The notes under the pieces: generated by a model
Databases searched by the model: none
What the model was told of the DNA's origin: nothing
What the model saw: only the letters and a program-made list of their open reading frames with translations
Program-made: the position numbers and the translations under genes
Shown: positions 1 through 64,000 of the stretch, one piece after another
Layout: each line of letters begins with the position of its first letter
How positions within the stretch are numbered: the stretch's first letter is position 1
Assembly (NCBI RefSeq): GCF_937425535.1
Contig: NZ_OW485601.1
Location: forward strand, 2,835,501 to 2,899,500
DNA length: 64,000 nt
Direction: 5' to 3'
Source of the DNA: Rhodovastum atsumiense
Lineage (GTDB): Bacteria; Pseudomonadota; Alphaproteobacteria; Acetobacterales; Acetobacteraceae

Positions 1-2
1 TG

Positions 3-449
3 GTCGCCACCGGCGCCATGCGCCAGAACCTCCGGCGGGCCTTGATTGCCTGGCCCGGTTCGGCGGCCATCATCATGGGCTTCGCCGTGTTCGGCCTGCA
101 CGCCGTGGTGCTGAGCTTCCTGGTCGTCATTCCATTCCAGGCACTGGTCTCCGTGCTGGCGGTGCGCCACAGCCTGTCCCTGTCGACGCGCAAGCTGTTC
201 GGTGCCGTCGGCCGCAGTGCGGTGGTGACGGGGATCACCGTGCTGGGGCCGCTCACGGTGATGGCCCTGCAGCCGACCCATACGGTGATGTCACCCTGGG
301 CCCTCTTCGTTTCCCTGCTGCTGGCGATGCTGGCCTGGCTGGCGGCGTTGCGGTTGACCCGCCATCCGGCCTGGCAGGAAATCCTGCGGCTGCTGCCGGC
401 ACGTGCCCCGGCCGGCCGTCTGGTGGCCGTTGCCGGGGCACGAGACTGA
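3..449 (+). CDS. C-terminal part of a probable polysaccharide/lipopolysaccharide flippase (5' end outside window)
   Basis: The frame is open to the left edge, so only the last ~148 residues are seen. They hold at least three hydrophobic spans (around residues 18-55, 70-90 and 95-118 of the visible part) separated by short basic loops, and a final Ala/Arg-rich cytoplasmic tail. The pattern and loop sequence resemble the end of MOP-superfamily oligosaccharide flippases (Wzx-like), which move lipid-linked sugars across the inner membrane. No catalytic motif exists for this family, so the call rests on overall look only; another multi-helix export protein is possible. It converges on garD with a 20-base gap. 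Confidence 0.5.
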   Translation, partial: VATGAMRQNLRRALIAWPGSAAIIMGFAVFGLHAVVLSFLVVIPFQALVSVLAVRHSLSLSTRKLFGAVGRSAVVTGITVLGPLTVMALQPTHTVMSPWALFVSLLLAMLAWLAALRLTRHPAWQEILRLLPARAPAGRLVAVAGARD

Positions 450-469
450 CGCAGGTCGCCGGCCCTGCC

Positions 470-2014
470 TCAGGTCACCGGGCCGGGGTTGAACAGCGTC
501 AGCGCGTTGCGCAGGCCCCACTGGTCGGACCAGGTCTGCTTGCGGCCGCTGGCGACGTCGAGGATCAGGTGGAACAGTTCCCAGCCGACCTCTTCGATGG
601 TTGCCTCGCCGGTGGCGATGCGGCCGGCATCGATATCCATCAGGTCGTGCCAGCGCGCGCTCAGGGCCTTGCGGGTGGCCATCTTGATCACCGGGGCGGC
701 GGCGAGGCCATAGGGCGTGCCGCGGCCGGTGGTGAACACCTGCAGGGTCATGCCCGAGGCCAGTTGCAGCGTGCCGCAGATGAAGTCGCTGGCCGGGGTG
801 GCGGCGAAGATCAGCCCCTTGCGGTCCACCTGCTCGCCGGGCGCGAGCACGCCGGCGATGGCGCTGCTGCCCGACTTCGCCACCGAGCCGAGCGCCTTTT
901 CGACAATGTTGGCGAGCCCGCCGCGCTTGTTGCCCGGCGTGGTGTTGGCGCTGCGGTCGGAGGCGCCTTCCTGCAGGTAATCATCGTACCACGCCATTTC
1001 CCGCACCAAGGCGCGGCCGACCTCCTCGTCCGCCGCGCGCGGCGTGAGCAGGTGGATGGCGTCGCGCACTTCGGTAACTTCGGAGAACATCACCGTGGCG
1101 CCGGCGCGCACCAGCAGGTCGGTGGCGAAGCCGACCGCGGGGTTGGCGGTGACGCCGGAGAAGGCGTCGCTGCCGCCGCATTGCATCCCGACGACCAGGT
1201 CGGCGGCGGGGCAGGTGGTGCGGGTGCGGCGATTCAGCTCCGCCAGTCGCTTTTCCGCCATCTCCATGATCGAGGCGAGCATGGCGCCGAAGCCGACATG
1301 GCTTTCGTCCTGCAGCCGGACGATGCTGTCGGTGTTGCCGGGGCCGGGCGCCGGGCGATCATCCGACAGCACCCATTCGGGGAACATCTTCTCGCAGCCG
1401 AGGCCCACCACCATCGGCGCGCCGCCGAAATTCGGGTTGCGGGCGATGTTGCGCACCGTACGGATCGGCACCGCGGCGCCGGGGGCATTGATCGCCACGC
1501 CACAGCCATAGGTGTGAGTCAGCGCCACCACGTCGTCCACGTTGGGGAAGCGCGGCAGCAACTCCGTGCGGATGCGCTGCGCCGCGTACTCGACCACGCC
1601 GGCCACGCATTGCACGCTGGTGCTGATGCCCAGCAGGTTGCGGGTGCCGACGCTGCCATCGGCATTGCGGTAGCCCTCGAAGGTATAGCCTTCCAGCGGC
1701 GGCTGCGGCGGCGGGACGGCGGTGGCGAGCGGCAATTCATCGAGACGCGGCGCCGGTGGCAGGCGGACCAGCGATTCCTCGATCCAGCTGCCGCGCGGCA
1801 CCGGGCGTTGCGCATGGCCAATCACCTCGCCGTAGCGGCGGATCGGCTCACCTTCCGCGAGATCGACCAGGTTGACCTTGTGGCCCTGCGGCACGTGCTC
1901 GCGCAGCGTCAGCCCGGAGGGGAATTCGGTCCCCGCCGGCAGGCCGTTCGCGTTGACGACGATGGCGACGTTGTCGTCCGGGTGGACCTGGATGGTGAGC
2001 GGCGTCTCGGCCAT
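470..2014 (-). CDS. garD: Galactarate dehydratase
   Basis: A 514-residue protein that closely follows E. coli GarD along its whole length: N-terminal SAF-like domain (about 1-95), then the UxaA/GarD catalytic region with the [20 protein letters not shown] segment near 109 and [10 protein letters not shown] near 169. It dehydrates meso-galactarate (and probably related aldarates) to 5-keto-4-deoxy-D-glucarate in the cytoplasm. I chose the ATG at 2014 because it gives the family N-terminus ([17 protein letters not shown]) and sits behind an AGGAAACAGGAAC ribosome site; the longer open frame to 2299 is unrelated Arg-rich readthrough. It is the last gene of the garL-garR-ttuD-pyk-garD run. Confidence 0.95.
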
Positions 2015-2079
2015 GTTCCTGTTTCCTTTCTTGCCGGCCCCCTGGCCCGCGCAGCGACGGGCCGGGCTGCCGGATGGCT

Positions 2080-3549
2080 TCAGGCTGCTGCTGCTGCTGC
2101 GGCGGCGGTGCCGGGGCGGGCGCAGCGGGTGACGCGCAGGGCGTTGGTGGATCCGGCCACGCCGAAGGGCTGGCCGGCGATCACCACCACGTCCTCGTCC
2201 GGCGCGGCAAAGCCGTACTGCATCGCCACGCGCCCGGCTTCCTCCACGGTGGCGTCGGGCCGGCAGGGCTCCGGCAGCAGCGCGGCATGCACGCCCCACA
2301 CCACGGCGAGGCGCCGCGCCGTCTCGACCGAGGGCGTCAGGCCCAGGATCGGCGCCTCCGGGCGTTCGCGCGCGGCGCGCAGACCGGTGCCGCCCGAGGT
2401 GGTGAAGGCGCAGATGGCACGCGCGCCGAGCGTCCCGGCGACCTGGCGGGCGGCGGCGGCGATCGCATCGGCGGCCGAGCGCTCCGGGGCGGGGCGGGAA
2501 GCCTCGACGATGTTGCGCCAGAGCGGATCCTGCTCCATCCGGGCAATGATGCGGTCCATGATGTTGACCGCCTCGTAGGGGAACTGGCCGGACGCCGTCT
2601 CGGCCGAGAGCATCACCGCGTCGGCGCCGTCGAGCACCGCCGTGGCGACGTCGGAGGCCTCCGCGCGGGTGGGGGCGGGGGCCGCGATCATGCTCTCCAG
2701 CATCTGGGTCGCCACCACCACCGGCTTGCCGGCGGCGCGGGCGGTGCGGACGATGCGCTTCTGCAACAGGGGTACTTCCTCGGGCGGCATCTCCACGCCG
2801 AGGTCGCCGCGTGCCACCATCACGCAGTCGGCCAGGGCGACCACCGCGTCGAGGTTCTCGATCGCCTGCGGCTTCTCGATCTTGGCCATGATCCAGGCGC
2901 GGCCATTGGCGATGGCGCGGGCCTCGGCCACGTCCTCGGGGCGCTGCACGAAGGACAGGCCGATATAATCGACGCCGTGTTCCAGCGCGAAGGCGAGGTC
3001 CTGGCGATCCTTGGCGGTCAGCGCCGGAATCGCCAACGGCACGTCCGGCACGTTCACGCCCTTGCGGTCCGAAAGCGGGCCGCCGACCACGACCTCGGTG
3101 ACCAGGTGATCGGTACGGGTGTGCAGCACGCGCAGGCGCAGCTTGCCGTCATCGAGCAGCAGCGTGGTGCCGATCCGCGCCGCTTCCAGGATTTCCGGAT
3201 GCGGCAGCTCCACCCGGTCGGCATCGCCGGGGGTGGGGTCGCGGTCGAGGCGAAAGCGCTGGCCGGTCTGCAGGTGGACGCGGCCGGCGGCGAAGCGGCC
3301 GATGCGCAGCTTCGGGCCCTGCACGTCGGCGAGGATGCCGATCGGCCGGCCAAGCCGGCGTTCCAGGTCCCGGATTGCGGCGATGCGGGCGGCATGGTCG
3401 GCATGGGTGCCGTGGCTGAAATTCAGCCGGAACACGTCGGCCCCGGCGCGGTACAGCCGCTCGATGGTCTCCGGGGTCGAGGAGGCCGGGCCGAGCGTGG
3501 CGATGATCTTGGTGCGACGGCTACGGCGGATCCTCGGGGCGGGCGGCAT
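2080..3549 (-). CDS. pyk: Pyruvate kinase
   Basis: 489 residues, usual length for bacterial type II enzymes. Visible family signatures are [12 protein letters not shown] at the N-terminus, LNFSHG, the active-site stretch [15 protein letters not shown], the [11 protein letters not shown] block and [13 protein letters not shown]. It converts phosphoenolpyruvate plus ADP to pyruvate plus ATP. Its place between ttuD and garD suggests a dedicated copy that drains the 2-phosphoglycerate made by the glycerate kinase. The C-terminus ends in a run of nine alanines encoded by GCN repeats, an odd low-complexity tail that probably is not functional. Confidence 0.95.
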
Positions 3550-3589
3550 CGGTGGTGTCCTTGCGACGGCGGGGCCGGGGGCGGTGCGG

Positions 3590-4852
3590 TCAGGTGATCA
3601 GCACCGCGCGGAAATCGTTGACGTTGGTGAGGGTGGGGCCGGTGACGATGCGGTCGTCCAGGGCCTGGAAGAAGCTGTGGGCGTCGTTGTCGGCCAGGGC
3701 CGCGCGGGCATCGAGGCCGAGCGCCCGCGCCCGCGCCAGCGTGTCGGGCGTGACCAGCGCGCCGGCGGCGTCGTCGGCCCCGTCGATGCCGTCGGTGTCG
3801 CCGGCGATCGCCCAGATGCGCGGCGCCCCGCCAAGCTCGATCGCCAGCGAGAGCAGGAATTCGACATTGCGCCCGCCGCGGCCCTGGCCACGCACGGTGA
3901 CCGTGGTTTCCCCGCCCGAGAGCAGCACGCAGGGCGCGCCGGCCGGCTGGCCGTGGCGTTCCACCTGCCGGGCGATGCCGGCCATCACGCGGGCGACCTC
4001 GCGGGATTCGCCCTCGATCGCATCGCCGAGGATCACCGGGGTGATACCGGCTTCGCGGGCGACGGCGGCGGCGGTTTCCAGCGAGCGCTGCGGTGTTGCG
4101 ATCAGCACCGTCTGCGCGCGCGCCAGCCGGGGATCGCCGGGCTTGGGGGTTTCCTCGGCGGCCGCGTCCAGGTGGCGGCGCACCGCCTCGGGCGGGGTGA
4201 TGCCGTAGCGGGCGAGGATGGCGCGGGCATCGGCGAAGCTGCTGGGATCGGGCACGGTCGGGCCGGAGGCGATGACCGCGGGATCGTCGCCGGGCACATC
4301 GGAGATCAGCAGGGCGACGCAGCGCGCCGGGGCGGTGGCGGCGGCGAGCCGGCCGCCCTTGATGGCGGAGAGATGTCGGCGGACCACGTTCATCTCGTGG
4401 ATGGTGGCCCCCGAGCGCAGCAGTGCGCGGTTGACCTCCTGCTTGTCGGCGAGCGTCAGGCCGGGGGCGGGCAGGGCCAGCAGCGACGAGCCGCCGCCCG
4501 AGATCAGGGCGATGACGAGATCGTCCTCGGTCAGGCCCTGCACTATTTCCAGGATACGCCGCGCCGCCTGCTCGCCGGCGGCGTCGGGCACCGGGTGGGC
4601 GGCCTCGACGATCTCGATGCGGCGGCAGGGCACTGCATGGCCGTAGCGGGTGACGACCAGCCCTTCCAGCGGGCCGGTCCAGTGCGCTTCCAGGGCCGCG
4701 GCCATCGCCGCCGAGGCCTTGCCGGCCCCGATGACGATGGTGCGCCCGATGGGCGGTTCAGGCAGGTAAGGCGGCAGGCAGAGGCTCGGATCGGCGGCCC
4801 GGACCGCTTCGGTGAACATCACGCGCAGCAGGTCGGCTGGTGTTTCAGGCAT
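3590..4852 (-). CDS. ttuD: Glycerate 2-kinase (MOFRL family)
   Basis: 420 residues. The N-terminal domain has IVIGAGKASAAMAAALE and ALISGGGSSLLALP, both typical of the GckA/TtuD fold; the C-terminal MOFRL domain has LSGGETTVTVRG followed by GRGGRNVEFLLSLA and an AGDTDGIDG motif. The enzyme phosphorylates D-glycerate to 2-phosphoglycerate, the step after GarR. The ATG at 4852 is preceded by GGAGGGAACGGATCC, and the 39 residues that an upstream start would add look like readthrough of the intergenic region. It may equally be called hydroxypyruvate reductase by old annotation habit, but the kinase motifs argue for the kinase. Confidence 0.93.
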   Translation of the reverse strand: MPETPADLLRVMFTEAVRAADPSLCLPPYLPEPPIGRTIVIGAGKASAAMAAALEAHWTGPLEGLVVTRYGHAVPCRRIEIVEAAHPVPDAAGEQAARRILEIVQGLTEDDLVIALISGGGSSLLALPAPGLTLADKQEVNRALLRSGATIHEMNVVRRHLSAIKGGRLAAATAPARCVALLISDVPGDDPAVIASGPTVPDPSSFADARAILARYGITPPEAVRRHLDAAAEETPKPGDPRLARAQTVLIATPQRSLETAAAVAREAGITPVILGDAIEGESREVARVMAGIARQVERHGQPAGAPCVLLSGGETTVTVRGQGRGGRNVEFLLSLAIELGGAPRIWAIAGDTDGIDGADDAAGALVTPDTLARARALGLDARAALADNDAHSFFQALDDRIVTGPTLTNVNDFRAVLIT

Positions 4853-4896
4853 GGATCCGTTCCCTCCGTGGCTGTCGCCTTGTTGTTTAGCCTTGT

Positions 4897-5790
4897 TCAG
4901 CCCTGCTTGCTGCCGATTTCGTGATCGGCGAGCAGCTCCAGCGCCCGCACCATGGCGGAATGATCCCACTTGCTGCCGCCGCGGGCGGCGCAGGCGTTGA
5001 ACAGCTCCTGGCAGGTGGCGGTGTTGGGCAGGCTGATCTGCAATGACTTCGCCCCCTGCAGCGCCAGGTTCAGGTCCTTCTGGTGCAGCTCGATGCGGAA
5101 GCCCGGATCGAACTTGCGGTCCACCATGCGCTGGCCATGCACTTCCAGGATGCGCGAGGACGCGAAGCCGCCCATCAGCGCCTTGCGCACGCGTGCCGGA
5201 TCGGCACCGGCCTTGGAGGCGAACAGCAGGGCCTCGCCTACCGCCTCGATGGTCAGCGCCACGATGATCTGGTTGGCGACCTTGGTGGTCTGGCCGTCGC
5301 CGGTGCCGCCGACCAGGGTGACGTTCTTCCCCATCTTCTCGAACAGCGGCTTCACCTTCTCGAACGCCGCGTCCGGGCCGCCGACCATGATGGTCAGCGA
5401 CGCCTCCCTGGCGCCGACCTCGCCGCCGGAGACCGGCGCGTCGAGGTAGTCGCAGCCCAGCGCATTGATCTTCTCGGCGAACGCCTTGGTGGCGATCGGC
5501 GAGATCGAGCTCATATCCACAACGATCTTGCCGGGGGTCAGGCCCTCGGCGATGCCGCCCTTGCCGAACAGCGCCGCCTCGACATGCGGGGTGTCAGGCA
5601 CCATGGTGATGATGATCTCGGCCTGCTGCGCGACCTCCGCGCCGGAGGCGCAGGCGACCGCGCCGCCGTCGAGCAGAGTCTGCGGCAATTGGCCGATGTC
5701 GTAGAGGAACAGGGTGTGACCCGCTGCCTGCAGATGGGCCGCCATGGGCCGCCCCATGATGCCGAGGCCGATGAAGCCGACGTTGCTCAT
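4897..5790 (-). CDS. garR: 2-hydroxy-3-oxopropionate (tartronate semialdehyde) reductase
   Basis: 297 residues of the beta-hydroxyacid dehydrogenase family. Rossmann motif GFIGLGIMGRPMA lies at residues 5-17, the substrate-binding DAPVSGGEVGA near 118-128, and the catalytic lysine in the KVANQIIVA block near 170. It reduces tartronate semialdehyde to D-glycerate with NAD(P)H. Position between the aldolase garL and the glycerate kinase fits exactly. The start at 5790 gives MSNVGFIG, the normal N-terminus; the upstream open frame overlaps garL and is a shadow. Confidence 0.94.
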   Translation of the reverse strand: MSNVGFIGLGIMGRPMAAHLQAAGHTLFLYDIGQLPQTLLDGGAVACASGAEVAQQAEIIITMVPDTPHVEAALFGKGGIAEGLTPGKIVVDMSSISPIATKAFAEKINALGCDYLDAPVSGGEVGAREASLTIMVGGPDAAFEKVKPLFEKMGKNVTLVGGTGDGQTTKVANQIIVALTIEAVGEALLFASKAGADPARVRKALMGGFASSRILEVHGQRMVDRKFDPGFRIELHQKDLNLALQGAKSLQISLPNTATCQELFNACAARGGSKWDHSAMVRALELLADHEIGSKQG

Positions 5791-5828
5791 GCGTCCAGTG
5801 TCTCCTGTTGCCTTGTTGCGGGGGCGGG

Positions 5829-6641
5829 TCAGACCGCGACCCGGATCTTCGGCTCGCCGATGGCTTCCCGCATGCGGGCGACGAGGTTGGTGCTGCCGGC
5901 CGAAAGAATGCCGACATCGCTGCCGATGGCGACGTAGGTGAAGCCCATCTCGAAATAACGCCGCGCATCGGCCTCGACCGGGGCGAGGATGCCGATCGGC
6001 TTGCCCACCGCCTTGGCGCGGGCGCAGGCATCGGCAATGGCAGCCTGCACCTCCGGGTGCGCGGCATTGCCGAGATGGCCGAAATCGGCGGCAAGGTCGG
6101 AGGGGCCGATGAACACCCCGTCGATGCCATCGACCGCGGCGATGTCCTCCAGCGCGGCCAGGGCCGTGCGGGTTTCCATCTGCACCAGCACGCAGATCTG
6201 CTCCTGCGCCGTGTGCAGGTAGTTGGGCACGCGGCCGAAGCGGTTGGCGCGGTGGGAGACCGACACGCCGCGGATGCCGTGCGGCGGGTAGCGGGTGGCG
6301 GCGACGGCGGCCTTGGCTTCCTCGGCCGACTGCACGAACGGCACCAGCAGGCTGCGCGCGCCGATGTCGAGCAGGCGTTTCATCAGCACCGCGTCGTTCC
6401 AGGCGACACGGACCACCGGCTCGGCGCTGCCGGTGGCCAGCCCCTGCAATTGCGACAACACGTCGACGGTATCGCTCGGGGCGTGTTCGGTATCGACCAC
6501 GATCCAGTCGTAGCCGGCATAGGCCAGCACTTCCGCCACCACGTTGCTGCACAGGCTGCTCCACAGCCCGATCTGGCGACGGTTTTCGCGGAGCGCGGCT
6601 TTCAGTGCGTTCGGGGGGATACTGGTGACAGGTCCGGACAT
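5829..6641 (-). CDS. garL: 5-keto-4-deoxy-D-glucarate / 2-dehydro-3-deoxyglucarate aldolase
   Basis: 270 residues, HpcH/HpaI class II aldolase family. Visible are GLWSSLCSNVVAEVLAYAGYDWIVVDTEHAP near the N-terminus (substrate loop and catalytic His), VQMETRTAL with metal-binding Glu, and GVFIGPSDLAADFG. It cleaves 5-keto-4-deoxy-D-glucarate to pyruvate and tartronate semialdehyde. It is first gene of the minus-strand operon; the ATG at 6641 follows a GAGAGGGG ribosome site, and the 23 extra upstream residues of the open frame do not look like the family. Confidence 0.93.
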   Translation of the reverse strand: MSGPVTSIPPNALKAALRENRRQIGLWSSLCSNVVAEVLAYAGYDWIVVDTEHAPSDTVDVLSQLQGLATGSAEPVVRVAWNDAVLMKRLLDIGARSLLVPFVQSAEEAKAAVAATRYPPHGIRGVSVSHRANRFGRVPNYLHTAQEQICVLVQMETRTALAALEDIAAVDGIDGVFIGPSDLAADFGHLGNAAHPEVQAAIADACARAKAVGKPIGILAPVEADARRYFEMGFTYVAIGSDVGILSAGSTNLVARMREAIGEPKIRVAV

Positions 6642-6761
6642 CGGGGTGGCCCCTCTCGTTGCTGCGACGGCTTGCGCAGTCTCCTCGCCACCAATCGGTA
6701 GCGCTCGCATCCATCGCCGTCTAAGCTAAACACGGCATTGATCGATCCAAGAACGGCATAG
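6642..6761. promoter_or_regulatory. Divergent garL / lysR control region with candidate regulator sites
   Basis: A 120-base gap between the divergent aldolase operon and the LysR gene. It holds the 13-mer TCCTCGCCACCAA at 6682-6694 and the partly palindromic ATTGATCGATCCAA at 6737-6750. Both recur near the gudP promoter: the first in the same orientation at 7751-7763, the second inverted at 7694-7707. Such sharing between two promoters flanking one regulator gene suggests binding sites for that LysR protein; this is inference. Confidence 0.55.
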
Positions 6762-7667
6762 ATGTTCGAACTGAGCCAATTGCGCTGCTTCGTCGCCGTC
6801 GCCGAGGAACTGCATTTCGGCCGTGCTGCCGCGCGGCTGCACATGACCCAGCCGCCGCTGAGCCGGCAGGTGCAGTTGCTCGAACATGCGCTCGACATCG
6901 TGCTGCTCGAACGCACCAGCCGTTCGGTGCGGCTGACGCCGGCGGGGCGCGCCTTCCTGCCGGAAGCACGGCGGATCCTGCAACTCGCCGACGGCGCCGG
7001 CCTCGCCGCCAAGCGGGTGGCGCGGGGGGAGGCGGGGTCGATTGCGCTCGGCTGCACCGCGGCGGCCAGCTATTCGCTGGTGCCGCGGCTGATCGCCTTC
7101 GCCAATGCGGATCTGCCGGGCATCGACGTGGTGCTGAAGGAAATGGTCACCGCCGACCAGATGGAGGCGCTGGCATCCGGCCGGCTTGACCTCGGGCTGG
7201 TGCGCCAGCCCTTCGACCGGCGGCTGGTGGAGGCGGTGTGCGTGCAGCGCGAGCCGCTGCTGCTCGCGGTGCCGCGCGGGCATCCCCTGGCCGAGGGGCC
7301 GGAGCCCAGCTTCGCCGATCTCGACCAGCAGAAGCTGGCGATGTGGTCGCCGGTGCAGGCGCGCTACTTCTACGACCTGATCAGCGGGCTCTGCGCCGCC
7401 GCCGGGGCGGCACCGCAATATGTGCAGTACGTCAGCCAGGCCCACACCATGCTGGCGCTGGTCAGCGCCGGGCTGGCGCTCGCGGTGGTGCCGGAGGCGG
7501 GGCGGGCCTTGCACTTCGAGGGCGTGGTGCTGCGGCCGCTGCATTCGCGACGGCGCGCGCTTGCGGAGCTGCACCTGGTCTGGTGGCGCGAGAACACCAA
7601 TCCGGCACTGCCGGGGTTCCGGCAGGCCGTGCTGGACCGGTTCGCGCCGAAAGGGCGGGCGCGATGA
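6762..7667 (+). CDS. LysR-family transcriptional regulator of the aldarate genes
   Basis: 301 residues: N-terminal winged helix-turn-helix (residues 1-60; FGRAAARLHMTQPPLSRQVQ recognition region, LLERTSRSVRLTPAG) followed by a periplasmic-binding-protein-like effector domain. The ATG at 6762 has no clear Shine-Dalgarno sequence (GAACGGCATAG precedes it), suggesting weak translation, as is common for regulators. It lies between the garL operon and gudP-gudD, so it most likely senses glucarate, galactarate or a pathway intermediate and acts at both flanking promoters. The effector itself cannot be read from the sequence. Confidence 0.88.
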   Translation: MFELSQLRCFVAVAEELHFGRAAARLHMTQPPLSRQVQLLEHALDIVLLERTSRSVRLTPAGRAFLPEARRILQLADGAGLAAKRVARGEAGSIALGCTAAASYSLVPRLIAFANADLPGIDVVLKEMVTADQMEALASGRLDLGLVRQPFDRRLVEAVCVQREPLLLAVPRGHPLAEGPEPSFADLDQQKLAMWSPVQARYFYDLISGLCAAAGAAPQYVQYVSQAHTMLALVSAGLALAVVPEAGRALHFEGVVLRPLHSRRRALAELHLVWWRENTNPALPGFRQAVLDRFAPKGRAR

Positions 7668-7933
7668 GCCCGATCCGGTGATCCATCCAAGGATTGGATC
7701 GATCAATTCGTTCTTTGGTTTGGACTGTCATCGGTGCCGTCCATAAGGTTTCCTCGCCACCAAATAGGTGCGCCCGTAACCGTCCAGGAGCGAGGCAGAA
7801 AAACAAGACGTCGAAGTCAAATTCGCGCAGTGGCTGATAGTAAATCGGCATGCCTGTGCCGGTTATTGACTTTGTCAAAGTAAAAAACCCAAATAACTCT
7901 GTTACAAAACGCAAAACAAAAATTAAAACAGGG

Positions 7934-7947
7934 TTGACCTGGATCAA
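7934..7947 (+). promoter_or_regulatory. FNR/Anr-type box upstream of gudP
   Basis: TTGACCTGGATCAA matches the FNR-family dyad TTGAT-N4-ATCAA at nine of ten defined positions. Its centre (7940.5) is 41.5 bases before a start point expected about seven bases after the TATACT at 7970-7975, which is the classical class II activator position. Inference: the glucarate transporter operon is raised under oxygen limitation by an FNR-like protein. Confidence 0.6.
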
Positions 7948-7955
7948 GTAAACTC

Positions 7956-7975
7956 TCACAAACTTGTGATATACT
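7956..7975 (+). promoter_or_regulatory. Putative -10 element of gudP with overlapping palindromic operator
   Basis: The perfect dyad TCACAA-AC-TTGTGA (7956-7969) is followed directly by TATACT (7970-7975), a good -10 hexamer. No convincing -35 hexamer lies 17 bases upstream, which fits an activator-dependent promoter. The dyad sits in the spacer, a usual place for repressor binding. Confidence 0.45.
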
Positions 7976-8044
7976 AAATCCGACCTGAGAGTCGGCGAAA
8001 AATTAAACGCTGCAGCATCTGACGTGCTGCGTGGAGGACCAGAC

Positions 8045-9397
8045 ATGCCTTCTGACACGCTGGCCGCGAACTCCATCGCGTCCGCAACCGCCCAGAAAAC
8101 ACGCGTGCGATGGCTGATCGTTACCATGCTGTTCGTGGTGACGGTCATCAATTACGCCGACCGTGCCACGCTCGCCATCGCAGGCCCGGTCATCAGCAAG
8201 GACCTGGGGCTGAACGCCGCCCAGATGGGCATCGTCTTCTCGGCCTTCGGCTGGGCCTACGTGATCGGCCAGTTGCCCGGTGGCTGGCTGCTCGATCGCT
8301 ACGGCTCGAAGGGCGTGTATGCCGCCAGCCTGTTCCTCTGGTCCTTCTTCACGCTCTGCCTCGGCTTCGTCGGCTTCCTCACCGGCGCGGTGGCGGTGTT
8401 CACGCTGTTCGCCCTGCGCTTCCTGCTCGGGCTTGCGGAATCGCCGTCCTTCCCCGGCAACAGCCGCATCGTCGCCGCCTGGTTCCCCAAGCACGAGCGT
8501 GCCACCGCCTCGGCACTGTTCAATTCCGCGCAGTATTTCGCGACCGTGATCTTTGCTCCGCTGCTGGGCTGGATCACGCATTCCTTCGGTTGGCCCTGGG
8601 TGTTCGGCGTGATGGGCGGGCTTGGCATCTCACTCGCGCTGATCTGGCTGAAGCTGGTCTACAGCCCGGCCGACCATCCGTGGGTCAACAAGGCCGAGGT
8701 CGACTACATCGCCGCCGGCGGTGGCCTCGTGCACATGGACGATGCCAAGGCGAAGGCCGATCCCGCATCCGGTGCGAAGTGGGACGACATCCGCCAGATG
8801 TTCCGCAACCGCATGATGGTCGGCATCTTCATCGGCCAGTTCTGCATCAACGCCATCACCTACTTCTTCATCACCTGGTTCCCGGTCTATCTGGTGCAGG
8901 CGCGCGGCATGTCGATCCTGAAGGCCGGGTTCGTCGCCTCGCTGCCCGCCATCTGCGGCTTCCTGGGCGGCATCCTCGGCGGGTTGATGTCCGACTGGAT
9001 GCTCCGGCGCGGCTATTCCCTTTCGGCCGCGCGCAAGACGCCGATCGTGCTCGGGATGGTCACCTCCGTCTCCATGATCATCTGCAACTATACCGACGTG
9101 CAGTGGGTCGTGGTCGGGCTGATGGCACTGGCCTTCTTCGGCAAGGGCATCGGCGCGCTCGGCTGGGCGGTGATGTCGGATGCCGCGCCCAAGGAGATCA
9201 CCGGCCTCGCCGGCGGTGTCTTCAACATGTGCGGCAATCTTTCCTCCATCTCCACGCCGATCATCATCGGCTACATCATCCAGACCTCCGGGTCCTTCAA
9301 CGGTGCCCTGGTCTTCGTGGCCGCCAACGCCTTGATCGCCGCCCTCAGCTACCTGGTCATCGTCGGCGAGATCAAGCGCATGGTGCTGGTCCGCTGA
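8045..9397 (+). CDS. gudP: MFS transporter for D-glucarate/galactarate (GudP type)
   Basis: 450 residues, the same length as E. coli GudP, with twelve predicted membrane helices of the anion:cation symporter (ACS) family. [23 protein letters not shown] in and after helix 1 and the [18 protein letters not shown] loop after helix 2 are characteristic. It imports aldarates with protons across the inner membrane. The ATG at 8045 follows GTGGAGGACC; the seven residues added by the earlier open frame are leader. It is transcribed with the two dehydratases downstream (80-base gap to the first). Confidence 0.88.
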
Positions 9398-9477
9398 CCA
9401 GCCGCCCCACGGCGGGCCGGCCCGGTGCCCCGGGCCGGCCTTCCGCACGTCACTGCCGCAAAGGACGGAATGACCCC

Positions 9478-10887
9478 ATGAACGACCTGGCAAATAATGC
9501 CGGCGCCCGCACGCCTCTCGTCACGGACATGCTCGTTGTCCCGGTCGCCGGCCAGGATTGTATGCTGCTGAACCTGTGTGGCGCGCACGGTCCCTTCTTC
9601 ACCCGCAACGTGGTGGTGCTGAAGGACAGCGCCGGCAACACCGGCCTCGGCGAGGTCCCGGGCGGGGAGGGGATCCGCGCCACGCTGGAGCGGTCAATCC
9701 CGCTGGTGGTCGGCCAGCCGATCGGCAGCTTCAACGCCATCCTCAATGCCATCCGCGCGACGCTGCCCGGCGCGAAGGCGGCGAAACAGACCATCGTCCA
9801 CCAGGTGACCTCGGAGTCGGAGGCGCGGGTGCTGCGCCAGCCGCACGAGATCAACCTGCGCACCGACAACGTCATCACCGCGGTCGAGGCGGCGCTGCTC
9901 GACCTGCTCGGCCAGCACATGGGCGTGCCGGTCTGCGCCCTGCTCGGCACCGGCCAGCAGCGCGGCGCGGCGAAGATGCTCGCCTACCTGTTCTATGTCG
10001 GCGACCGCGGCCGCACCGACCTGCCCTATCCCGAAGCGCGCGGCGGCGCTGATGCCTGGGAGCGCGTGCGCACCGAGGCGGCGCTGACCCCGGAGGCCAT
10101 CGTCCGCCAGGCCGAGGCCGCTACCGCCCGCTACGGGTTTTCCGACTACAAGCTCAAGGGCGGGGTGATGCCCGGCGAAGACGAGATGCAGGCGGTGCTC
10201 GCCCTGCACCGGCGCTTCCCGGAAGGGCGGGTGACGCTTGACCCGAACGGCGCCTGGACGCTCGCCGAGGCGATCGAACTGGGCCGCGCCTACGGCCACG
10301 CCATGGCCTATGCCGAGGACCCGTGCGGCCCCGAGGCCGGCTATTCCGGCCGCGAGGTGATGGCCGAGTTCCGTCGTGCCACCGGCATCCCGACCGCGAC
10401 CAACATGATCGCCACCGACTGGCGCCAGCTCGGCCATTCGCTGTCGCTGCAGTCGGTGGACATCCCGCTTGCCGATCCGCATTTCTGGACGTTGCAGGGC
10501 TCGGTGCGGGTGGCGCAGCTCTGCGAGGCGGTCGGCCTGACCTGGGGTTCGCATTCCAACAACCATTTCGACATCTCGCTGGCGATGTTCACCCATTGCG
10601 CCGCCGCCGCGCCGGGGGACATCACCGCCATCGACACGCACTGGATCTGGCAAGAGGGCAACGAGCGCCTGACCCGCGAACCGCTGCAGATCGTGGGTGG
10701 CAGCGTCGCGGTGCCGGACCGGCCGGGCCTGGGCATCGAGATCGACATGGACCGGCTGCAGAAGGCCCACGAGGTCTACAAGAAGATCGGCACCGGCGCC
10801 CGCGACGACGCCATGGCCATGCAATACCTGCTGCCTGGCTGGACCTATGACCCAAAGCGCCCCGCCTTTGGCCGCAAGGCCGCCTGA
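9478..10887 (+). CDS. gudD: Glucarate dehydratase-family protein, copy 1 (enolase superfamily)
   Basis: 469 residues of the mandelate racemase-like enolase superfamily. Key positions are all visible: the base motif YKLKGG near 225, metal ligands in [13 protein letters not shown] and N/D of the following strands, and the His motif [15 protein letters not shown] near 355. It dehydrates D-glucarate or L-idarate to 5-keto-4-deoxyglucarate. Compared with copy 2 it carries about 18-20 additional residues near position 100-125 (between LNAIRATLP and INLRTDN), close to the capping domain that decides substrate. It may therefore differ in substrate from copy 2 (for example a GudX-like role). Confidence 0.88.
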
Positions 10888-10900
10888 AGGGAGGACCCAG

Positions 10901-12235
10901 ATGTCCCGTTCCGATACCCCCGTCGTCACCGAGATGCGCGTCGTGCCCGTGGCCGGGCATGACAGCATGCTGCTCAATCTCTCCGGCGCGCACGGTCCCT
11001 TCTTCACCCGCAACGTGCTGCTGCTGCGCGACAATGCCGGCCGCACCGGCGTGGGCGAGGTGCCCGGCGGCGAGAAGATCCGCCAGACGCTGGAAGATGC
11101 CCGCGCGCTGGTGATCGGCAAGCCGATCGGCAACTACAAGAACGTGCTCAATGCCGTGCGCGGCCGCTTTGCCGACCGCGATGCCGGTGGACGCGGCCTG
11201 CAGACCTTCGACCTGCGCACCACCATCCATGTGGTGACCGCGATCGAGGCAGCGCTGCTCGACCTGCTCGGCCAGTATCTCGACGTGCCGGTGGCGGCGC
11301 TGCTCGGTGACGGCCAGCAGCGCGACGCCGTGGAGATGCTGGGCTACCTGTTCTATGTCGGTGACCGCGCCCGTACCGATCTGCCTTACCTCGCCGAGCC
11401 CGACGCGAAGGATGACTGGTTCCGCCTGCGCCGCGAGGCCGCGCTGACGCCGGAAGGGGTCGTGCGCCTCGCCGAAGCCGCGCATGCCCACTATGGCTTC
11501 AACGACTTCAAGCTGAAGGGCGGTGTGTTCAGCGGCGCCGAGGAGATCGAGGCGATCGCGGCACTGGCGGCCCGCTTCCCGCAGGCGCGCATCACCCTCG
11601 ATCCCAACGGCGCCTGGTCACTGGCCGAGGCGATCTCGCTGTGCAAGGGGCGGCACGACATCCTGGCCTATGCCGAGGACCCGTGCGGCGCCGAGCAGGG
11701 CTATTCCGGCCGCGAGGTGATGGCCGAGTTCCGCCGTGCCACCGGCCTGCCGACCGCCACCAACATGATCGCCACCGACTGGCGGCAGATGGGCCACGCG
11801 ATCTCGCTGCAGTCGGTCGATATCCCACTGGCCGACCCGCATTTCTGGACCATGCAGGGCTCGGTGCGGGTGGCGCAGATGTGCCATGAGTGGGGCCTGA
11901 CCTGGGGCTCGCACTCCAACAACCATTTCGACATCTCGCTGGCGATGTTCACCCATGTCGCGGCGGCGGCGCCGGGCAAGATCACGGCGATCGACACGCA
12001 CTGGATCTGGCAGGACGGCCAGCACCTGACGCGTGACCCGCTGAAGATCGTCGGCGGGATGGTGAAGGTGCCGGAGAAACCGGGCCTCGGCATCGAGGTG
12101 AATCTCGATGCACTGGAACAGGCGAACGCGCTGTACAAGCAGCACGGCCTCGGCGCGCGCGACGATGCGGTGGCGATGCAGTACCTGATCCCGGGCTGGA
12201 AGTTCGACAACAAGCGCCCCTGCCTGGTGCGCTGA
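10901..12235 (+). CDS. gudD: Glucarate dehydratase, copy 2
   Basis: 444 residues, nearly the E. coli GudD length (446). It has the FKLKGG lysine motif, LDPNGAW, EDPCG, and [15 protein letters not shown], so all catalytic and Mg2+ positions are kept. The start at 10901 is preceded by GGGAGGACCCAG and lies 13 bases after copy 1, so the two are co-transcribed. The pair looks like a tandem duplication that has diverged: long blocks ([25 protein letters not shown]) are nearly identical while N-terminal capping regions differ. Confidence 0.92.
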
Positions 12236-12245
12236 TACAGGAAGG

Positions 12246-12395
12246 CCAGGGCTCTGCCCTGGACCCGGCAGGGGCCACAAGGCCCCTGCACCCCCATAGC
12301 GCTGCGCGGCAAGGAATGGGTTCCAAGGGCCTTGTGGCCCTTGGTGGAGGTCCAGGAGGCAAAGCCTCCTGGTCGGGTTCGGGGCGAAGCCCCGA
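12246..12395. repeat. Array of five consecutive stem-loops between convergent genes
   Basis: Between the gudD copy 2 stop and the torA stop lie five hairpins in 150 bases: stems at 12246-12252/12256-12262, 12269-12276/12281-12288, 12323-12331/12336-12344, 12352-12360/12364-12372 and 12379-12385/12389-12395. All have 7-9 perfectly paired bases and loops of 3-4. They can end transcription from both sides. The composition looks like a mobile or dispersed intergenic repeat rather than one terminator. Confidence 0.75.
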
Positions 12396-12398
12396 CGG

Positions 12399-14867
12399 TC
12401 AGCCCGCCCGCGCCGGTGCCGTGAACACCGTCACTTCCGGCGGCATGCCCTGGAATTTCTCGACCTCCGCCATCGTCGTACAGGCCGACGTTGCCTGTGA
12501 CAGCCGCGAGGTCCCGATATCGGGCGTGAGCACGTTCGGGTCGCCGAACTTGCACAGTGTGTCCGGCTTGCCGGGGTCAAGCGGATCGTACCACGCGCCT
12601 TCCTGCAGCCGCAGCACGCCGGGGCGGATATCCTCGGTCACCACGGCGCCGGCGAGGCACTGGCCGCGGTCGTTGAACACCCGCACCGTGTCGCCATCCT
12701 TGATGCCACGGGAGGCGGCATCTGCCGGGTTGATCCAGCAGGGCGAGCGTCCCGCGACCTCGTACAGCTTGCGCACCGCTGCGCTGCCACAGAGCTGTGA
12801 ATGCAGGCGCAGCTCGGGGTGCGAGGAGTTCACGTGCAGCGGATACTTGCCAGGCCTGCCGAGGCGCTCGACCGGTTCCATCCAGGTCGGGTGCGGCGGG
12901 CAGTCCTCGTATTTCATCCGTTCGATGGCGGTTGAGAAAATCTCGATCTTGCCTGAGGGCGTTGGCAACGGGTTGAGCAGCGGGTCCTGCCGGAAGGCGG
13001 CGTATTTGATCCATTTCTTCGATGCGGCGGGAACCTCGAATTCCACTACCCCGGCACCGTTCCAGAAGCTGTCGAAATCCGGCATGGGGATGTTCTTCGG
13101 CTTCGCCGCGGCCAGCGCGGCGTCGTAGCTCGCGCGGATCCAGTCCATCTCCGATTTGCCTTCGGTGAACGGCTGCTCCACCCCCAGGCGCTTCGCCAGA
13201 TCCTTGAAGATGTCGTAGTCATTGCGGGCCTCGAACACCGGGTCGATGATCTTGCGCATCGCCATGATCGCGACGCCGGCAGAAGGGCCGACGCGTTCGA
13301 TGTCGTTGCGTTCCACCGTTGTGGTGGCGGGCAGCACGATGTCCGCCATGCGGGCGCTGGCCGTCCACTGGAAGTCCTGGACGATGAAGGTCTCGAACTT
13401 CTTCCACGCCGCCACCTGTCGATTGCGGTCCTGGTGGTGGTGGAACGGGTTGCCGCCAACCCAGTAGGCGAAGCGCACGTCAGGGTATTTGAAGCGCTTG
13501 CCGTTGTGCTCGTACTCGCCACCCGGGTTGAGCAGCATGTCGACGATGCGGGCGCAGGGGATCACCTTGGTACCGCGGTCTTCGGTCCAGGGCTTGGTTT
13601 CGACGCGCTTGCCGGCCGACATGCCGTTGCCGAGCGGCGGAGCAAGCGACATCGGTGCGCCGCCGCCGTCGATGTGGTAGCGCTGCACGAAGCCACCGCC
13701 GGGCAGGCCGATCTGGCCAAGCATGCAGGCCAGGGTGATCAGCATCCAGGGGGCCTGCTCGCCGTGCTGCTGGCGCTGCGTGGCCCAGCCGCCGACCAGC
13801 ATGGTGCGGTTCTTCGCGAAGCGCCGTGCCAGGTCGCGGATCACCGCCGCCGGGATGCCGCAGATCGCCTCGGCCCATTCGACGCTCTTGGCGATGCCGT
13901 CGGACTTGCCGGTCAGGTAGTCGGCGAAGCGATCGAAGCCACGCGTGCAGTCCTTGAGGAACTTGCTGTCGTGCAGGTTCTCGCTTAGCAGTGTGTGGGC
14001 GATGCCGATCATCATCGCGACGTCGGTGTGTGGTCGTGGCGCGATCCACTCGGCGTTCAACTTCTTGCAGGCATCGGTGCGCACCGGGTCAATGAAAATC
14101 GCCTTCTTGCCCCGCTTCGCCAGCTCGTCGAACCAACCCCAGACCTGATGGTCGGGGATGGCGGCGGAGATGTGGTTGTTGCCGAGCGGGCTGCAGGCCC
14201 AGAACACCAGCAACTCGGTGTTCTCGGTCACGGTGCCGTACGCGGTCTGCTGGCCTTCGGCCTCCACCGAGCCGACCACGTAGGGCATGATGCCCTCGAG
14301 CGCCGCCTTGGAATAGTTGGACGAGGATTCGACATAGCCGCCGCTGAGATTCAGCAGGCGCTTCAGCATCGTCTGCGGGTTGCCGACGCGCCCGGAGCTG
14401 CGCCAGCCATAGCTGCCGCCGAACAGTGCCCAGGGGCCGTGCTCGGCCTGCATGCGACGGATCTCGCCGGCCACCAGGTCGAGCGCCTTGTCCCAGCTCA
14501 CCCGCACGAAGTCGCCCGTGCCCCGGGTCTCGGGGGCGGCACCGGGACCCTGTTCCAGCCAGGCCCGCCGCACCATCGGGTAGCGGATGCGGGCCGGATT
14601 GTAGACGATGTCCTGCACGCCGGCGAGGGTAGGGGAGGGGCGCGGGTCCTTCTCCCAGGGGCGGAGGCTGACGAAGCGGCCGTCCTCGACGCGGGCGTGG
14701 AAGGCGCCCCAGTGCGAGCCGCTCAGGATTTCCTGCGGGCCGGCGGCGCGGGCGCGTCCCGGCATTCCGCCGATCGTGGCTGTCGCGCCGAGCGCGGCGG
14801 CGGAGACCAGCAGCCGGCGCCGCGTCAGCGCACAGGGGCTGGCGGCCTGGGTATCAGGGATGGTCAT
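12399..14867 (-). CDS. torA: Periplasmic TMAO/DMSO reductase, molybdopterin enzyme
   Basis: 822 residues of the DMSO reductase family (bis-MGD, TorA/DorA/BisC branch). A Tat signal (TRRRLLVSAAALGATAT, residues 15-31) directs export of the folded enzyme. The active-site region GGSYGW near 152 contains the Tyr-Gly-Trp triad; the expected Mo-ligand serine follows 31 residues after the Trp, in SSNYSKAALEG. Further blocks are GQIGLPGGGF, NPFHHHQDRN and the C-terminal VRVFNDRGQ domain IV. It reduces N- or S-oxides as terminal acceptor. Start ATG overlaps the torD stop (ATGA), so the two are translationally coupled. Whether TMAO or DMSO is preferred cannot be settled here; the Tyr favours S-oxide use. 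Confidence 0.9.
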   Translation of the reverse strand: MTIPDTQAASPCALTRRRLLVSAAALGATATIGGMPGRARAAGPQEILSGSHWGAFHARVEDGRFVSLRPWEKDPRPSPTLAGVQDIVYNPARIRYPMVRRAWLEQGPGAAPETRGTGDFVRVSWDKALDLVAGEIRRMQAEHGPWALFGGSYGWRSSGRVGNPQTMLKRLLNLSGGYVESSSNYSKAALEGIMPYVVGSVEAEGQQTAYGTVTENTELLVFWACSPLGNNHISAAIPDHQVWGWFDELAKRGKKAIFIDPVRTDACKKLNAEWIAPRPHTDVAMMIGIAHTLLSENLHDSKFLKDCTRGFDRFADYLTGKSDGIAKSVEWAEAICGIPAAVIRDLARRFAKNRTMLVGGWATQRQQHGEQAPWMLITLACMLGQIGLPGGGFVQRYHIDGGGAPMSLAPPLGNGMSAGKRVETKPWTEDRGTKVIPCARIVDMLLNPGGEYEHNGKRFKYPDVRFAYWVGGNPFHHHQDRNRQVAAWKKFETFIVQDFQWTASARMADIVLPATTTVERNDIERVGPSAGVAIMAMRKIIDPVFEARNDYDIFKDLAKRLGVEQPFTEGKSEMDWIRASYDAALAAAKPKNIPMPDFDSFWNGAGVVEFEVPAASKKWIKYAAFRQDPLLNPLPTPSGKIEIFSTAIERMKYEDCPPHPTWMEPVERLGRPGKYPLHVNSSHPELRLHSQLCGSAAVRKLYEVAGRSPCWINPADAASRGIKDGDTVRVFNDRGQCLAGAVVTEDIRPGVLRLQEGAWYDPLDPGKPDTLCKFGDPNVLTPDIGTSRLSQATSACTTMAEVEKFQGMPPEVTVFTAPARAG

Positions 14868-15499
14868 GCACCCATTTCCTCATGGACGTGTTCGGATCCG
14901 GCACACGCAGCCGCGTCTTCCTGCAGCAGGAAGAGGTGCAGCAGCGTGGCCAGGGCGGCGTAGAAGCCGGGCGGGTCGCAGGTGGTGCACGCCGCGGCGA
15001 AGCGTGGCACCCAGCCGAGCAGGCGCTCCCGCAGCGCCGCCACGGCTGTTGCATCGGGATCGGGGGCCGCCAGCAAGGCGGCCATGAGCGACAATTCGAT
15101 GGCCAGGTGATCCGGCGGCTCGCAGCACTCCGCGGCGACGGCGAGCCCATGCGTGGCCAGCAACGTGGCCATTTCCGCGGTCGGTTCCTGAAACAGCCGT
15201 CCGCCCGTGCCGCGCCAGGCGGATTCGCAGGGTGGCACCGTGCCTTGCGGACCACCGGTCCCCAGGAAGAGCCGGCAGAATGCCGCGTTCAACCGGCTGG
15301 TCGCCGTCGGGGTATCGGCGAAGCCGGCGAGCACGGTGCAGGCCCGTTGGAGGGGCGGGCGGCAGACTGGGCGCTGCAGCAGTGCCCCGAGGCAACCGAG
15401 CCGGCCATCCGCCCTCAGCGCGGCAACGTCTTCCTGTTCCAGCGGCGCAGCAAAGAAGGTGGCAAACCCGGCGAAGAGGTCGGCGCGGGACAGGGACAT
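14864..15499 (-). CDS. torD: TorD-family chaperone for the molybdoreductase
   Basis: 211 residues, all-helical, with the family EPPDH motif near residue 121 and conserved AFCRLFLG before it. TorD-type proteins bind the Tat signal and the apo-reductase and assist cofactor loading in the cytoplasm. The start at 15499 gives MSLSRADLFAGFATFFAAPL, a normal TorD N-terminus; the longer open frame overlaps torC and is a shadow. Overlaps torA by four bases and lies 14 bases after torC. It contains several cysteines (CC at 119-120 region, CTTC) that are not generally conserved. Confidence 0.85.
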   Translation of the reverse strand: MSLSRADLFAGFATFFAAPLEQEDVAALRADGRLGCLGALLQRPVCRPPLQRACTVLAGFADTPTATSRLNAAFCRLFLGTGGPQGTVPPCESAWRGTGGRLFQEPTAEMATLLATHGLAVAAECCEPPDHLAIELSLMAALLAAPDPDATAVAALRERLLGWVPRFAAACTTCDPPGFYAALATLLHLFLLQEDAAACAGSEHVHEEMGA

Positions 15500-15513
15500 G
15501 GTGCGGCTTCTGC

Positions 15514-16671
15514 TCAATGCCCCGCGTGCATCTGCAGGTACTTCAACATGAAGCGATACTGCTCGTCGTCGAGCGTGATGTTGTTCTTCATGTCGGCCAG
15601 CGCCCCGGTCCACTGGTTGGGCAGGAAGTGGTTGATCGGCGTCAGCCCGTGGCAGGAACTGCAACTGGCCTGGTACATCTCGGCGCCATAGGCCCAGAGA
15701 CGGTTGATGTCGGAGAACAATCCCTGGCGCTGGACCCACACCGTGAGCGAAACCGGTGTCCAGGTGAGCTCGGTTTCGGGATCCAGCACGGGGGTACCAC
15801 GCTCCAGCTTCTCGGTGGTTTCATCCGGCATCACGGCGGTCATGATGCGCTGGCCCTTGGCCACGTAGATCAGCCGTTCGGCGCCTTCCTGGGCCCAGCC
15901 GCTGACACGCACCTGCACCCAGTCGCCATTGCGCGCCAGCACCTTCACCGGCGAGGCAGGCAGCAGCTTGCCGGCGGACTCTCCATCCTGGGCCGCGGCG
16001 GGACGGTCGAGGAAGAACGGTGTGGTGGCCAGCGTGTAGAGATCGTTCGCCCGCGCACCTTCGCTGGCCGCATCGGCGACCAGTTGCTCCCAGGTGGCGC
16101 GGTAGCCGCTGGACATGTCAGGCAGCTTGTGGGCGATGCCCTTGTGGCAGGCGATGCAGCTCTCGCCCTTGGCAAGGCCCTTGGTCATCTGGTCGGATTT
16201 CGGTCGTTGCTTGTGCGGGTCCATGGCCGACGCGAGGTGACAGGAACGGCACTCACGCGAATCAGTCGCTTCCATCCGGGCCCAGACCTGTTGCGCCATG
16301 CGCAGTCGGTTGCGCTCGAACTTCTCCGGCGTGTCGATGGTGCCCAGCGCCTCGTGCCAGACATCCTTCGCCGCCCCCAGCTTGGCCAGCAGCTTCGGTC
16401 CGGTCTCGTGCGGCACATGGCAATCCGAGCACACCGCACGCACGCCGGAGGCGTTGCGGAAATGTGGCGAGGCCTGGTACTCGGTATAGGGCGCCTGCAT
16501 GCTGTGGCAGGAGACGCAGAATTCCAGCGTGCTTGAACGATCGAGCGCCACCGATACGGCACCGCCGGCGGCAAGCGTGCCGGCCACGGCCACGGCGACG
16601 AGGGCGATCATGCCTCCCAGTCCGATTTTGATGCCAGGCTCGCGCCAGGCTTTTCTGATCCACGCCAGCAT
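15514..16671 (-). CDS. torC: Pentaheme c-type cytochrome, quinol-to-reductase electron carrier
   Basis: 385 residues. One N-terminal membrane anchor (about 15-40) is followed by four NapC/NirT-type haem sites CVSCH (52), CSDCH (81), CRSCH (141), CIACH (172) and a fifth distal site CSSCH (about 342) after a beta-rich linker. This architecture, NapC-like tetrahaem part plus C-terminal mono-haem domain, is that of TorC and distinguishes it from NapC. It takes electrons from menaquinol/ubiquinol and passes them to TorA in the periplasm. First gene of torC-torD-torA. An untranslated leader contains a perfect CGTCCCG-T-CGGGACG dyad (16688-16702). Confidence 0.93.
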   Translation of the reverse strand: MLAWIRKAWREPGIKIGLGGMIALVAVAVAGTLAAGGAVSVALDRSSTLEFCVSCHSMQAPYTEYQASPHFRNASGVRAVCSDCHVPHETGPKLLAKLGAAKDVWHEALGTIDTPEKFERNRLRMAQQVWARMEATDSRECRSCHLASAMDPHKQRPKSDQMTKGLAKGESCIACHKGIAHKLPDMSSGYRATWEQLVADAASEGARANDLYTLATTPFFLDRPAAAQDGESAGKLLPASPVKVLARNGDWVQVRVSGWAQEGAERLIYVAKGQRIMTAVMPDETTEKLERGTPVLDPETELTWTPVSLTVWVQRQGLFSDINRLWAYGAEMYQASCSSCHGLTPINHFLPNQWTGALADMKNNITLDDEQYRFMLKYLQMHAGH

Positions 16672-16786
16672 GTCCTGCTCCCGGGGGCGTCCCGTCGGGA
16701 CGACGGGCCATTACGGCTTTTTCTAGATTATTGCTGTGAACCGGGTTTGTCCTTGTGTTAACAGGAGGTGAACCGGTGAGGGTGGC
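16672..16786. promoter_or_regulatory. Divergent torC / torR control region
   Basis: 115 bases between the divergent cytochrome gene and its probable regulator. A perfect 7+1+7 dyad lies at 16688-16702 close to torC, and an AT-rich stretch (CTTTTTCTAGATTATTG, about 16718-16734) is the likely promoter core. I see no copy of the E. coli tor box decamer. Confidence 0.4.
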
Positions 16787-17502
16787 ATGTTATCGGAGCC
16801 ATGCACGACAAGAGGGGCTGCGGCGCAAGGCCGCCATGTGCTGGTGGTGGACGACGAGCCGGTAGCCCGTGAATCGATCACGGCCTATTTCGAGCGCGAA
16901 GGTTTCCGTGTGACCGCCGTGGGCAGTGGTGCCGGCCTGCGCGCTGTGTTGGCGCGGGAAACGCCGGACCTGCTGTTGCTGGATATCCGTCTGCCTGACG
17001 AAGATGGATTGGCCATCATGCGCGAATTGCGCGCCCAGAGTGCCCTGCCGGTGATCCTGGTTTCGGCCCGGGGGGACGAGGTGGATCGCGTGCTGGGCCT
17101 GGAGCTCGGTGCCGATGATTATGTCACCAAACCGTTCTCGCCGCGTGAGCTGCTGGCGCGGGCCCGCACCGTGCTGCGTCGGATCGGTGCCAGTTCGTAT
17201 TCATCCGGGCCGGACCGCATGGTTCGTCGTTTCGCGGGCTGGAGCATTGACTTTTCGCTTCGGCGCCTGACCTCGCCGGGCGGGGAGGAGGTGCGGTTGA
17301 CGCGCGGCGAATTCGACCTGCTCGCCGCGCTGGCGCGCCGGCCGGGGCACGTGCTGACGCGCGACAGCCTGCTGGATGCGATCAGCCATCGCGACTGGGC
17401 GCCCAATGACCGGACCGTGGATGTTCTCGTGGCACGGCTGCGCCGCAAGATCGAGGCGGATCCGGCGCATCCACGGCTGATCGTGACGGAGCACGGCATC
17501 GG

Positions 17503-17521
<19 letters not shown>
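16787..17521 (+). CDS. torR: OmpR-family response regulator of the tor genes
   Basis: 244 residues: receiver domain (about 17-130) with acidic DDE pair, phospho-acceptor Asp in LLLDIRLPDEDG, Thr/Ser in LVSARGD and Lys in VTKPFSPREL; then a winged-helix OmpR_C DNA-binding domain ending in VTEHGIGYALHA. Divergent from torC and convergent with the TorS-like kinase, with which it overlaps by 19 bases at the 3' ends, so the pair is almost certainly a working two-component system. The ATG at 16787 has GAGGGTGG close by and a strong AGGAGG 18 bases upstream that is out of the usual range. Confidence 0.85.
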
Positions 17522-20268
<2,747 letters not shown>

Positions 20269-20407
20269 GCCTGCCCCTTTCATGCACGCAGGCCCGTCAG
20301 CCCGATGCTGCCCATGCCGGTCCCTACGCGCGCATGTCTCTGTGTCGGCAAGCGCACTTGCGGTTGCCGCGGCGCACGGGCCTGCTGGCCGTCCCGAAGG
20401 TGCCCAG
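20269..20407. promoter_or_regulatory. Divergent torS / nosR-like intergenic region
   Basis: 139 bases that must contain promoters for the sensor kinase and the NosR-like protein. I recognise no FNR-type dyad and no convincing -35/-10 pair on either strand. Confidence 0.3.
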
Positions 20408-21928
20408 ATGTTTCACCTGCCCCGTGCCAGTCTGCATCGACCTGCGACGATCCTGGTCTGCATCGCGCTTGGACTTGCCCTGGCCGGTCCCGTCCGCGCC
20501 CAGCGTCTTGCCGATCTGCTGGGCCAGGTTGCGCCGTCCGCGCTCGTTCCCGGCACCGATCGCTTCGGCCCGCCGGAGGGCACGCCGCCGCGCGCCCCGG
20601 CCTATGCGGGCAATCGGTTGCTGGGCTGGGCCTATCTCAATACCGATGTCACCGCCACGCCGGGCTATGCGGGCTGGCCCATCCTGATCCTGGTCGGCCT
20701 CGGCACCGACTGGAGAATCAGCGGCGTGAAGCTGGTGGAGCATCACGAACCGCTGCTGCTGAGCGGGGTGCCCCCCGAGCGTATCGACGCACTGGTGCAG
20801 AGCTATGTCGGCAGTGACATCGACGGCATCACCTCGATCGCGGAACGCCGCCCGGTGGATCTGATCAGCGGTGCCACGGTGAGCATGATGGCGATCGGCG
20901 ATTCCATCCTGCGCTCGGCTGTCCTGATGTTTCGCCAGTACGGCGGTATCGTGACCGGGGGGCAGGCGGCCACGCCATCTGACCAGGCCGATGCCGGGAA
21001 CGTCCCGTTGGCCGATCCGCCCATGTGGCATGCCTTGTGGCAGGCGAGTTCCGGGCGGATCGCCGTGCTGGCGGCGGCCCTGCTGGTGCTGACGGTGATT
21101 TTCTTCTGCCAGGATTGGTTCGCGCGCCGACCCGTGCTGTACGACAGGCTGCGACTGGGCTTTCTTGCCTTCACCCTGCTCTGGCTTGGCTGGTATGCGC
21201 AGGCGCAGCTTTCGGTGGTGAACGTGCTCGCCTTCGCCGCGGCCCTGCGGGCGGACTTCCGGTGGGATGCGTTCCTGGCCGCGCCGCTGATCTTCATCCT
21301 GTGGTCGGCCACCGCGGTGGCAGTGCTGTTCTGGAATCGCGGCGCTTTCTGCGGCTGGCTTTGTCCCTATGGTGCGGCGCAGGAATTGCTCAACCGCTTT
21401 GCCCGCGCGCTTGGCTTGCGGCAATGGGCCGTTCCGCATGCCGTGCATCAACGCCTCGGTGCGATAAAGTACGTGCTGTTCCTCGGCTTGTTCGGCGTCT
21501 CGCTCGGGGCCTTCGCTGCGGCCGAGCGCCTGGCGGAGCTGGAACCGTTCAAGACCGCCATCGTCCTGCGCTTCGTGCGGGACTGGCCCTTCGTGCTTGC
21601 CGCGCTGGCGCCGTTGCTTGCCGGCCTGGTCGTCGAGCGCTGTTTTTGTCGCTATCTGTGCCCGCTCGGTGCCGCCCTGGCGATTCCAGCGCGGCTGCGC
21701 CTGTTCGATTGGTTGCGCCGGCACCGTGATTGCGGCACCCCCTGTCAGCGCTGCGCCCATGCCTGCCCGGTGCAGGCCATCGAACCGGACGGGCGCATCA
21801 ATCCCAACGAATGCATCCAGTGCCTGCACTGCCAGATGCTGTACCATCACCGTGACAAATGTCCTGCGAGGATCAAGGGCCGCCGCAGGCAAGAGATGTG
21901 CGGGGGCAACCTGCGGGCGGAGGGGTGA
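20408..21928 (+). CDS. Short NosR/NirI-family membrane flavoprotein with Fe-S domain
   Basis: 506 residues. Signal/anchor at about 10-30, FMN-binding domain with the flavinylation motif DLISGATVSMM (SGAT at 154-157; the Thr would carry FMN), then a membrane core starting near 205 with FCGWLCPYGA and CRYLCPLGA cysteine pairs, and two C-terminal 4Fe-4S motifs CQRCAHACPVQAIE and CIQCLHCQMLYHHRDKCP. It is clearly a paralogue of the NosR at 39917-42085 but lacks about 215 residues, the periplasmic insert between the FMN domain and the first core helix. It should carry electrons across the membrane. Between torS and a second molybdoreductase, it more likely feeds that enzyme than NosZ; this is inference. 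Confidence 0.85.
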   Translation: MFHLPRASLHRPATILVCIALGLALAGPVRAQRLADLLGQVAPSALVPGTDRFGPPEGTPPRAPAYAGNRLLGWAYLNTDVTATPGYAGWPILILVGLGTDWRISGVKLVEHHEPLLLSGVPPERIDALVQSYVGSDIDGITSIAERRPVDLISGATVSMMAIGDSILRSAVLMFRQYGGIVTGGQAATPSDQADAGNVPLADPPMWHALWQASSGRIAVLAAALLVLTVIFFCQDWFARRPVLYDRLRLGFLAFTLLWLGWYAQAQLSVVNVLAFAAALRADFRWDAFLAAPLIFILWSATAVAVLFWNRGAFCGWLCPYGAAQELLNRFARALGLRQWAVPHAVHQRLGAIKYVLFLGLFGVSLGAFAAAERLAELEPFKTAIVLRFVRDWPFVLAALAPLLAGLVVERCFCRYLCPLGAALAIPARLRLFDWLRRHRDCGTPCQRCAHACPVQAIEPDGRINPNECIQCLHCQMLYHHRDKCPARIKGRRRQEMCGGNLRAEG

Positions 21929-21955
21929 CCCGTTGCCGGCGATCCGACGGCAGGC

Positions 21956-21990
21956 GGGGCGGAAGAGCATTCCGAAGGCTCTTCCACCCC
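21956..21990 (+). terminator. Hairpin between nosR-like gene and second molybdoreductase
   Basis: A stem with the perfect core GGAAGAGC/GCTCTTCC (21961-21968/21978-21985), extended outward by GGGG/CCCC with one mismatch, 28 bases past the nosR-like stop. No T-run follows. The genes converge, so it may serve both. Confidence 0.55.
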
Positions 21991-22042
21991 GTCCGTGCCA
22001 CCCCGGCGCTCCATGCATGGGGCACCGGGGCAGTGGCCGCTG

Positions 22043-24421
22043 CTAGGCAGCGGGCTGGTTGTAGGCGGTCACGGCCGGCGGCGTGCCGGCGAACTTCTCG
22101 ATCTGCACCAGCGTGGTGCCGGCGATCGTCGCCTGGGCGAAGCGCGAGGTCAGCGGCTCGTCCAGGGTGAGCACGTTGGCATTGCCCTGCTTGTCCAGCG
22201 TGCCGATCTCGCCCGGCTTCAGCGGGTCGTACCAGGACCCTTCATGCAGGCACACCGTTCCCTTGGAGATGTCGTCGGTGACGACGGCGCCGGCCAGGGT
22301 CTGGCCGCGACCGTTGAACAGCCGCACCACATCGCCGTTGGCGATGCCGCGCGCGGCGGCATCCGCGGTGTTGATGATGACGGGCTCGCGTCCGGCCACC
22401 TTGTAGCGGGCGCCGGCATCGGTGTTGTCCATCTGCGAGTGCAGGCGGTACATCGGGTGCGCCGATACCAGCTGCAACGGATAGTCCTTGGCCGCGGCGC
22501 TGCCCTTCCATTCGACCGGCTCCAGCCAGGTCGGGTGCGTCGGGCAGTCGTCATAGCGGAGCTTGCCGACGGCGCGCGACACGATCTCGATCTTGCCGGT
22601 GGCCGTGCCGAGCGGATTGAGCAGCGGATCGGCCCGGAAATCCGCCAGATGGACATAGTCGCCCTTGCCCATCGGGAATTCCAGGACGCCGTCGCCGTTC
22701 CAGAACGCATCGAATTCCGGCATCGGCACCGCCTTCGACTGCGCGCGCGCCTGGTCGTAGAAGAAGCGCACCCAGTCCATCACCGTCCGGCCTTCGGTGA
22801 ACTTTTCGCGGAAGCCTAGGCGGTCGGACAGTTCCGCGAAGATGTCGTAGTCCACACGCGACTTGTGCTGCGGCGCCACCACTGCCTTGCAGGCCAGGAT
22901 CAGGTTGCGTACCTGGCCGACCTCGTCGCGTTCCAGGTCGCAGGCCGCCGGCAGCACGATGTCGGCGAAGCGCGCGGTCGGCGTCCACCAGGGTTCGTGC
23001 ACCACGATGGTCTCGGGGGCGCGGAATGCCTTGATCAGGCGGTTGGTGTCCTGGTGATGCGTGAGCTGGTTGCCGCCCGAGATGTAGACCAGGCGGACAT
23101 CCGGGTAGGTGATCGTCTTGCCTTTGTACTCGATGGTCTTGCCCGGCGTGGTCCAGGCATCGGACAGGCGCGCGATCGGGAAGATGGCGTTGACCGGGTT
23201 GGGGCCACTGGACATGCCGCCGACCACGGGCATGCGTGGATTGGGCATGCCGCCATCGCCATAGTGCAGGCCAAAGGTGATGCCGCCGCCGGGCAGGCCG
23301 ATCTGGCCCAGCATCGCGGCGAGCGACACCAGCGCCCAGGGGGCCTGTTCGCCATGGTGCTGCCGCTGCACCGACCAGCCGCAGGCGATGGTGGTGCGGG
23401 TGCCGGCCATCTTGCGTGCCAGCTCCACGATGGTCTCGGCGGGCACCCCTGTGATCTTCGCCGCCCAGGCGGGGTCTTTCGGCGTGCCGTCGGTCTCGCC
23501 GGTCAGGTATTTGGCGAATTCGGCGAAGCCGAAGGCGTAGGTCGAGAGAAATTTGGCGTCGTGCCGGTTTTCGCTGAGCAGCACGTGCATCATGCCAAGC
23601 GCCAGGGCGACGTCAGTGTTCGGCGCGATCGGGATCCAGCGTGCCCCCAGCTCGCGGATGGTCTCGCTGCGCACCGGGTCGATCGCGATCAGATCGATGC
23701 CGGAATTCTTCAGCTCCAGCCAGTTCTTCGTGCTGTAGCGTGCCGAGAGGATGCGGCTGGTCACCAACGGGTTGGCGCCCCAGAGCAGCATCAGCTTCGC
23801 GTTGCCGCGGATCACCGGCCAGTCGGAGGCCGCGGATACGCTGCCCCAGGCGACGGTCGGCAGAATCTCTGAAATGGCCTGATTGCTGTAGTTGCCGAAG
23901 AAGGTGGATGAGCCGCCGAACCCGTTCAGGAAGCGCTGCAGCATCGGCTCCAGCCGGTGCACATGCGCGTGGTTGGAGCTCCAGGAACTCTTGCCCTTGT
24001 GCAGCGAGGCATTGCCGTAGCGCGCCTTCACCCGCTGCATCTCCGAGGATACCAGCGAGAGTGCCTCGTCCCAACTGACCTCGACGAAGTCGTTGTTGCC
24101 GCGGGTGGTGCGGTCGCTTTTTTCGCGGTTCTTCAGGAAGTCGCGGCGCACCATCGGGGCCTGCACGCGGGCGCGGTTATAAAGCCGGTCCGGCATGGCC
24201 TGCAGCAGCGGGTTGGACGCGCCGTCCTGGGCAAGCTGCTCGATGCCGACCACCTTGCCGCCTTGCTTGATCATCCAGAGCGGGCCGAGACAGGTGTTCG
24301 CCACCACGCGTCCATCGGTAATTCCGCCGGCCCCCGAGGCTGCGCGTGCGAGATGAGGAAATAACGCAACTCCGGCGGCGCCTGGAATGATATGGCGAAT
24401 GAAGTCACTGCGGGTAAGCAA
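22043..24421 (-). CDS. Second TMAO/DMSO-reductase-family molybdoenzyme
   Basis: 792 residues, DMSO reductase family like TorA: VSWDEALSLVSSEM, LLWGANPLV, GQIGLPGGGITFG, ADIVLPAACDLERDE and C-terminal VVRLFNGRGQ. The predicted Mo-ligand Ser is kept in GNYSNQAISE, but the active-site triad is SSW instead of YGW, so the tyrosine found in DMSO reductase is missing. The N-terminus (MLTRSDFIRHIIPGAAGVAL) looks like an export signal but has a single Arg at the Tat position. I chose the TTG start at 24421 because AGGAGACAGGAACA precedes it; an upstream in-frame TTG at 24472 lacks a good ribosome site. No dedicated TorD or TorC is adjacent. Substrate unknown: TMAO, biotin/methionine sulfoxide or another oxide. 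Confidence 0.85.
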   Translation of the reverse strand: MLTRSDFIRHIIPGAAGVALFPHLARAASGAGGITDGRVVANTCLGPLWMIKQGGKVVGIEQLAQDGASNPLLQAMPDRLYNRARVQAPMVRRDFLKNREKSDRTTRGNNDFVEVSWDEALSLVSSEMQRVKARYGNASLHKGKSSWSSNHAHVHRLEPMLQRFLNGFGGSSTFFGNYSNQAISEILPTVAWGSVSAASDWPVIRGNAKLMLLWGANPLVTSRILSARYSTKNWLELKNSGIDLIAIDPVRSETIRELGARWIPIAPNTDVALALGMMHVLLSENRHDAKFLSTYAFGFAEFAKYLTGETDGTPKDPAWAAKITGVPAETIVELARKMAGTRTTIACGWSVQRQHHGEQAPWALVSLAAMLGQIGLPGGGITFGLHYGDGGMPNPRMPVVGGMSSGPNPVNAIFPIARLSDAWTTPGKTIEYKGKTITYPDVRLVYISGGNQLTHHQDTNRLIKAFRAPETIVVHEPWWTPTARFADIVLPAACDLERDEVGQVRNLILACKAVVAPQHKSRVDYDIFAELSDRLGFREKFTEGRTVMDWVRFFYDQARAQSKAVPMPEFDAFWNGDGVLEFPMGKGDYVHLADFRADPLLNPLGTATGKIEIVSRAVGKLRYDDCPTHPTWLEPVEWKGSAAAKDYPLQLVSAHPMYRLHSQMDNTDAGARYKVAGREPVIINTADAAARGIANGDVVRLFNGRGQTLAGAVVTDDISKGTVCLHEGSWYDPLKPGEIGTLDKQGNANVLTLDEPLTSRFAQATIAGTTLVQIEKFAGTPPAVTAYNQPAA

Positions 24422-24820
24422 TGTTCCTGTCTCCTGCCGTGTGCCAGGTTTGATTGGGCCCGGCCGGCGCAAATGCGCGGCAAGTGTTTTTGGGCCGATA
24501 TGAGATTTGCGGCCATATCATCGCGCGTCCTTGATGCAGGTCAATTCGTGCAAAGTACGAAGTATTCAAACTACTCTGTGAGATCAGTGCAGGACCGTGA
24601 GTGGCGCTATGCTTGGCCGTGCATGACGATCTGATGCGGACGTTGCTCGCACGAAGGAATTTCTTTTTAAGGAACGAATTTTATCTGCAATGAAATAGCC
24701 GGCAGCCATCCTGCGCTGGCCCGGTTATCACCTTCCCCCGGTCATCGCCTTCCCATCATCGTGCGTGCGGCAACCGCCTTCCTGTCCGGTGCTTTCCCTC
24801 GGCATCAGCGGGAGGGGCGC
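24422..24820. promoter_or_regulatory. Upstream region of the second molybdoreductase
   Basis: About 400 bases between divergent genes. It contains the FNR-like box described separately and an AT-rich stretch around 24653-24695 (TTTCTTTTTAAGGAACG). No open frame here looks like a gene. Confidence 0.4.
24531..24544 (-). promoter_or_regulatory. FNR/Anr-type box upstream of the second molybdoreductase
   Basis: TTGATGCAGGTCAA on the plus strand (TTGACCTGCATCAA on the gene's strand) matches the TTGAT-N4-ATCAA dyad at nine of ten positions. It lies 110 bases before the start codon. The -10 hexamer is less clear than at gudP (candidates ATATGG or CATATC downstream). Confidence 0.6.
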
Positions 24821-25369
24821 ATGGACGAAACAGGGCCAGCCATCGCGACCAGGGCGGTCATCGCGGCGCCGGTGCCTGGCCGTGCGATGGCGCGATACGG
24901 GGCGTCATTCGTCATTGGCTTCGTGGCAGGGTTGCGCAGCATGACGGCCTGCGCCGCGCTGAGCCAGGCTGCCGCGCGTGGGCAGGCGCGACTCACCTGG
25001 ATCCCCGGTGGCGGCGCGACGCGTGGACTGCTAACGGCCGCGGCCCTGGCCGAGATGGCGGGCGACAAGATGCCGTTCGCCCCCGACCGCCGCATCCTGC
25101 CGTCTTTCCTGGCGCGATTGGCGATCGGCGCGGCCGGTGGGGCGGCGCTGGCAGGGCGGGATGCGTCGTTGCCGGCAGGGGGCCTGGCGGGCATCGCAGG
25201 GGCGGCAACGGGCACCCTGCTGGGGCGGGCGGCCCGTGGGGGCGTCACGGGTTCCGGCGCCAATTGGGGGCGGGCGCTGGCGGAGGATGCAGTGGCGGCC
25301 GGGCTCGCCGCAGCGCTGCTCGGCCGGGTGGGACGTCACGGGGACGCCCTGGCCCGGCCGGTGTCGTGA
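24821..25369 (+). CDS. Small membrane protein, DUF4126-like
   Basis: 182 residues, Ala/Gly-rich with four or so hydrophobic spans. The segment VIGFVAGLRSMTACAALSQAAA near residue 30 resembles the GLRxxTPLAxLA signature of DUF4126 membrane proteins. No function is known for that family. ATG 24821 follows GGGAGGGGCGC; the 20 residues added by the earlier frame lack membrane character. Stands alone on the plus strand and converges on the next gene. Confidence 0.6.
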   Translation: MDETGPAIATRAVIAAPVPGRAMARYGASFVIGFVAGLRSMTACAALSQAAARGQARLTWIPGGGATRGLLTAAALAEMAGDKMPFAPDRRILPSFLARLAIGAAGGAALAGRDASLPAGGLAGIAGAATGTLLGRAARGGVTGSGANWGRALAEDAVAAGLAAALLGRVGRHGDALARPVS

Positions 25370-25391
25370 TGTTGGCTGGATCCGCGGCAGG

Positions 25392-25742
25392 TCAGGCGGT
25401 CGGGCGTGGCCGCGGCGGTTCCAGGAAGGCGACGTTGGTGGATAAATCGTCCGGCGCCGGCGTGACGTCCTGCTCCGGCTTGTCCAGCAGGTGGGGGATG
25501 ATGTCGCGCACCGCCACCAGCGGCCACAGGATGCCGGCCAGCGGCGCCCAGTCGCCGTTGTTCGGGGGCCAGCCGAAGCCGGCGCGGGCATAGGCCACGG
25601 CGGCGCCGAGCGCGGCATAGGCCGCCACCCCCTGTCCGCCGGCTCCGGCGATCCAGATCAACAGCCAGCCGACCAGCCCGATCAGGGCCGGCTTGACGAA
25701 CCAGCCAAAGGCGCGGACGAGCAGAGAGTCCTCGTCGAACAT
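25392..25742 (-). CDS. Hypothetical small membrane protein
   Basis: 116 residues with two clear hydrophobic segments (about 17-38 and 43-58), a third weaker one around 70-85 (LAGILWPLVAVRDIIPHLL), and a Pro/Arg-rich tail. I do not recognise the family. The ATG at 25742 has AGAAGGAAGGGGACT before it, a strong ribosome site, which is the main reason to accept the gene and to reject the 46-residue upstream extension. Confidence 0.6.
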   Translation of the reverse strand: MFDEDSLLVRAFGWFVKPALIGLVGWLLIWIAGAGGQGVAAYAALGAAVAYARAGFGWPPNNGDWAPLAGILWPLVAVRDIIPHLLDKPEQDVTPAPDDLSTNVAFLEPPRPRPTA

Positions 25743-26302
25743 AGTCCCCTTCCTTCTGCGAAGGGCCCGTGCCGTGAGGACGGACCGGGCCTGGTCAGGT
25801 ATTGCCGGGGGGCGGACGGTCCCATCCGGGGGCATCCCAGGCCAAACCTTTATTGTGCGCGACATGGTGCGGATCGGCAAGTATGCAATGCCGGAGCGGA
25901 GCCTGTGCCGGGGCGCGTGGCACAGCCCCTGGCAAGGCGATTTCGAGGGCCATCGGCCTGTCCGGAGCCGCGATGTGATCTGGCCGGGCCGCCCAGGGGA
26001 GGCTCACGATCTCGTTCCATGCGGGCGAGTCGAGCGGAGGAGGCGAAGATCGGCGGGGTCATGCCGCAGATCGTTCGGGACTGCGTGGTGACGTTTGACG
26101 CGGCTGGTCCGGCGGGGCTGATCGATCCCAGGCGGCCGGGGCCGGGGCCGGTGCCTCTGCTGACTGCCGGGCAGCAGTGCGGCGTTGGTGGCGATATTGA
26201 AGTGCCAAATGAGCGTCGGGATTACAGTTGCAGCCAGACCCGGGGCCGGTTCAGTCATCATCGGAGATCATGAAGCGCAGCGTGCCGGGGGCAGGGTGGA
26301 AA
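25743..26302. other. 560-base gap with no recognised gene
   Basis: Several short open frames cross this stretch on both strands, but none has a ribosome site together with a plausible protein. Around 26110-26190 are GC-rich inverted repeats (GGCCGGGGCCGGGGCCGG and a CTGCCGGGCAGCAG dyad). Nothing functional can be named. Confidence 0.4.
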
Positions 26303-26764
26303 TCACCGGGCATCCCGCGCCGGCGGCACCGCCTGCTGCGCCTGTCGGGCCCGTACGATGATTTCCTCGAAGCGCTTCCGCGCCTGGACCGGCACCGTAT
26401 CCGGAACAGATATCGTATCCAGCGAGGCGTCGCCGACCTGCACCAGCATCACCATGCCCATCATGTAGTGGGGAATGCAGCGAATGCCGTAGGTGCCTGG
26501 CTGCGTGAAGGTCACATCGATCTCCTCGTTGATGCGGCCCTTGAAAGACTCCGCGCCTGCCGGCAGCATTTCGAGTATGGAGGCAGCGTTGTGGGTCACG
26601 CTGGTGGCGAGGAACTTCACGCTGTCGCCCGGCTGCAGGCGCAGATAGTCCGGCTCGTACACCATGCCGCCGGTATCGTTTCTGTTGAGCATCTTTACCT
26701 CGTAGCGCTCAGCATGGGCGGCGGTCGTGGCGGCCAGCAGCAGCAACAGAACAGGCAGGCGCAT
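26303..26764 (-). CDS. Pseudoazurin (type 1 blue copper protein)
   Basis: 153 residues: signal peptide (about 1-18, ending AAHA), then a cupredoxin fold. Copper ligands are visible as His in SVTHNAAS and Cys-His-Met in RCIPHYMMGM, the exact pseudoazurin arrangement. It shuttles electrons in the periplasm, classically to nitrite reductase or nitrous oxide reductase, and NosZ is encoded 11 kb away. ATG 26764 follows GAGGAGAATCCGTG. It lies only 12 bases after the ABC ATPase gene on the same strand and so appears to be the last gene of the cobalamin-riboswitch operon, an unexpected place. A C-terminal extension (RKRFEEIIVRARQAQQ) past the copper loop forms the usual two helices. Confidence 0.92.
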   Translation of the reverse strand: MRLPVLLLLLAATTAAHAERYEVKMLNRNDTGGMVYEPDYLRLQPGDSVKFLATSVTHNAASILEMLPAGAESFKGRINEEIDVTFTQPGTYGIRCIPHYMMGMVMLVQVGDASLDTISVPDTVPVQARKRFEEIIVRARQAQQAVPPARDAR

Positions 26765-26776
26765 CACGGATTCTCC

Positions 26777-27541
26777 TCATGACAGTGAATGGAAGCGAAT
26801 GATCCGCGCCCCGTCGGCGGGATCGGTGAGGAAACTGGCGCGGACACCGAAGACATCGTGCAGCAGGCTGGCGCGCAGCACTTCGGCTGGAGGGCCCAAC
26901 GCCACCAGGTGACCACGATGCATGACGCCCAGGCGGTCGCAGCCCATGGCCTGGTTCAGGTCGTGCAGGGCGATCACCGTGGTCAGCGACAGGCCGGCGA
27001 TGAGCTGCAAAATGGAAATCTGGTGGTGGATATCGAGATGGTTAGTCGGCTCGTCCAGCAGCAGAACCCGCGGACGCTGCGCCAGGGCGCGGGCGATATG
27101 CACGCGCTGACGTTCCCCGCCCGACAATGTTGCCCAGTCGCGCGTGGCAAAGTCAGACATCTTCACCATGGCCAGCGCCTCGGTGACGATCGCGTTGTCG
27201 ACGTCGGACCATGGCCGCAGGGCCGAGAGCCACGGCGTTCGCCCCAGCTCCACGGCGTCGCGCACTGTGATGCGGTCGGTGGTCTCGGCCTGTTGCTCTA
27301 CCACGGCCATTGCCTGGGCAATCTCCCGCCGTCGCATGTGCGCCAGCGGCCGCCCTTCCAGCCACACCTGGCCGGTTGCAGGACGCAAGACCCCCGACAG
27401 CAGTCGCAGCAGCGATGACTTGCCCGACCCGTTGGGGCCGATCAGACCCACCATCTCCCCTTCCGCCACCGTCAGGCTGACATCCCGCACGATCGACGTG
27501 CCGCGCACCGACCAGCCAATCTGGTCCGCTTTCAGGATCAT
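26777..27541 (-). CDS. btuD: ABC transporter ATP-binding protein (cobalamin/iron-complex type)
   Basis: 254 residues with Walker A GPNGSGKSS near 38, Q-loop in VVEQQAE, signature LSGGERQRVHIARA near 140, Walker B VLLLDEPTNHLD and the switch His in IALHDL. FecE/BtuD subfamily. Drives vitamin B12 or metal-chelate import with the permease upstream, whose stop codon it overlaps by four bases (ATGA). The riboswitch at the head of the operon makes cobalamin or a related corrinoid the most likely cargo. Confidence 0.88.
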   Translation of the reverse strand: MILKADQIGWSVRGTSIVRDVSLTVAEGEMVGLIGPNGSGKSSLLRLLSGVLRPATGQVWLEGRPLAHMRRREIAQAMAVVEQQAETTDRITVRDAVELGRTPWLSALRPWSDVDNAIVTEALAMVKMSDFATRDWATLSGGERQRVHIARALAQRPRVLLLDEPTNHLDIHHQISILQLIAGLSLTTVIALHDLNQAMGCDRLGVMHRGHLVALGPPAEVLRASLLHDVFGVRASFLTDPADGARIIRFHSLS

Positions 27542-28599
27542 CGCGCGGATCGCCTGCGCACCAGGATGAGGGCAAACACCGGTGCGCCGACCAGCGAGGT
27601 GACGACGCCGATGGGGAGCACCTGGCCCTGCACGGCGATGCGTGACACGACATCGGCCAGAATCAGGAATATGGCTCCCATCAGGGCCGAGGCAGGCACC
27701 AGCCGGGAATGGCGCGGTCCCACCAGGAAGCGCGCAGCATGTGGCACCACCAGGCCGACGAAACCAATGCTGCCGACGATGCTGACCATCACCGCCGTTG
27801 CCAGCGAGGCACAGAGAATCAGCAAGGCCTGCACCTGCCGAACCGGCACCCCCAGTGAGACCGCGGAATCGGCACCGAACGTGAAGGCATCCAGCGCCCG
27901 CGCCTGCCACAGGCACAGCAGTGTGACGCCGATCGCCACCGGCACCGCCGTCGTCACGTTGTCCCAGCGCGCCCCGCTGAGATTGCCGAGCAGCCAGAAC
28001 AGGATGCCGCGCGCCTGCTCGGCGCTGGCCGAGCGGGTGATGATGAGGGCAGTCAGCGCATTGAAAAGCTGCGAACCGGCAATCCCCGCCAGCACGATCT
28101 GCGCTGTACCGCGCGATCCCGACCCGCCGCCGGAGGCATGTGCCAACAGCGCCACGAGTAGAAACGCGGCGAGCGATCCGGCGAAGGCGCCCGCCGACAT
28201 CGACACGGCCCCGGCGCCCAGGCCTGCCACCGTGACCAGCACCGCCCCGGTCGAAGCGCCCGCGGAGATGCCAAGAAGGTACGGATCGGCCAGAGCGTTA
28301 CGTAACAACGATTGGAGGATCACGCCCGCCACTGCCAGGCCTGCACCACAACTGGCGGCGACAAGGGCGCGCGTGAGGCGATAGTTCCACACGATGCCCT
28401 GGTCGATCCGATCCAGGCTGTAGCCGGCGCCAAAGAAATTATTGGCCAGCGTCTGCCACACTGTCCCGGCCGGGATGCGCGTCTCGCCGATGCAGATGCC
28501 GGCGAGGATCGCGGTGGCGAGCACCGCCGCGATCCAAATGCCATGAAGCATCACCCGACCGATCAGGCCAGCCAGGGGGCGCATCAGGCCAGCCGTCAT
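27538..28599 (-). CDS. btuC: ABC transporter permease, FecCD family
   Basis: 353 residues, about ten membrane helices. Recognisable blocks are RLTRALVAASCGAGLAVAGVILQSLLRNALADPYLLGISAGAS in the first half and GSIGFVGLVVPHAARFLVGPRHSRLVPASALMGAIFLILAD in the second, both diagnostic of FecCD/BtuC permeases. Overlaps the binding-protein gene and the ATPase gene by four bases each, so the three are translationally coupled. Confidence 0.9.
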   Translation of the reverse strand: MTAGLMRPLAGLIGRVMLHGIWIAAVLATAILAGICIGETRIPAGTVWQTLANNFFGAGYSLDRIDQGIVWNYRLTRALVAASCGAGLAVAGVILQSLLRNALADPYLLGISAGASTGAVLVTVAGLGAGAVSMSAGAFAGSLAAFLLVALLAHASGGGSGSRGTAQIVLAGIAGSQLFNALTALIITRSASAEQARGILFWLLGNLSGARWDNVTTAVPVAIGVTLLCLWQARALDAFTFGADSAVSLGVPVRQVQALLILCASLATAVMVSIVGSIGFVGLVVPHAARFLVGPRHSRLVPASALMGAIFLILADVVSRIAVQGQVLPIGVVTSLVGAPVFALILVRRRSAR

Positions 28600-29606
28600 T
28601 GCCTGAGCCGGGCCATCGCCTCCGTCAGCGTCTCCAGCCCACTCACCAGGCGGATGGTGGCCTGCATGGCGTGCGCATCAAGGATGACAATGCGGTTGCC
28701 CTTCACCGCTGCCATTTCCTTCGTCACCGGATCAGTGCGCAGGAAAGCCAGCTTCCTTTCGTAGTCATCGGCCGGGAAGCGGCGACGGTCCATGCGCGCG
28801 ATGACAATCACCGAAGGGTTGGCGCGCGCGATGGTCTCCCAGCCTACGGTGGGCCATTCTTCGTCGGATTGGACCACGTTACGCAAGCCGAGTGTCCCCA
28901 TCATGTAAGCCGGGATGCCCTTCCGGCCGGCAACATAGGGATCGAGATCCAGGTCGGCGCTGGAGAACCAGAACACCGCCGAGGCATCCGTCAGCCCGAG
29001 GGCTCTGGCACGTGTGATGGCCGTCGCCTCACGCCTGCGCAGATCGGCGACCAGTTCCGCACCGCGATCCTGCCGGTCGAAGATCTGCGCCAGTTGGGTG
29101 ATGCCCTTGTAGAGTGTGTCTGTGGTGAAGGGCGCGGTGCGGGTACCGTCAGCCCCGACCTGGTTGTTCTTGCCTTCGCAGTCGGAAGGCATGATGTAGG
29201 TGGGAACCCCGAGCTTGTGGAACTGCTCGCGCGTACCGACCACGCCTTGCGGGCCGATCATCCACTCGAACTGCGTCGCCACCAGGCCGGGGCGCTTGTT
29301 GATAACCGATTCGAAGCTCGGCGCATTGTTGTCCAGCCGCGGCACCTGGTCGTTCTGCGTCTTGAAAGCAGGCAGCACGTCGTTGAACCAGAGCGAGGTG
29401 CCGGCCATGTGGTCGCCGACCCCTAAGGCGTAGAGGATTTCGGTGACCGATTGCCCGATCGTCACGACGTTCCGTGGTGCTGCGGGAAACGTCAGCGTGT
29501 GCCCGCAATTCCCGACATTCAGCGGATACTGCGTGGGTTCAGCCTGGGCGGCAGACAGCAGCAGGCAAAAGCCTGCCGTGGCGACGGCGAGGCGCAGAGG
29601 GGCCAT
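28596..29606 (-). CDS. btuF: ABC transporter periplasmic substrate-binding protein (corrinoid/chelate type)
   Basis: 336 residues with a signal peptide (residues 1-22, LLLSAAQA). The mature protein has the TroA/BtuF-like opening NCGHTLTFPAAPRNVVTIGQSVTEILYALG and a C-terminal lobe with VAGRKGIPAYMMGTLGLRNVV. Two cysteines (NCGH; SDCEGK) may pair. This sequence type is often labelled an F420-0 or iron-chelate binding protein, but a cobalamin riboswitch lies directly upstream, so a corrinoid is the better guess. ATG 29606 follows GGAGAAGCGAGCC. Confidence 0.82.
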   Translation of the reverse strand: MAPLRLAVATAGFCLLLSAAQAEPTQYPLNVGNCGHTLTFPAAPRNVVTIGQSVTEILYALGVGDHMAGTSLWFNDVLPAFKTQNDQVPRLDNNAPSFESVINKRPGLVATQFEWMIGPQGVVGTREQFHKLGVPTYIMPSDCEGKNNQVGADGTRTAPFTTDTLYKGITQLAQIFDRQDRGAELVADLRRREATAITRARALGLTDASAVFWFSSADLDLDPYVAGRKGIPAYMMGTLGLRNVVQSDEEWPTVGWETIARANPSVIVIARMDRRRFPADDYERKLAFLRTDPVTKEMAAVKGNRIVILDAHAMQATIRLVSGLETLTEAMARLRQ

Positions 29607-29764
29607 GGCTCGCTTCTCCGATCGTGATGAAAGCCGGAAAAGGCAGGGCCATGGTGCGGACGCACGACAAGCCTGAGGCGCAGGACCACGGATCGCCAAG
29701 GTCGGCACAGCAAGCAAAGCATCCACATCTTCTCCCCGGATCCCTCGCCGGCCGGAAGGTTACG

Positions 29765-29928
29765 CGCGCCGGCAGGTCTCCTGACTAGCGGGTCATCGCC
29801 TGGTCCGGCCTTCCCGGGATTGCTCCCAGTGGCATGTTGGACCGGGCTCGCCGCCTACAGTTGCGGGGCAGTTCCGTTTCGTGACCCTGGGGCCACAGCG
29901 GATTCCCTATTAATTCCTTGCGGAAACC
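29765..29928 (-). promoter_or_regulatory. Cobalamin riboswitch upstream of the btuF-C-D-pseudoazurin operon
   Basis: On the minus strand the order is GGTTTCCGCAAGGAATTAAT, AGGGAA, GAACTGCCCCGCAACTGTA, GGCGGCGAGC, GCCACTGGG and finally the B12 box AGTCAGGAGACCTGCCGGC (29768-29786). All are hallmark blocks of the adenosylcobalamin aptamer in correct order and spacing. It ends 160 bases before the btuF start, leaving room for an expression platform. High cobalamin should lower expression of all four downstream genes. Confidence 0.95.
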
Positions 29929-30436
29929 GACTCTCGCTGGATACCGGACTTGCTGGAATGTGACAAGCCACGCCACTTCAGGGGATCGTGCCCACACCGT
30001 GCCGCGCTTCCAACTTCCGGCCTGGCTGAGGTGCCCCCTGTCGCGGCAACCCGACCTCGCTGCCTGTTTTGGATTCGACATGGAGATGCGGGGGGACGGT
30101 ATGGACCCACGGATGAAATCGCATGGGGGTCATGTGCGGACTACAAACCTGCAACCCGGCGTGCGCTCGCGCGTTCATGCGACCTTCCGGCAGTCACACC
30201 ATGTGTGCCGGTGACGAGACACGAGCGCGTGACCATTCATGGTCGCAAGACAGGCGCCACAAAGACGGGCAGGGCGCACGTCGTTGCGCATGAGTGGGCA
30301 TCAGCCACAAGCGTGAGGACCGCATACCATCGCACTGGTCGCGCCGATCACGTTTTCTGAGGTGGACATCATCCAGACGTGCAAGCACCGAGGTGCTGTG
30401 TCGGCTGATATAACAGCCTGCACTGTCTTGGAAAAC
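29929..30436. other. Gap between riboswitch and tRNA with no recognised gene
   Basis: About 500 bases. The left part must hold the promoter of the riboswitch transcript on the minus strand. Short open frames exist in all frames but none has a credible ribosome site or family look. Confidence 0.4.
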
Positions 30437-30511
30437 TGGAGCGGGCGAAGGGATTCGAACCCTCGACCCCAACCTTGGCAAGGTTGTGCTCTACCCCTGA
30501 GCTACGCCCGC
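30437..30511 (-). tRNA. tRNA-Gly (anticodon GCC)
   Basis: 75 bases including an encoded CCA end (TGG at 30437-30439 on the plus strand). Acceptor GCGGGCG pairs with CGCCCGC; the D arm has GCTCAGGGGTAGAGC, the anticodon loop CTTGCCAAG gives GCC, and the T arm has GGGTTCGAATCCC. All arms fold fully. Confidence 0.97.
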
Positions 30512-30719
30512 GCCCCAGCCGCGTCGTCCGCGGAGGTCGGCCTTCTATTCGGCTTCCGCGGCAATTGCAAGGGGGGTCCGCCGTAAAAATCGGATCGTCC
30601 CCCCGCCTTGCCCCGCGTCGCGATTTCGGCGACTCCTGCCGCCTCGGCCGGGTTGTGCCCCGGACCGGCTGTGCCATCTATACCCAAACGAGACGGGATC
30701 TAAGGCGAGGACGCCCTTC

Positions 30720-31661
30720 ATGGACCTTATCATCGGGCAGAACCAGGCCGGCGCCGGTAGCGCCTCCGGCGACGCCATGATCATCGACGGCGATCAGAAG
30801 ACCTTCATGCAGGACGTGATCGACGCGTCCCGCACCGTTCCTGTGCTCGTGGATTTCTGGGCCACCTGGTGCGGGCCCTGCAAGCAGCTCACCCCGGCGC
30901 TCGAGAAGGTCGTGCGGCAGGCCGGCGGCCGGTTGAAGCTGGTCAAGATCGACATCGACAAGAACCGCGGCCTGGTGCAGCAGCTGGTTCAGCTCGGCCT
31001 GCCGCTGCAGTCGGTGCCCACGGTCGCCGCCTTCTGGCAGGGCCAGATCGCCGACCTGTTCCAGGGGGCCGTCCCCGAATCGGAGGTGAAGCGCTTCGCC
31101 GAGGCGCTGCTGAAGCTCGCTGGCGGCGCGATGCCCGGCGCCGACCTGATCGCCGAGGCGAAGGCCGCGCTGGAGGAAGGCCGCGCCCAGGAGGCGGCCG
31201 AGCTGTTCTCCGCCGCCCTGCACGATGAGCCGGAGAACCCGGAGGCCTGGGGCGGCATCATCCGGGCGCTGATGGCGCTCGGCCAGGAAGACCAGGCGCA
31301 GCAGGCGCTCGAGCAGGTGCCGCCGAAGATCGCCGACCATGCCGAGGTCGCCGGCGCCCGCAGCGCGCTCGCCCTGGCCGCCGAGGGCCGCAAGGCGCGC
31401 GACCAGCTTTCCTCCTTCGAGGCCCGGCTGGCCGCCAATCCGGCCGATCATCAGGCACGCTATGATCTCGCCACGGCGTTCAACGCCATGGGGCGACGCG
31501 AGGAGGCCGCCGACGCGCTGCTGGAGATCATCCGCCGCGAGCGCGGCTGGAACGAGGACGCCGCGCGCCTGCAGTTGCTGAAATTCTTCGAGGCCTGGGG
31601 CTTCGACGACCCCGCCACCACGGCGGCGCGGCGCAAGCTGTCCTCGATCCTGTTCAGCTGA
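30720..31661 (+). CDS. Thioredoxin-domain TPR protein (CnoX/YbbN-like)
   Basis: 313 residues. A thioredoxin fold (about 25-130) with active site FWATWCGPCKQ, Cys at 51 and 54, followed by TPR-like helical repeats (LIAEAKAALEEGRAQEAAELFSAAL and on) to the C-terminus. E. coli CnoX of this layout is a redox chaperone that works with GroEL, although it lacks the CxxC here retained. Probably cytoplasmic disulfide/holdase function. First of a tight four-gene run (gap of one base to the next gene). Confidence 0.88.
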   Translation: MDLIIGQNQAGAGSASGDAMIIDGDQKTFMQDVIDASRTVPVLVDFWATWCGPCKQLTPALEKVVRQAGGRLKLVKIDIDKNRGLVQQLVQLGLPLQSVPTVAAFWQGQIADLFQGAVPESEVKRFAEALLKLAGGAMPGADLIAEAKAALEEGRAQEAAELFSAALHDEPENPEAWGGIIRALMALGQEDQAQQALEQVPPKIADHAEVAGARSALALAAEGRKARDQLSSFEARLAANPADHQARYDLATAFNAMGRREEAADALLEIIRRERGWNEDAARLQLLKFFEAWGFDDPATTAARRKLSSILFS

Positions 31662-31662
31662 C

Positions 31663-32337
31663 ATGGACGACCCGCGCCCGCGGCTGGAGGACGTGCCGAC
31701 GGAGTTCCCCGTCTTCCCGCTCACGGGCGCGTTGCTGCTGCCGCGGGGGCGGCTGCCGTTGAACATCTTCGAGCCGCGCTACCTCGCCATGACCGAGGAC
31801 GCACTGGCGGCCGGGCGGATCTTCGGGATGATCCAGCCCGACCCCCTGCTGCCGACCGGGCCGAGCGGGCCAGGGCTCTACCGCATCGGCTGTCTCGGTC
31901 GGCTGTCTTCCTTCAGCGAGACCGATGACGGCCGGTACCTGGTCACGCTCACCGGGCTGCTGCGCTTCACCGTGGTCGAGGAACTGGCGCCGCGCCGCGG
32001 CTACCGGCGGGTGCGCGCCGACCTGGTCCGTTTCGCCGCCGATCTCGACCCCGCCGCGCCGATGCCCCGCTTCGACCGTCCCGCGCTGCTCGCCGCCCTG
32101 CGGGCCTTCTTCGGCCGCCGTGGCTTCGAGGCGAACTGGGAGGCGATCGAGCGCATGCCGGACGAGACGCTGGTGACCACGCTGTGCATGGTCTGCCCGT
32201 TCGAGCCGGCGGAGCAGCAGGCGTTGCTGGAAGCAGAGACGCCTGACGACCGTGCCGCGGCGCTGGCCGCCTTGCTGGTGATGGATACCCATGCCCCGGG
32301 GGCGGATTCGGCGCCGGCCCGCCCGCGGGCCAGTTGA
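31663..32337 (+). CDS. Lon N-terminal (substrate-binding) domain protein
   Basis: 224 residues that consist of a LON_substr_bdg domain only: [37 protein letters not shown] at the N-terminus and [27 protein letters not shown] in the middle. There is no AAA+ or protease part, as in other stand-alone proteins of this type; their function is not established. Starts one base after the thioredoxin gene and overlaps the next reading frame by one base. Confidence 0.85.
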
Positions 32338-32360
32338 TGCCCGGCGCCGGAGTGACACGA

Positions 32361-32579
32361 ATGGCCGACGAGACCGCTTCGACGACCGAGTCTGCCCAGC
32401 CCGCGCCGGTCGACCCGCGGCTGCTGGAGATCCTGGTCTGTCCCGTGACCAAGCAGGGCCTGCAGTATGACCGTGCCCACAACGAGCTGATCAGCCGCGC
32501 CGCCGGCCTCGCTTATCCCATCCGCGACGGCATTCCCATCATGCTGCCGGACGAAGCCCGCCGGCTCGACGAGGTCTGA
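32361..32579 (+). CDS. Trm112-like small protein
   Basis: 72 residues. The core [20 protein letters not shown] and [19 protein letters not shown] is the Trm112/YcaR signature; the zinc cysteines of eukaryotic Trm112 are mostly absent, as is usual in proteobacterial members. These proteins are thought to support methyltransferases. I prefer ATG 32361 (GGAG at 32348) over ATG 32337, which overlaps the previous stop; the choice adds or removes eight residues. Confidence 0.85.
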
Positions 32580-32932
32580 TGCCCACCCCCACCGAGATCC
32601 GCCTCCTGCGTGCCGAGAAGCGGCTGGAGGTGGATTTCGATGACGGCAGCCGCTTCGTCTATCCCGCGGAATATCTGCGGGTGGAAAGCCCGAGCGCCGA
32701 GGTGCAGGGCCACGCCCCCGGTGAGCGCAAGACAGTGCCGGGGCGGCGCCATGTCGGCATCATGTCGCTGGAGCCGGTGGGCAACTATGCCATCCGCATC
32801 CTGTTCGACGACCTGCACGGCAGCGGCATCTACTCCTGGGCCTATCTCTACGAACTCGGGCGCGACCAGCCGGCGCGCTGGCAGCGCTACCTGGACGAGC
32901 TGGCGGCGCAGGGACTGAGCCGGGATCCCTGA
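32579..32932 (+). CDS. DUF971 family protein
   Basis: 117 residues. The pattern EIRLLRAEKRLEVDFDDGSRFVYPAEYLRV near the N-terminus, then VGNYAIRILFDDLHGSGIYSWAYLYELG, is DUF971, also found as N-terminal domain of gamma-butyrobetaine hydroxylase and near Fe-S/ApbC genes. Its ATG overlaps the stop codon of the Trm112-like gene (TGATG), so translation is coupled. Confidence 0.85.
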   Translation: MPTPTEIRLLRAEKRLEVDFDDGSRFVYPAEYLRVESPSAEVQGHAPGERKTVPGRRHVGIMSLEPVGNYAIRILFDDLHGSGIYSWAYLYELGRDQPARWQRYLDELAAQGLSRDP

Positions 32933-32941
32933 CGCCGGGCC

Positions 32942-33424
32942 TCACCAGTCGAAGAACGTGAGCCCATGCACGCCGGCGACGGCCCCGGCCACGGTCAGCA
33001 GCCCCAGCCCCAGCAGGACCCGGTGCAGGGTTTCGACCCGGCGGTAGGTCGCTTCCGGCCGCCGTGTCGCCGCCCGCTGCAGGTACGCGTCCAGGAACAG
33101 CGGCTCCAGCACGAACAGCATGACGGTGAACACCGCCCAGGTCAGCACCATGGCGTGCATCCACCAGAATTCCGCCATCGCGAACCGATCCCAGAGTTCC
33201 AGACGCCAGGCCATGTAGAAGCCGCTCGCGCCGGTCAGGGCGGTGGTCCAGCGGGATTGCCGGGCGAAGCCGTGCTCGATGACGTGGAATTGCGCCATCC
33301 GCTCGGGGGCTGCGTGGCGGCGGCGGATCACCGGCAGCAGGATGGTGGTGACCATGGCGACGCCGCCGATCCACAGCACCACGGCCACGACATGCAAGGC
33401 GCGGGCAAGCGTGATGTCCGTCAT
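32942..33424 (-). CDS. Four-helix integral membrane protein at the end of the nos operon
   Basis: 160 residues with four hydrophobic segments (about 7-30, 58-75, 85-110, 133-155). Histidines occur near the helix ends (RALHVV at 11, FHVIEH at 46-50, WWMHAM near 89, ETLHRV near 132), a spacing reminiscent of CopD-like or haem-binding four-helix proteins. Its ATG overlaps the nosX stop (ATGA at 33421-33424), so it is the last cistron of the nos operon. I do not know a standard nos gene of this kind; a copper or haem role is speculation. Confidence 0.6.
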   Translation of the reverse strand: MTDITLARALHVVAVVLWIGGVAMVTTILLPVIRRRHAAPERMAQFHVIEHGFARQSRWTTALTGASGFYMAWRLELWDRFAMAEFWWMHAMVLTWAVFTVMLFVLEPLFLDAYLQRAATRRPEATYRRVETLHRVLLGLGLLTVAGAVAGVHGLTFFDW

Positions 33425-34401
33425 GCCAGGATCACGCGCGTGCCATCGGTCCGGGCTACGTGCACCGTCACGCCGGCCTGCCGCGCCAGTTCCGCCACGC
33501 GTTCGGGCGGCAGCAGCGAAAACGCGGTGGACAGCGCATCCGCCGTGGTGGCGTCGGGGGCGATCACCGAGATCGCCGCATAGCGCCAGCTCGAACGTCC
33601 GTCCGCCGGATCGAAGATGTGATTGAAGCGGCCGGCCGCGTCGAAGCGCGTGCCATAGCCACCCGATGTCGCCACCGCGCGGTTGCGCAGGGGAATCGTC
33701 TCGGCGATCTGGCCGGGGGCGGCCGGATCCTCCAGCCCGACCTGCCAGGCATCGCCCATGGGATGGCCGCCGAGCGCGCGGGCCTCGCCCATGTCCACCA
33801 GCGCCTGCGTGATCCCGTTGGCGCGCAGCCTTTCAACCACGCGGTCGGTGACGTAGCCCTGGGCGATGCCGTTCAGCGTGATGGCGGTGCCGGGCCGCAG
33901 CGTGATCTGATCCGCGTCGAGGTGGATGCGGTGTTGCCCGACCCGGTCCAGGGCGGCGGCGACCGCCTCGGCCGGTGGCCCCGCCGGATCCGCGCCGGCG
34001 CGGGCGAAATGCCCCGCATAAAGATCCCACAAGGGCTGCACCGTCACGTCGAAGGCACCATCGGTCAGCGCATGGAAACGCGCGGCCTCGGCCAGCAGGC
34101 GCAGCAGGTCGAAGGGGGGCGCCGCCAGCGCACCGTCACGGTTCAGTCGCAGCAGCGCCGAATCGGGCTGATAGAGGCTGAGCTGCCGCTCCAGCCGTGC
34201 CACCTCGTCCAGGCTGTCGCGGATCAGACGTCGCGCCTCTGCCGGATCGGGATGATGCAGTTGCAGCTCCGCATTGGCGCCGAGCGCGCTGCCGCGCCAG
34301 ACATGCAGCATCGGTTGCGGCGCGGCGTGGGGCGCGAGCAGCGGCAGCCCGGCCATGGCGGCCGAGATGGCAATGAAGCGGCGGCGGCGCAGCGGGGTCA
34401 C
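33421..34401 (-). CDS. nosX: NosX: ApbE-family FMN transferase of the nos operon
   Basis: 326 residues. A Tat signal (LRRRRFIAISAAMAGLPLLA) leads into the ApbE fold: SLYQPDSALLRLN, TDGAFDVTVQPLW, ITLNGIAQGYVTDRV, ALVDMGEARALG and VATSGGYGTRF with the C-terminal DATTADALSTAFSLL Mg2+ site. It transfers FMN from FAD to the SGAT threonine of NosR. The GTG start at 34401 overlaps the nosL stop (GTGA), and the earlier frame gives an unrelated Arg-rich leader. It is the only ApbE gene in the window and so may also serve the NosR-like protein at 20.4 kb. Confidence 0.93.
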   Translation of the reverse strand: MTPLRRRRFIAISAAMAGLPLLAPHAAPQPMLHVWRGSALGANAELQLHHPDPAEARRLIRDSLDEVARLERQLSLYQPDSALLRLNRDGALAAPPFDLLRLLAEAARFHALTDGAFDVTVQPLWDLYAGHFARAGADPAGPPAEAVAAALDRVGQHRIHLDADQITLRPGTAITLNGIAQGYVTDRVVERLRANGITQALVDMGEARALGGHPMGDAWQVGLEDPAAPGQIAETIPLRNRAVATSGGYGTRFDAAGRFNHIFDPADGRSSWRYAAISVIAPDATTADALSTAFSLLPPERVAELARQAGVTVHVARTDGTRVILA

Positions 34402-34898
34402 GACCGTTCTCCGTCGGGGAAGATATAGGCCGGCGGGATTTCGGAGAAACGCAGCACCTGGCCGCCATTCTCGGCGGCGAAGCGGTGCGCCGCCGCGGCC
34501 TCGCCGAAGGGGATCGCCTCGTCGGTCTGCATGCCGCTGCGCCGGCGGCTGCCGATGACGAACAGTGCCTGCTGTGCCGTCACCCATGTCTCAGGCTGGT
34601 CCCAGTCGCGGGCGCGGGCCATGTCGCTGACATAGATGGCGGCGATGTCCCTGGGCATCTCGGGCAACATGGTGAAGGCGATGGCGTCGCGCACGGTAGA
34701 GAACCAGTAGGGATCGGCACGGTCGCGCACGAAGATCTGCCCCTTCGGCCCCGGGTGTTCGTCGAGCGACATGCCGCAGAACGTGCCGATGGCGGCGGCG
34801 GTCACCGGGCGCGGCGGTGGTGGGGCCTCGGCCCGCTCCTCCTTGCAGGCGACGACCGGAAGCGCGAAGCAGGCGGCGAGGAAGCGGCGGCGGTGCAT
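34398..34898 (-). CDS. nosL: NosL copper chaperone lipoprotein
   Basis: 166 residues with a lipoprotein signal MHRRRFLAACFALPVVAC (cysteine 18 lipidated) preceded by an RRR motif. The mature part contains FCGMSLDEHPGPKGQIFV, the Cu(I)-binding CGM motif of NosL, and YVSDMARARDWDQPETWV. Supplies copper to NosZ for CuZ assembly in the periplasm, probably with NosDFY. Lies 11 bases after nosY. Confidence 0.93.
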   Translation of the reverse strand: MHRRRFLAACFALPVVACKEERAEAPPPPRPVTAAAIGTFCGMSLDEHPGPKGQIFVRDRADPYWFSTVRDAIAFTMLPEMPRDIAAIYVSDMARARDWDQPETWVTAQQALFVIGSRRRSGMQTDEAIPFGEAAAAHRFAAENGGQVLRFSEIPPAYIFPDGERS

Positions 34899-34909
34899 GA
34901 CGGTCTCCT

Positions 34910-35734
34910 TCAGACCGGACGACGGGCGAACAGCGCGGCGGCGGCGGCGAGCGGCAGGGCGATCCAGGCCAGCAGCGCCGCGGTCAGCACCGCGGGCGTC
35001 AGCGCGGATCGGCCGGCGATATCGGCCAGCCCCGCGAACACGCCGACCCCGGCCCCCGAGAGATTGAGTAGCCGGTAGGCATCGGCGGGATTGAGCAGCA
35101 GCAGCGCGTCCAGCAGGCCCGCCGTGACGGTGCGGCCCTGGTCGGCCACCAGCAGGCCCAGCAGTGCCATGTCCCAGATCAGCACGCAGCCGAGCCAGAT
35201 GCCGATGGCGATCCCCCCGGCCGTGCCGCGCTCGCGCACCTGCGTGCTGACCAGGGTGCCGATGGCGACGAACACCGCGCCGAGCAGCACGGATGATCCG
35301 ATCAGCGCCGCGAATTCTGGCCAGGCGTCCGCTTCAGCGCCGCCCGTCGCGGTCAGCGCGGTCGCGGCGGCGCCGAAGCCCACGGTGGTGGCGAAGGCCA
35401 GGATGGCGACATGGCCGGCGAACTTGCCCAGGATCACCTGCCAGCGCGCCACCGGATAGGCGAGCAGCAGCGCCAGCGTGCCGCGCTCCGCCTCGCCGAC
35501 GATGGTGTCGTGCGACAGCAGCAACGCGATCAGCGGCAGCAGGAAGATCGAGAGGCTGGAGAGGCTGACAATGGTGACGGCGAGGGGGCTGGCTTTCACC
35601 GCGCCGGTCGGGGCGGCGCCGAGGAAGGCCAGCGTCAGCGCGAAGACGGCCAGCAGCAGCGTGGTGGCGAGCACCCAGCGATTGCGCAGCCCGTCGCGCA
35701 CTTCCTTGGTGGCGAGCAGCAGCACGGTCCGCAT
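34910..35734 (-). CDS. nosY: NosY ABC transporter permease
   Basis: 274 residues, six membrane helices, with the family block LIALLLSHDTIVGEAERGTLALLLAYPVARWQVILGKFAGH in the first half and LLLLNPADAYRLLNL before the fifth helix. It forms the membrane part of NosFY, which drives NosD for maturation of the NosZ copper site. ATG overlaps the nosF stop by one base (TGATG). Confidence 0.94.
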   Translation of the reverse strand: MRTVLLLATKEVRDGLRNRWVLATTLLLAVFALTLAFLGAAPTGAVKASPLAVTIVSLSSLSIFLLPLIALLLSHDTIVGEAERGTLALLLAYPVARWQVILGKFAGHVAILAFATTVGFGAAATALTATGGAEADAWPEFAALIGSSVLLGAVFVAIGTLVSTQVRERGTAGGIAIGIWLGCVLIWDMALLGLLVADQGRTVTAGLLDALLLLNPADAYRLLNLSGAGVGVFAGLADIAGRSALTPAVLTAALLAWIALPLAAAAALFARRPV

Positions 35735-36645
35735 CAGGCATCTCCCTCGCGGCGCAGGAAGGCCGCATAGACGTCATCGAGACTGGGGCGAACGATATCC
35801 ACCTCCGTCACCTCCGGGGGCAGGTCGCGCAGCAGTCCGGGCAGGTCCGCCTCGTCGCACACCGTCTCCAGCAGGCCGCCGGGCAGGGGGGACCAGCCCG
35901 CCCAGTCATCGGGTCCGTTGACCACGGCGCGCGGCGCTTCCGCGAGCCGGATGCGCAGGCGCGGGCGGATGCCGGCCAGGCGGCGCAGCGCGGAGAGCGA
36001 GCCATCGGCCATCTTGCGGCCGCGATCCATCACCACCACGCGGTCCACCTGTCCTTCCAGTTCGGCCAGCGCATGGGACGACAGCAGCACGCAAGCCCCC
36101 GCATCGCGCAGGGCGCGCAGGATCTCGTAGAATTCCTGGCGGGCCGCCGGATCGAGCCCGGAGGTTGGCTCATCCAGCAGCAGCGCCCGCGGTTGGCCGA
36201 GCAGCGCCTGCGCCAGTCCCAGCCGCTGCCGCATGCCTTTCGAATAGGTGCCGACCCGCCGCCGCGCCGCTCCGGCGAGGCCGACGCGCGCCAGCAGCCC
36301 GGCATTGGCGCGCACGTCCTGCCGCTTCAGCCGGGCGTAGAAGGCCAGTGTCTCCGCCCCGGTCATCGCCGGCTGGAAGGCGACGTTCTCCGGCAGGTAG
36401 CCCAGCGCCGCGCGCGCCCGTCCTGCCTCGGCCCCGGCCGGGTCGCCGCCGAGCGTGCGCACCGTGCCGGCACTCGGGCGGATCAGGCCGAGCATCAGCT
36501 TGATGAGCGTGCTCTTGCCCGCGCCGTTATGGCCCACCAGCCCGACGCACTCGCCCGGATGCAAAACAAGGTCGATGTCCTGCACCGCGACCTGCCGCCC
36601 GAAGGTCTTGGTCACGCCATCGAGCCGGATCGTCGCCTCGTTCAT
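35734..36645 (-). CDS. nosF: NosF ABC transporter ATPase
   Basis: 303 residues. Walker A GHNGAGKST near 38, signature YSKGMRQRLGLAQAL near 130, Walker B ALLLDEPTSGLD and switch LSSHAL are all present, followed by a C-terminal domain of about 85 residues. Energises NosY/NosD. ATG overlaps the nosD stop (ATGA). Confidence 0.94.
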   Translation of the reverse strand: MNEATIRLDGVTKTFGRQVAVQDIDLVLHPGECVGLVGHNGAGKSTLIKLMLGLIRPSAGTVRTLGGDPAGAEAGRARAALGYLPENVAFQPAMTGAETLAFYARLKRQDVRANAGLLARVGLAGAARRRVGTYSKGMRQRLGLAQALLGQPRALLLDEPTSGLDPAARQEFYEILRALRDAGACVLLSSHALAELEGQVDRVVVMDRGRKMADGSLSALRRLAGIRPRLRIRLAEAPRAVVNGPDDWAGWSPLPGGLLETVCDEADLPGLLRDLPPEVTEVDIVRPSLDDVYAAFLRREGDA

Positions 36646-37910
36646 TGTCCGCCCTCCAGCCGCGCGAGTGCTGGCGGGCGCAGGGGCGTCATCAGCGGCG
36701 CGGAATCGACGACGCCGCCGGGATGGATCGCCGGGAATTGTCGTTGCGCCCAGCGCACCACTTGTACCGCGGGGCTGTTCATCAGCAACTTCGCCGCCGG
36801 CGCGCGCCAGACCACCTGGTCGATGATGTCGTTGGGGCGGTACGGCGCATCGGCGATGCCGTCGCCGTCAAGGTCGAAGGCGGCATTGTCGCTCCAGTAA
36901 TTGCCGCGACCCTCGACCGCCCAGTCGAGGTAGCGCGTGCCGACATACATCACCTGGGTGCGGTTGGCGACGAAGGCGTTGCCGGAGATCGCGTTGCGCT
37001 CCGAACCGGCGGTGAAGTGCACGCCAAGCCGGCAATCCTCGAACCAGTTGTCGCGGAAGCGGTTCTTGTTGGCGTTGTAGATGAACACGCATTTTTCCGC
37101 ACCGCGCACGACGTTGCCGGAGATCGCCGAATCGTTGGCAAAGTTGAACAACAGCCCCTGGTCGCGGTCGTGGTCGGAGACGTTCCCCGTGAGCCTCAGC
37201 CGGTCGGAATACATCATGACGTAGCCGACGTTGTTGCCAACCGAAACGTTGTCGGCGACCTCGCTGTCGTTGGTGTACATGAAATGCACGGCGAAACGCA
37301 GGTCACGGAAGCGGTTGCCGCGGATGATATCGGCGCGGCTGCTGACCGAGAACACGCCGTCGCGCCCACCGGCGATGTCGCTGTCGAGGATGCGGGCGCC
37401 CGGTGCGTTCCAGATGGAAATGGCGGGGCCACGCTCGGGGCGGCGCAGCCGGCGCAGGCCGTCGATGGTCACGTGGCGCACCGTCACGTCGCGCGGTCCT
37501 TCGAGATAGATGCCGATCAGGTTTTCCTGCAGCACGGTCTCCTCCACGACCGCGCCATGCGCGCCACGATCGAGGAAAATGCCGGAGTGCTTGTCGATCA
37601 GGCTGAGCCCGGAACCGCGCACGGTCAGGCCGCGCAGCACCACGCCCGCGGCGGTGACACGGACCGCCATGCCCTGGCTCAGCCCGTCGATCACCGTGCC
37701 CGGCTCGCCCGCGAGCGTCAGCCCAGGCTTGTCCACCACGACGCTGCCGCGATGGATGCCGCTGGCGAGGCGCAGCGTGTCACCCGGCGCGGCCTGCGCG
37801 ATCGCCTCGGCCAGGGCCTCGCCCGGTGGTACCGGGATTTCGGCCGCGCGCGCGCCCGTCACGCCAAGATGCAGGACGAGCAACAGGAACAGCGCGCGGC
37901 CGAGTGCCAT
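36642..37910 (-). CDS. nosD: NosD periplasmic copper-site assembly protein
   Basis: 422 residues with signal peptide (about 1-24, VTGARA). The rest is a right-handed beta-helix (CASH/pectin-lyase-like) with repeats such as GNRFRDLRFAVHFMYTNDSEVADNVSVGN and NVSDHDRDQGLLFNFANDSAISGN, and the closing RGNYWSDNAAFDLDGDGIADAPYRPND typical of NosD. Binds NosF/NosY and NosL for CuZ maturation. Begins two bases after the nosZ stop. GC content and codon use match its neighbours. Confidence 0.95.
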   Translation of the reverse strand: MALGRALFLLLVLHLGVTGARAAEIPVPPGEALAEAIAQAAPGDTLRLASGIHRGSVVVDKPGLTLAGEPGTVIDGLSQGMAVRVTAAGVVLRGLTVRGSGLSLIDKHSGIFLDRGAHGAVVEETVLQENLIGIYLEGPRDVTVRHVTIDGLRRLRRPERGPAISIWNAPGARILDSDIAGGRDGVFSVSSRADIIRGNRFRDLRFAVHFMYTNDSEVADNVSVGNNVGYVMMYSDRLRLTGNVSDHDRDQGLLFNFANDSAISGNVVRGAEKCVFIYNANKNRFRDNWFEDCRLGVHFTAGSERNAISGNAFVANRTQVMYVGTRYLDWAVEGRGNYWSDNAAFDLDGDGIADAPYRPNDIIDQVVWRAPAAKLLMNSPAVQVVRWAQRQFPAIHPGGVVDSAPLMTPLRPPALARLEGGQ

Positions 37911-37912
37911 GG

Positions 37913-39862
37913 TCAGGCGCTCTTCGGACGCACGAGCATGCGACCCGACATCTCCATGTGCAGGGCATGGCAGAACCATTGGCAATACCACCAGTGCACG
38001 CCCGGCCGGTCGGCGACGAAGGTCACCGAGGCGGTCTGCTGCGGGCCGATCTCCATGGCGATGCCGTGCCGCACCAGGGTGAAGCCGTGCGTCAGGTCCT
38101 CCACGTCGTCCATGTTGGTGACGTACACGGTGACCTCGTCGCCCTGGTTCACCTCGAATTTCTCGAGGCTGTAGGCGGGTGCGATCGAGGTCATGTAGAC
38201 CCGCACCCTGGTGCCGTCGCGGATGACGTGGGCGGCCTCTTCCAGCTTCACTCCGTCCTTCGCCGCCTGCCGACGCGCGTCATCCCATGTCGGGTCGTCG
38301 CGCTTCCAGATGCTGATCGGGTTCACCTTGGAGCGGTGGACAAGGCAGATGTCATGCGGCTCGGCGAAGCTCGGGCCGTCATGCACCAGCTTCATCTGGT
38401 CGCCGGAGATGTCGATCAGCTGGTCGTTCTCGGGCTTCAGCACGCCGGTGTTGAGGAAACGGTCCTTGCTGAACTTGTTCAGCGACACCAGCCATTTCCC
38501 GTCGGCCTCGCGGGTCTCGCCCATCGAGGTGTGGTTGTGGCCGGGCTGGTAGTGCACATCCAGCTTCTGGATGATGGGGTCGACCTTCTCGCCGGCGAAG
38601 GCGCGGCGGGCCTTGTCGATGTTCCACTTCACCATCTGGCTGTCGATGAACACCGTGGTGTAGGCGTTGCCCTTGCCGTCATAGGCGGTGTGCAGCGGGC
38701 CGAGCCCCAGTTCCGGCTCGGCGACGACGATGCCGCGCGGCTGGATCTTGTCGGCGAACAGGTCGTCCAGCCGGCGCACGTCGATCACGGTGACGGTGGG
38801 CGAGAGCTTGCCGTTGAACACCACGTGGATGCCGTCGGGCGCGGTGTTGCAGCCATGCGGGGAGTTCGGCACCGGCAGGTAGCGGGTGTATTTCGAGCCG
38901 CGACGGCCATCGACCACCTTGACCCCGCCCATCTGCTTGAAGTCGCTACGCTGGATGGCGCCCTCGATCGCCTTGATGTCGAAGATCACCGCCCAGGCCT
39001 GCTCGTGGTCCGTCATCTCGGCGACGGTGACGCCCTTGTTCGGGTTGTAGCAGGTCGAGAAGGCGTATTTGCCCTGGTAGTCGGCATCGCAATTGTCGAG
39101 GTTGCCGTCGACCAGCACCTGCCAGGCCACCTCCATCCTGTCGCCGTCGATGGCGGTGAACACCGACCAGTAGTTCTTCGGATCGTCCAGCACGGAGCCG
39201 TCGTTGGGGATGGGGATGACGTGCTCGCTGTTGGCGAAGACGTAGCCGGTGCGTGGGAACTTCTGTGGGCGCAGGCCGTGGATGTCCGACGCGTTCGGGA
39301 TCTCGATGATCCTGTCAGTCTTCATCACGTCGCAGCGGATGCGGGCGACGCGGCAATTGGCCTTGTCGTTGATCCACAGGTAGCGCCCGTCATAGGTACC
39401 GTCGGTGAAGGACATGTGCGGGTGGTGGGCATCGCCGTTGTGGTAGTCGAGCGCATCGCCCGATGCCTGTCCGCCATACCGCTTGCGCAGGAATTCCTTG
39501 GTGGAGGGCAGCAGGCCCTCGGTCAGGATCTTCTTGCTCTCGTTGGTCAGGCCCCAGCCGGTGGCGCTGCAGCGGTTGAACACCGGGATGCGCATCAGCT
39601 CGCGCATCGACGGCAGGCCGATGATCCGCACCTCCCCGGTCTGGCCGCTCGAGGAGAAGCCGTAATATTCATCGAGGTCGCCCGGTTTCACGTCGGCACC
39701 CTGGCTGCCGCGCGCGGCCGGGCGGGTCTGGGCCAGGGCCTCGTGGCCGAGGGCCAGGCCACCGGCGCCGGCGGCGAGCCCCGCCAGCGCCGCGGTGGCG
39801 GTACTGCCCAGCAGGCCCCGGCGGCGCAGGCCCGTGGCGTCGTGCGGTGTATCATCGCTCAT
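37913..39862 (-). CDS. nosZ: Nitrous oxide reductase, clade I
   Basis: 649 residues. The N-terminus has a Tat signal ([21 protein letters not shown]), marking clade I. The beta-propeller carries CuZ His motifs [49 protein letters not shown] and EPHDICLVH; the C-terminal cupredoxin domain has the CuA motif [17 protein letters not shown]. It reduces N2O to N2 in the periplasm. Preceded by nosR with a 54-base gap. All metal ligands are present, so the enzyme should be active. Confidence 0.98.
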
Positions 39863-39916
39863 GTGAGGCTTCCTTCGGCGTGGCGCCTGCCGGCGCCTGG
39901 GCGGATCGGCGCGCCG

Positions 39917-42085
39917 TCATGCGACGGGCTCCGTGGTTGGCCGCTTCGGCGCGGGCCGGGGCGGCGGGGGCGGCGGCGCGGAAGCGGCATATTTCTCGCG
40001 CTTCAGCCGGCGCTGGATCATGACCGGGCATTTGCGGTCATGGTGGTAGAGCATCTGGCAGTGCAGGCACTGGATGCATTCGTTGGGATTGATGTGGCCT
40101 TCCGGGTGGATGGCCTGCACCGGGCACTCGTTGCCGCAACGCTGGCAGGGATTGCCGCATTCGCGGTAGCGGCGCAGCCAGTCGAACAGGCGCAGCCGTG
40201 CCGGGATCGCCAGCGCGGCGCCGAGCGGGCAGAGATAGCGGCAGAAGAAGCGCTCGATGAACAGATTCGCCGCCAGCAGGCCGACGGCGTAGAGCACGAA
40301 GGGCCAGCTGCGGAAGAAGCGCAGCACGATCGCGGTCTTGAACGGCTCCACTTCGGCGCCGATCTCGGCGGTGGCAAGCGCGCCCAGCGAGATACCGAAC
40401 AGCACCAGGAAGACGACGTATTTGACCGCGGTCAGGCGCTGGTGGAGGGCGAAGGGCAGGCGCAGTTGCGGGATGCCCACAAGACGGGCGCCCCGGTTGG
40501 TCAGTTCCTGCAGCGCGCCGAAGGGGCACAGCCAGCCGCAGAAGGCGCCGCGGTTCCAGAACAGCATGGACGCGGCGGTGGCGAACCACAGGCTGAAGAT
40601 CAGCGGGGCCATCAGGAAGTAGTCCCAGCTGAACTCGCTGCGCAGCGCCGAGAGGAAGGCGAGCACGTTGACCACCGAGAGCTGCGCCTGCGCGTACCAG
40701 CCGATCCAGACCAGGGTGAAGGTCAGGAAGCCGAGCCGCACCCGGTCGTAGAGCACCGGGCGGCGCGCGAACCAGTCCTGGAAGAAGAACACGGCCGTCA
40801 GCACCAGCAGCGCCACCGAGAGCACGACGATCTTCCCGGCGCTGGCCCACCACATCGCCTGCCACAGCGGCGGTGCCGGTGTGGCGGCGATCGCTGCCGG
40901 CGCGGCGGGCGGCGTGGCCACGGGGCGGAGGTATTTCGATGGAAGATCGTAGGTGAGATCGACCGTCAGGAACGCCTTGTCGCGTCCGGTGGTGGCACGC
41001 TGCACCAGCAATTGCAGTCGCCAGGGGGCGGTCGGATCGAGCCGGTCGCCATCGGGCACGACGAACAGGTCGGCCTCGGCGAAGTCCGGCGCGCCCGCGG
41101 CCTCGGCGCCGCCGAGGCGGCGGTGGTTGCGGTCGCGGAAGCGGATGGTCTGGTCGCCCTGCAGCACGGTGAAGCGATCGAAGATGCCGCCGCGCACATA
41201 GCCCGATCCCTTGAAGGAATAGGCACCATTGGCGAACACCACGATCGCCTGCCCCCCCGGTGGCAGGCTGGCCCGCAGCCGGTCATATTCGGCATCGCCG
41301 AGCAGGCTGCGGCCGATCGCCGGCACGCTGACCGGGGCGACGTAGAGGTCGATGAAATCCTGTGCCGGGTCGTCGCGCTCCGGACGGCCTGCGGCCACGG
41401 CATTGCCGGCGTGGGCGAAGCTGTCGCTGATCTCGCCCACGGTCAGGTGCAGCCGCCGCACCGAGCCGTCGCCCAGCAGGTCCGCCCAGCTTTCCGTGCC
41501 CGTCCGGGTCTCGTCCAGCACGCGGGTCGGGGCGGCGGGGGCTGCCTGGGGCTGGGCTCCGATGCCGTGCAACTGCGCCATGCGTTCGGCGCTGCGCAGG
41601 ATCGAATCGCCGATCACCATCACCGTGACCGTGGCGCCGCTGACGATGTCCACGGGGGGGCGTGCCGAGCCTGTCGAGATCCCGCCCACATCACGCCCGA
41701 CATAGCCGGCGATGAAGGCATTGATGCGCGCCGGCGGAATGCCGATCAGCACGATTGGCTCATGGTGCTCGACCAGTTTCGCGCCGGTGATTTTCCCGTC
41801 GGCGCCAAGCCCCACCAGGATGCGGATCGGCTTGCCGGAATAGCCCACGGCCGGGCCGACATCGGTGTTCAGGTAGATCCAGCCCAGCAGTTTCTGGCCG
41901 GCATAGGCGGCGGCCGAGGGCGGCGTACCCGCGGACGGGGCGAGGCGGTCGGCCCCGGGCACGAGATCGGATGGTGTGATATCGGAAAGAAAACTGTCGA
42001 GCTGACCGGCACGTGCTTCGCCGATAACGGCGAGGGCAAGAAAAAGTGCAGCTACAACCAGTGCCTTTCGGCACATGTCAAGCAT
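39917..42085 (-). CDS. nosR: NosR: membrane iron-sulfur flavoprotein for N2O respiration
   Basis: 722 residues. Signal helix (about 7-26), FMN domain with flavinylation motif DIVSGATVTVM near 147-157, a large periplasmic insert (about 180-390), a helical core with FCGWLCPFGA and CRYLCPLGA, and C-terminal 4Fe-4S motifs CQRCGNECPVQAIH and CIQCLHCQMLYHHDRKCP. It donates electrons to NosZ and supports nos transcription. ATG 42085 was chosen because GGGGGAAACGTCGTG precedes it and the signal peptide then begins correctly; the 40 extra upstream residues run into the divergent gene. First gene of nosRZDFYLX. Confidence 0.95.
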   Translation of the reverse strand: MLDMCRKALVVAALFLALAVIGEARAGQLDSFLSDITPSDLVPGADRLAPSAGTPPSAAAYAGQKLLGWIYLNTDVGPAVGYSGKPIRILVGLGADGKITGAKLVEHHEPIVLIGIPPARINAFIAGYVGRDVGGISTGSARPPVDIVSGATVTVMVIGDSILRSAERMAQLHGIGAQPQAAPAAPTRVLDETRTGTESWADLLGDGSVRRLHLTVGEISDSFAHAGNAVAAGRPERDDPAQDFIDLYVAPVSVPAIGRSLLGDAEYDRLRASLPPGGQAIVVFANGAYSFKGSGYVRGGIFDRFTVLQGDQTIRFRDRNHRRLGGAEAAGAPDFAEADLFVVPDGDRLDPTAPWRLQLLVQRATTGRDKAFLTVDLTYDLPSKYLRPVATPPAAPAAIAATPAPPLWQAMWWASAGKIVVLSVALLVLTAVFFFQDWFARRPVLYDRVRLGFLTFTLVWIGWYAQAQLSVVNVLAFLSALRSEFSWDYFLMAPLIFSLWFATAASMLFWNRGAFCGWLCPFGALQELTNRGARLVGIPQLRLPFALHQRLTAVKYVVFLVLFGISLGALATAEIGAEVEPFKTAIVLRFFRSWPFVLYAVGLLAANLFIERFFCRYLCPLGAALAIPARLRLFDWLRRYRECGNPCQRCGNECPVQAIHPEGHINPNECIQCLHCQMLYHHDRKCPVMIQRRLKREKYAASAPPPPPPRPAPKRPTTEPVA

Positions 42086-42167
42086 CACGACGTTTCCCCC
42101 GAGGCGGGTGTACACTGTCCGGGATCCCAATGCGAGTTGCGATGTTTCCCGGATCAGGGAGATAGCC
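42086..42167. promoter_or_regulatory. Divergent nosR / ferritin-like control region
   Basis: Only 82 bases separate the two divergent starts, so promoters must overlap. I see no FNR/NnrR-type dyad. GTGTACAC (about 42109-42116) is a perfect 8-base palindrome and a possible regulator site. Confidence 0.35.
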
Positions 42168-43034
42168 ATGCACAATCCGCCACCGCTGCCGCCCCCGCTC
42201 GCCACGGCCGAGGACCTGCTTGCCCTGGCCCAGGCGCTCGAACAGGAGGCGGCGTCGCGCTACCAGGACCTCGCGGCGCGGATGCAGGGGCGCGGCGAGG
42301 CAGACCTCGCGCGCCTGTTCACGCAGCTTGCCGAAGTGGAGGGCAAGCACGCCCGGCAGGTGGAAAGCCGCAGCCTGCGCCTGTTCGGAACCCCGCCCGA
42401 TCCGGCGCGCGTGCGCTGGGACCTGCCGGAGAATTTCGACGAGGAAGCCGCGCGCTCGGCCAGCCTGACGCCCTATGCCGCACTTGTCATCGCGGTGCGC
42501 AACGAGGAACGGGCCTTCGCTTTTTACTGCCACGTCGCCGCGGCGGCGCCGCCGGCGGTGGCGGCCATCGCCGAGGATCTGGCGCGGGAGGAACTGGATC
42601 ATGCCGCGTGGCTCCGCCGGGCCCGGCGGGAAGCGTGGCGCCGCGAGGGGCGGCGGCCGCGGCCGGTTTTGCCGGAAGATGTGGCGGCATTGCGGAACAG
42701 CGTGATGGTGGGCCGGGCGGCGATGGCACGGCTGCACGCGGCGCTGGCGCTATCCCTGCAGGCGGCGGGCGAAGCGGCGCTGGCCGTGATCTTCCGGCAG
42801 ATCGCGGAGGAAGAAGCATCCGGCATCGTGGCGGAGGAGTCCTGTCCGGGCGTGCAGGATGGACTGCGCGTCCTGGAGGAGGAATTCGAGCGGCTGGCTG
42901 ATATCGCCGCACGCAGCAGCGATTCCGCCATGGTCGCACTGGCCCAGGAAGAAGCGGAACGGACGCTGCGCTGGCTGGCCCGCGCCGGCGGGGCCTGGCG
43001 CAACGAATTGCTGCAGCCGGTGGCACCCGCCTGA
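42168..43034 (+). CDS. Rubrerythrin/ferritin-like di-iron protein
   Basis: 288 residues. The N-terminal half is a four-helix bundle with di-iron motifs: ALEQEAASRYQDLAAR, EVEGKHARQVE (ExxH), RNEERAFAFYCH and EDLAREELDHAAWLRRAR (ExxH). The C-terminal half is a second helical region (MARLHAALALSLQAAGEAALAVIFRQIAEEEASG) without obvious metal ligands. No rubredoxin CxxC module is present. Such proteins handle iron or peroxide stress. The ATG at 42168 follows CAGGGAGATAGCC. Its divergent pairing with nosR suggests shared regulation; role in N2O metabolism is unproven. Confidence 0.8.
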   Translation: MHNPPPLPPPLATAEDLLALAQALEQEAASRYQDLAARMQGRGEADLARLFTQLAEVEGKHARQVESRSLRLFGTPPDPARVRWDLPENFDEEAARSASLTPYAALVIAVRNEERAFAFYCHVAAAAPPAVAAIAEDLAREELDHAAWLRRARREAWRREGRRPRPVLPEDVAALRNSVMVGRAAMARLHAALALSLQAAGEAALAVIFRQIAEEEASGIVAEESCPGVQDGLRVLEEEFERLADIAARSSDSAMVALAQEEAERTLRWLARAGGAWRNELLQPVAPA

Positions 43035-43125
43035 CATGGGGTGGCACGAACGAAACCGCACACGGGGCTTCTCCGTTAGGAAGGCGGACAGAGGGCGGTC
43101 CCCCGTCCCGCGCCTTGTACTGCGT

Positions 43126-43154
43126 CAAAATGGTATTATCAATACCACATTTTG
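43126..43154. terminator. AT-rich hairpin between convergent genes
   Basis: TGGTATT-ATC-AATACCA is a perfect 7+3+7 dyad (43131-43147), flanked by CAAAA and CATTTTG, which extend pairing with a small bulge. It lies 92 bases after the ferritin-like gene and 43 before the dinB stop. The A and T flanks allow a bidirectional terminator; an operator is the alternative. Confidence 0.5.
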
Positions 43155-43196
43155 CCCGACCGAACGGGAGCCTTGCTTCCTCGTGACGTCAGGGTG

Positions 43197-44333
43197 TCAG
43201 GGATGCGTGGCGGCGAGCCCGGCCGGCAAGGGCAGCGCCAACTGCCCTGCGTGGTCCTCGCCGGCGAAACCGGACAGGGTGACGCCGAGCAGGCGCACCC
43301 CTTTCGGCACCGGCAGCACCGCCGCGAGCAGGTCGAGGGCCGTCTGCTCCAGGGCCTCGTGGCTGGGCAGGGGGGCGGCAAAGGACCGGCTGCGGGTGAT
43401 CTGCCGGAAATCGGCGTATTTGACCTTCAGCGTCACCGTGCGGCCATGCAGGTCGGACTTCGCGCAGATGGCCCAGACCTTTGCCACCAGCGGGCGTAGC
43501 TGGGCCTGCAGGGCCTCGAAGCCGGTCAGGTCGTGCGGGAAGGTGGTTTCGGCACCGACCGATTTGCGGATGCGATCGGCCTGCACCGGGCGGTCATCGA
43601 TCCCGCGTGCGATCCCATAATAGAACGAACCACTCTTGCCGAAATGCTGTTGCAGGAACAGCAAACTTTGGGATCGCAGGTCGCGGCCGGTGAAGATGCC
43701 CAGGCGGTTCATGCGCGCGGCGGTCGCCGGTCCGATGCCGTGGAACCGGCCGACCTCCAGCGCCTCGACGAAGCCGGCGCCGTCCCGCGGCGGAATCACG
43801 AACAGCCCGTCCGGCTTGCGATGGTCGGAGGCGAGCTTGGCCAGGAACTTGTTGTACGAGACCCCGGCCGAGGCGGTCAGGCTGGTCTGCTCGCGGATCC
43901 TGGCGCGGAGCTCCTGGGCGATGTGCGTGGCCGAGGCAATGCCCTTGAGGTTTTCGGTGACGTCGAGATACGCCTCGTCCAGCGACAGCGGTTCGATCAG
44001 CGGCGAGTAGTCCGCCAGGATGGCCCGAATCTGTAACGATATCCCGCGATAGACGTCGAAGCGCGGGCGGACGAAGACCAGGTCCGGGCATTTCCGCCAG
44101 GCCAGGGCCGAGGGCATCGCCGAGCGCACCCCGAAGCGGCGTGCCTCGTAGCTGGCCGCGGCGACCACGCCACGCTCGCGCGCTCCGCCCACGGCCACCG
44201 GCCGGCCGCGCAGGCGCGGATCGTCGCGTTGTTCCACCGAGGCATAGAAGGCATCCATGTCGATATGGATGATCTTTCGCCGGTAATGCGGCGCGCCCGG
44301 ATGGGGCGGGGATGGCGAAGGGAGGTTGGACAC
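43197..44333 (-). CDS. dinB: DNA polymerase IV
   Basis: 378 residues, Y-family polymerase. Catalytic acids are visible in HIDMDAFYASVEQRD near 24 and LSLDEAYLDVT near 118; SAGVSYNKFLAKLASDHRKPDG, the HhH region FHGIGPATAARMNRLGI and the little-finger segment VTLKVKYADFRQITRSRSF follow. No beta-clamp motif is obvious apart from the end QLALPLP, which resembles a clamp-binding QLxLPL peptide. Acts in translesion synthesis. Confidence 0.95.
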   Translation of the reverse strand: MSNLPSPSPPHPGAPHYRRKIIHIDMDAFYASVEQRDDPRLRGRPVAVGGARERGVVAAASYEARRFGVRSAMPSALAWRKCPDLVFVRPRFDVYRGISLQIRAILADYSPLIEPLSLDEAYLDVTENLKGIASATHIAQELRARIREQTSLTASAGVSYNKFLAKLASDHRKPDGLFVIPPRDGAGFVEALEVGRFHGIGPATAARMNRLGIFTGRDLRSQSLLFLQQHFGKSGSFYYGIARGIDDRPVQADRIRKSVGAETTFPHDLTGFEALQAQLRPLVAKVWAICAKSDLHGRTVTLKVKYADFRQITRSRSFAAPLPSHEALEQTALDLLAAVLPVPKGVRLLGVTLSGFAGEDHAGQLALPLPAGLAATHP

Positions 44334-44405
44334 CCTCCCAGCCTATCAAAACAGAACAGGAACATCCATGCCGTGCATCCCCCTGTCCGGCAGCGAACGA
44401 CCGGT

Positions 44406-44903
44406 TCAGGCCGGCAGCACCCGCAGCGCGGTGACGCCGGCTTCCAGCACCGCCAGCAGGTCGGGCAGTGCCAGCGCGACGCAGCCTTCGGTCGGCGCGA
44501 GATCCGGCCGGGCCACGTGCAGGAAGATCGCCGAGCCGCGACCGCGTTGCACCGGGGCATCGTTCCAGCCGAGCACGCCGATCACGTCGTAGACGCGGTC
44601 CGACCGCCACAGCTCCTCGTGGCGGGCGGGATGCGGCAGGCGGACCGGGCGGTTGTAGTCGGCATGGCCGGGGTCGTCGCACCAGCCGTCCTGTGGGCCG
44701 ATCGGCTCGCGCGGCAGGGCGGTGCGGGGAATGGCGACCCGGTCGGCGCGGTACAGCACCCGGCGCAGCGGCAGCAGGCCGGCGGGGGTGGCACCGTCGC
44801 CTTCTTCCTTGGTTACCCGCACGCCGCCGCGGCCAAGTGCTGCCCGCCAGATACGGCCGCGCAGTTCCAGCCTGCCGTCGGGATATACCAGGGCTTCAGT
44901 CAT
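44406..44903 (-). CDS. L,D-transpeptidase (YkuD) catalytic domain protein
   Basis: 165 residues. HVARPDLAPTEGCVALAL contains the His and the (S/T)xGC cysteine of the YkuD active site, and TKEEGDGATPAGLLPLRRVLYRAD is the conserved start of the domain. No signal peptide or anchor is seen, so it may act in the cytoplasm or use a missed start. Family members cross-link peptidoglycan or process murein peptides. Stop to ribA start are two bases apart on the same strand (ribA is upstream), so the two are co-transcribed. Confidence 0.85.
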   Translation of the reverse strand: MTEALVYPDGRLELRGRIWRAALGRGGVRVTKEEGDGATPAGLLPLRRVLYRADRVAIPRTALPREPIGPQDGWCDDPGHADYNRPVRLPHPARHEELWRSDRVYDVIGVLGWNDAPVQRGRGSAIFLHVARPDLAPTEGCVALALPDLLAVLEAGVTALRVLPA

Positions 44904-44905
44904 GG

Positions 44906-46084
44906 TCACTCCAGCAGATGCCCGAAGCGTTCGGCCTTGGTGGCCAGGTAGTGATCGTTGATGCCGTTCGGGGCGAAGGCGTGGCTCTCGCGGCGCAGCA
45001 CGGTGACGCCGCAGGCGGCCAGGGCCGCCACCTTGTCGGGGTTGTTGGTCAGCAGCCGCAGCCGGCGCACGCCCAGCGCCTCCAGCATGGTGGCGGCGAC
45101 CAGGAAATTGCGTTCGTCCGCGCCCCAGCCCAGGGCGCGGTTGGCATCCACCGTGTCGAGCCCGCGATCCTGCAGCGCGTAGGCGCGCAGCTTGTTCACC
45201 AGCCCGATGCCACGGCCTTCCTGCGCCAGATACAGCAGGACGCCGGCGCCTTCCTCGGCCATGCGGCGGATGGCGCCGCGCAGTTGCGGTCCGCAATCGC
45301 AGCGCAGGCTGCCCAGCAGGTCGCCGGTGAAGCATTCGGAATGCAGGCGCACCAGCGGTGCCTCGGCTTCCTCGGGCCGGCCGACCAGGATCGCCAGGTG
45401 CTCCACCCCCGCATCGGGGGCGCGGAAGGCGACGATGCGGGCGTCAGGGGCACCGTCGAGCGGCACCTGCGCCTCGGCGACGCGCACCAGCGCGGCCGCC
45501 AGGGCAACGGGATAGGCGAGTACGTCGGCCGCTGGCACCGACTGCAGGCGCAGGCTGGCCGCGCGCGCGGCCGCATCGGGGGCGGCAGGGGCGGCGAGCA
45601 CCGCCGGCAGCAGCCGGGCAAGCTTGGCCAGGGCGAGTGCCGCGGGGGCGGCGGCCGGACACTCCGGCGCCAGCACCGGCTCGGCCGGCAGCACCTGCTC
45701 GGCGGTGGGGTCGGCGAGGCTGCGCAGGAAGGCCGGGTCGAACAGCGCCTCGGGCAGGCGCAGCGCCAGCGCCGCCGTATTCGGCGGCACCGGCCGGTGC
45801 AGCACCGCCGCCGCCCGCACCGGGGCCAGCAGCAGCATCGCCGGGCCGCCGGCGAGCGCCTGGAATTCGCCCAGCCCGCGTGCGCCCGCTGTCTCGGCGG
45901 TCAGCAGCACCAGGTCAGGTGCGGCTTCCAGCAGGACCGGCGTGCCCCGGCGCAGATCGGCCGTCGCCCTGTGCACGCCACGCAGCCGCAGCACGTCCGG
46001 ATCGGCGGGGCTGCCGGTGGCCGGCGCGGCAGGATCTTCCGCGCCTCCGGCAGGAGGGTCGTGTCGCAGGGGCGTCGGATTCAT
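44906..46084 (-). CDS. ribA: GTP cyclohydrolase II with divergent N-terminal domain
   Basis: 392 residues. The C-terminal half (about 195-392) is a complete RibA: zinc ligands in SECFTGDLLGSLRCDCGPQL, the EGAGVLLYLAQEGRGIGLVNKLRAYALQD block and LLTNNPDKVAAL. It converts GTP to the first riboflavin-pathway pyrimidine. The N-terminal 190 residues are Ala/Pro-rich and begin like a worn RibB domain (RATADLRRGTPVLLEAAPDLVLLTAE), but the acidic DHBP-synthase motif is absent, so it is probably not bifunctional. Start ATG 46084 was chosen over 46135 since the extra residues add nothing recognisable. Confidence 0.9.
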   Translation of the reverse strand: MNPTPLRHDPPAGGAEDPAAPATGSPADPDVLRLRGVHRATADLRRGTPVLLEAAPDLVLLTAETAGARGLGEFQALAGGPAMLLLAPVRAAAVLHRPVPPNTAALALRLPEALFDPAFLRSLADPTAEQVLPAEPVLAPECPAAAPAALALAKLARLLPAVLAAPAAPDAAARAASLRLQSVPAADVLAYPVALAAALVRVAEAQVPLDGAPDARIVAFRAPDAGVEHLAILVGRPEEAEAPLVRLHSECFTGDLLGSLRCDCGPQLRGAIRRMAEEGAGVLLYLAQEGRGIGLVNKLRAYALQDRGLDTVDANRALGWGADERNFLVAATMLEALGVRRLRLLTNNPDKVAALAACGVTVLRRESHAFAPNGINDHYLATKAERFGHLLE

Positions 46085-46400
46085 GCTGTCACCGAATATC
46101 GTACGAAAGGACCGGGGTCGATTGTTCTGCCACATCCTGTGCGGCGATGCTGTCGGTCCACGTACACCTCATGACGCCCCTGGATATGGACGTTCGGCCG
46201 GGTCTTGCCCGGTTCACCTCACGATAATGTGCGCGACTTGCGAAACGACAAGGCCGTATGCACATTGTCGTGGCGCGTTGGGCTTTGGTCCGACCTGCGA
46301 ACTTGTGATTGCTGCCGGTCAGGCAGTGTAAACTGGCGGGTGGTTTCCCCGGGGCGGCGACTTTCCGGGGACAGCCCCAAGACTGCGAGGGAACCGGTAT
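46085..46400. promoter_or_regulatory. Divergent ribA / response regulator region with a candidate promoter
   Basis: 316 bases without a gene. A possible plus-strand promoter is TTGTGA (46303-46308), 18-base spacer, TGTAAA (46327-46332), about 70 bases before the regulator start. A CCGGG-N5-CCCGG hairpin lies near 46198-46212. I see no FMN riboswitch, despite the riboflavin gene. Confidence 0.35.
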
Positions 46401-47120
46401 ATGACGGGCGAGCGGCCCATCCTCATCGTCGATGACGACGCAGCGCTGCGGAGCATGCTTGCCGAGCAGCTGGAACTGGACGGCGAGTTCTCCGCTACCG
46501 GCGCCGAGACCGCAAGCGAGGCCGAGGCGAAGATCAACAGCCGGGAAGCCCGGTTCGATGCGCTGATCCTCGATGTCACCCTGCCCGACGGCGACGGGCG
46601 CGACCTGTGCGCCCGGCTGCGGCGCGCCGGGGTCAAGGTCCCCATCATCATGCTGACCGGGTCCGACGAGGAATCGGACGTGGTGCGCGGGCTCGATTCG
46701 GGAGCCAACGACTACATCGCCAAGCCTTTCCGTATGGCCGAGCTGCTCGCCCGCCTGCGCGCGCAGCTGCGGATCTTCGAAAACAGCGAGGACGCGGTCT
46801 TCACCATCGGCCCCTACACCTTCCGGCCGGCGGCGAAGCTGCTGCAGGACCCCGGCAAGAACCGCCGCATCCGCCTGACCGAAAAGGAAGCGGCGATCCT
46901 CAAGTTCCTCTACCGCGCGGGCAGCAAGCCGGTGCCGCGCCAGGTCCTGCTGAACGAGGTATGGGGGTACAACTCCGCCGTCACCACCCATACGCTGGAA
47001 ACCCATATCTACCGGCTGCGCCAGAAGATCGAGCCCGATCCCTCGAATGCCAGGCTGCTGGTGACCGAGGGCGGCGGCTACCGGCTCGACCCCGAAGGGG
47101 TGAAGCCGGTCGTCGCGTAG
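46401..47120 (+). CDS. Orphan OmpR-family response regulator
   Basis: 239 residues: receiver domain with DDD near 12, phospho-acceptor Asp in LILDVTLPDGDG near 58, Thr in MLTGSDEESD and Lys in IAKPFRMAEL; then a winged helix with RLTEKEAAILKFLYRAGSKPVPRQVLLNEVWGYNSAVTTHTLETHIYRLRQKIE. No histidine kinase gene is adjacent, so its partner is elsewhere. The target genes cannot be guessed from context. Confidence 0.88.
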   Translation: MTGERPILIVDDDAALRSMLAEQLELDGEFSATGAETASEAEAKINSREARFDALILDVTLPDGDGRDLCARLRRAGVKVPIIMLTGSDEESDVVRGLDSGANDYIAKPFRMAELLARLRAQLRIFENSEDAVFTIGPYTFRPAAKLLQDPGKNRRIRLTEKEAAILKFLYRAGSKPVPRQVLLNEVWGYNSAVTTHTLETHIYRLRQKIEPDPSNARLLVTEGGGYRLDPEGVKPVVA

Positions 47121-47145
47121 GCACGGCCTCGACGCCATGTCCTGT

Positions 47146-47186
47146 CGCGTGCATGCGTGCGGTCACCCATCCCGCGTATGCACGCG
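47146..47186. terminator. Hairpin between convergent response regulator and xthA
   Basis: CGCGTGCAT (47146-47154) pairs perfectly with ATGCACGCG (47178-47186) across a 23-base loop. No T-tract. It lies between two convergent stops, so a bidirectional terminator is plausible. Confidence 0.4.
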
Positions 47187-47212
47187 ATCGTATGTGCCGC
47201 TCTGGCACGCGG

Positions 47213-48022
47213 TCAGGCGTCCAGCTCGACGCAGACCGGGACGTGGTCGCTGGCCTGGGGCCAGTCGCGGGCGTCCTTGAGGATGGTATACGATCGTAAA
47301 GCTTTGGTGAGGTCGCGGCTGACCCAGACATGGTCGAGCCGCCGACCGCGGTCCGAGGCCCGCCAGTCACGGTTGCGGTACGACCACCACGTGTAAAGTT
47401 TCCGGTCCTCCGGCACGAAGTGGCGGAGGGCGTCGTGGAAGCCCTGGTTCAGCCAGTGTGTCAGCGCCTCGGTCTCCACCGGGGTATGGCTGACCACGTC
47501 CAGCAATTGCCGGTGGCTCCAGACGTCGTGCTCGAGCGGGGCGATGTTGAGGTCGCCCACCAGCACGGTGCGGCGCAGCCCGGCCCTTGCCGCGAACCAG
47601 CCGGTCGCCTCCGCCACGAAATCCAGCTTGTGGGCGAATTTCGGGTTGGTGACGCGATCCGGCACGTCGCCGCCCGCCGGCACGTAGAAATCGTGCAGTT
47701 CCAGCGGGCCCGAGGGCAGGTCCAGCAGCACCGAGAGGTGCCGGCAATCGCCCCGCCCGCACCAGTCCGGCGCGATGTCGTTCGCCGTGAAGGGGATCTT
47801 CGAAAGGATCGCCACGCCATTGTAGCCCTTCATGCCGCGCCAGGCGGCATGCGGGTAGCCGAGTTCGGCCGGGGCCTGGGCAGGAAACAGCAGGTCCGGG
47901 ACCTTCGTTTCCTGCAGGCAGATCACGTCGGGCCGCAGTGCCTCGATCAGGCGGGGCAGGGCGGGCAGGCGCAACCGGAGCGAGTTGATGTTCCAGGTGG
48001 CGATGCGCAGGGTCTGGGGCAC
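47213..48022 (-). CDS. xthA: Exodeoxyribonuclease III
   Basis: 269 residues of the Xth/APE endonuclease-exonuclease-phosphatase fold: RIATWNINSLRLRLP at the N-terminus, CLQETKVPD with the metal Glu, VLVGDLNIAPLEHDVW, RRLDHVWVS and the catalytic SDHVPVCVE at the end. It cleaves at abasic sites in DNA repair. GTG start at 48022, 19 bases after the FAH-family gene on the same strand. Confidence 0.95.
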   Translation of the reverse strand: MPQTLRIATWNINSLRLRLPALPRLIEALRPDVICLQETKVPDLLFPAQAPAELGYPHAAWRGMKGYNGVAILSKIPFTANDIAPDWCGRGDCRHLSVLLDLPSGPLELHDFYVPAGGDVPDRVTNPKFAHKLDFVAEATGWFAARAGLRRTVLVGDLNIAPLEHDVWSHRQLLDVVSHTPVETEALTHWLNQGFHDALRHFVPEDRKLYTWWSYRNRDWRASDRGRRLDHVWVSRDLTKALRSYTILKDARDWPQASDHVPVCVELDA

Positions 48023-48041
48023 GGGCGGGGCGGCCGGGCGG

Positions 48042-48728
48042 TCAGACGATGCGGGTGCGCACGCTGCCCACCCCTTCGATGGTTCCCTCCAGCACGTCGC
48101 CGTGCCCGACCGCGGCCACGCCCTCGGGCGTGCCGGTGAAGATCAGGTCACCCGGCGCCAGCCGCACCAGGCCGGAGAGACAGGCGATGGTCTCGGCGAT
48201 GCTCCAGATCATCTGCGAGAGGTCCGATTCCTGGCGGATCGTGCCGTTCACCGCCAGCGCGATGCGCCCGCGGGTCGGATCGGGCAGGCGGAAGGCGGGC
48301 AGCAGGTCGCCGATCGGCGCGGAGGCGTCGAAGCCCTTGGACATGTCCCAGGGCTTGCCGGCCTTCTTCGCCGCCGCCTGCAGGTCGCGCCGGGTCATGT
48401 CGAGTCCGGCGGCATAGCCCCAGACATGGTTCAACGCCTCGGCGACCGGGATGTCGGCGCCGCCGCTGCCCAGCGCGACCACCAGTTCCATCTCGTGGTG
48501 CAGGTCGGACGTCGCCGGCGGATAGGGCATGTCGGCCCCGCCGGTCAGCACGGCATCCGCGGGCTTGGTGAAGAAGAAGGGCGGTTCCCGATCCGGATCG
48601 GCGCCCATCTCGCGGGCATGCGCGGCATAGTTGCGACCGACGCAGAAGATGCGCCTTACAGGGAATAATCCCCCGCCCAGCACCGGCACTGCCGCAACCT
48701 GCGGTGGCGAAATCGCATACTCAACCAT
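48042..48728 (-). CDS. Fumarylacetoacetate hydrolase-family protein
   Basis: 228 residues. IFCVGRNYAAHAREMG near 27, metal-binding HHEMELVVALG near 77 and GDLIFTGTPEGVAAVGHGD near the C-terminus mark a single-domain FAH protein, close to fumarylpyruvate hydrolase/acylpyruvase (YcgM-like). It hydrolyses a C-C bond in 3-acylpyruvates or acts as oxaloacetate decarboxylase; which one cannot be told. ATG 48728 is behind AAGGATGGGCTC. Confidence 0.88.
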   Translation of the reverse strand: MVEYAISPPQVAAVPVLGGGLFPVRRIFCVGRNYAAHAREMGADPDREPPFFFTKPADAVLTGGADMPYPPATSDLHHEMELVVALGSGGADIPVAEALNHVWGYAAGLDMTRRDLQAAAKKAGKPWDMSKGFDASAPIGDLLPAFRLPDPTRGRIALAVNGTIRQESDLSQMIWSIAETIACLSGLVRLAPGDLIFTGTPEGVAAVGHGDVLEGTIEGVGSVRTRIV

Positions 48729-48872
48729 GAGCCCATCCTTCAGGGTTGCAAATCGCACTGGGAAGTGAAAAAGCCACGCCGTCAACCCGGCCCCACGGCG
48801 CTGACGCGTACCAGATGATTGTCGTTGAGTGCAAATGACGGACCGGGTTGGCCGGCCCCCAGGAGGTTGCGT

Positions 48873-50165
48873 GTGATACAGGCGAGCCAATCAAAGTCGC
48901 TGTATATCCAGGTGCTGATCGCCATCGTTCTCGGTGTCGCGCTCGGTCACTACTATCCGGAAATCGGCGTGCAGTTGAACCCGCTCGCGGTCGGGTTCGT
49001 GAAGCTGGTGAAGATGGTGATCGCGCCGATCATCTTCGTCACCGTCGTCGTCGGCATTGGCAAGCTGTCCGACACCACGGAAGTGGGGCGCATCGGCCTG
49101 AAGGCCATCATCTACTTCGAGATCCTGACCACGCTGGCGATGCTGATCGGCCTGGTGGTCGGCCACATCATCGAGCCGGGCTCGGGCCTGAACGCCGACC
49201 CGCACAGCCTCGATGCCAAGTCGGTCGCGCAGTACACCGCCAATGCCGCGCACCAGACGGTCACCGATTTCCTGCTCGGCATCATCCCGGATTCGATCGT
49301 CGGCGCCTTCGCTCGCGGCGACATCCTGCCGGTGCTGTTCTTCGCCGTGCTGTTCGGCATCGCCCTGGCCAAGCTCGGCGAGCGCGGCCGCCCGGTCATC
49401 CATTTCTTCGACGAGGCCGGCGCGGCGCTGTTCGGCGTGATCGCGCTGATCATGCGCGTGGCGCCGCTCGGGGCCTTCGGCGCCATGGGCTTCACTATCG
49501 CCAAGTACGGCATCGGCTCGCTGTCGCAACTGGCATGGCTGATGGCCTGCTTCTACCTGACCTGCGCCTTGTTCGTGCTGCTCTGCCTCTCCATGGTGAT
49601 GCGCATCACCGGCCTGCGCCTGTGGCCGCTGCTGCGCTACCTGAAGGAAGAGTTCTTCATCGTGCTGGGGACCTCCAGCTCGGAAACGGCGCTGCCCGGC
49701 CTGATGGCGAAGCTGGAGAACCTGGGCTGCAACCGCCCGCTGGTCGGCCTGGTGGTGCCGCTCGGCTATGCCTTCAACCTCGATGGCACGTCGATCTACT
49801 TCACCATGGCGATCACCTTCATCGCCCAGGCGCTCAATATCCCGCTCTCCTGGGGCGATTACCTGATGATCCTGGCGGTGCTGCTGCTGACCTCCAAGGG
49901 GGCCGCGGCGGTGACCGGCGGCGGCTTCATCACCCTCGCCGCCACCCTGGCCACGCTGAACGGCAAGGTGCCGGTGGCCGGCATCGTGCTGGTGCTGGCG
50001 ATCGACCGCTTCATGAGCGAGGCGCGCGCCATCACCAACCTGTTCGGCAATGCCGTGGCGACGATCTTCGTCGCTTGGTGGGAAGGCCAGCTCGACCGCG
50101 ACCGGGCCCGGCGGGTGCTGGCCGGGGTAGAGGTGCCGGCGCCGGCCGTGCAGCCCGTGATCTGA
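48873..50165 (+). CDS. dctA: C4-dicarboxylate:H+/Na+ symporter
   Basis: 430 residues, DAACS family: eight helices plus hairpins, with [23 protein letters not shown] at the N-terminus, the serine-rich hairpin [32 protein letters not shown] and the [24 protein letters not shown] end. Takes up succinate, fumarate and malate. I chose GTG 48873 because AGGAGG lies seven bases upstream; the earlier ATG-type frame would add 18 residues across that ribosome site. Confidence 0.92.
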
Positions 50166-50172
50166 CGGTGCA

Positions 50173-50212
50173 TGCGGGGGAGAGGGGACCGCGCGGTCCC
50201 CTCTCCCCCGCA
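50173..50212 (+). terminator. 40-base perfect palindrome after dctA
   Basis: Every base from 50173 to 50212 pairs with its mirror (TGCGGGGGAGAGGGGACCGC and its complement), a 20-bp stem with no free loop, eight bases after the dctA stop. It should be a very strong terminator hairpin, though no T-run follows. Confidence 0.75.
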
Positions 50213-50446
50213 GTTGAACGGGGCGGCAGGGGCGGTCCGGCCCGGCCGAGAACCCGGCGCTGCCGGGGAACGTTCATCCGGGCGGTCGTGGCGTCGTTCC
50301 CCACCCTGCGCCGCGGCGGTGCCGGCGGCGCGGTTGCTCCCAGGCCGCGTCGCCACCCTTTCCCCGGCCCGGGCATACTCCTGAGAGTCTTTATTCCTTT
50401 TCTGTCGCTCTGGACGCGGTGGCCCGAGCACCGCAGGATCGGCCGC

Positions 50447-51226
50447 ATGGAAAAGGGTATCGGCATCGCCGGCATTGCCGGCCGGATGGGGACGTTGCTC
50501 GCCGAAGAGGTGCGGGCGGCGGGGGCGACGCTGGTGGGCGGCATCGATCGTCCCGACGCGACGGTCGCGGGGGGCGGTCTCTTTCCCGACATCGCCGCCC
50601 TGGCGGCGGCGGCGGCGGTGGTGATGGATTTCACCCATGCCTCCACGGTGCAGGCACATGCGCGCGCGCTGGCGCAGGCCGGCACGGCCTGGGTGCTGGG
50701 CACGACCGGCCTTTCGGCCGAGGATCAGGCGGCGGTCGCCGAGGCGGCCACCCGCATCGCCGTGGTTCAGGCCCCCAATTTCTCCCCCGGCGTCAACCTC
50801 GTGCTGGCCCTGGCCGAGCGCATGGCGGCAGCGCTGCCGGCCGGGCAGTACGATGCCGAGATCGTGGAGATGCATCATCGCCAGAAGGTGGACGCCCCGT
50901 CCGGCACGGCGCTCGGCCTGGGCCACGCCGTCGCCAGGGGCCGCGGCGTCGCGCTGGAGGCGGTGAAGGAAAGCGGTCGCGACGGGCATTGCGGCGCCCG
51001 CCGCACCGGCGGCATCGGCTTCGCCGCGCTGCGAGGCGGCCAGGTGGTCGGCGAGCACACGCTGCTGTTCGCAGCGGCGAACGAGCATATCTCGATCACC
51101 CACCGGGCGTTCGACCGGCGGGTGTTCGCGACCGGCGCGGTGCGGGCGGCGCTGTGGACGCACGGGCGGCCGCCGGGCCTCTATTCCATGATGGACGTGC
51201 TCGGGATGGCGCCGCCGCGCGGGTGA
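50447..51226 (+). CDS. dapB: 4-hydroxy-tetrahydrodipicolinate reductase
   Basis: 259 residues. GIAGIAGRMGTLLAEEV gives the NAD(P) loop with family GRMG, followed by WVLGTTGLS, APNFSPGVNL, the catalytic EIVEMHHRQKVDAPSGTAL and HEISITHRAFDRR-like motif (NEHISITHRAFDRRVFATGA). Lysine and peptidoglycan diaminopimelate synthesis. No clear Shine-Dalgarno sequence precedes the ATG at 50447 (GCAGGATCGGCCGC). Confidence 0.95.
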   Translation: MEKGIGIAGIAGRMGTLLAEEVRAAGATLVGGIDRPDATVAGGGLFPDIAALAAAAAVVMDFTHASTVQAHARALAQAGTAWVLGTTGLSAEDQAAVAEAATRIAVVQAPNFSPGVNLVLALAERMAAALPAGQYDAEIVEMHHRQKVDAPSGTALGLGHAVARGRGVALEAVKESGRDGHCGARRTGGIGFAALRGGQVVGEHTLLFAAANEHISITHRAFDRRVFATGAVRAALWTHGRPPGLYSMMDVLGMAPPRG

Positions 51227-51423
51227 CGCGCCGGAGCGTCGTGGATCGGTGGGGGTTCAACGGAATATTGTCGTTGAACTCCGGCTGATCCGCGGCGGGC
51301 ATGTGGAAATTTCTCCGCCGAGGCTTGACCCCCAGGGGGCTTTCGTTCACACACCGGGCCCATGGTTTCATGGGCCTGTCAAAGGCCGTCTCCGCTCCCC
51401 CCCTCCGCCTGACGGAATTTCAT
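51227..51423 (+). promoter_or_regulatory. Structured leader of metK
   Basis: 197 bases with at least three inverted repeats: GTTCAACG/CGTTGAAC around a 9-base loop (51255-51279), CCCCC-A-GGGGG (near 51330-51340) and GGCCCATG/CATGGGCC with loop GTTT (51357-51376). The first could end dapB transcripts. None fits a SAM riboswitch class that I can recall, but metK leaders are often regulated by SAM-sensing RNAs. Confidence 0.4.
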
Positions 51424-52611
51424 ATGCGCGACAAGGGCGAATTCCTTTTCACTTCCGAGTCGGTCTCGGAAGGGCATCCGGACAAGGTCGCCGATCGCAT
51501 CAGCGACACCGTGCTTGATGCTTTCCTGGCTGCCGATCCGTACGCGCGCGTGGCCTGTGAGACGCTGGTGACCACCAACCGCGTCGTGCTGGCTGGTGAG
51601 ACCCGTGGCCCTTCCACGGTCACCCACGAGTATCTCGCGCATCTGGCGCGGCTGGCGATCAAGGACATCGGCTACGAGCAGGCGGGCTTCGACTGGCGCA
51701 CCGCCGAGATCGCCGTGCACCTGCATGCGCAGTCGGCCGACATCGCGGTGGGTGTCGATTCCGCGGGCAACAAGGACGAGGGTGCCGGCGACCAGGGCAT
51801 CATGTTCGGCTATGCCTGCCGCGAGACGCCGACGCTGATGCCGGCGCCGCTCTATTATGCCCACGAGCTGCTGCGCACGATCCGTGACCGGCGCGCGGCC
51901 GGCGATGCGGGGGTGAAGGGGCTGCTGCCGGACGCCAAGAGCCAGGTGACGCTGCGCTACATCGACGGCAAGCCGGTCGGCGCCACCAGCGTGGTGATTT
52001 CCACCCAGCACGAGGAAGAGCTCGACCAGCCGCAGATCAAGCGCCTGCTGCTGCCGCTGATCGAAAGCGTGCTGCCGGCCGGGTGGACGCCGGACGAGCG
52101 CGACATCTACATCAACCCGACCGGCAAGTTCGTCATCGGCGGCCCGGACGGCGATTGCGGCCTGACCGGGCGCAAGATCATCGTCGACACCTATGGCGGT
52201 GCCGCGCCGCATGGCGGCGGGGCGTTCAGCGGCAAGGACCCGACCAAGGTCGACCGCAGCGCCGCCTATGTCGCCCGCTACCTCGCCAAGAACGTCGTGG
52301 CCGCCGGCCTGGCCGAGCGTTGCACGCTGCAGCTCAGCTATGCGATCGGCGTGTCGCATCCGCTGTCGCTGTATGTCGACCTGCACGGCAATCCCTACGA
52401 GGTCAGCGAGGCGAAGCTCGAGCGGACGCTGCGCGAGCTGGTCAACCTGACGCCGCGCGGCATTCGCGAGCATCTGCACCTGAACCGCGCCATCTATGTT
52501 CCGACCTCCGCCTACGGCCATTTCGGCCGTGAGCCGAATGCGGAGCATGGCACCTTCACCTGGGAAAAGACCGATCTGGTCCCGGCGCTGAAGTCGGCGT
52601 TCGGTCGCTGA
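51424..52611 (+). CDS. metK: S-adenosylmethionine synthetase
   Basis: 395 residues. [20 protein letters not shown] near 8-27, [12 protein letters not shown] near 118, and [19 protein letters not shown] near 260 are the three hallmark motifs (ATP, hexapeptide and P-loop-like). Makes SAM from ATP and methionine. The ATG at 51424 gives [13 protein letters not shown]; 41 residues encoded upstream belong to the structured leader and are not coding. Confidence 0.97.
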
Positions 52612-52619
52612 AACGAATG

Positions 52620-52649
52620 GGGACCAGGGGCCGCACGGCCCCTGGTCCC
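52620..52649 (+). terminator. Terminator hairpin after metK
   Basis: A perfect 13-bp stem GGGACCAGGGGCC/GGCCCCTGGTCCC with loop GCAC, eight bases after the metK stop, followed by TCTTCC. It also covers the region in which an alternative trmB start at 52617 would fall. Confidence 0.8.
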
Positions 52650-52661
52650 TCTTCCGACGCC

Positions 52662-53384
52662 GTGACCATCCCCCTGAAGCCTCCCCCCGACCGGCTGTAT
52701 GGCCGCTCCCGCGGGCATCCGCTGCGGCCGCGCCAGCAGAAGCTGCTGGACGTGACCCTGCCGCGCCTGCGTTTCGATCCGGCGCAGGCAGGCACCCCCC
52801 TGGCCGCCTTCAGCTCCCCCGTTTCGGCCTTGTGGCTGGAAGTCGGTTTCGGCGGCGGCGAGCACGCGCTGGCGCAGATCGCCGCGCATCCGCACGCCGC
52901 GCTGATCGCCTGCGAGGTGTTCGAGAACGGACTCTGTTCGTTACTCTCGCGCGTGGTGCCCGAGGGCGGCGAGGCAACGGCGCCATTGCCCGGCAATCTC
53001 CGCCTCTGGAACGACGATGCGCGGACGCTGATCCGGGCCCTGCCCGATGGCTGCCTCGATCGCCTGTTCCTGCTGTTTCCCGATCCCTGGCCGAAGGGGC
53101 GCCATGCCAAGCGCCGTTTCGTGCATCCGGGGTTGCTGCCGGAGCTCGCACGGGTGCTGAAGCCCGGCGCCGAGTGGCGCATCGCCAGCGACGACCCGAC
53201 CTACCAGGGCTGGGTGGCCGAGGTCCTGGCGGCCCAGGACCTGTTCGACGTGCCGCCCCCGGCGACCGTGCGCCCCGATGGCTGGCCGCCGACCCGCTAC
53301 GAGGCGAAGGCACTGGCCGCGGGACGGCCGCCGCTCTACTGGTCGCTGCGCCGGCGCGCCCCGGTCAGCTCCGCCGCCACGTGA
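52662..53384 (+). CDS. trmB: tRNA (guanine-N7-)-methyltransferase
   Basis: 240 residues. SAM-binding motif LWLEVGFGGGEHALAQIAAH near 57, FENGLCSLL, and the catalytic/tRNA-binding FPDPWPKGRHAKRRFVHP near 140 define TrmB. Modifies G46 in tRNA variable loops. I use GTG 52662 as start since the ATG at 52617 would place the metK terminator hairpin in the coding part. The 3' end overlaps the convergent glycosyltransferase gene by 20 bases. Confidence 0.92.
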   Translation: MTIPLKPPPDRLYGRSRGHPLRPRQQKLLDVTLPRLRFDPAQAGTPLAAFSSPVSALWLEVGFGGGEHALAQIAAHPHAALIACEVFENGLCSLLSRVVPEGGEATAPLPGNLRLWNDDARTLIRALPDGCLDRLFLLFPDPWPKGRHAKRRFVHPGLLPELARVLKPGAEWRIASDDPTYQGWVAEVLAAQDLFDVPPPATVRPDGWPPTRYEAKALAAGRPPLYWSLRRRAPVSSAAT

Positions 53385-54492
53385 GCACCGAGCTCGCCGC
53401 GTAGTTCCAGACCAGGCTCATCACCGCGCCGGCCATGCCGGCGAGCCACCAGGTGGTGTGCACGGTCGGGCTGAACAGGAAGGACGAGACGCTGACATTG
53501 GCGGCGGCTCCCACCGAGCAGATCGCCGCGAAGGTCACCAGCCCGCGCAGGAAGCCCCAGCCGTGCAGCCGGCGGTCGCGGAAGGTGAAGATGTTGTTCA
53601 GCCAGAAATTGCCGACGATGGCGGCGGCGGTGGCCAGCGACTGCGCGGTCGGGAAGTCGAGCCCGAAGGGCGAAAGGCACAGCCGCAGCACCACCAGATG
53701 CGCGGCGATGCCCATCGCGCCGACCGCGGCGAACAGCAGGAAGCGCACCGGCACGATATGGCCGACCAGCTTGTCGGCCAGCAGCAGCGCGTAGTCGCGC
53801 AGCACCCCGGCATCGAGCTTGCTCTCTCCGGCGAGGCGGGTGCGGAACTGGTAGGGCAGCTCGATCAGGCGCGGCCGTTCCGGCAGCGAGGCCAGGATGT
53901 CGAGCAGGATCTTGAAGCCCATGGCCGAAAGGCGCCGCACCGCGCGCTCGAAGGTGGTGCGGCGGATCATGAAGAAGCCGCTCATCGGGTCGGTGACGGG
54001 GGCGCGCAGCACCATCCGGCTCAGCCGGGTGGCGAGGCTCGACATGCCGACGCGCCCCTTGTCCCAGCCGCCGACGCCGCCGCCGGCGACGTAGCGGCTG
54101 CCGATGGCGATGTCGTAGCCGTCGTCGCGCAGGGCGGCGAGCATGCGTGGCAGCACCGCCTCGTCGTGCTGCAGGTCGCCGTCCATCGCCGCCACGTAGG
54201 GCGCAAGGCTGGCCTGCGCGCCTTCGATGAAGGCCGAGGCCAGGCCGCGCCGGCCGATGCGGTGCAGCAGGCGCACACGCGGGTCGCGCGCGGCGATGGC
54301 GGCGACGGCGGCGCGGGTGCCGTCGGTGGAGTCGTCGTCGACGAAGATGGCTTCCCAGGCGGTGCCGGCGAGGGTTGCGTCCAGCCGTTCCACCAGCGGG
54401 GCGATGTTGTCCTGTTCATTGAGGACCGGAATCACCACGGCAAGCAGCGGCGCCTGCCCGAGGGCGAGCGGGGTCGGGATGTCGCCGTTCAC
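53365..54492 (-). CDS. GT2 glycosyltransferase fused to a GtrA-like membrane domain
   Basis: 375 residues. The N-terminal part (about 15-235) is a DPM1-like glycosyltransferase: VVIPVLNEQDNIAPL, FVDDDSTDGTRAAV, AAMDGDLQHDE (DxD-type) and RYVAGGGVGGW. The C-terminal part (about 245-370) has four hydrophobic helices typical of GtrA (RFLLFAAVGAMGIAAHLVVL; NFWLNNIFTFRDRR). Such fusions build polyprenyl-phosphate sugars and flip or present them for glycolipid or O-antigen decoration. The donor sugar is unknown. Confidence 0.88.
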   Translation of the reverse strand: MNGDIPTPLALGQAPLLAVVIPVLNEQDNIAPLVERLDATLAGTAWEAIFVDDDSTDGTRAAVAAIAARDPRVRLLHRIGRRGLASAFIEGAQASLAPYVAAMDGDLQHDEAVLPRMLAALRDDGYDIAIGSRYVAGGGVGGWDKGRVGMSSLATRLSRMVLRAPVTDPMSGFFMIRRTTFERAVRRLSAMGFKILLDILASLPERPRLIELPYQFRTRLAGESKLDAGVLRDYALLLADKLVGHIVPVRFLLFAAVGAMGIAAHLVVLRLCLSPFGLDFPTAQSLATAAAIVGNFWLNNIFTFRDRRLHGWGFLRGLVTFAAICSVGAAANVSVSSFLFSPTVHTTWWLAGMAGAVMSLVWNYAASSVLTWRRS

Positions 54493-54762
54493 GGGTGGTC
54501 GTCCTCAGCGGTTGGGGGGCAGGAGGAATGCTAGAGCGGTTTTGTGCGATGCGGCAACCGTTGGCACACCCCAGGGTTTTGTTTCCGCAGGGGTTTTGTT
54601 GCAATTGGCGCGGGTGGGACGCGGGCGGCGGCCCGCGGCGGGATCAATTTCTCAGCAGATCCGGGGCGCCGTGGCGTCGGGGCAGGGGGGATCGAAGATC
54701 TTGCGCTGGCTGCGGTGCGTCGCTACCTTGAAGATCACAAACATCTTCCGATCGATACGGAG
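54493..54762. promoter_or_regulatory. Upstream region of the rimP-nusA-infB operon
   Basis: About 270 bases with no convincing open frame. It should hold the operon promoter and starts the leader. Near its right end GAAGAT/ATCTTC (54730-54735/54743-54748) forms a small stem just ahead of the terminator-like hairpin. Confidence 0.35.
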
Positions 54763-54788
54763 GGTGGCCCTGACGGGCCGCCTTTTTT
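54763..54788 (+). terminator. Terminator-like hairpin in the leader of rimP (candidate attenuator)
   Basis: GGTGGCCC (54763-54770), loop TGAC, GGGCCGCC (54775-54782) with one G-U pair, and six Ts (54783-54788): a textbook intrinsic terminator. It stands only four bases before the predicted rimP start, with the same orientation, and no gene upstream on this strand needs it. Best read as an attenuator of the nusA operon. Confidence 0.65.
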
Positions 54789-54791
54789 GTT

Positions 54792-55328
54792 TTGGAGCAC
54801 GCCACGTCCCCTCCCGACCTGCCCCACCACACCGGCCTCGAGGCCCGGGTGGCCGACATCATCGCTCCCACGCTCGTCGACATGGGCTACGAGCTGGTGC
54901 GTGTGGCCGTGCTTGGGCGCGAGCGGCCGACGGTGCAGATCATGGCCGACCGTGCCGATGGCAGCCAGATCACGCTCGAGGATTGCGAGGCGATCAGCCG
55001 CGCGGTCGGTGCCGTGCTGGACGTGGAAGACCCCATTCCCGGTGCCTGGACGCTGGAGGTAAGCTCGGCCGGCATCGACCGGCCGCTGACCCGGCGCAAG
55101 GACTGGAACCGCTTTGCCGGCCATCTCGCGCGTGCTGAGACTGTGCTGCCGATTGACGGCCGCAAGCGTTTCTCCGGCACGGTGCTCGGGGCCGACGACA
55201 CCCATGCGCGGCTGCGCCTCGAGGACGGCACCGAGGTGGCGCTGCCCTTCACCGAGATTCGCAAGGCGCGGCTGGTGCTGACCGACGCGCTCATCGACGC
55301 CACTGCCGCGTCGTCCCGATCGAACTGA
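54792..55328 (+). CDS. rimP: Ribosome maturation factor RimP
   Basis: 178 residues. [65 protein letters not shown] is the RimP signature, and the SH3-like C-terminal domain follows. Needed for 30S subunit maturation. The TTG at 54792 is the earliest usable start; it has no Shine-Dalgarno sequence because it lies directly behind the terminator-like hairpin, so translation start is uncertain. Confidence 0.9.
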
Positions 55329-55373
55329 CCCGGCTGACCGGCCGGACCTGAGACTCCAGAGAGGACTTCGTCC

Positions 55374-56948
55374 ATGGACATCGCCATCGCCCGCCCCGAG
55401 CTGCTCCTGGTGGCCGACGCGGTCGCCCGGGAGAAATCGATCGATCGCGAGGATGTGCTCAAGGTTCTGGAGAGCGCCATCCAGAAGGCCGGTCGCGCCA
55501 AGTACGGGCACGAGAAGGACATCCGCGCCACCATCGATCGCAAGACCGGCGATGTGCAGCTCTCCCGCTGGACCCAGGCGGTCGAGGCGGTGGACAATGA
55601 AGAAACCCAGATCCCGGTCCACATCGCCCGCAAGTTCAAGCCCGACATCGAGGTGGGGGGCTACCTGGTGGACCCGCTGCCGCCGATCGATTTCGGCCGC
55701 ATCGCCGCCCAGACCTCCAAGCAGGTAATCGTGCAGGGCGTGCGCGAGCTGGAGCGCCGCCGCCAGTTCGAGGAATTCAAGGACCGCGTCGGCGAGATCG
55801 TCAACGGCACGGTCAAGCGCACCGAGTACGGCAACCTGATGGTGGAGATCGGCCGCGCCGAGGCGCTGCTGCGCCGCGACGAGCTGATCCCGCGCGAGAG
55901 CTTCCGCAACGGCGACCGCGTGCGCGCCTATATCTATGACGTGCGGGAAGAGCCGCGCGGGCCGCAGATCTTCCTCTCGCGGACCCATCCCGGCTTCCTC
56001 GCCAAGCTGTTCGCCCAGGAAGTGCCGGAAATCTATGACGGCATCATCGAGATCAAGGCGGTGGCGCGCGATCCCGGCAGCCGCGCCAAGATGGCGGTGA
56101 TCAGCCGCGACGCCAGCATCGATCCGGTTGGTGCCTGCGTAGGTATGCGTGGTTCGCGCGTGCAGGCGGTGGTGCAGGAACTGCAGGGCGAGAAGATCGA
56201 CATCATCCCCTGGTCGCCCAACACTGCCACCTTCGTGGTCAATGCGCTCGCCCCCGCCGAGGTCAGCAAGGTGGTGATGGACGAGGAGGGCGGGCGCTGC
56301 GAGGTGGTGGTGCCCGACGACCAGCTCAGCCTGGCCATCGGCCGGCGCGGCCAGAACGTGCGGCTCGCCAGCCAGCTCACGCGCTGGGACATCGACATCC
56401 TGACCGAGGCCGAGGAGAGCGAGCGCCGGCAGGAGGAATTCCGCCGTCGCACCGGCCTGTTCGTCGAGGCGCTGGATGTCGACGACGTGATCGCCGGTCT
56501 GCTGGTCACCGAGGGCTTCAACTCTGTCGAGGAACTCGCGTTCGTGCCGTTGGAGGAGCTGGGCGGCATCGAGGGTTTCGACGAGACCATCGCCGGTGAG
56601 TTGATCCGCCGCGCCGAGCAGTTCCTGGTCAAGCGTGACAACGAGCTGACCGGCCGGCGCGTGGCGCTGGGCGTCAGCGACGAGGTCGCCGCCATGGAGG
56701 CGCTGACGCCGGCGATGCTGGTGGCGCTGGGCGAGAAGGGGGTCAAGACGCTCGACGACCTCGCCGACCTTGCCTCTGACGAGCTTGTCGAGATCGTGGG
56801 CGAGTCCAATATGGACGAGGCCACCGCGAACGACGTGATCATGGCCGCCCGGGCCCACTGGTTCGGCGCCGAGGACGGCGACAAGCCGGCCGAGGGCGAC
56901 GAGACCGACGAGGCCGCCGTCGGCAAGGGGGAGGCGGATCACGGCTGA
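55374..56948 (+). CDS. nusA: Transcription termination/antitermination factor NusA
   Basis: 524 residues. N-terminal RNA polymerase-binding domain, S1 domain (about 135-200; VNGTVKRTEYGNLMVEIGRAEALL), two KH domains (about 205-345; DPVGACVGMRGSRVQAVVQEL and LAIGRRGQNVRLASQLT), and two C-terminal helix-hairpin-helix acidic repeats (FNSVEELAFVPLEEL; EKGVKTLDDLADL). The end is an acidic tail. ATG 55374 follows AGAGAGGACTTCGTCC. Forty-five bases after rimP. Confidence 0.97.
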   Translation: MDIAIARPELLLVADAVAREKSIDREDVLKVLESAIQKAGRAKYGHEKDIRATIDRKTGDVQLSRWTQAVEAVDNEETQIPVHIARKFKPDIEVGGYLVDPLPPIDFGRIAAQTSKQVIVQGVRELERRRQFEEFKDRVGEIVNGTVKRTEYGNLMVEIGRAEALLRRDELIPRESFRNGDRVRAYIYDVREEPRGPQIFLSRTHPGFLAKLFAQEVPEIYDGIIEIKAVARDPGSRAKMAVISRDASIDPVGACVGMRGSRVQAVVQELQGEKIDIIPWSPNTATFVVNALAPAEVSKVVMDEEGGRCEVVVPDDQLSLAIGRRGQNVRLASQLTRWDIDILTEAEESERRQEEFRRRTGLFVEALDVDDVIAGLLVTEGFNSVEELAFVPLEELGGIEGFDETIAGELIRRAEQFLVKRDNELTGRRVALGVSDEVAAMEALTPAMLVALGEKGVKTLDDLADLASDELVEIVGESNMDEATANDVIMAARAHWFGAEDGDKPAEGDETDEAAVGKGEADHG

Positions 56949-57021
56949 GCCAGCCGAGGGCGATCTCTCCGCGCCGGACGACGGGGACGAGCCCGAGACC
57001 GGGCCACTGCGCCGCTGCGCG

Positions 57022-57675
57022 GTGACGCGGGAACGCCTGCCGAAGGAGCGGATGATCCGCTTCGTCGTCGCTCCGGACCGCAGGGTGGTGCCCGATCTGG
57101 CGGCAAGGCTGCCCGGTCGGGGAATATGGTTGAGCGCCCGGGGGGATGTGATAGAAACCGCATGCACGCGAGGCGCCTTTGCGAGGGCCGCGCGCGGTCC
57201 GGTGACGGTTCCCTCCGATTTGAGGTCCGAGCTGCAGGCGGCCTTGTCACGCCGGTTCGCCGACCAGCTCGGTCTGGCACGGCGGGCGGGACAGGCGGTG
57301 GCCGGTTTCGCGAAGGCGCGTGAGTGGCTTGGGTCGGGACGTGTGGCGCTGGTCGTGCAGGCGCGCGATGGCAGTGCCGAGGAACGCCAGCGTTTCCTCG
57401 GTGGCTGGGGCGGGCCGGTGGTGACGCCGCTCGACGGTGCGCGGCTGGGGGCGCTTTTCGGCCGCGACCATGTGGTGCATGTGGCTGTGGCGCGGGGCCG
57501 GCTGGCGGAGACCCTGGAGCACGAGGCGGCGCGTCTGGCGGGACTGGCGACGGACGTTCGGGCCGGCCAGTGTGGCGGGCGCGGTGACGGCAGGCGGGGC
57601 GGCGCCGTTCGCCGCGGGACGGACCAACCGTACGGCGAAGCCGGGCGGAACGAAGTGCAGGATACAGGCGGGTAG
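57022..57675 (+). CDS. ylxR: YlxR (DUF448) - L7Ae-like RNA-binding fusion protein
   Basis: The first ~65 residues (TRERLPKERMIRFVVAPDRRVVPDLAARLPGRGIWLSARGDVI) are YlxR; after a linker a L7Ae/YlxQ-like domain follows (LGLARRAGQAVAGFAKAREWLGSGRVALVVQARDGS). Both are RNA-binding and belong between nusA and infB. Reading starts here at GTG 57022, but the conserved LRRCAV just before it is in frame and would be lost. No ATG, GTG or TTG lies upstream before the frame runs deep into nusA; ATC at 56938 behind GGGGGAGGCGG would give ITAEPAEG...LRRCAVTRER. The true start is probably upstream of 57022. Confidence 0.85.
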   Translation: MTRERLPKERMIRFVVAPDRRVVPDLAARLPGRGIWLSARGDVIETACTRGAFARAARGPVTVPSDLRSELQAALSRRFADQLGLARRAGQAVAGFAKAREWLGSGRVALVVQARDGSAEERQRFLGGWGGPVVTPLDGARLGALFGRDHVVHVAVARGRLAETLEHEAARLAGLATDVRAGQCGGRGDGRRGGAVRRGTDQPYGEAGRNEVQDTGG

Positions 57676-60366
57676 ATGACCGAAGGCAACGATCAGGACC
57701 AAGGCAAGGGCCGGCTTTCTCTGCGCCCCTCGGGACGCGTCGAGCTGGGCCGTACCGTGGATGCCGGATCAGTCCGACAGAGCTTCAGCCACGGCCGTTC
57801 GAAGGTCGTGCAGGTGGAAGTGCGCAAGACGCGTGCCCCCGCCGCGCCGGCGCGGCAGGGTGGCCAGGGCGGCGGCGGCGGCGGTGGCGGCGGACAGCAG
57901 CGCAGCGGCGGTGGTAACCGCCAGGGCGGCGGTGGCCGCGCGCTGACCGCGACCGAGCTCGCCGCCCGTCAGCGTGCGCTGCTCGAGCAGCAGCGCGAGG
58001 CGGCGCGGCGCGAGGCCGAACGGCGCGAGCAGGAAAAGATCATGATCCTCTCCGCCGCCGAGGAAGCGCGGCGGCGCGAGGAGGAGGCCCGCAAGGCCGC
58101 CGAGGAAGAAGCTCGCCGCAAGGTCGAGGAAGAAGAACGCGCGCGCGCCGAGGAAGAGGCCCGCCGGGCCGCCCAGGCCGCCGCAGCGGCCCAGGCCGCG
58201 GCCCAGGCCGCGACGCCGCGGACCCAGGCCCCGGTGCAGGAAGCGCGCCGTCCGGCCCGCCCGGGCCCGCAGCGTCCGGCCCCGCAGCGCCCGGGGGCGG
58301 CTCCGGCCGCTCCGGCGGCACCGGCCTCCGAGACCCTGCGCCTCAAGCCCGCCCGCCCGGGCGGCGAGGAAGAAGAAGCGCGCCCTGTGCGCCGTCCCGG
58401 CACTCCGGCTGGCGCCCCGCCGCGCAAGCCGCAGGTCGCCGCGCCGAAGAAGGGGGGCGATGACCGCCGCCGCCCCGGCAAGATCGACGTCGTCGCCGCC
58501 ATCGAGGGCGAGGACGATCGCGTGCGCTCGCTCGCCAGTGTGCGGCGCCAGCGCGAGCGCGAGCGTCGGCAGGCCGAGCTGGAGCGGTTGCGTTCCGATC
58601 AGGTGAAGGTCGTGCGTGAAGTCGTGCTGCCTGACAACATCACCGTGCAGGAGCTGGCCAACCGCATGGCCACCCGCGCCGGTGACGTGATCAAGACCTT
58701 GATGAAGCTGGGCGTGATGGCGACCATCACGCAGACGCTGGACGCCGACACCGCCGAGCTGGTGGTGCAGGAGTTCGGCCACCGGGTGAAGCGCGTCTCC
58801 GAGGACGATGTCGAGCTGGGCCTGGAAGGCGCCGCCGACACCGATGCGGAGCTGCTGCCGCGCCCGCCGGTGGTGACGGTCATGGGCCATGTCGACCACG
58901 GCAAGACCTCGCTGCTGGACGCGCTGCGCCACAGCGACGTGGCGGCGGCCGAGGCCGGCGGCATCACCCAGCATATCGGCGCCTATCAGGTGAAGCTCGC
59001 CTCCGGCGACCGCATCACCTTCATCGACACCCCCGGCCACGAAGCCTTCACCGCCATGCGTTCGCGCGGTGCCAGCGTGACCGACATCGTGGTGCTGGTG
59101 GTGGCCGCCGATGACGGCGTCATGCCGCAGACCATCGAGGCGATCCGCCACGCCAAGGCGGCCAACGCCCCGATCATCGTCGCCATCAACAAGATGGACC
59201 GGCCGGACGCCAACCCCAACCGGGTGCGCCAGGAACTGCTCAGCCACGACATCGTGGTCGAGGACATGGGCGGCGAGACCCAGGACGTGGAAGTGTCGGC
59301 GCTGAAGAAGACCGGGCTCGACAAGCTGCAGGAGGCGATCCTGCTGCAGGCCGAGATCCTGGACCTGCGCGCCAATCCCGGCCGCACCGCCGAAGGCTCG
59401 GTGATCGAAAGCCGGCTGGATCGCGGCCGCGGTCCGGTTGCCACCGTGCTGGTGCAGAAGGGCACGCTGCAGCAGGGCGACATCATCGTCGCCGGCGCCG
59501 AATGGGGCCGCGTGCGCGCCATGCTCGACGACAAGGGCCGCGCCATGAAGGACGCGGGCCCCTCCACCCCGGTGGAGGTGCTCGGCCTGGCCGGCGTGCC
59601 GAGCGCGGGCGAACCCTTCGTGGTGGTTGAGAACGAAGGCCGCGCCCGCGAGATCAGCGAGTTCCGCCAGCGCAAGATCCGCGAGAAGGCCGCCGGCGTC
59701 GCCACCGCGGCGCGCGGCACGCTGGACCAGATGCTGGCCCGCATCGCCGCGGGCGAGCAGAAGGAAGTCGCGGTCCTGATCAAGGCCGACGTGCAGGGCA
59801 GCGCCGAGGCGATCCAGGCCACGGTGATGAAGCAGCAGCACGAGGAGGTGAAGGTCCGGGTGCTGCTCGCCGGGGTCGGCCAGATCACCGAAAGCGACGT
59901 GCAGCTTGCCAAGGCTTCGGACGCGGTCATCGTCGCCTTCAACGTCCGCGCCACCACCCAGGCCCGGGAGCTGGCGCAGCGCGAGGCGGTGGATATCCGC
60001 TACTACTCGATCATCTACGATGTCGCCGACGACATCGAGAAGATGGTCAAGGGCAAGGTGGCGCCGAAGGCCCGCGAGAAGTTCCTCGGCTACGCCGAGA
60101 TCCGCCGCGTGTTCGAGATCACCAAGGTCGGCAAGGTGGCGGGCTGCATGGTCACCGAGGGCCTGGTCAAGCGCGGTGCCGGCGTGCGCCTGCTGCGCGA
60201 CGGCGTGGTCGTCCACACCGGCGACCTGACCCAGCTCAAGCGCTTCAAGGACGATGTCCGCGAAGTCGCCCGTGGCTACGAATGCGGCCTGTCCTTCGCC
60301 AACTTCAACGACCTGCGCGAAGGCGACATGGTGGAGTGCTACGAAACCGAGATGGTGCCGGCTTGA
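57676..60366 (+). CDS. infB: Translation initiation factor IF-2
   Basis: 896 residues. A long low-complexity N-terminal region (about 50-250: Gly-rich, then charged helical [19 protein letters not shown] coiled coil, then Pro/Ala/Arg-rich) precedes the conserved GTPase: G1 GHVDHGKTS near 404, G3 DTPGHEAF near 450, G4 NKMD near 505. C-terminal domains bind fMet-tRNA. ATG directly abuts the ylxR stop. The length of the N-terminal domain fits other alphaproteobacteria. Confidence 0.98.
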
Positions 60367-60773
60367 GGCACGGCGGGACCCAGCACTCCGCGAAGGCCCC
60401 CTCGCAGCGGCAATTGCGCGTGGCGGAGGAAATCCGCCACGTGCTCGCCGGTGTGTTCGGGCGCGGCGAAATCCGCGACCCGGACCTCACCGACGTGGCC
60501 ATCACGGTGACCGAGGTGCGGGTCAGCCCCGACCTCAAACACGCCACGGCCTTCGTGGTGCGGCTCGGGCGCTCGGATATCGCCGAGAAACTGCCCGCGT
60601 TGAAACGCGCGGCGCCCTTCCTGCGCGGACAACTCGCCCACGCGTTGCGGCTGCGTTATGCACCGGAGCTGCATTTCCAGGTGGATACCAGCCTGGATAA
60701 CGCCATGCATATCGACGCCCTGCTGCATTCGCCCGAAGTCGAACGCGACCTCGGCTCCACGCGGAACGGCTGA
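60363..60773 (+). CDS. rbfA: Ribosome-binding factor A
   Basis: 136 residues. [45 protein letters not shown] and [27 protein letters not shown] are the RbfA core. Helps 30S maturation and cold adaptation. The TTG start at 60363 overlaps the infB stop (TTGA), giving coupled translation; no later ATG or GTG keeps the first helix. Confidence 0.93.
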
Positions 60774-60782
60774 GCCTTGTTG

Positions 60783-60799
60783 GCGGGGCGTTGCCCCGC
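60783..60799 (+). terminator. Short GC-rich hairpin after rbfA
   Basis: GCGGGGC-GTT-GCCCCGC, a perfect 7-bp stem ten bases past the rbfA stop, without a T-run. Possible end of the nusA operon transcript. Confidence 0.45.
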
Positions 60800-60827
60800 G
60801 CCTCACCAGGGCTCCGCAATGGCAGGC

Positions 60828-60921
60828 GTAGGGCGGATAAGCGCAGCGCAATCCGCCATCGCAACGCTGCGCGAGGTGCCCACCCTGTGATGGCGGATTG
60901 CGCTGCGCTTATCCGCCCTAC
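60828..60921. repeat. REP doublet (REPIN-like) inverted repeat
   Basis: Two perfect 33-base inverted arms, 60828-60860 and 60889-60921, enclose a 28-base centre. Each arm is itself an imperfect palindrome (GGCGGAT...ATCCGCC around a GCGC core). This double nesting is the form of REPIN/BIME elements, mobilised in trans by REP-associated tyrosine transposases. No transposase gene is in the window. Confidence 0.8.
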
Positions 60922-61009
60922 ATGACCTGCGCCGAAACCTCGCCAATCCGGTACGATCCGGTCCGTGCTATGCTGCATCGCAGCACTCCACGACACGGAG
61001 GATGGGCCG

Positions 61010-61285
61010 ATGGAGGTCAAGGAAGCCGTCGCCGCAGCCAAGGCCTGCGTGCGTGAGCTGTTCGTGGGCGAGTCCATCGCCAATATCGGGCTGGAAGAGG
61101 TCGCCTATGACGAGGCGGCCGGGCAGTGGCATGTCACCATTGGCTTTGCCCGCCCCTGGGAAATGAGCATCGGCCTCATGACGGTGCAGGGTCAGGGCAC
61201 CAGCCGTTCCTACAAGGTCATCGCCATTTCCGATCGGGATGGCCGGGTCGTGTCGGTGCGCGACCGGGATCTCTCGCCGCCCTGA
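61010..61285 (+). CDS. Conserved small hypothetical protein
   Basis: 91 residues, soluble, alpha-beta: an N-terminal helix (EVKEAVAAAKACVRELF), then strands ending in SYKVIAISDRDGRVVSVRDRD, which recalls PepSY-like or similar small folds but without a firm match. I do not know the function. ATG 61010 has CGGAGGATGGGCCG upstream. Confidence 0.7.
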   Translation: MEVKEAVAAAKACVRELFVGESIANIGLEEVAYDEAAGQWHVTIGFARPWEMSIGLMTVQGQGTSRSYKVIAISDRDGRVVSVRDRDLSPP

Positions 61286-61287
61286 CG

Positions 61288-61530
61288 TTACCAGCCGGGC
61301 ATGCCCGGTCCGGTCCAGGGATGCAGGGACGCAGGCGGCTGACGGTCGGGCAGGCCGATATCCCGGCGCAGCCGCGCATCCATCTCCGCCAGCATGTCCC
61401 TCTGCCGCCGGCGCGATTGCGCGGAGCCGGTGACATACCACCAGATTTCCCTCAGCGCGGCGCGAACCGGCGCGGTGATGGGACTGGAGCTTACGGAACA
61501 AAGGGTTGGCGCGATCGAGGGGGATGACAT
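61288..61530 (-). CDS. DUF1127 (YjiS-like) small protein
   Basis: 80 residues. The C-terminal half has REIWWYVTGSAQSRRRQRDMLAEMDARLRRDIGL, the DUF1127 signature (R-rich then L..MD.RLL.DIGL). Such Arg-rich proteins bind RNA or act in phosphate/carbon stress in alphaproteobacteria. ATG 61530 follows a CGGGGGG ribosome site. The open frame continues upstream across the LysR gene, but that part is a shadow. Confidence 0.72.
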   Translation of the reverse strand: MSSPSIAPTLCSVSSSPITAPVRAALREIWWYVTGSAQSRRRQRDMLAEMDARLRRDIGLPDRQPPASLHPWTGPGMPGW

Positions 61531-61609
61531 GGCCCCCCGAAGCTGCGCCCTGGTGCGCGCAAATCGAAGAATATTATTCTGATGCGCCGCATTCGGATAA
61601 ATTTGTCTT

Positions 61610-62527
61610 ATGGGACCCACGCTCAGGCAGATCCGCAGTTTTCTCGCCGTGGTCGAGGCGGGCAGCGTGTCGGAGGCTGCTGCCGCGCTCGGGCTGACCC
61701 AGCCCGCGGCCAGCCAGCAATTGCGCGAACTGGAGCGCAGCCTCGGCGTGCGGTTGCTGGAACGGGCCAAGGGGCGGGTGCTGCCAACGGCGGCGGGGGA
61801 GGCGATCCTCGCCCCGGCACGGCGGGCGCTGGCAGCGGTGGACGACATCCGCGCCGGGGTCGCGGCCTTTCGCGACGGGGCGGCGGGGCGGGTGCGGCTC
61901 GGCACCGGGGCCACCGCCTGCATCCATCTGCTGCCGCCGGTGCTGGCGGCGCTGAAGGCGCAGGTGCCGGGGGCAGAGGTGATCATCTCCATCGGCAATA
62001 CCACCGAGATGCTGCGCCAGGTGGAGGAAGGGAGCCTGGATGCGGCGCTGGTGACGTTGCCGGCGCCGATCTCCCGGGCGCTCTGCACGACGGTGGTGGC
62101 GACCGACCCGTTGCTGGCGCTGCTGCCGCGTGACCTGGTGCCGCCGGGCCGGGCGGCGCTCTCGGCGACCGAGCTGCTGGGGCTGCCGCTGATCCTTTAT
62201 GAGCCGGGCGGCAGCACGCGCGCGATCATCGATGGCTGGTTCCGCCGCGCCGGGCAGGTGCCGCAGCCGGTGATGGAACTGGGCAGCATCGAGGCGATCA
62301 AGGTGCTGGTGGGCAACGGAAGCGGCGGTTCGGTGGTGCCGGCGCTGGCCCTGGCCGGCGCGGCGGGCGAGGTGCCGGGGGCGGTCGCCTGCCCGCTGTC
62401 GCCGCCGCTGTCGCGCCGGCTGGCCATCGTGCTGCGGCGGGAAAAGGTGCTGGACCGGGTGTTGCGGGCCTTGCTGTCCGGCTTGCAGGCCCATGCCGGG
62501 GCAGGGGCGGCGCCGTCGCTTTCGTGA
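61610..62527 (+). CDS. LysR-family transcriptional regulator
   Basis: 305 residues: winged helix-turn-helix at 1-62 (GSVSEAAAALGLTQPAASQQLRELE) and an effector domain with GTGATACIHLLPPVLAALK and LILYEPGGSTRAIID. Divergent from the DUF1127 gene with a 79-base gap that contains an AGAATATTATTCT dyad (61567-61579), a possible self-regulatory site. Targets and inducer are unknown. Confidence 0.88.
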   Translation: MGPTLRQIRSFLAVVEAGSVSEAAAALGLTQPAASQQLRELERSLGVRLLERAKGRVLPTAAGEAILAPARRALAAVDDIRAGVAAFRDGAAGRVRLGTGATACIHLLPPVLAALKAQVPGAEVIISIGNTTEMLRQVEEGSLDAALVTLPAPISRALCTTVVATDPLLALLPRDLVPPGRAALSATELLGLPLILYEPGGSTRAIIDGWFRRAGQVPQPVMELGSIEAIKVLVGNGSGGSVVPALALAGAAGEVPGAVACPLSPPLSRRLAIVLRREKVLDRVLRALLSGLQAHAGAGAAPSLS

Positions 62528-62652
62528 TGCCCTGGGCTGCGCTGGCCGGGCGGGCGCCGGGCCTTCCCGGCCTTGTTTTCGCATCCCCGCCGTGGTCTAT
62601 GCGCCGCCTTTCCCGCCCCCGCCCTTTTTTTCTGTTCCTGTACAAGAGCCGC

Positions 62653-63579
62653 ATGCGCCATCGTAAGCAACGCGGCCGTCCCCTGGACGGCTGGCTGATC
62701 ATCGACAAGCCCCAGGGCCTCACCAGCACCGATGTGGTGAACCGGTTGAAGCGCTGGTTCGACGCCCAGAAATGCGGCCATGGTGGCACGCTCGACCCGC
62801 TCGCCACCGGACTCCTGCCGATCGCCTTCGGGGCCGCCACCAAGACCGTGCCCTATGTCATGGACGGCACCAAGCTGTACCGTTTCACCCTGCGCTTCGG
62901 CGAGGCGCGCGACACCGACGATGCCGACGGGCAGGTGATCGAGACCTCCGAAGCGCGGCCGACCGACGAGCAGATCCGCGCCGCCCTGCCGGCCCTGACC
63001 GGCGACATCATGCAGGTGCCCCCGGTCTTCTCGGCGGTGAAGGTCGCCGGCGAGCGCGCCTATGACCTCTCGCGCGCCGGTGCCCCGCCGGTGCTCGATC
63101 CGCGTCCGGCCCGCGTCGATCGCTTCGAGCTGATCGAGCGGGTGGATGCCGATACGGCGGTGTTCGAGGTGCAGTCGGGCAAGGGCGTCTACATGCGCAG
63201 CCTCGCCCGCGACCTGGCGCGGGCCTGCGGCACCGTGGGCCACATCGCTGCCCTGCGCCGGCTGCGTGTCGGCCCCTTCACCGAGGCGCAGGCAATTCCT
63301 CTGGACAAGCTCGCGCCCACGGAGGATACCCCGCGCGCTTCTCCGGACCTCTTGCTTCCGGTCGCGACCGCGCTGGCCGACATCCCGGCGCTGGCCCTGA
63401 CCGAGGCGGAGGCCTTCGGCCTGTCGAACGGCCAGGCGATCAGCCTGGTCACGCTGATGGGACGCATTCCAGGGGCGGCCGATCCCGATGGGGGTCTGGC
63501 CCGTGCCATGGCGGGGAGCCGCGTGATCGGGCTGTGCCGGCTGGAAGATGGCTGGCTCAGGCCCGAACGGCTGCTCTGA
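62653..63579 (+). CDS. truB: tRNA pseudouridine(55) synthase
   Basis: 308 residues. [24 protein letters not shown] at the start, catalytic Asp in [16 protein letters not shown] near 47, and [34 protein letters not shown] later. Makes psi55 in the T-loop of tRNAs. The ATG at 62653 gives [15 protein letters not shown]; 43 upstream residues read through the intergenic region and are discarded. Confidence 0.96.
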
Positions 63580-63623
63580 GCCGCGCGCGTCGCAGCAACC
63601 TCATTCATTCATGGAGTAAGCCG

Positions 63624-63893
63624 ATGTCGATCACAGCCGAGCGCCGCACGGCGCTGATTTCCGATTACGCCACCGTGCAGGGCGATACCGGCAGCCCCGA
63701 GGTCCAGGTGGCGCTGCTCACCGAGCGGATCAGCAACCTCACCGAGCATCTCAAGACGCATGCGAAGGACTTCCACAGCCGCCGCGGCCTGCTGATGCTG
63801 GTCGGGCGCCGCCGTCGCCTGCTCGACTATCTGCGCAAGAAGGACCACTCGCGGTACGAGGCGCTGATCGGCCGGCTCAACCTGCGCCGCTGA
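63624..63893 (+). CDS. rpsO: 30S ribosomal protein S15
   Basis: 89 residues, normal length. [49 protein letters not shown] is unmistakable. Binds 16S rRNA early in assembly. ATG 63624 is behind ATGGAGTAAGCCG. Downstream a pnp gene would be expected past the window edge. Confidence 0.98.
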
Positions 63894-63917
63894 CCGGCAA
63901 AATCATGGTCTTGCCGG
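63894..63917 (+). terminator. Hairpin directly after rpsO
   Basis: CCGGCAA/TTGCCGG, a perfect 7-bp stem with a 10-base loop that starts right after the rpsO stop. No T-run; it may be a weak terminator or an RNase processing site before pnp. Confidence 0.4.
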
Positions 63918-64000
63918 CGCTTCCGCCTATATAAGGGGCGCCGGCGCTTCCCCCGCGCCATGGTGGCCGGGGGAGCTCCACCCCGGGGGATTGGCCCCCG

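Follow-up and report, generated by a model that had tools for sequence, protein, structure and literature searches.

A shortened NosR paralogue beside a TorA/DorA-family molybdoenzyme in Rhodovastum atsumiense: a possible flavin relay outside the nos cluster

The analysed DNA (the window) is a stretch of 64,000 nucleotides from Rhodovastum atsumiense that carries both tor-like and nos genes. The torA gene (12399..14867, minus strand) encodes a protein that exceeds the cut-offs of the BisC-family model TIGR00509 (1071.1 bits, cut-off 1017.55) and of PRK15102 (939.8, cut-off 909), and lies below that of TIGR02164 (897.4 against 1465). It is accompanied by genes for a torD-like chaperone (14864..15739, minus; PF02613, 9.7e-26; PRK04976, 4.2e-26, below cut-off), whose true start is probably inside the listed reading frame, and a torC-like pentahaem cytochrome of the NapC/NirT type (15514..16671, minus; PF03264, 1.7e-63; TIGR02162, 7.8e-124, below cut-off). 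A torR-like response regulator (16787..17521, plus; PRK10766, 4.2e-72, below cut-off) and a torS-like hybrid sensor kinase (17503..20283, minus; TIGR02956, 9e-128, below cut-off) follow. The nos cluster (33421-42205) contains the nosX/apbE flavin transferase gene (33421..34587, minus) and nosZ (37913..39862, minus), each the only match of its kind found in this genome, and a full-length NosR (39917..42205, minus; 762 aa as listed, with a GTG start that is probably too early). Outside this cluster, 11.5 kb away, lies a short NosR paralogue, termed here sNosR (20408..21928, plus). As the preliminary description had it, this gene stands between torS, from which it diverges with 124 nt between them, and a second molybdoenzyme gene of the TMAO/DMSO family (22043..24421, minus), with which it converges.

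The sNosR reading frame encodes 506 aa with zero internal stops. The frame remains open upstream to an ATG at 20198, which would give a 576-aa version, and the start at 20408 yields an N-terminus that resembles a signal peptide by eye. The GC content at the three codon positions (0.69/0.51/0.81) resembles that of four neighbouring genes. By analogy with NosR, from which the topology is taken, the predicted layout is a signal peptide, a periplasmic FMN-binding domain, a membrane domain that carries the two CxxxCP motifs, and a C-terminal ferredoxin-like domain. The FMN_bind domain spans residues 86-166 (20663..20905; Pfam PF04205, 1.9e-5), and its likeness to NosR suggests that it is extracytosolic. 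All the motifs claimed for the protein are present: the flavinylation motif SGAT at residues 154-157 (20867-20878), the membrane motifs CGWLCP at 315-320 (21350..21367) and CRYLCP at 414-419 (21647..21664), and two 4Fe-4S motifs (C442-C446-C449-C453P and C469-C472-C475-C485P; 21731..21865). The 4Fe-4S cysteines are invariant in alignments of 3 and of 23 sequences, and all twelve motif cysteines are invariant in the latter, which comprises 2 short forms and 21 long NosRs. The Fer4_5 profile of Pfam matches at 2.7e-16 and the NCBIfam NosR model at 2.9e-157, split over two stretches. Both sNosR (524.9 bits) and the window's true NosR (814.1 bits) fall below the 1000-bit cut-off of that model (NF046105), which is not discriminating here because the true NosR misses it too. 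A PHROGs scan gave a single match over the membrane/Fe-S part, to a family with no assigned function (2.4e-16).

As a PF12801 membrane protein with an FMN-binding domain, sNosR falls under the definition of flavinylated NapH-like proteins given by Meheust et al. (2021, PMC8238504), where [S/T]GA[S/T] is described as the ApbE target motif. Two FMN_bind proteins, sNosR among them, and one ApbE were detected in this genome, and the nos-cluster ApbE is likely to supply FMN to NosR and sNosR alike. sNosR looks like a NosR-type flavin/Fe-S relay without the insert and like a real electron carrier.

Identity between the two NosR proteins of the window is 58% across the FMN domain and 72% across the membrane/Fe-S part, and they have their motifs in common, in agreement with the proposed paralogy. 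What separates them is a periplasmic insert between the FMN and membrane domains, which sNosR lacks. Its size had been put at about 215 residues; measured between the landmarks ILRSA and PP[ML]W, which are 37 residues apart in sNosR and 243 in NosR, it is about 206. Only one other short form was found (L004), in a genome of the same genus (G006, 91% complete). The two short forms make one clade in the trees of both the FMN part (support 100/98) and the membrane/Fe-S part (98/93), and the sister of this clade in the FMN tree is the window's NosR together with one NosR of the same family (99/88). Because the trees join both short forms beside the lineage's own NosR, sNosR is, on this sequence evidence, a nosR duplicate that arose within this bacterial lineage.

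A duplicate may simply be decaying without function. Only two copies were found in all, and the one in G006 stands on a very long branch (2.07) of the membrane/Fe-S tree, is odd in composition and carries an FMN_bind domain that Pfam does not recognise. Damaged NosR genes do exist, for example a 376-aa frame without a recognisable FMN domain in genome G114. However, the motif cysteines and the flavinylation motif (SGAT in one short form, SGAS in the other) survive in both, and the frame of sNosR is open with normal codon use. Furthermore, in the FMN part the two short forms share 64% identity, whereas their best matches among the long NosRs of the set reach 58% and 52%. We therefore regard decay as very improbable.

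It has also to be considered whether sNosR is a second NosR that serves as a backup electron donor to NosZ. Its similarity to the local NosR and its distance of only 11.5 kb from the nos cluster would agree with this role. Conversely, the insert has been lost, the gene stands outside the cluster, and neither NosZ nor a long NosR was found in G006 at its 91% completeness. A backup role is accordingly improbable, and because neither protein was detected in G006, the short form is likely to serve a purpose other than N2O reduction.

The neighbouring gene (22043..24421) starts with TTG and encodes a 792-aa molybdoenzyme of the TorA/DorA family. Its scores are below the family cut-offs (TIGR00509, 931.1 against 1017.55; PRK15102, 755.7 against 909; TIGR02164, 717 against 1465 bits). 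In place of the GSYGW segment of the DorA/TorA active site it carries KSSWSSNHAH (residues 144-153; 23963..23992), aligned with Y114/W116 of Rhodobacter sphaeroides DMSO reductase (1eu1), so that the tyrosine is replaced by serine and the tryptophan is kept. Both residues, Tyr114 and Trp116 in DorA numbering, have active-site roles in DorA/TorA. NYSNQ is aligned with DYSTG, and the position of the serine, presumably the Mo ligand, is preserved. The protein belongs to a well-supported clade with 11 members known here, characterised by KSSWxSNHAH, whereas 61 of the 66 other sequences have SYGW. As far as can be seen, this KSSW clade is an uncharacterised branch of the S/N-oxide-type reductases. 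The export signal has TRSDF in place of the twin arginine, and a hydrophobic stretch and an AxA-like site are retained, as judged by eye; within the clade, RS occurs in seven of eleven members, this enzyme included, and RR in four. The enzyme may be an S/N-oxide-type reductase that has a remodelled pocket and is exported; since the second Tat arginine is a serine, export is not certain.

According to the preliminary description this enzyme has neither its own TorC nor its own TorD, which is true of its immediate neighbourhood; torC and torD of the tor operon are about 5-7 kb away. TorC adjoins the enzyme in three of the eleven clade loci, and in one a monohaem protein resembling the TorC tail (TorC residues 211-383) does so. 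This tail domain has been proposed as the electron donor to TorA, according to the account in PMC11727998. In two loci, those of Pinisolibacter aquiterrae and Rhodopseudomonas rhenobacensis, the neighbours are a DUF2271 protein, described in PMC8238504 as an ApbE substrate, and a PepSY-flavodoxin-ApbE fusion. No NosR-like gene was found in the examined flanks of the ten loci other than that of the window, and in four of the eleven no donor was recognised in the vicinity; the KSSW enzyme thus seems able to do without one. With the window left out, the enrichment of flavin modules near the clade is not significant (p = 0.056, or p = 0.26 when two sister loci are counted once). Moreover, the module need not serve the KSSW enzyme, because in L073 and L074 it also adjoins torA. 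Nevertheless, since relatives adjoin TorC, a TorC-tail-like protein or a flavinylated module, a flavin donor for the 22043-24421 enzyme is plausible, on the strength of one genome; flavinylated relays and cytochromes substitute for each other in other systems described in PMC8238504.

No operon joins sNosR and the molybdoenzyme gene. Because the strands converge and a strong hairpin (21953..21993; fold of 21929-22045, z -3.85) lies between the stop codons, the two are separate transcription units. The hairpin is possibly a shared terminator; it has no T-run and so is absent from the four terminator-like sites reported by a terminator scan, which placed no terminator with a T-run between the convergent genes. 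An FNR-type box, TTGATGCAGGTCAA (24531..24544), precedes the molybdoenzyme gene by about 110 nt; it is one of two sites in the window with at most one mismatch to the consensus. The upstream regions of torC/torR, sNosR and the molybdoenzyme gene showed no common promoter motif clearly above shuffled background, and no match within one mismatch to the consensus of the Escherichia coli TorR box. The torC/torR and torS/sNosR regions have 7 common 12-mers, where shuffled sequences gave at most 6; these are GC-rich stretches and were not taken as a motif.

These regulatory results bear on the idea that sNosR serves the TorA/TorC system, either by giving electrons a second way in or by providing TorS with a redox signal. 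The divergent position 124 nt from torS would fit, as would the two Hyphomicrobiales loci in which the DUF2271/PepSY-ApbE module stands between torA and the KSSW enzyme and could serve either. However, TorA already has its own TorC, and the promoter comparison lends the idea no help. In addition, no NosR-like gene is annotated in the tor locus of Azospirillum thermophilum, and tblastn found none in further tor loci (L079-L084). We consider such a role unlikely.

We propose that a within-lineage nosR duplicate lost its 206-residue insert and took a new electron acceptor, most likely the neighbouring KSSW-clade molybdoenzyme, and assign this reading a probability of roughly 0.4. sNosR would take electrons from its cytoplasmic 4Fe-4S domain, from the quinol pool or from both, and carry them across the membrane to a periplasmic FMN, attached at Thr157 by the nos-cluster ApbE, from which they would pass to the 22043-24421 enzyme. 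The sequence with its motifs, the lost insert, the phylogeny, the lack of a NosZ match in G006 and the donors next to relatives are observed; the flavinylation of sNosR, the direction of electron flow, the enzyme's export and, most of all, the identity of the partner are inferred. A cytoplasmic molybdoenzyme could not draw on a periplasmic FMN, and the uncertain export therefore counts against the pairing, as does the window's own TorC, which is encoded nearby and could supply it with electrons. The earlier proposal of a NosR-like relay for a molybdoreductase thus stands in part: the motifs bear out the relay type, G006 makes a role outside N2O reduction likely, and a flavin donor is plausible. 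The specific pairing is not supported: the arrangement was seen once and in none of the ten other loci, the genes converge, and no KSSW-clade molybdoenzyme was found in G006 (91% complete), the genome of the other short form. More tentatively, the KSSWxSNHAH subfamily may be fed by interchangeable donors, namely TorC-like haem proteins, DUF2271/PepSY-ApbE modules and, here, a trimmed NosR whose FMN would replace the five haems of TorC.

The main competitor is that sNosR feeds another periplasmic acceptor, for example an oxidoreductase encoded elsewhere, or runs in reverse with electrons gained in an oxidation, and that it neighbours the molybdoenzyme by accident. The second short form sits directly behind the gene for a lactaldehyde-reductase-like iron alcohol dehydrogenase and before a cut-off reading frame, with no molybdoenzyme on its 3 kb contig. 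In Leisingera thetidis, a Rhodobacteraceae strain and Variovorax paradoxus, plasmids also encode NosR-like proteins some 700 aa long, directly followed by ApbE and accompanied by genes for PQQ biosynthesis or a PQQ dehydrogenase. On the other hand, the alcohol-linked NosR-like proteins retain NosR length, the alcohol dehydrogenase beside the second short form is presumably of the cytoplasmic kind, and no PQQ dehydrogenase was recognised among the subset of window ORFs scanned. NapH-like clusters with a nitrite reductase or an ethanol oxidase, as described in PMC8238504, also speak for another acceptor. This explanation is possible, but we favour it less than the neighbouring enzyme.

Among known systems, NosR is the closest, with the same order of a periplasmic FMN domain with SGAT, a two-CxxxCP membrane domain and two 4Fe-4S motifs; sNosR differs in the lost insert and in its place outside the nos cluster, whereas NosR is encoded together with nosZDFYL. 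The 22043-24421 enzyme recalls TorC-TorA, with which the DorC-DorA and TorY-TorZ systems are comparable: it is of the TorA/DorA family, and three relatives have TorC right behind. It differs in having no TorC beside it and in carrying KSSWxSNHAH instead of SYGW. RdhC/PceC likewise have an FMN domain and a two-CxxxCP membrane part, and their external loop is shorter than that of NosR (as described in PMC5928378); however, the two 4Fe-4S motifs retained at the C-terminus of sNosR are absent from PceC. No reductive dehalogenase was recognised among the window ORFs scanned. The flavinylated NapH-like systems of PMC8238504 also fuse an FMN-binding domain to Fer4_5 and are modular with various reductases and oxidases; the partners named in the part of that paper considered here are nosZ, pceA, a nitrite reductase and exaA, with no molybdoenzyme among them, and in our case ApbE is 11.5 kb off, in the nos cluster. 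The DUF2271/PepSY-like systems of the same paper, linked there to iron reduction, stand beside related molybdoenzymes, but their membrane protein is unrelated to sNosR. The general class of flavin relay is known, and sNosR is a variant without the insert.

The role of NosR has been described as not well understood, comprising regulation and possibly electron donation to NosZ (as stated in PMC7660919). A natural NosR without one segment, present in G006 without a detected NosZ, separates the relay core from the role of the 206-residue insert, and with sNosR one could test directly whether NosR can act as an electron donor for general use. If the neighbouring enzyme is the acceptor, the flavin-for-cytochrome swaps of Meheust et al. 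extend to the DMSO reductase family. If the reading of interchangeable donors is true, a NosR-type relay for a molybdoreductase was born of insert loss from a nosR duplicate.

Several other candidates were rejected. The gene dorX, considered as a possible NosR-like gene of Rhodobacter dor loci, was dropped, the term occurring, among the 20 papers listed of 169, only in an unrelated one. The plasmid dor locus of Cereibacter sphaeroides has a cytochrome and TorA, with no NosR-like annotation within 12 kb and no tblastn match to sNosR. The seemingly short frames L060, L062, L157, L064 and L066 belong to long NosRs that a contig end interrupts or that are spread over different frames, L036 is a long NosR, and G122:C127 and G950:C1, both next to NosZ, are pieces of the long type where a contig ends. 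An Azoarcus KH32C protein annotated as '4Fe-4S binding protein' has 720 aa, with neither ApbE nor PQQ genes nearby, and the Variovorax protein H108 (702 aa) looked short from a single aligned piece. The 376-aa frame of G114 (G114:C80:77906) covers only the membrane/Fe-S half, with no recognisable FMN domain upstream; it is a headless NosR with ApbE behind it. Two Roseobacter-type matches, also annotated as '4Fe-4S binding protein', have 694 and 697 aa and are accompanied by ApbE and PQQ genes.

Within the window (contig 1, bases 2,835,501-2,899,500; the genome comprises 9 contigs and 7.42 Mb), torA, torD and torC, all on the reverse strand, come first in the gene order, followed by torR (forward) and torS (reverse). 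The short NosR paralogue, sNosR (20408-21928, forward), is located between torS and the gene of a TorA/DorA-family molybdoenzyme, P0003 (22043-24421, reverse). A complete nos cluster (nosR, nosZ, nosD, nosF, nosY, nosL and apbE; 33421-42205, reverse) lies farther on than P0003. The genome also has a second torC-torA pair on contig 1, at about 4.73 Mb and about 1.9 Mb distant (L196:6271-10540).

All the NosR motifs named in the preliminary description are present in the 506-residue sNosR, with SGAT exactly where it had been placed. The protein matches FMN_bind and Fer4_5 in Pfam, as well as the NCBIfam NosR model in two stretches, the better of which covers model positions 386-680. Conserved landmarks enclose 37 residues in sNosR, compared with 243 in the window's NosR, and the codon-position GC of the short gene resembles that of four surrounding genes. 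A PDB sequence search with sNosR returned no NosR relative; its 12 matches at E up to 10 were all weak, the best being 0.2. The window's true NosR (39917-42205) scores 814 bits against an NCBIfam NosR cut-off of 1000, and the name NosR may therefore be missed by automatic annotation.

According to published work (PMC7660919, PMC5928378, PMC12052999), NosR carries a periplasmic FMN and two cytoplasmic 4Fe-4S clusters, receives its flavin from ApbE (a role also proposed for NosX in Paracoccus), and probably donates electrons to NosZ. All the motifs behind the FMN, 4Fe-4S and flavinylation features of NosR are kept by sNosR. From these motifs, together with the one ApbE and two FMN_bind proteins found in the genome, we infer that sNosR would act as a flavinylated electron relay, passing electrons to a new acceptor. 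We propose the adjoining P0003 as the best single candidate for this acceptor, because no donor of its own adjoins it, some of its relatives adjoin haem or flavin donors, and swaps between flavin relays and cytochrome-type donors occur in other systems (PMC8238504, sections 9 and 17). The pairing suggested in the preliminary description is a reasonable hypothesis drawn from one genome.

P0003 shares 46% identity with the window's TorA and misses two family cut-offs that TorA passes. Scanning the named genomes with P0003 gave 64 loci, seven at 69-76% identity and the remainder at 51% or below. These seven, together with the same-genus genome G003, two genomes from the order of Rhodopseudomonas and the window, constitute the 11-member KSSW clade, whose SH-aLRT support is 100% and whose stem is long (0.77) in a tree of 76 sequences. 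KSSW followed by xSNHAH, plus one extra residue, occurs in all 11 members, whereas the 66 other aligned sequences have SYGW (61), TADW (2), TYGW (1) or QTGW (1) at this position, or are masked (1). In the alignment of P0003 to the DMSO reductase of R. sphaeroides (1eu1), Tyr114 is replaced by Ser and Trp116 is kept; we take both to line the substrate pocket. The Mo-binding serine is retained. The clade is a well-supported and apparently uncharacterised molybdoenzyme branch. The twin arginine is Arg-Ser in 7/11 members, P0003 among them, and Arg-Arg in 4/11. Around the Tat motif of P0003 (window 24340-24421) and of the other clade members, the hydrophobic stretch and the cleavage site seem to be retained in spite of Arg-Ser.

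The neighbours of the clade's enzymes vary. TorC lies directly behind the enzyme, on the same strand, at L072 (Rhodoplanes tepidamans), L187 and L188. At L071, a stand-alone protein resembling TorC's monohaem tail (residues 211-383 of TorC, 35%) stands in front of the enzyme, with one CxxCH and no Pfam match. At L073 (Pinisolibacter aquiterrae) and L074 (Rhodopseudomonas rhenobacensis), the enzyme is preceded by DUF2271 and a PepSY-flavodoxin-ApbE fusion; this flavin module itself sits behind the tor operon, and L073 also has mobB. Tor operon, DUF2271, fusion and enzyme are all on one strand (L073:6426-12376; L074:6970-12373), possibly as a flavin-linked molybdoreductase operon; judged by gene order, this case is stronger than that of the window, where sNosR stands beside P0003. 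No donor was recognised near the enzyme at L069, L070, L075 and L181, where the flanks are partly short. None of the other 10 clade loci had a NosR-like gene nearby; among the 64 loci one was found only at L127, outside the clade, as a long form truncated by the contig end. Flavin modules occur at 3/11 clade loci and 1/57 other loci when the window is included (p = 0.012), and at 2/10 versus 1/57 when it is left out (p = 0.056); with the sister loci L073 and L074 counted once, p = 0.26. The enrichment near the clade is suggestive only.

A strong hairpin lies where sNosR and P0003 converge, the two being separate units. At window 24531-24544, about 110 nt upstream of P0003, there is an FNR-type box, TTGATGCAGGTCAA, one of two such boxes with at most one mismatch in the 64 kb. 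No such box precedes sNosR, and comparison of the regions upstream of tor, sNosR and P0003 gave no convincing common motif.

The general class of sNosR is already known. Flavinylated NapH-like systems were defined by Meheust et al. in 2021, with nosZ, pceA, nitrite reductase and ethanol oxidase named as partners (PMC8238504). The main text of that paper contains neither DMSO nor any word beginning molybd, and the main text of a 2024 mSystems paper (PMC11334425) contains no word beginning molybd, no TMAO and no sulfoxide. Judged by title and abstract, none of the papers listed in text searches, a body with few subscription journals, describes a NosR-like donor to a molybdoreductase, so that published accounts may exist. 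Nor did we find a description of the short form, of its location apart from nos, or of the unusual molybdoenzyme clade.

The short form is rare among the NosR relatives found with sNosR, in searches aimed at short forms less divergent than PceC-like proteins. In overlapping samples, sNosR matched in 4/60 relatives (E 1e-3), 53/385 genomes of the class (1e-60), 23/397 of the family (1e-20) and 66/398 of the phylum (1e-30). A NosR of about 500 residues without the insert, the kind of protein for which the preliminary description proposed a search, turned up once more in complete form (L004, 498 residues, in the same-genus genome G006), next to an alcohol dehydrogenase gene. The other matches were long open frames, or fragments inspected singly (six loci and three more). 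The individually opened plasmid matches, drawn from the best 40 and 60 spread rows of 212 matching records, included no short form. One genome, G114, has a headless 376-residue NosR-like ORF, comprising the membrane/Fe-S half only and followed by ApbE (L201:742-2956, contig 80), besides a full-length NosR (L036). NosR-like genes occur in three places each in G498, G113 and G264 and in two each in G762 and G094; some extra copies are quite divergent (e.g. L065) and perhaps also serve other acceptors.

The FMN part (150 columns) and the membrane/Fe-S part (300 columns) each gave a tree of 75 sequences. In both, the two short forms group as a single clade (100/98 and 98/93, respectively), and in the FMN tree their sister is the window's NosR with one family NosR (99/88). 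Their placement in the membrane/Fe-S tree is less sure, since the L004 branch is long (2.07), its composition is odd, and the midpoint root lands on the short forms. The simplest history suggested by the sequences would be one nosR duplication in this lineage, then insert loss.

sNosR is probably not for N2O. Among seven genomes of the genus searched, only the window's own has a NosZ match, and G006 (91% complete) gave neither a NosZ nor a long NosR match. Its short gene comes after a lactaldehyde-reductase-like iron alcohol dehydrogenase gene and overlaps the next ORF by 11 bases. This ORF leaves the available sequence after about 38 residues and has a signal-like start, as in ApbE proteins; the Pfam model found no ApbE in G006. 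Elsewhere, NosR-like proteins of about 700 residues, followed by ApbE, have genes for PQQ biosynthesis or a PQQ dehydrogenase as neighbours (L198:4684-7673, L199:1748-7664 and L197:8945-14296), the hosts being Leisingera thetidis, a Rhodobacteraceae strain and Variovorax paradoxus. Since these three proteins retain about 700 residues, the NosR insert is probably more than a plain NosZ-binding part.
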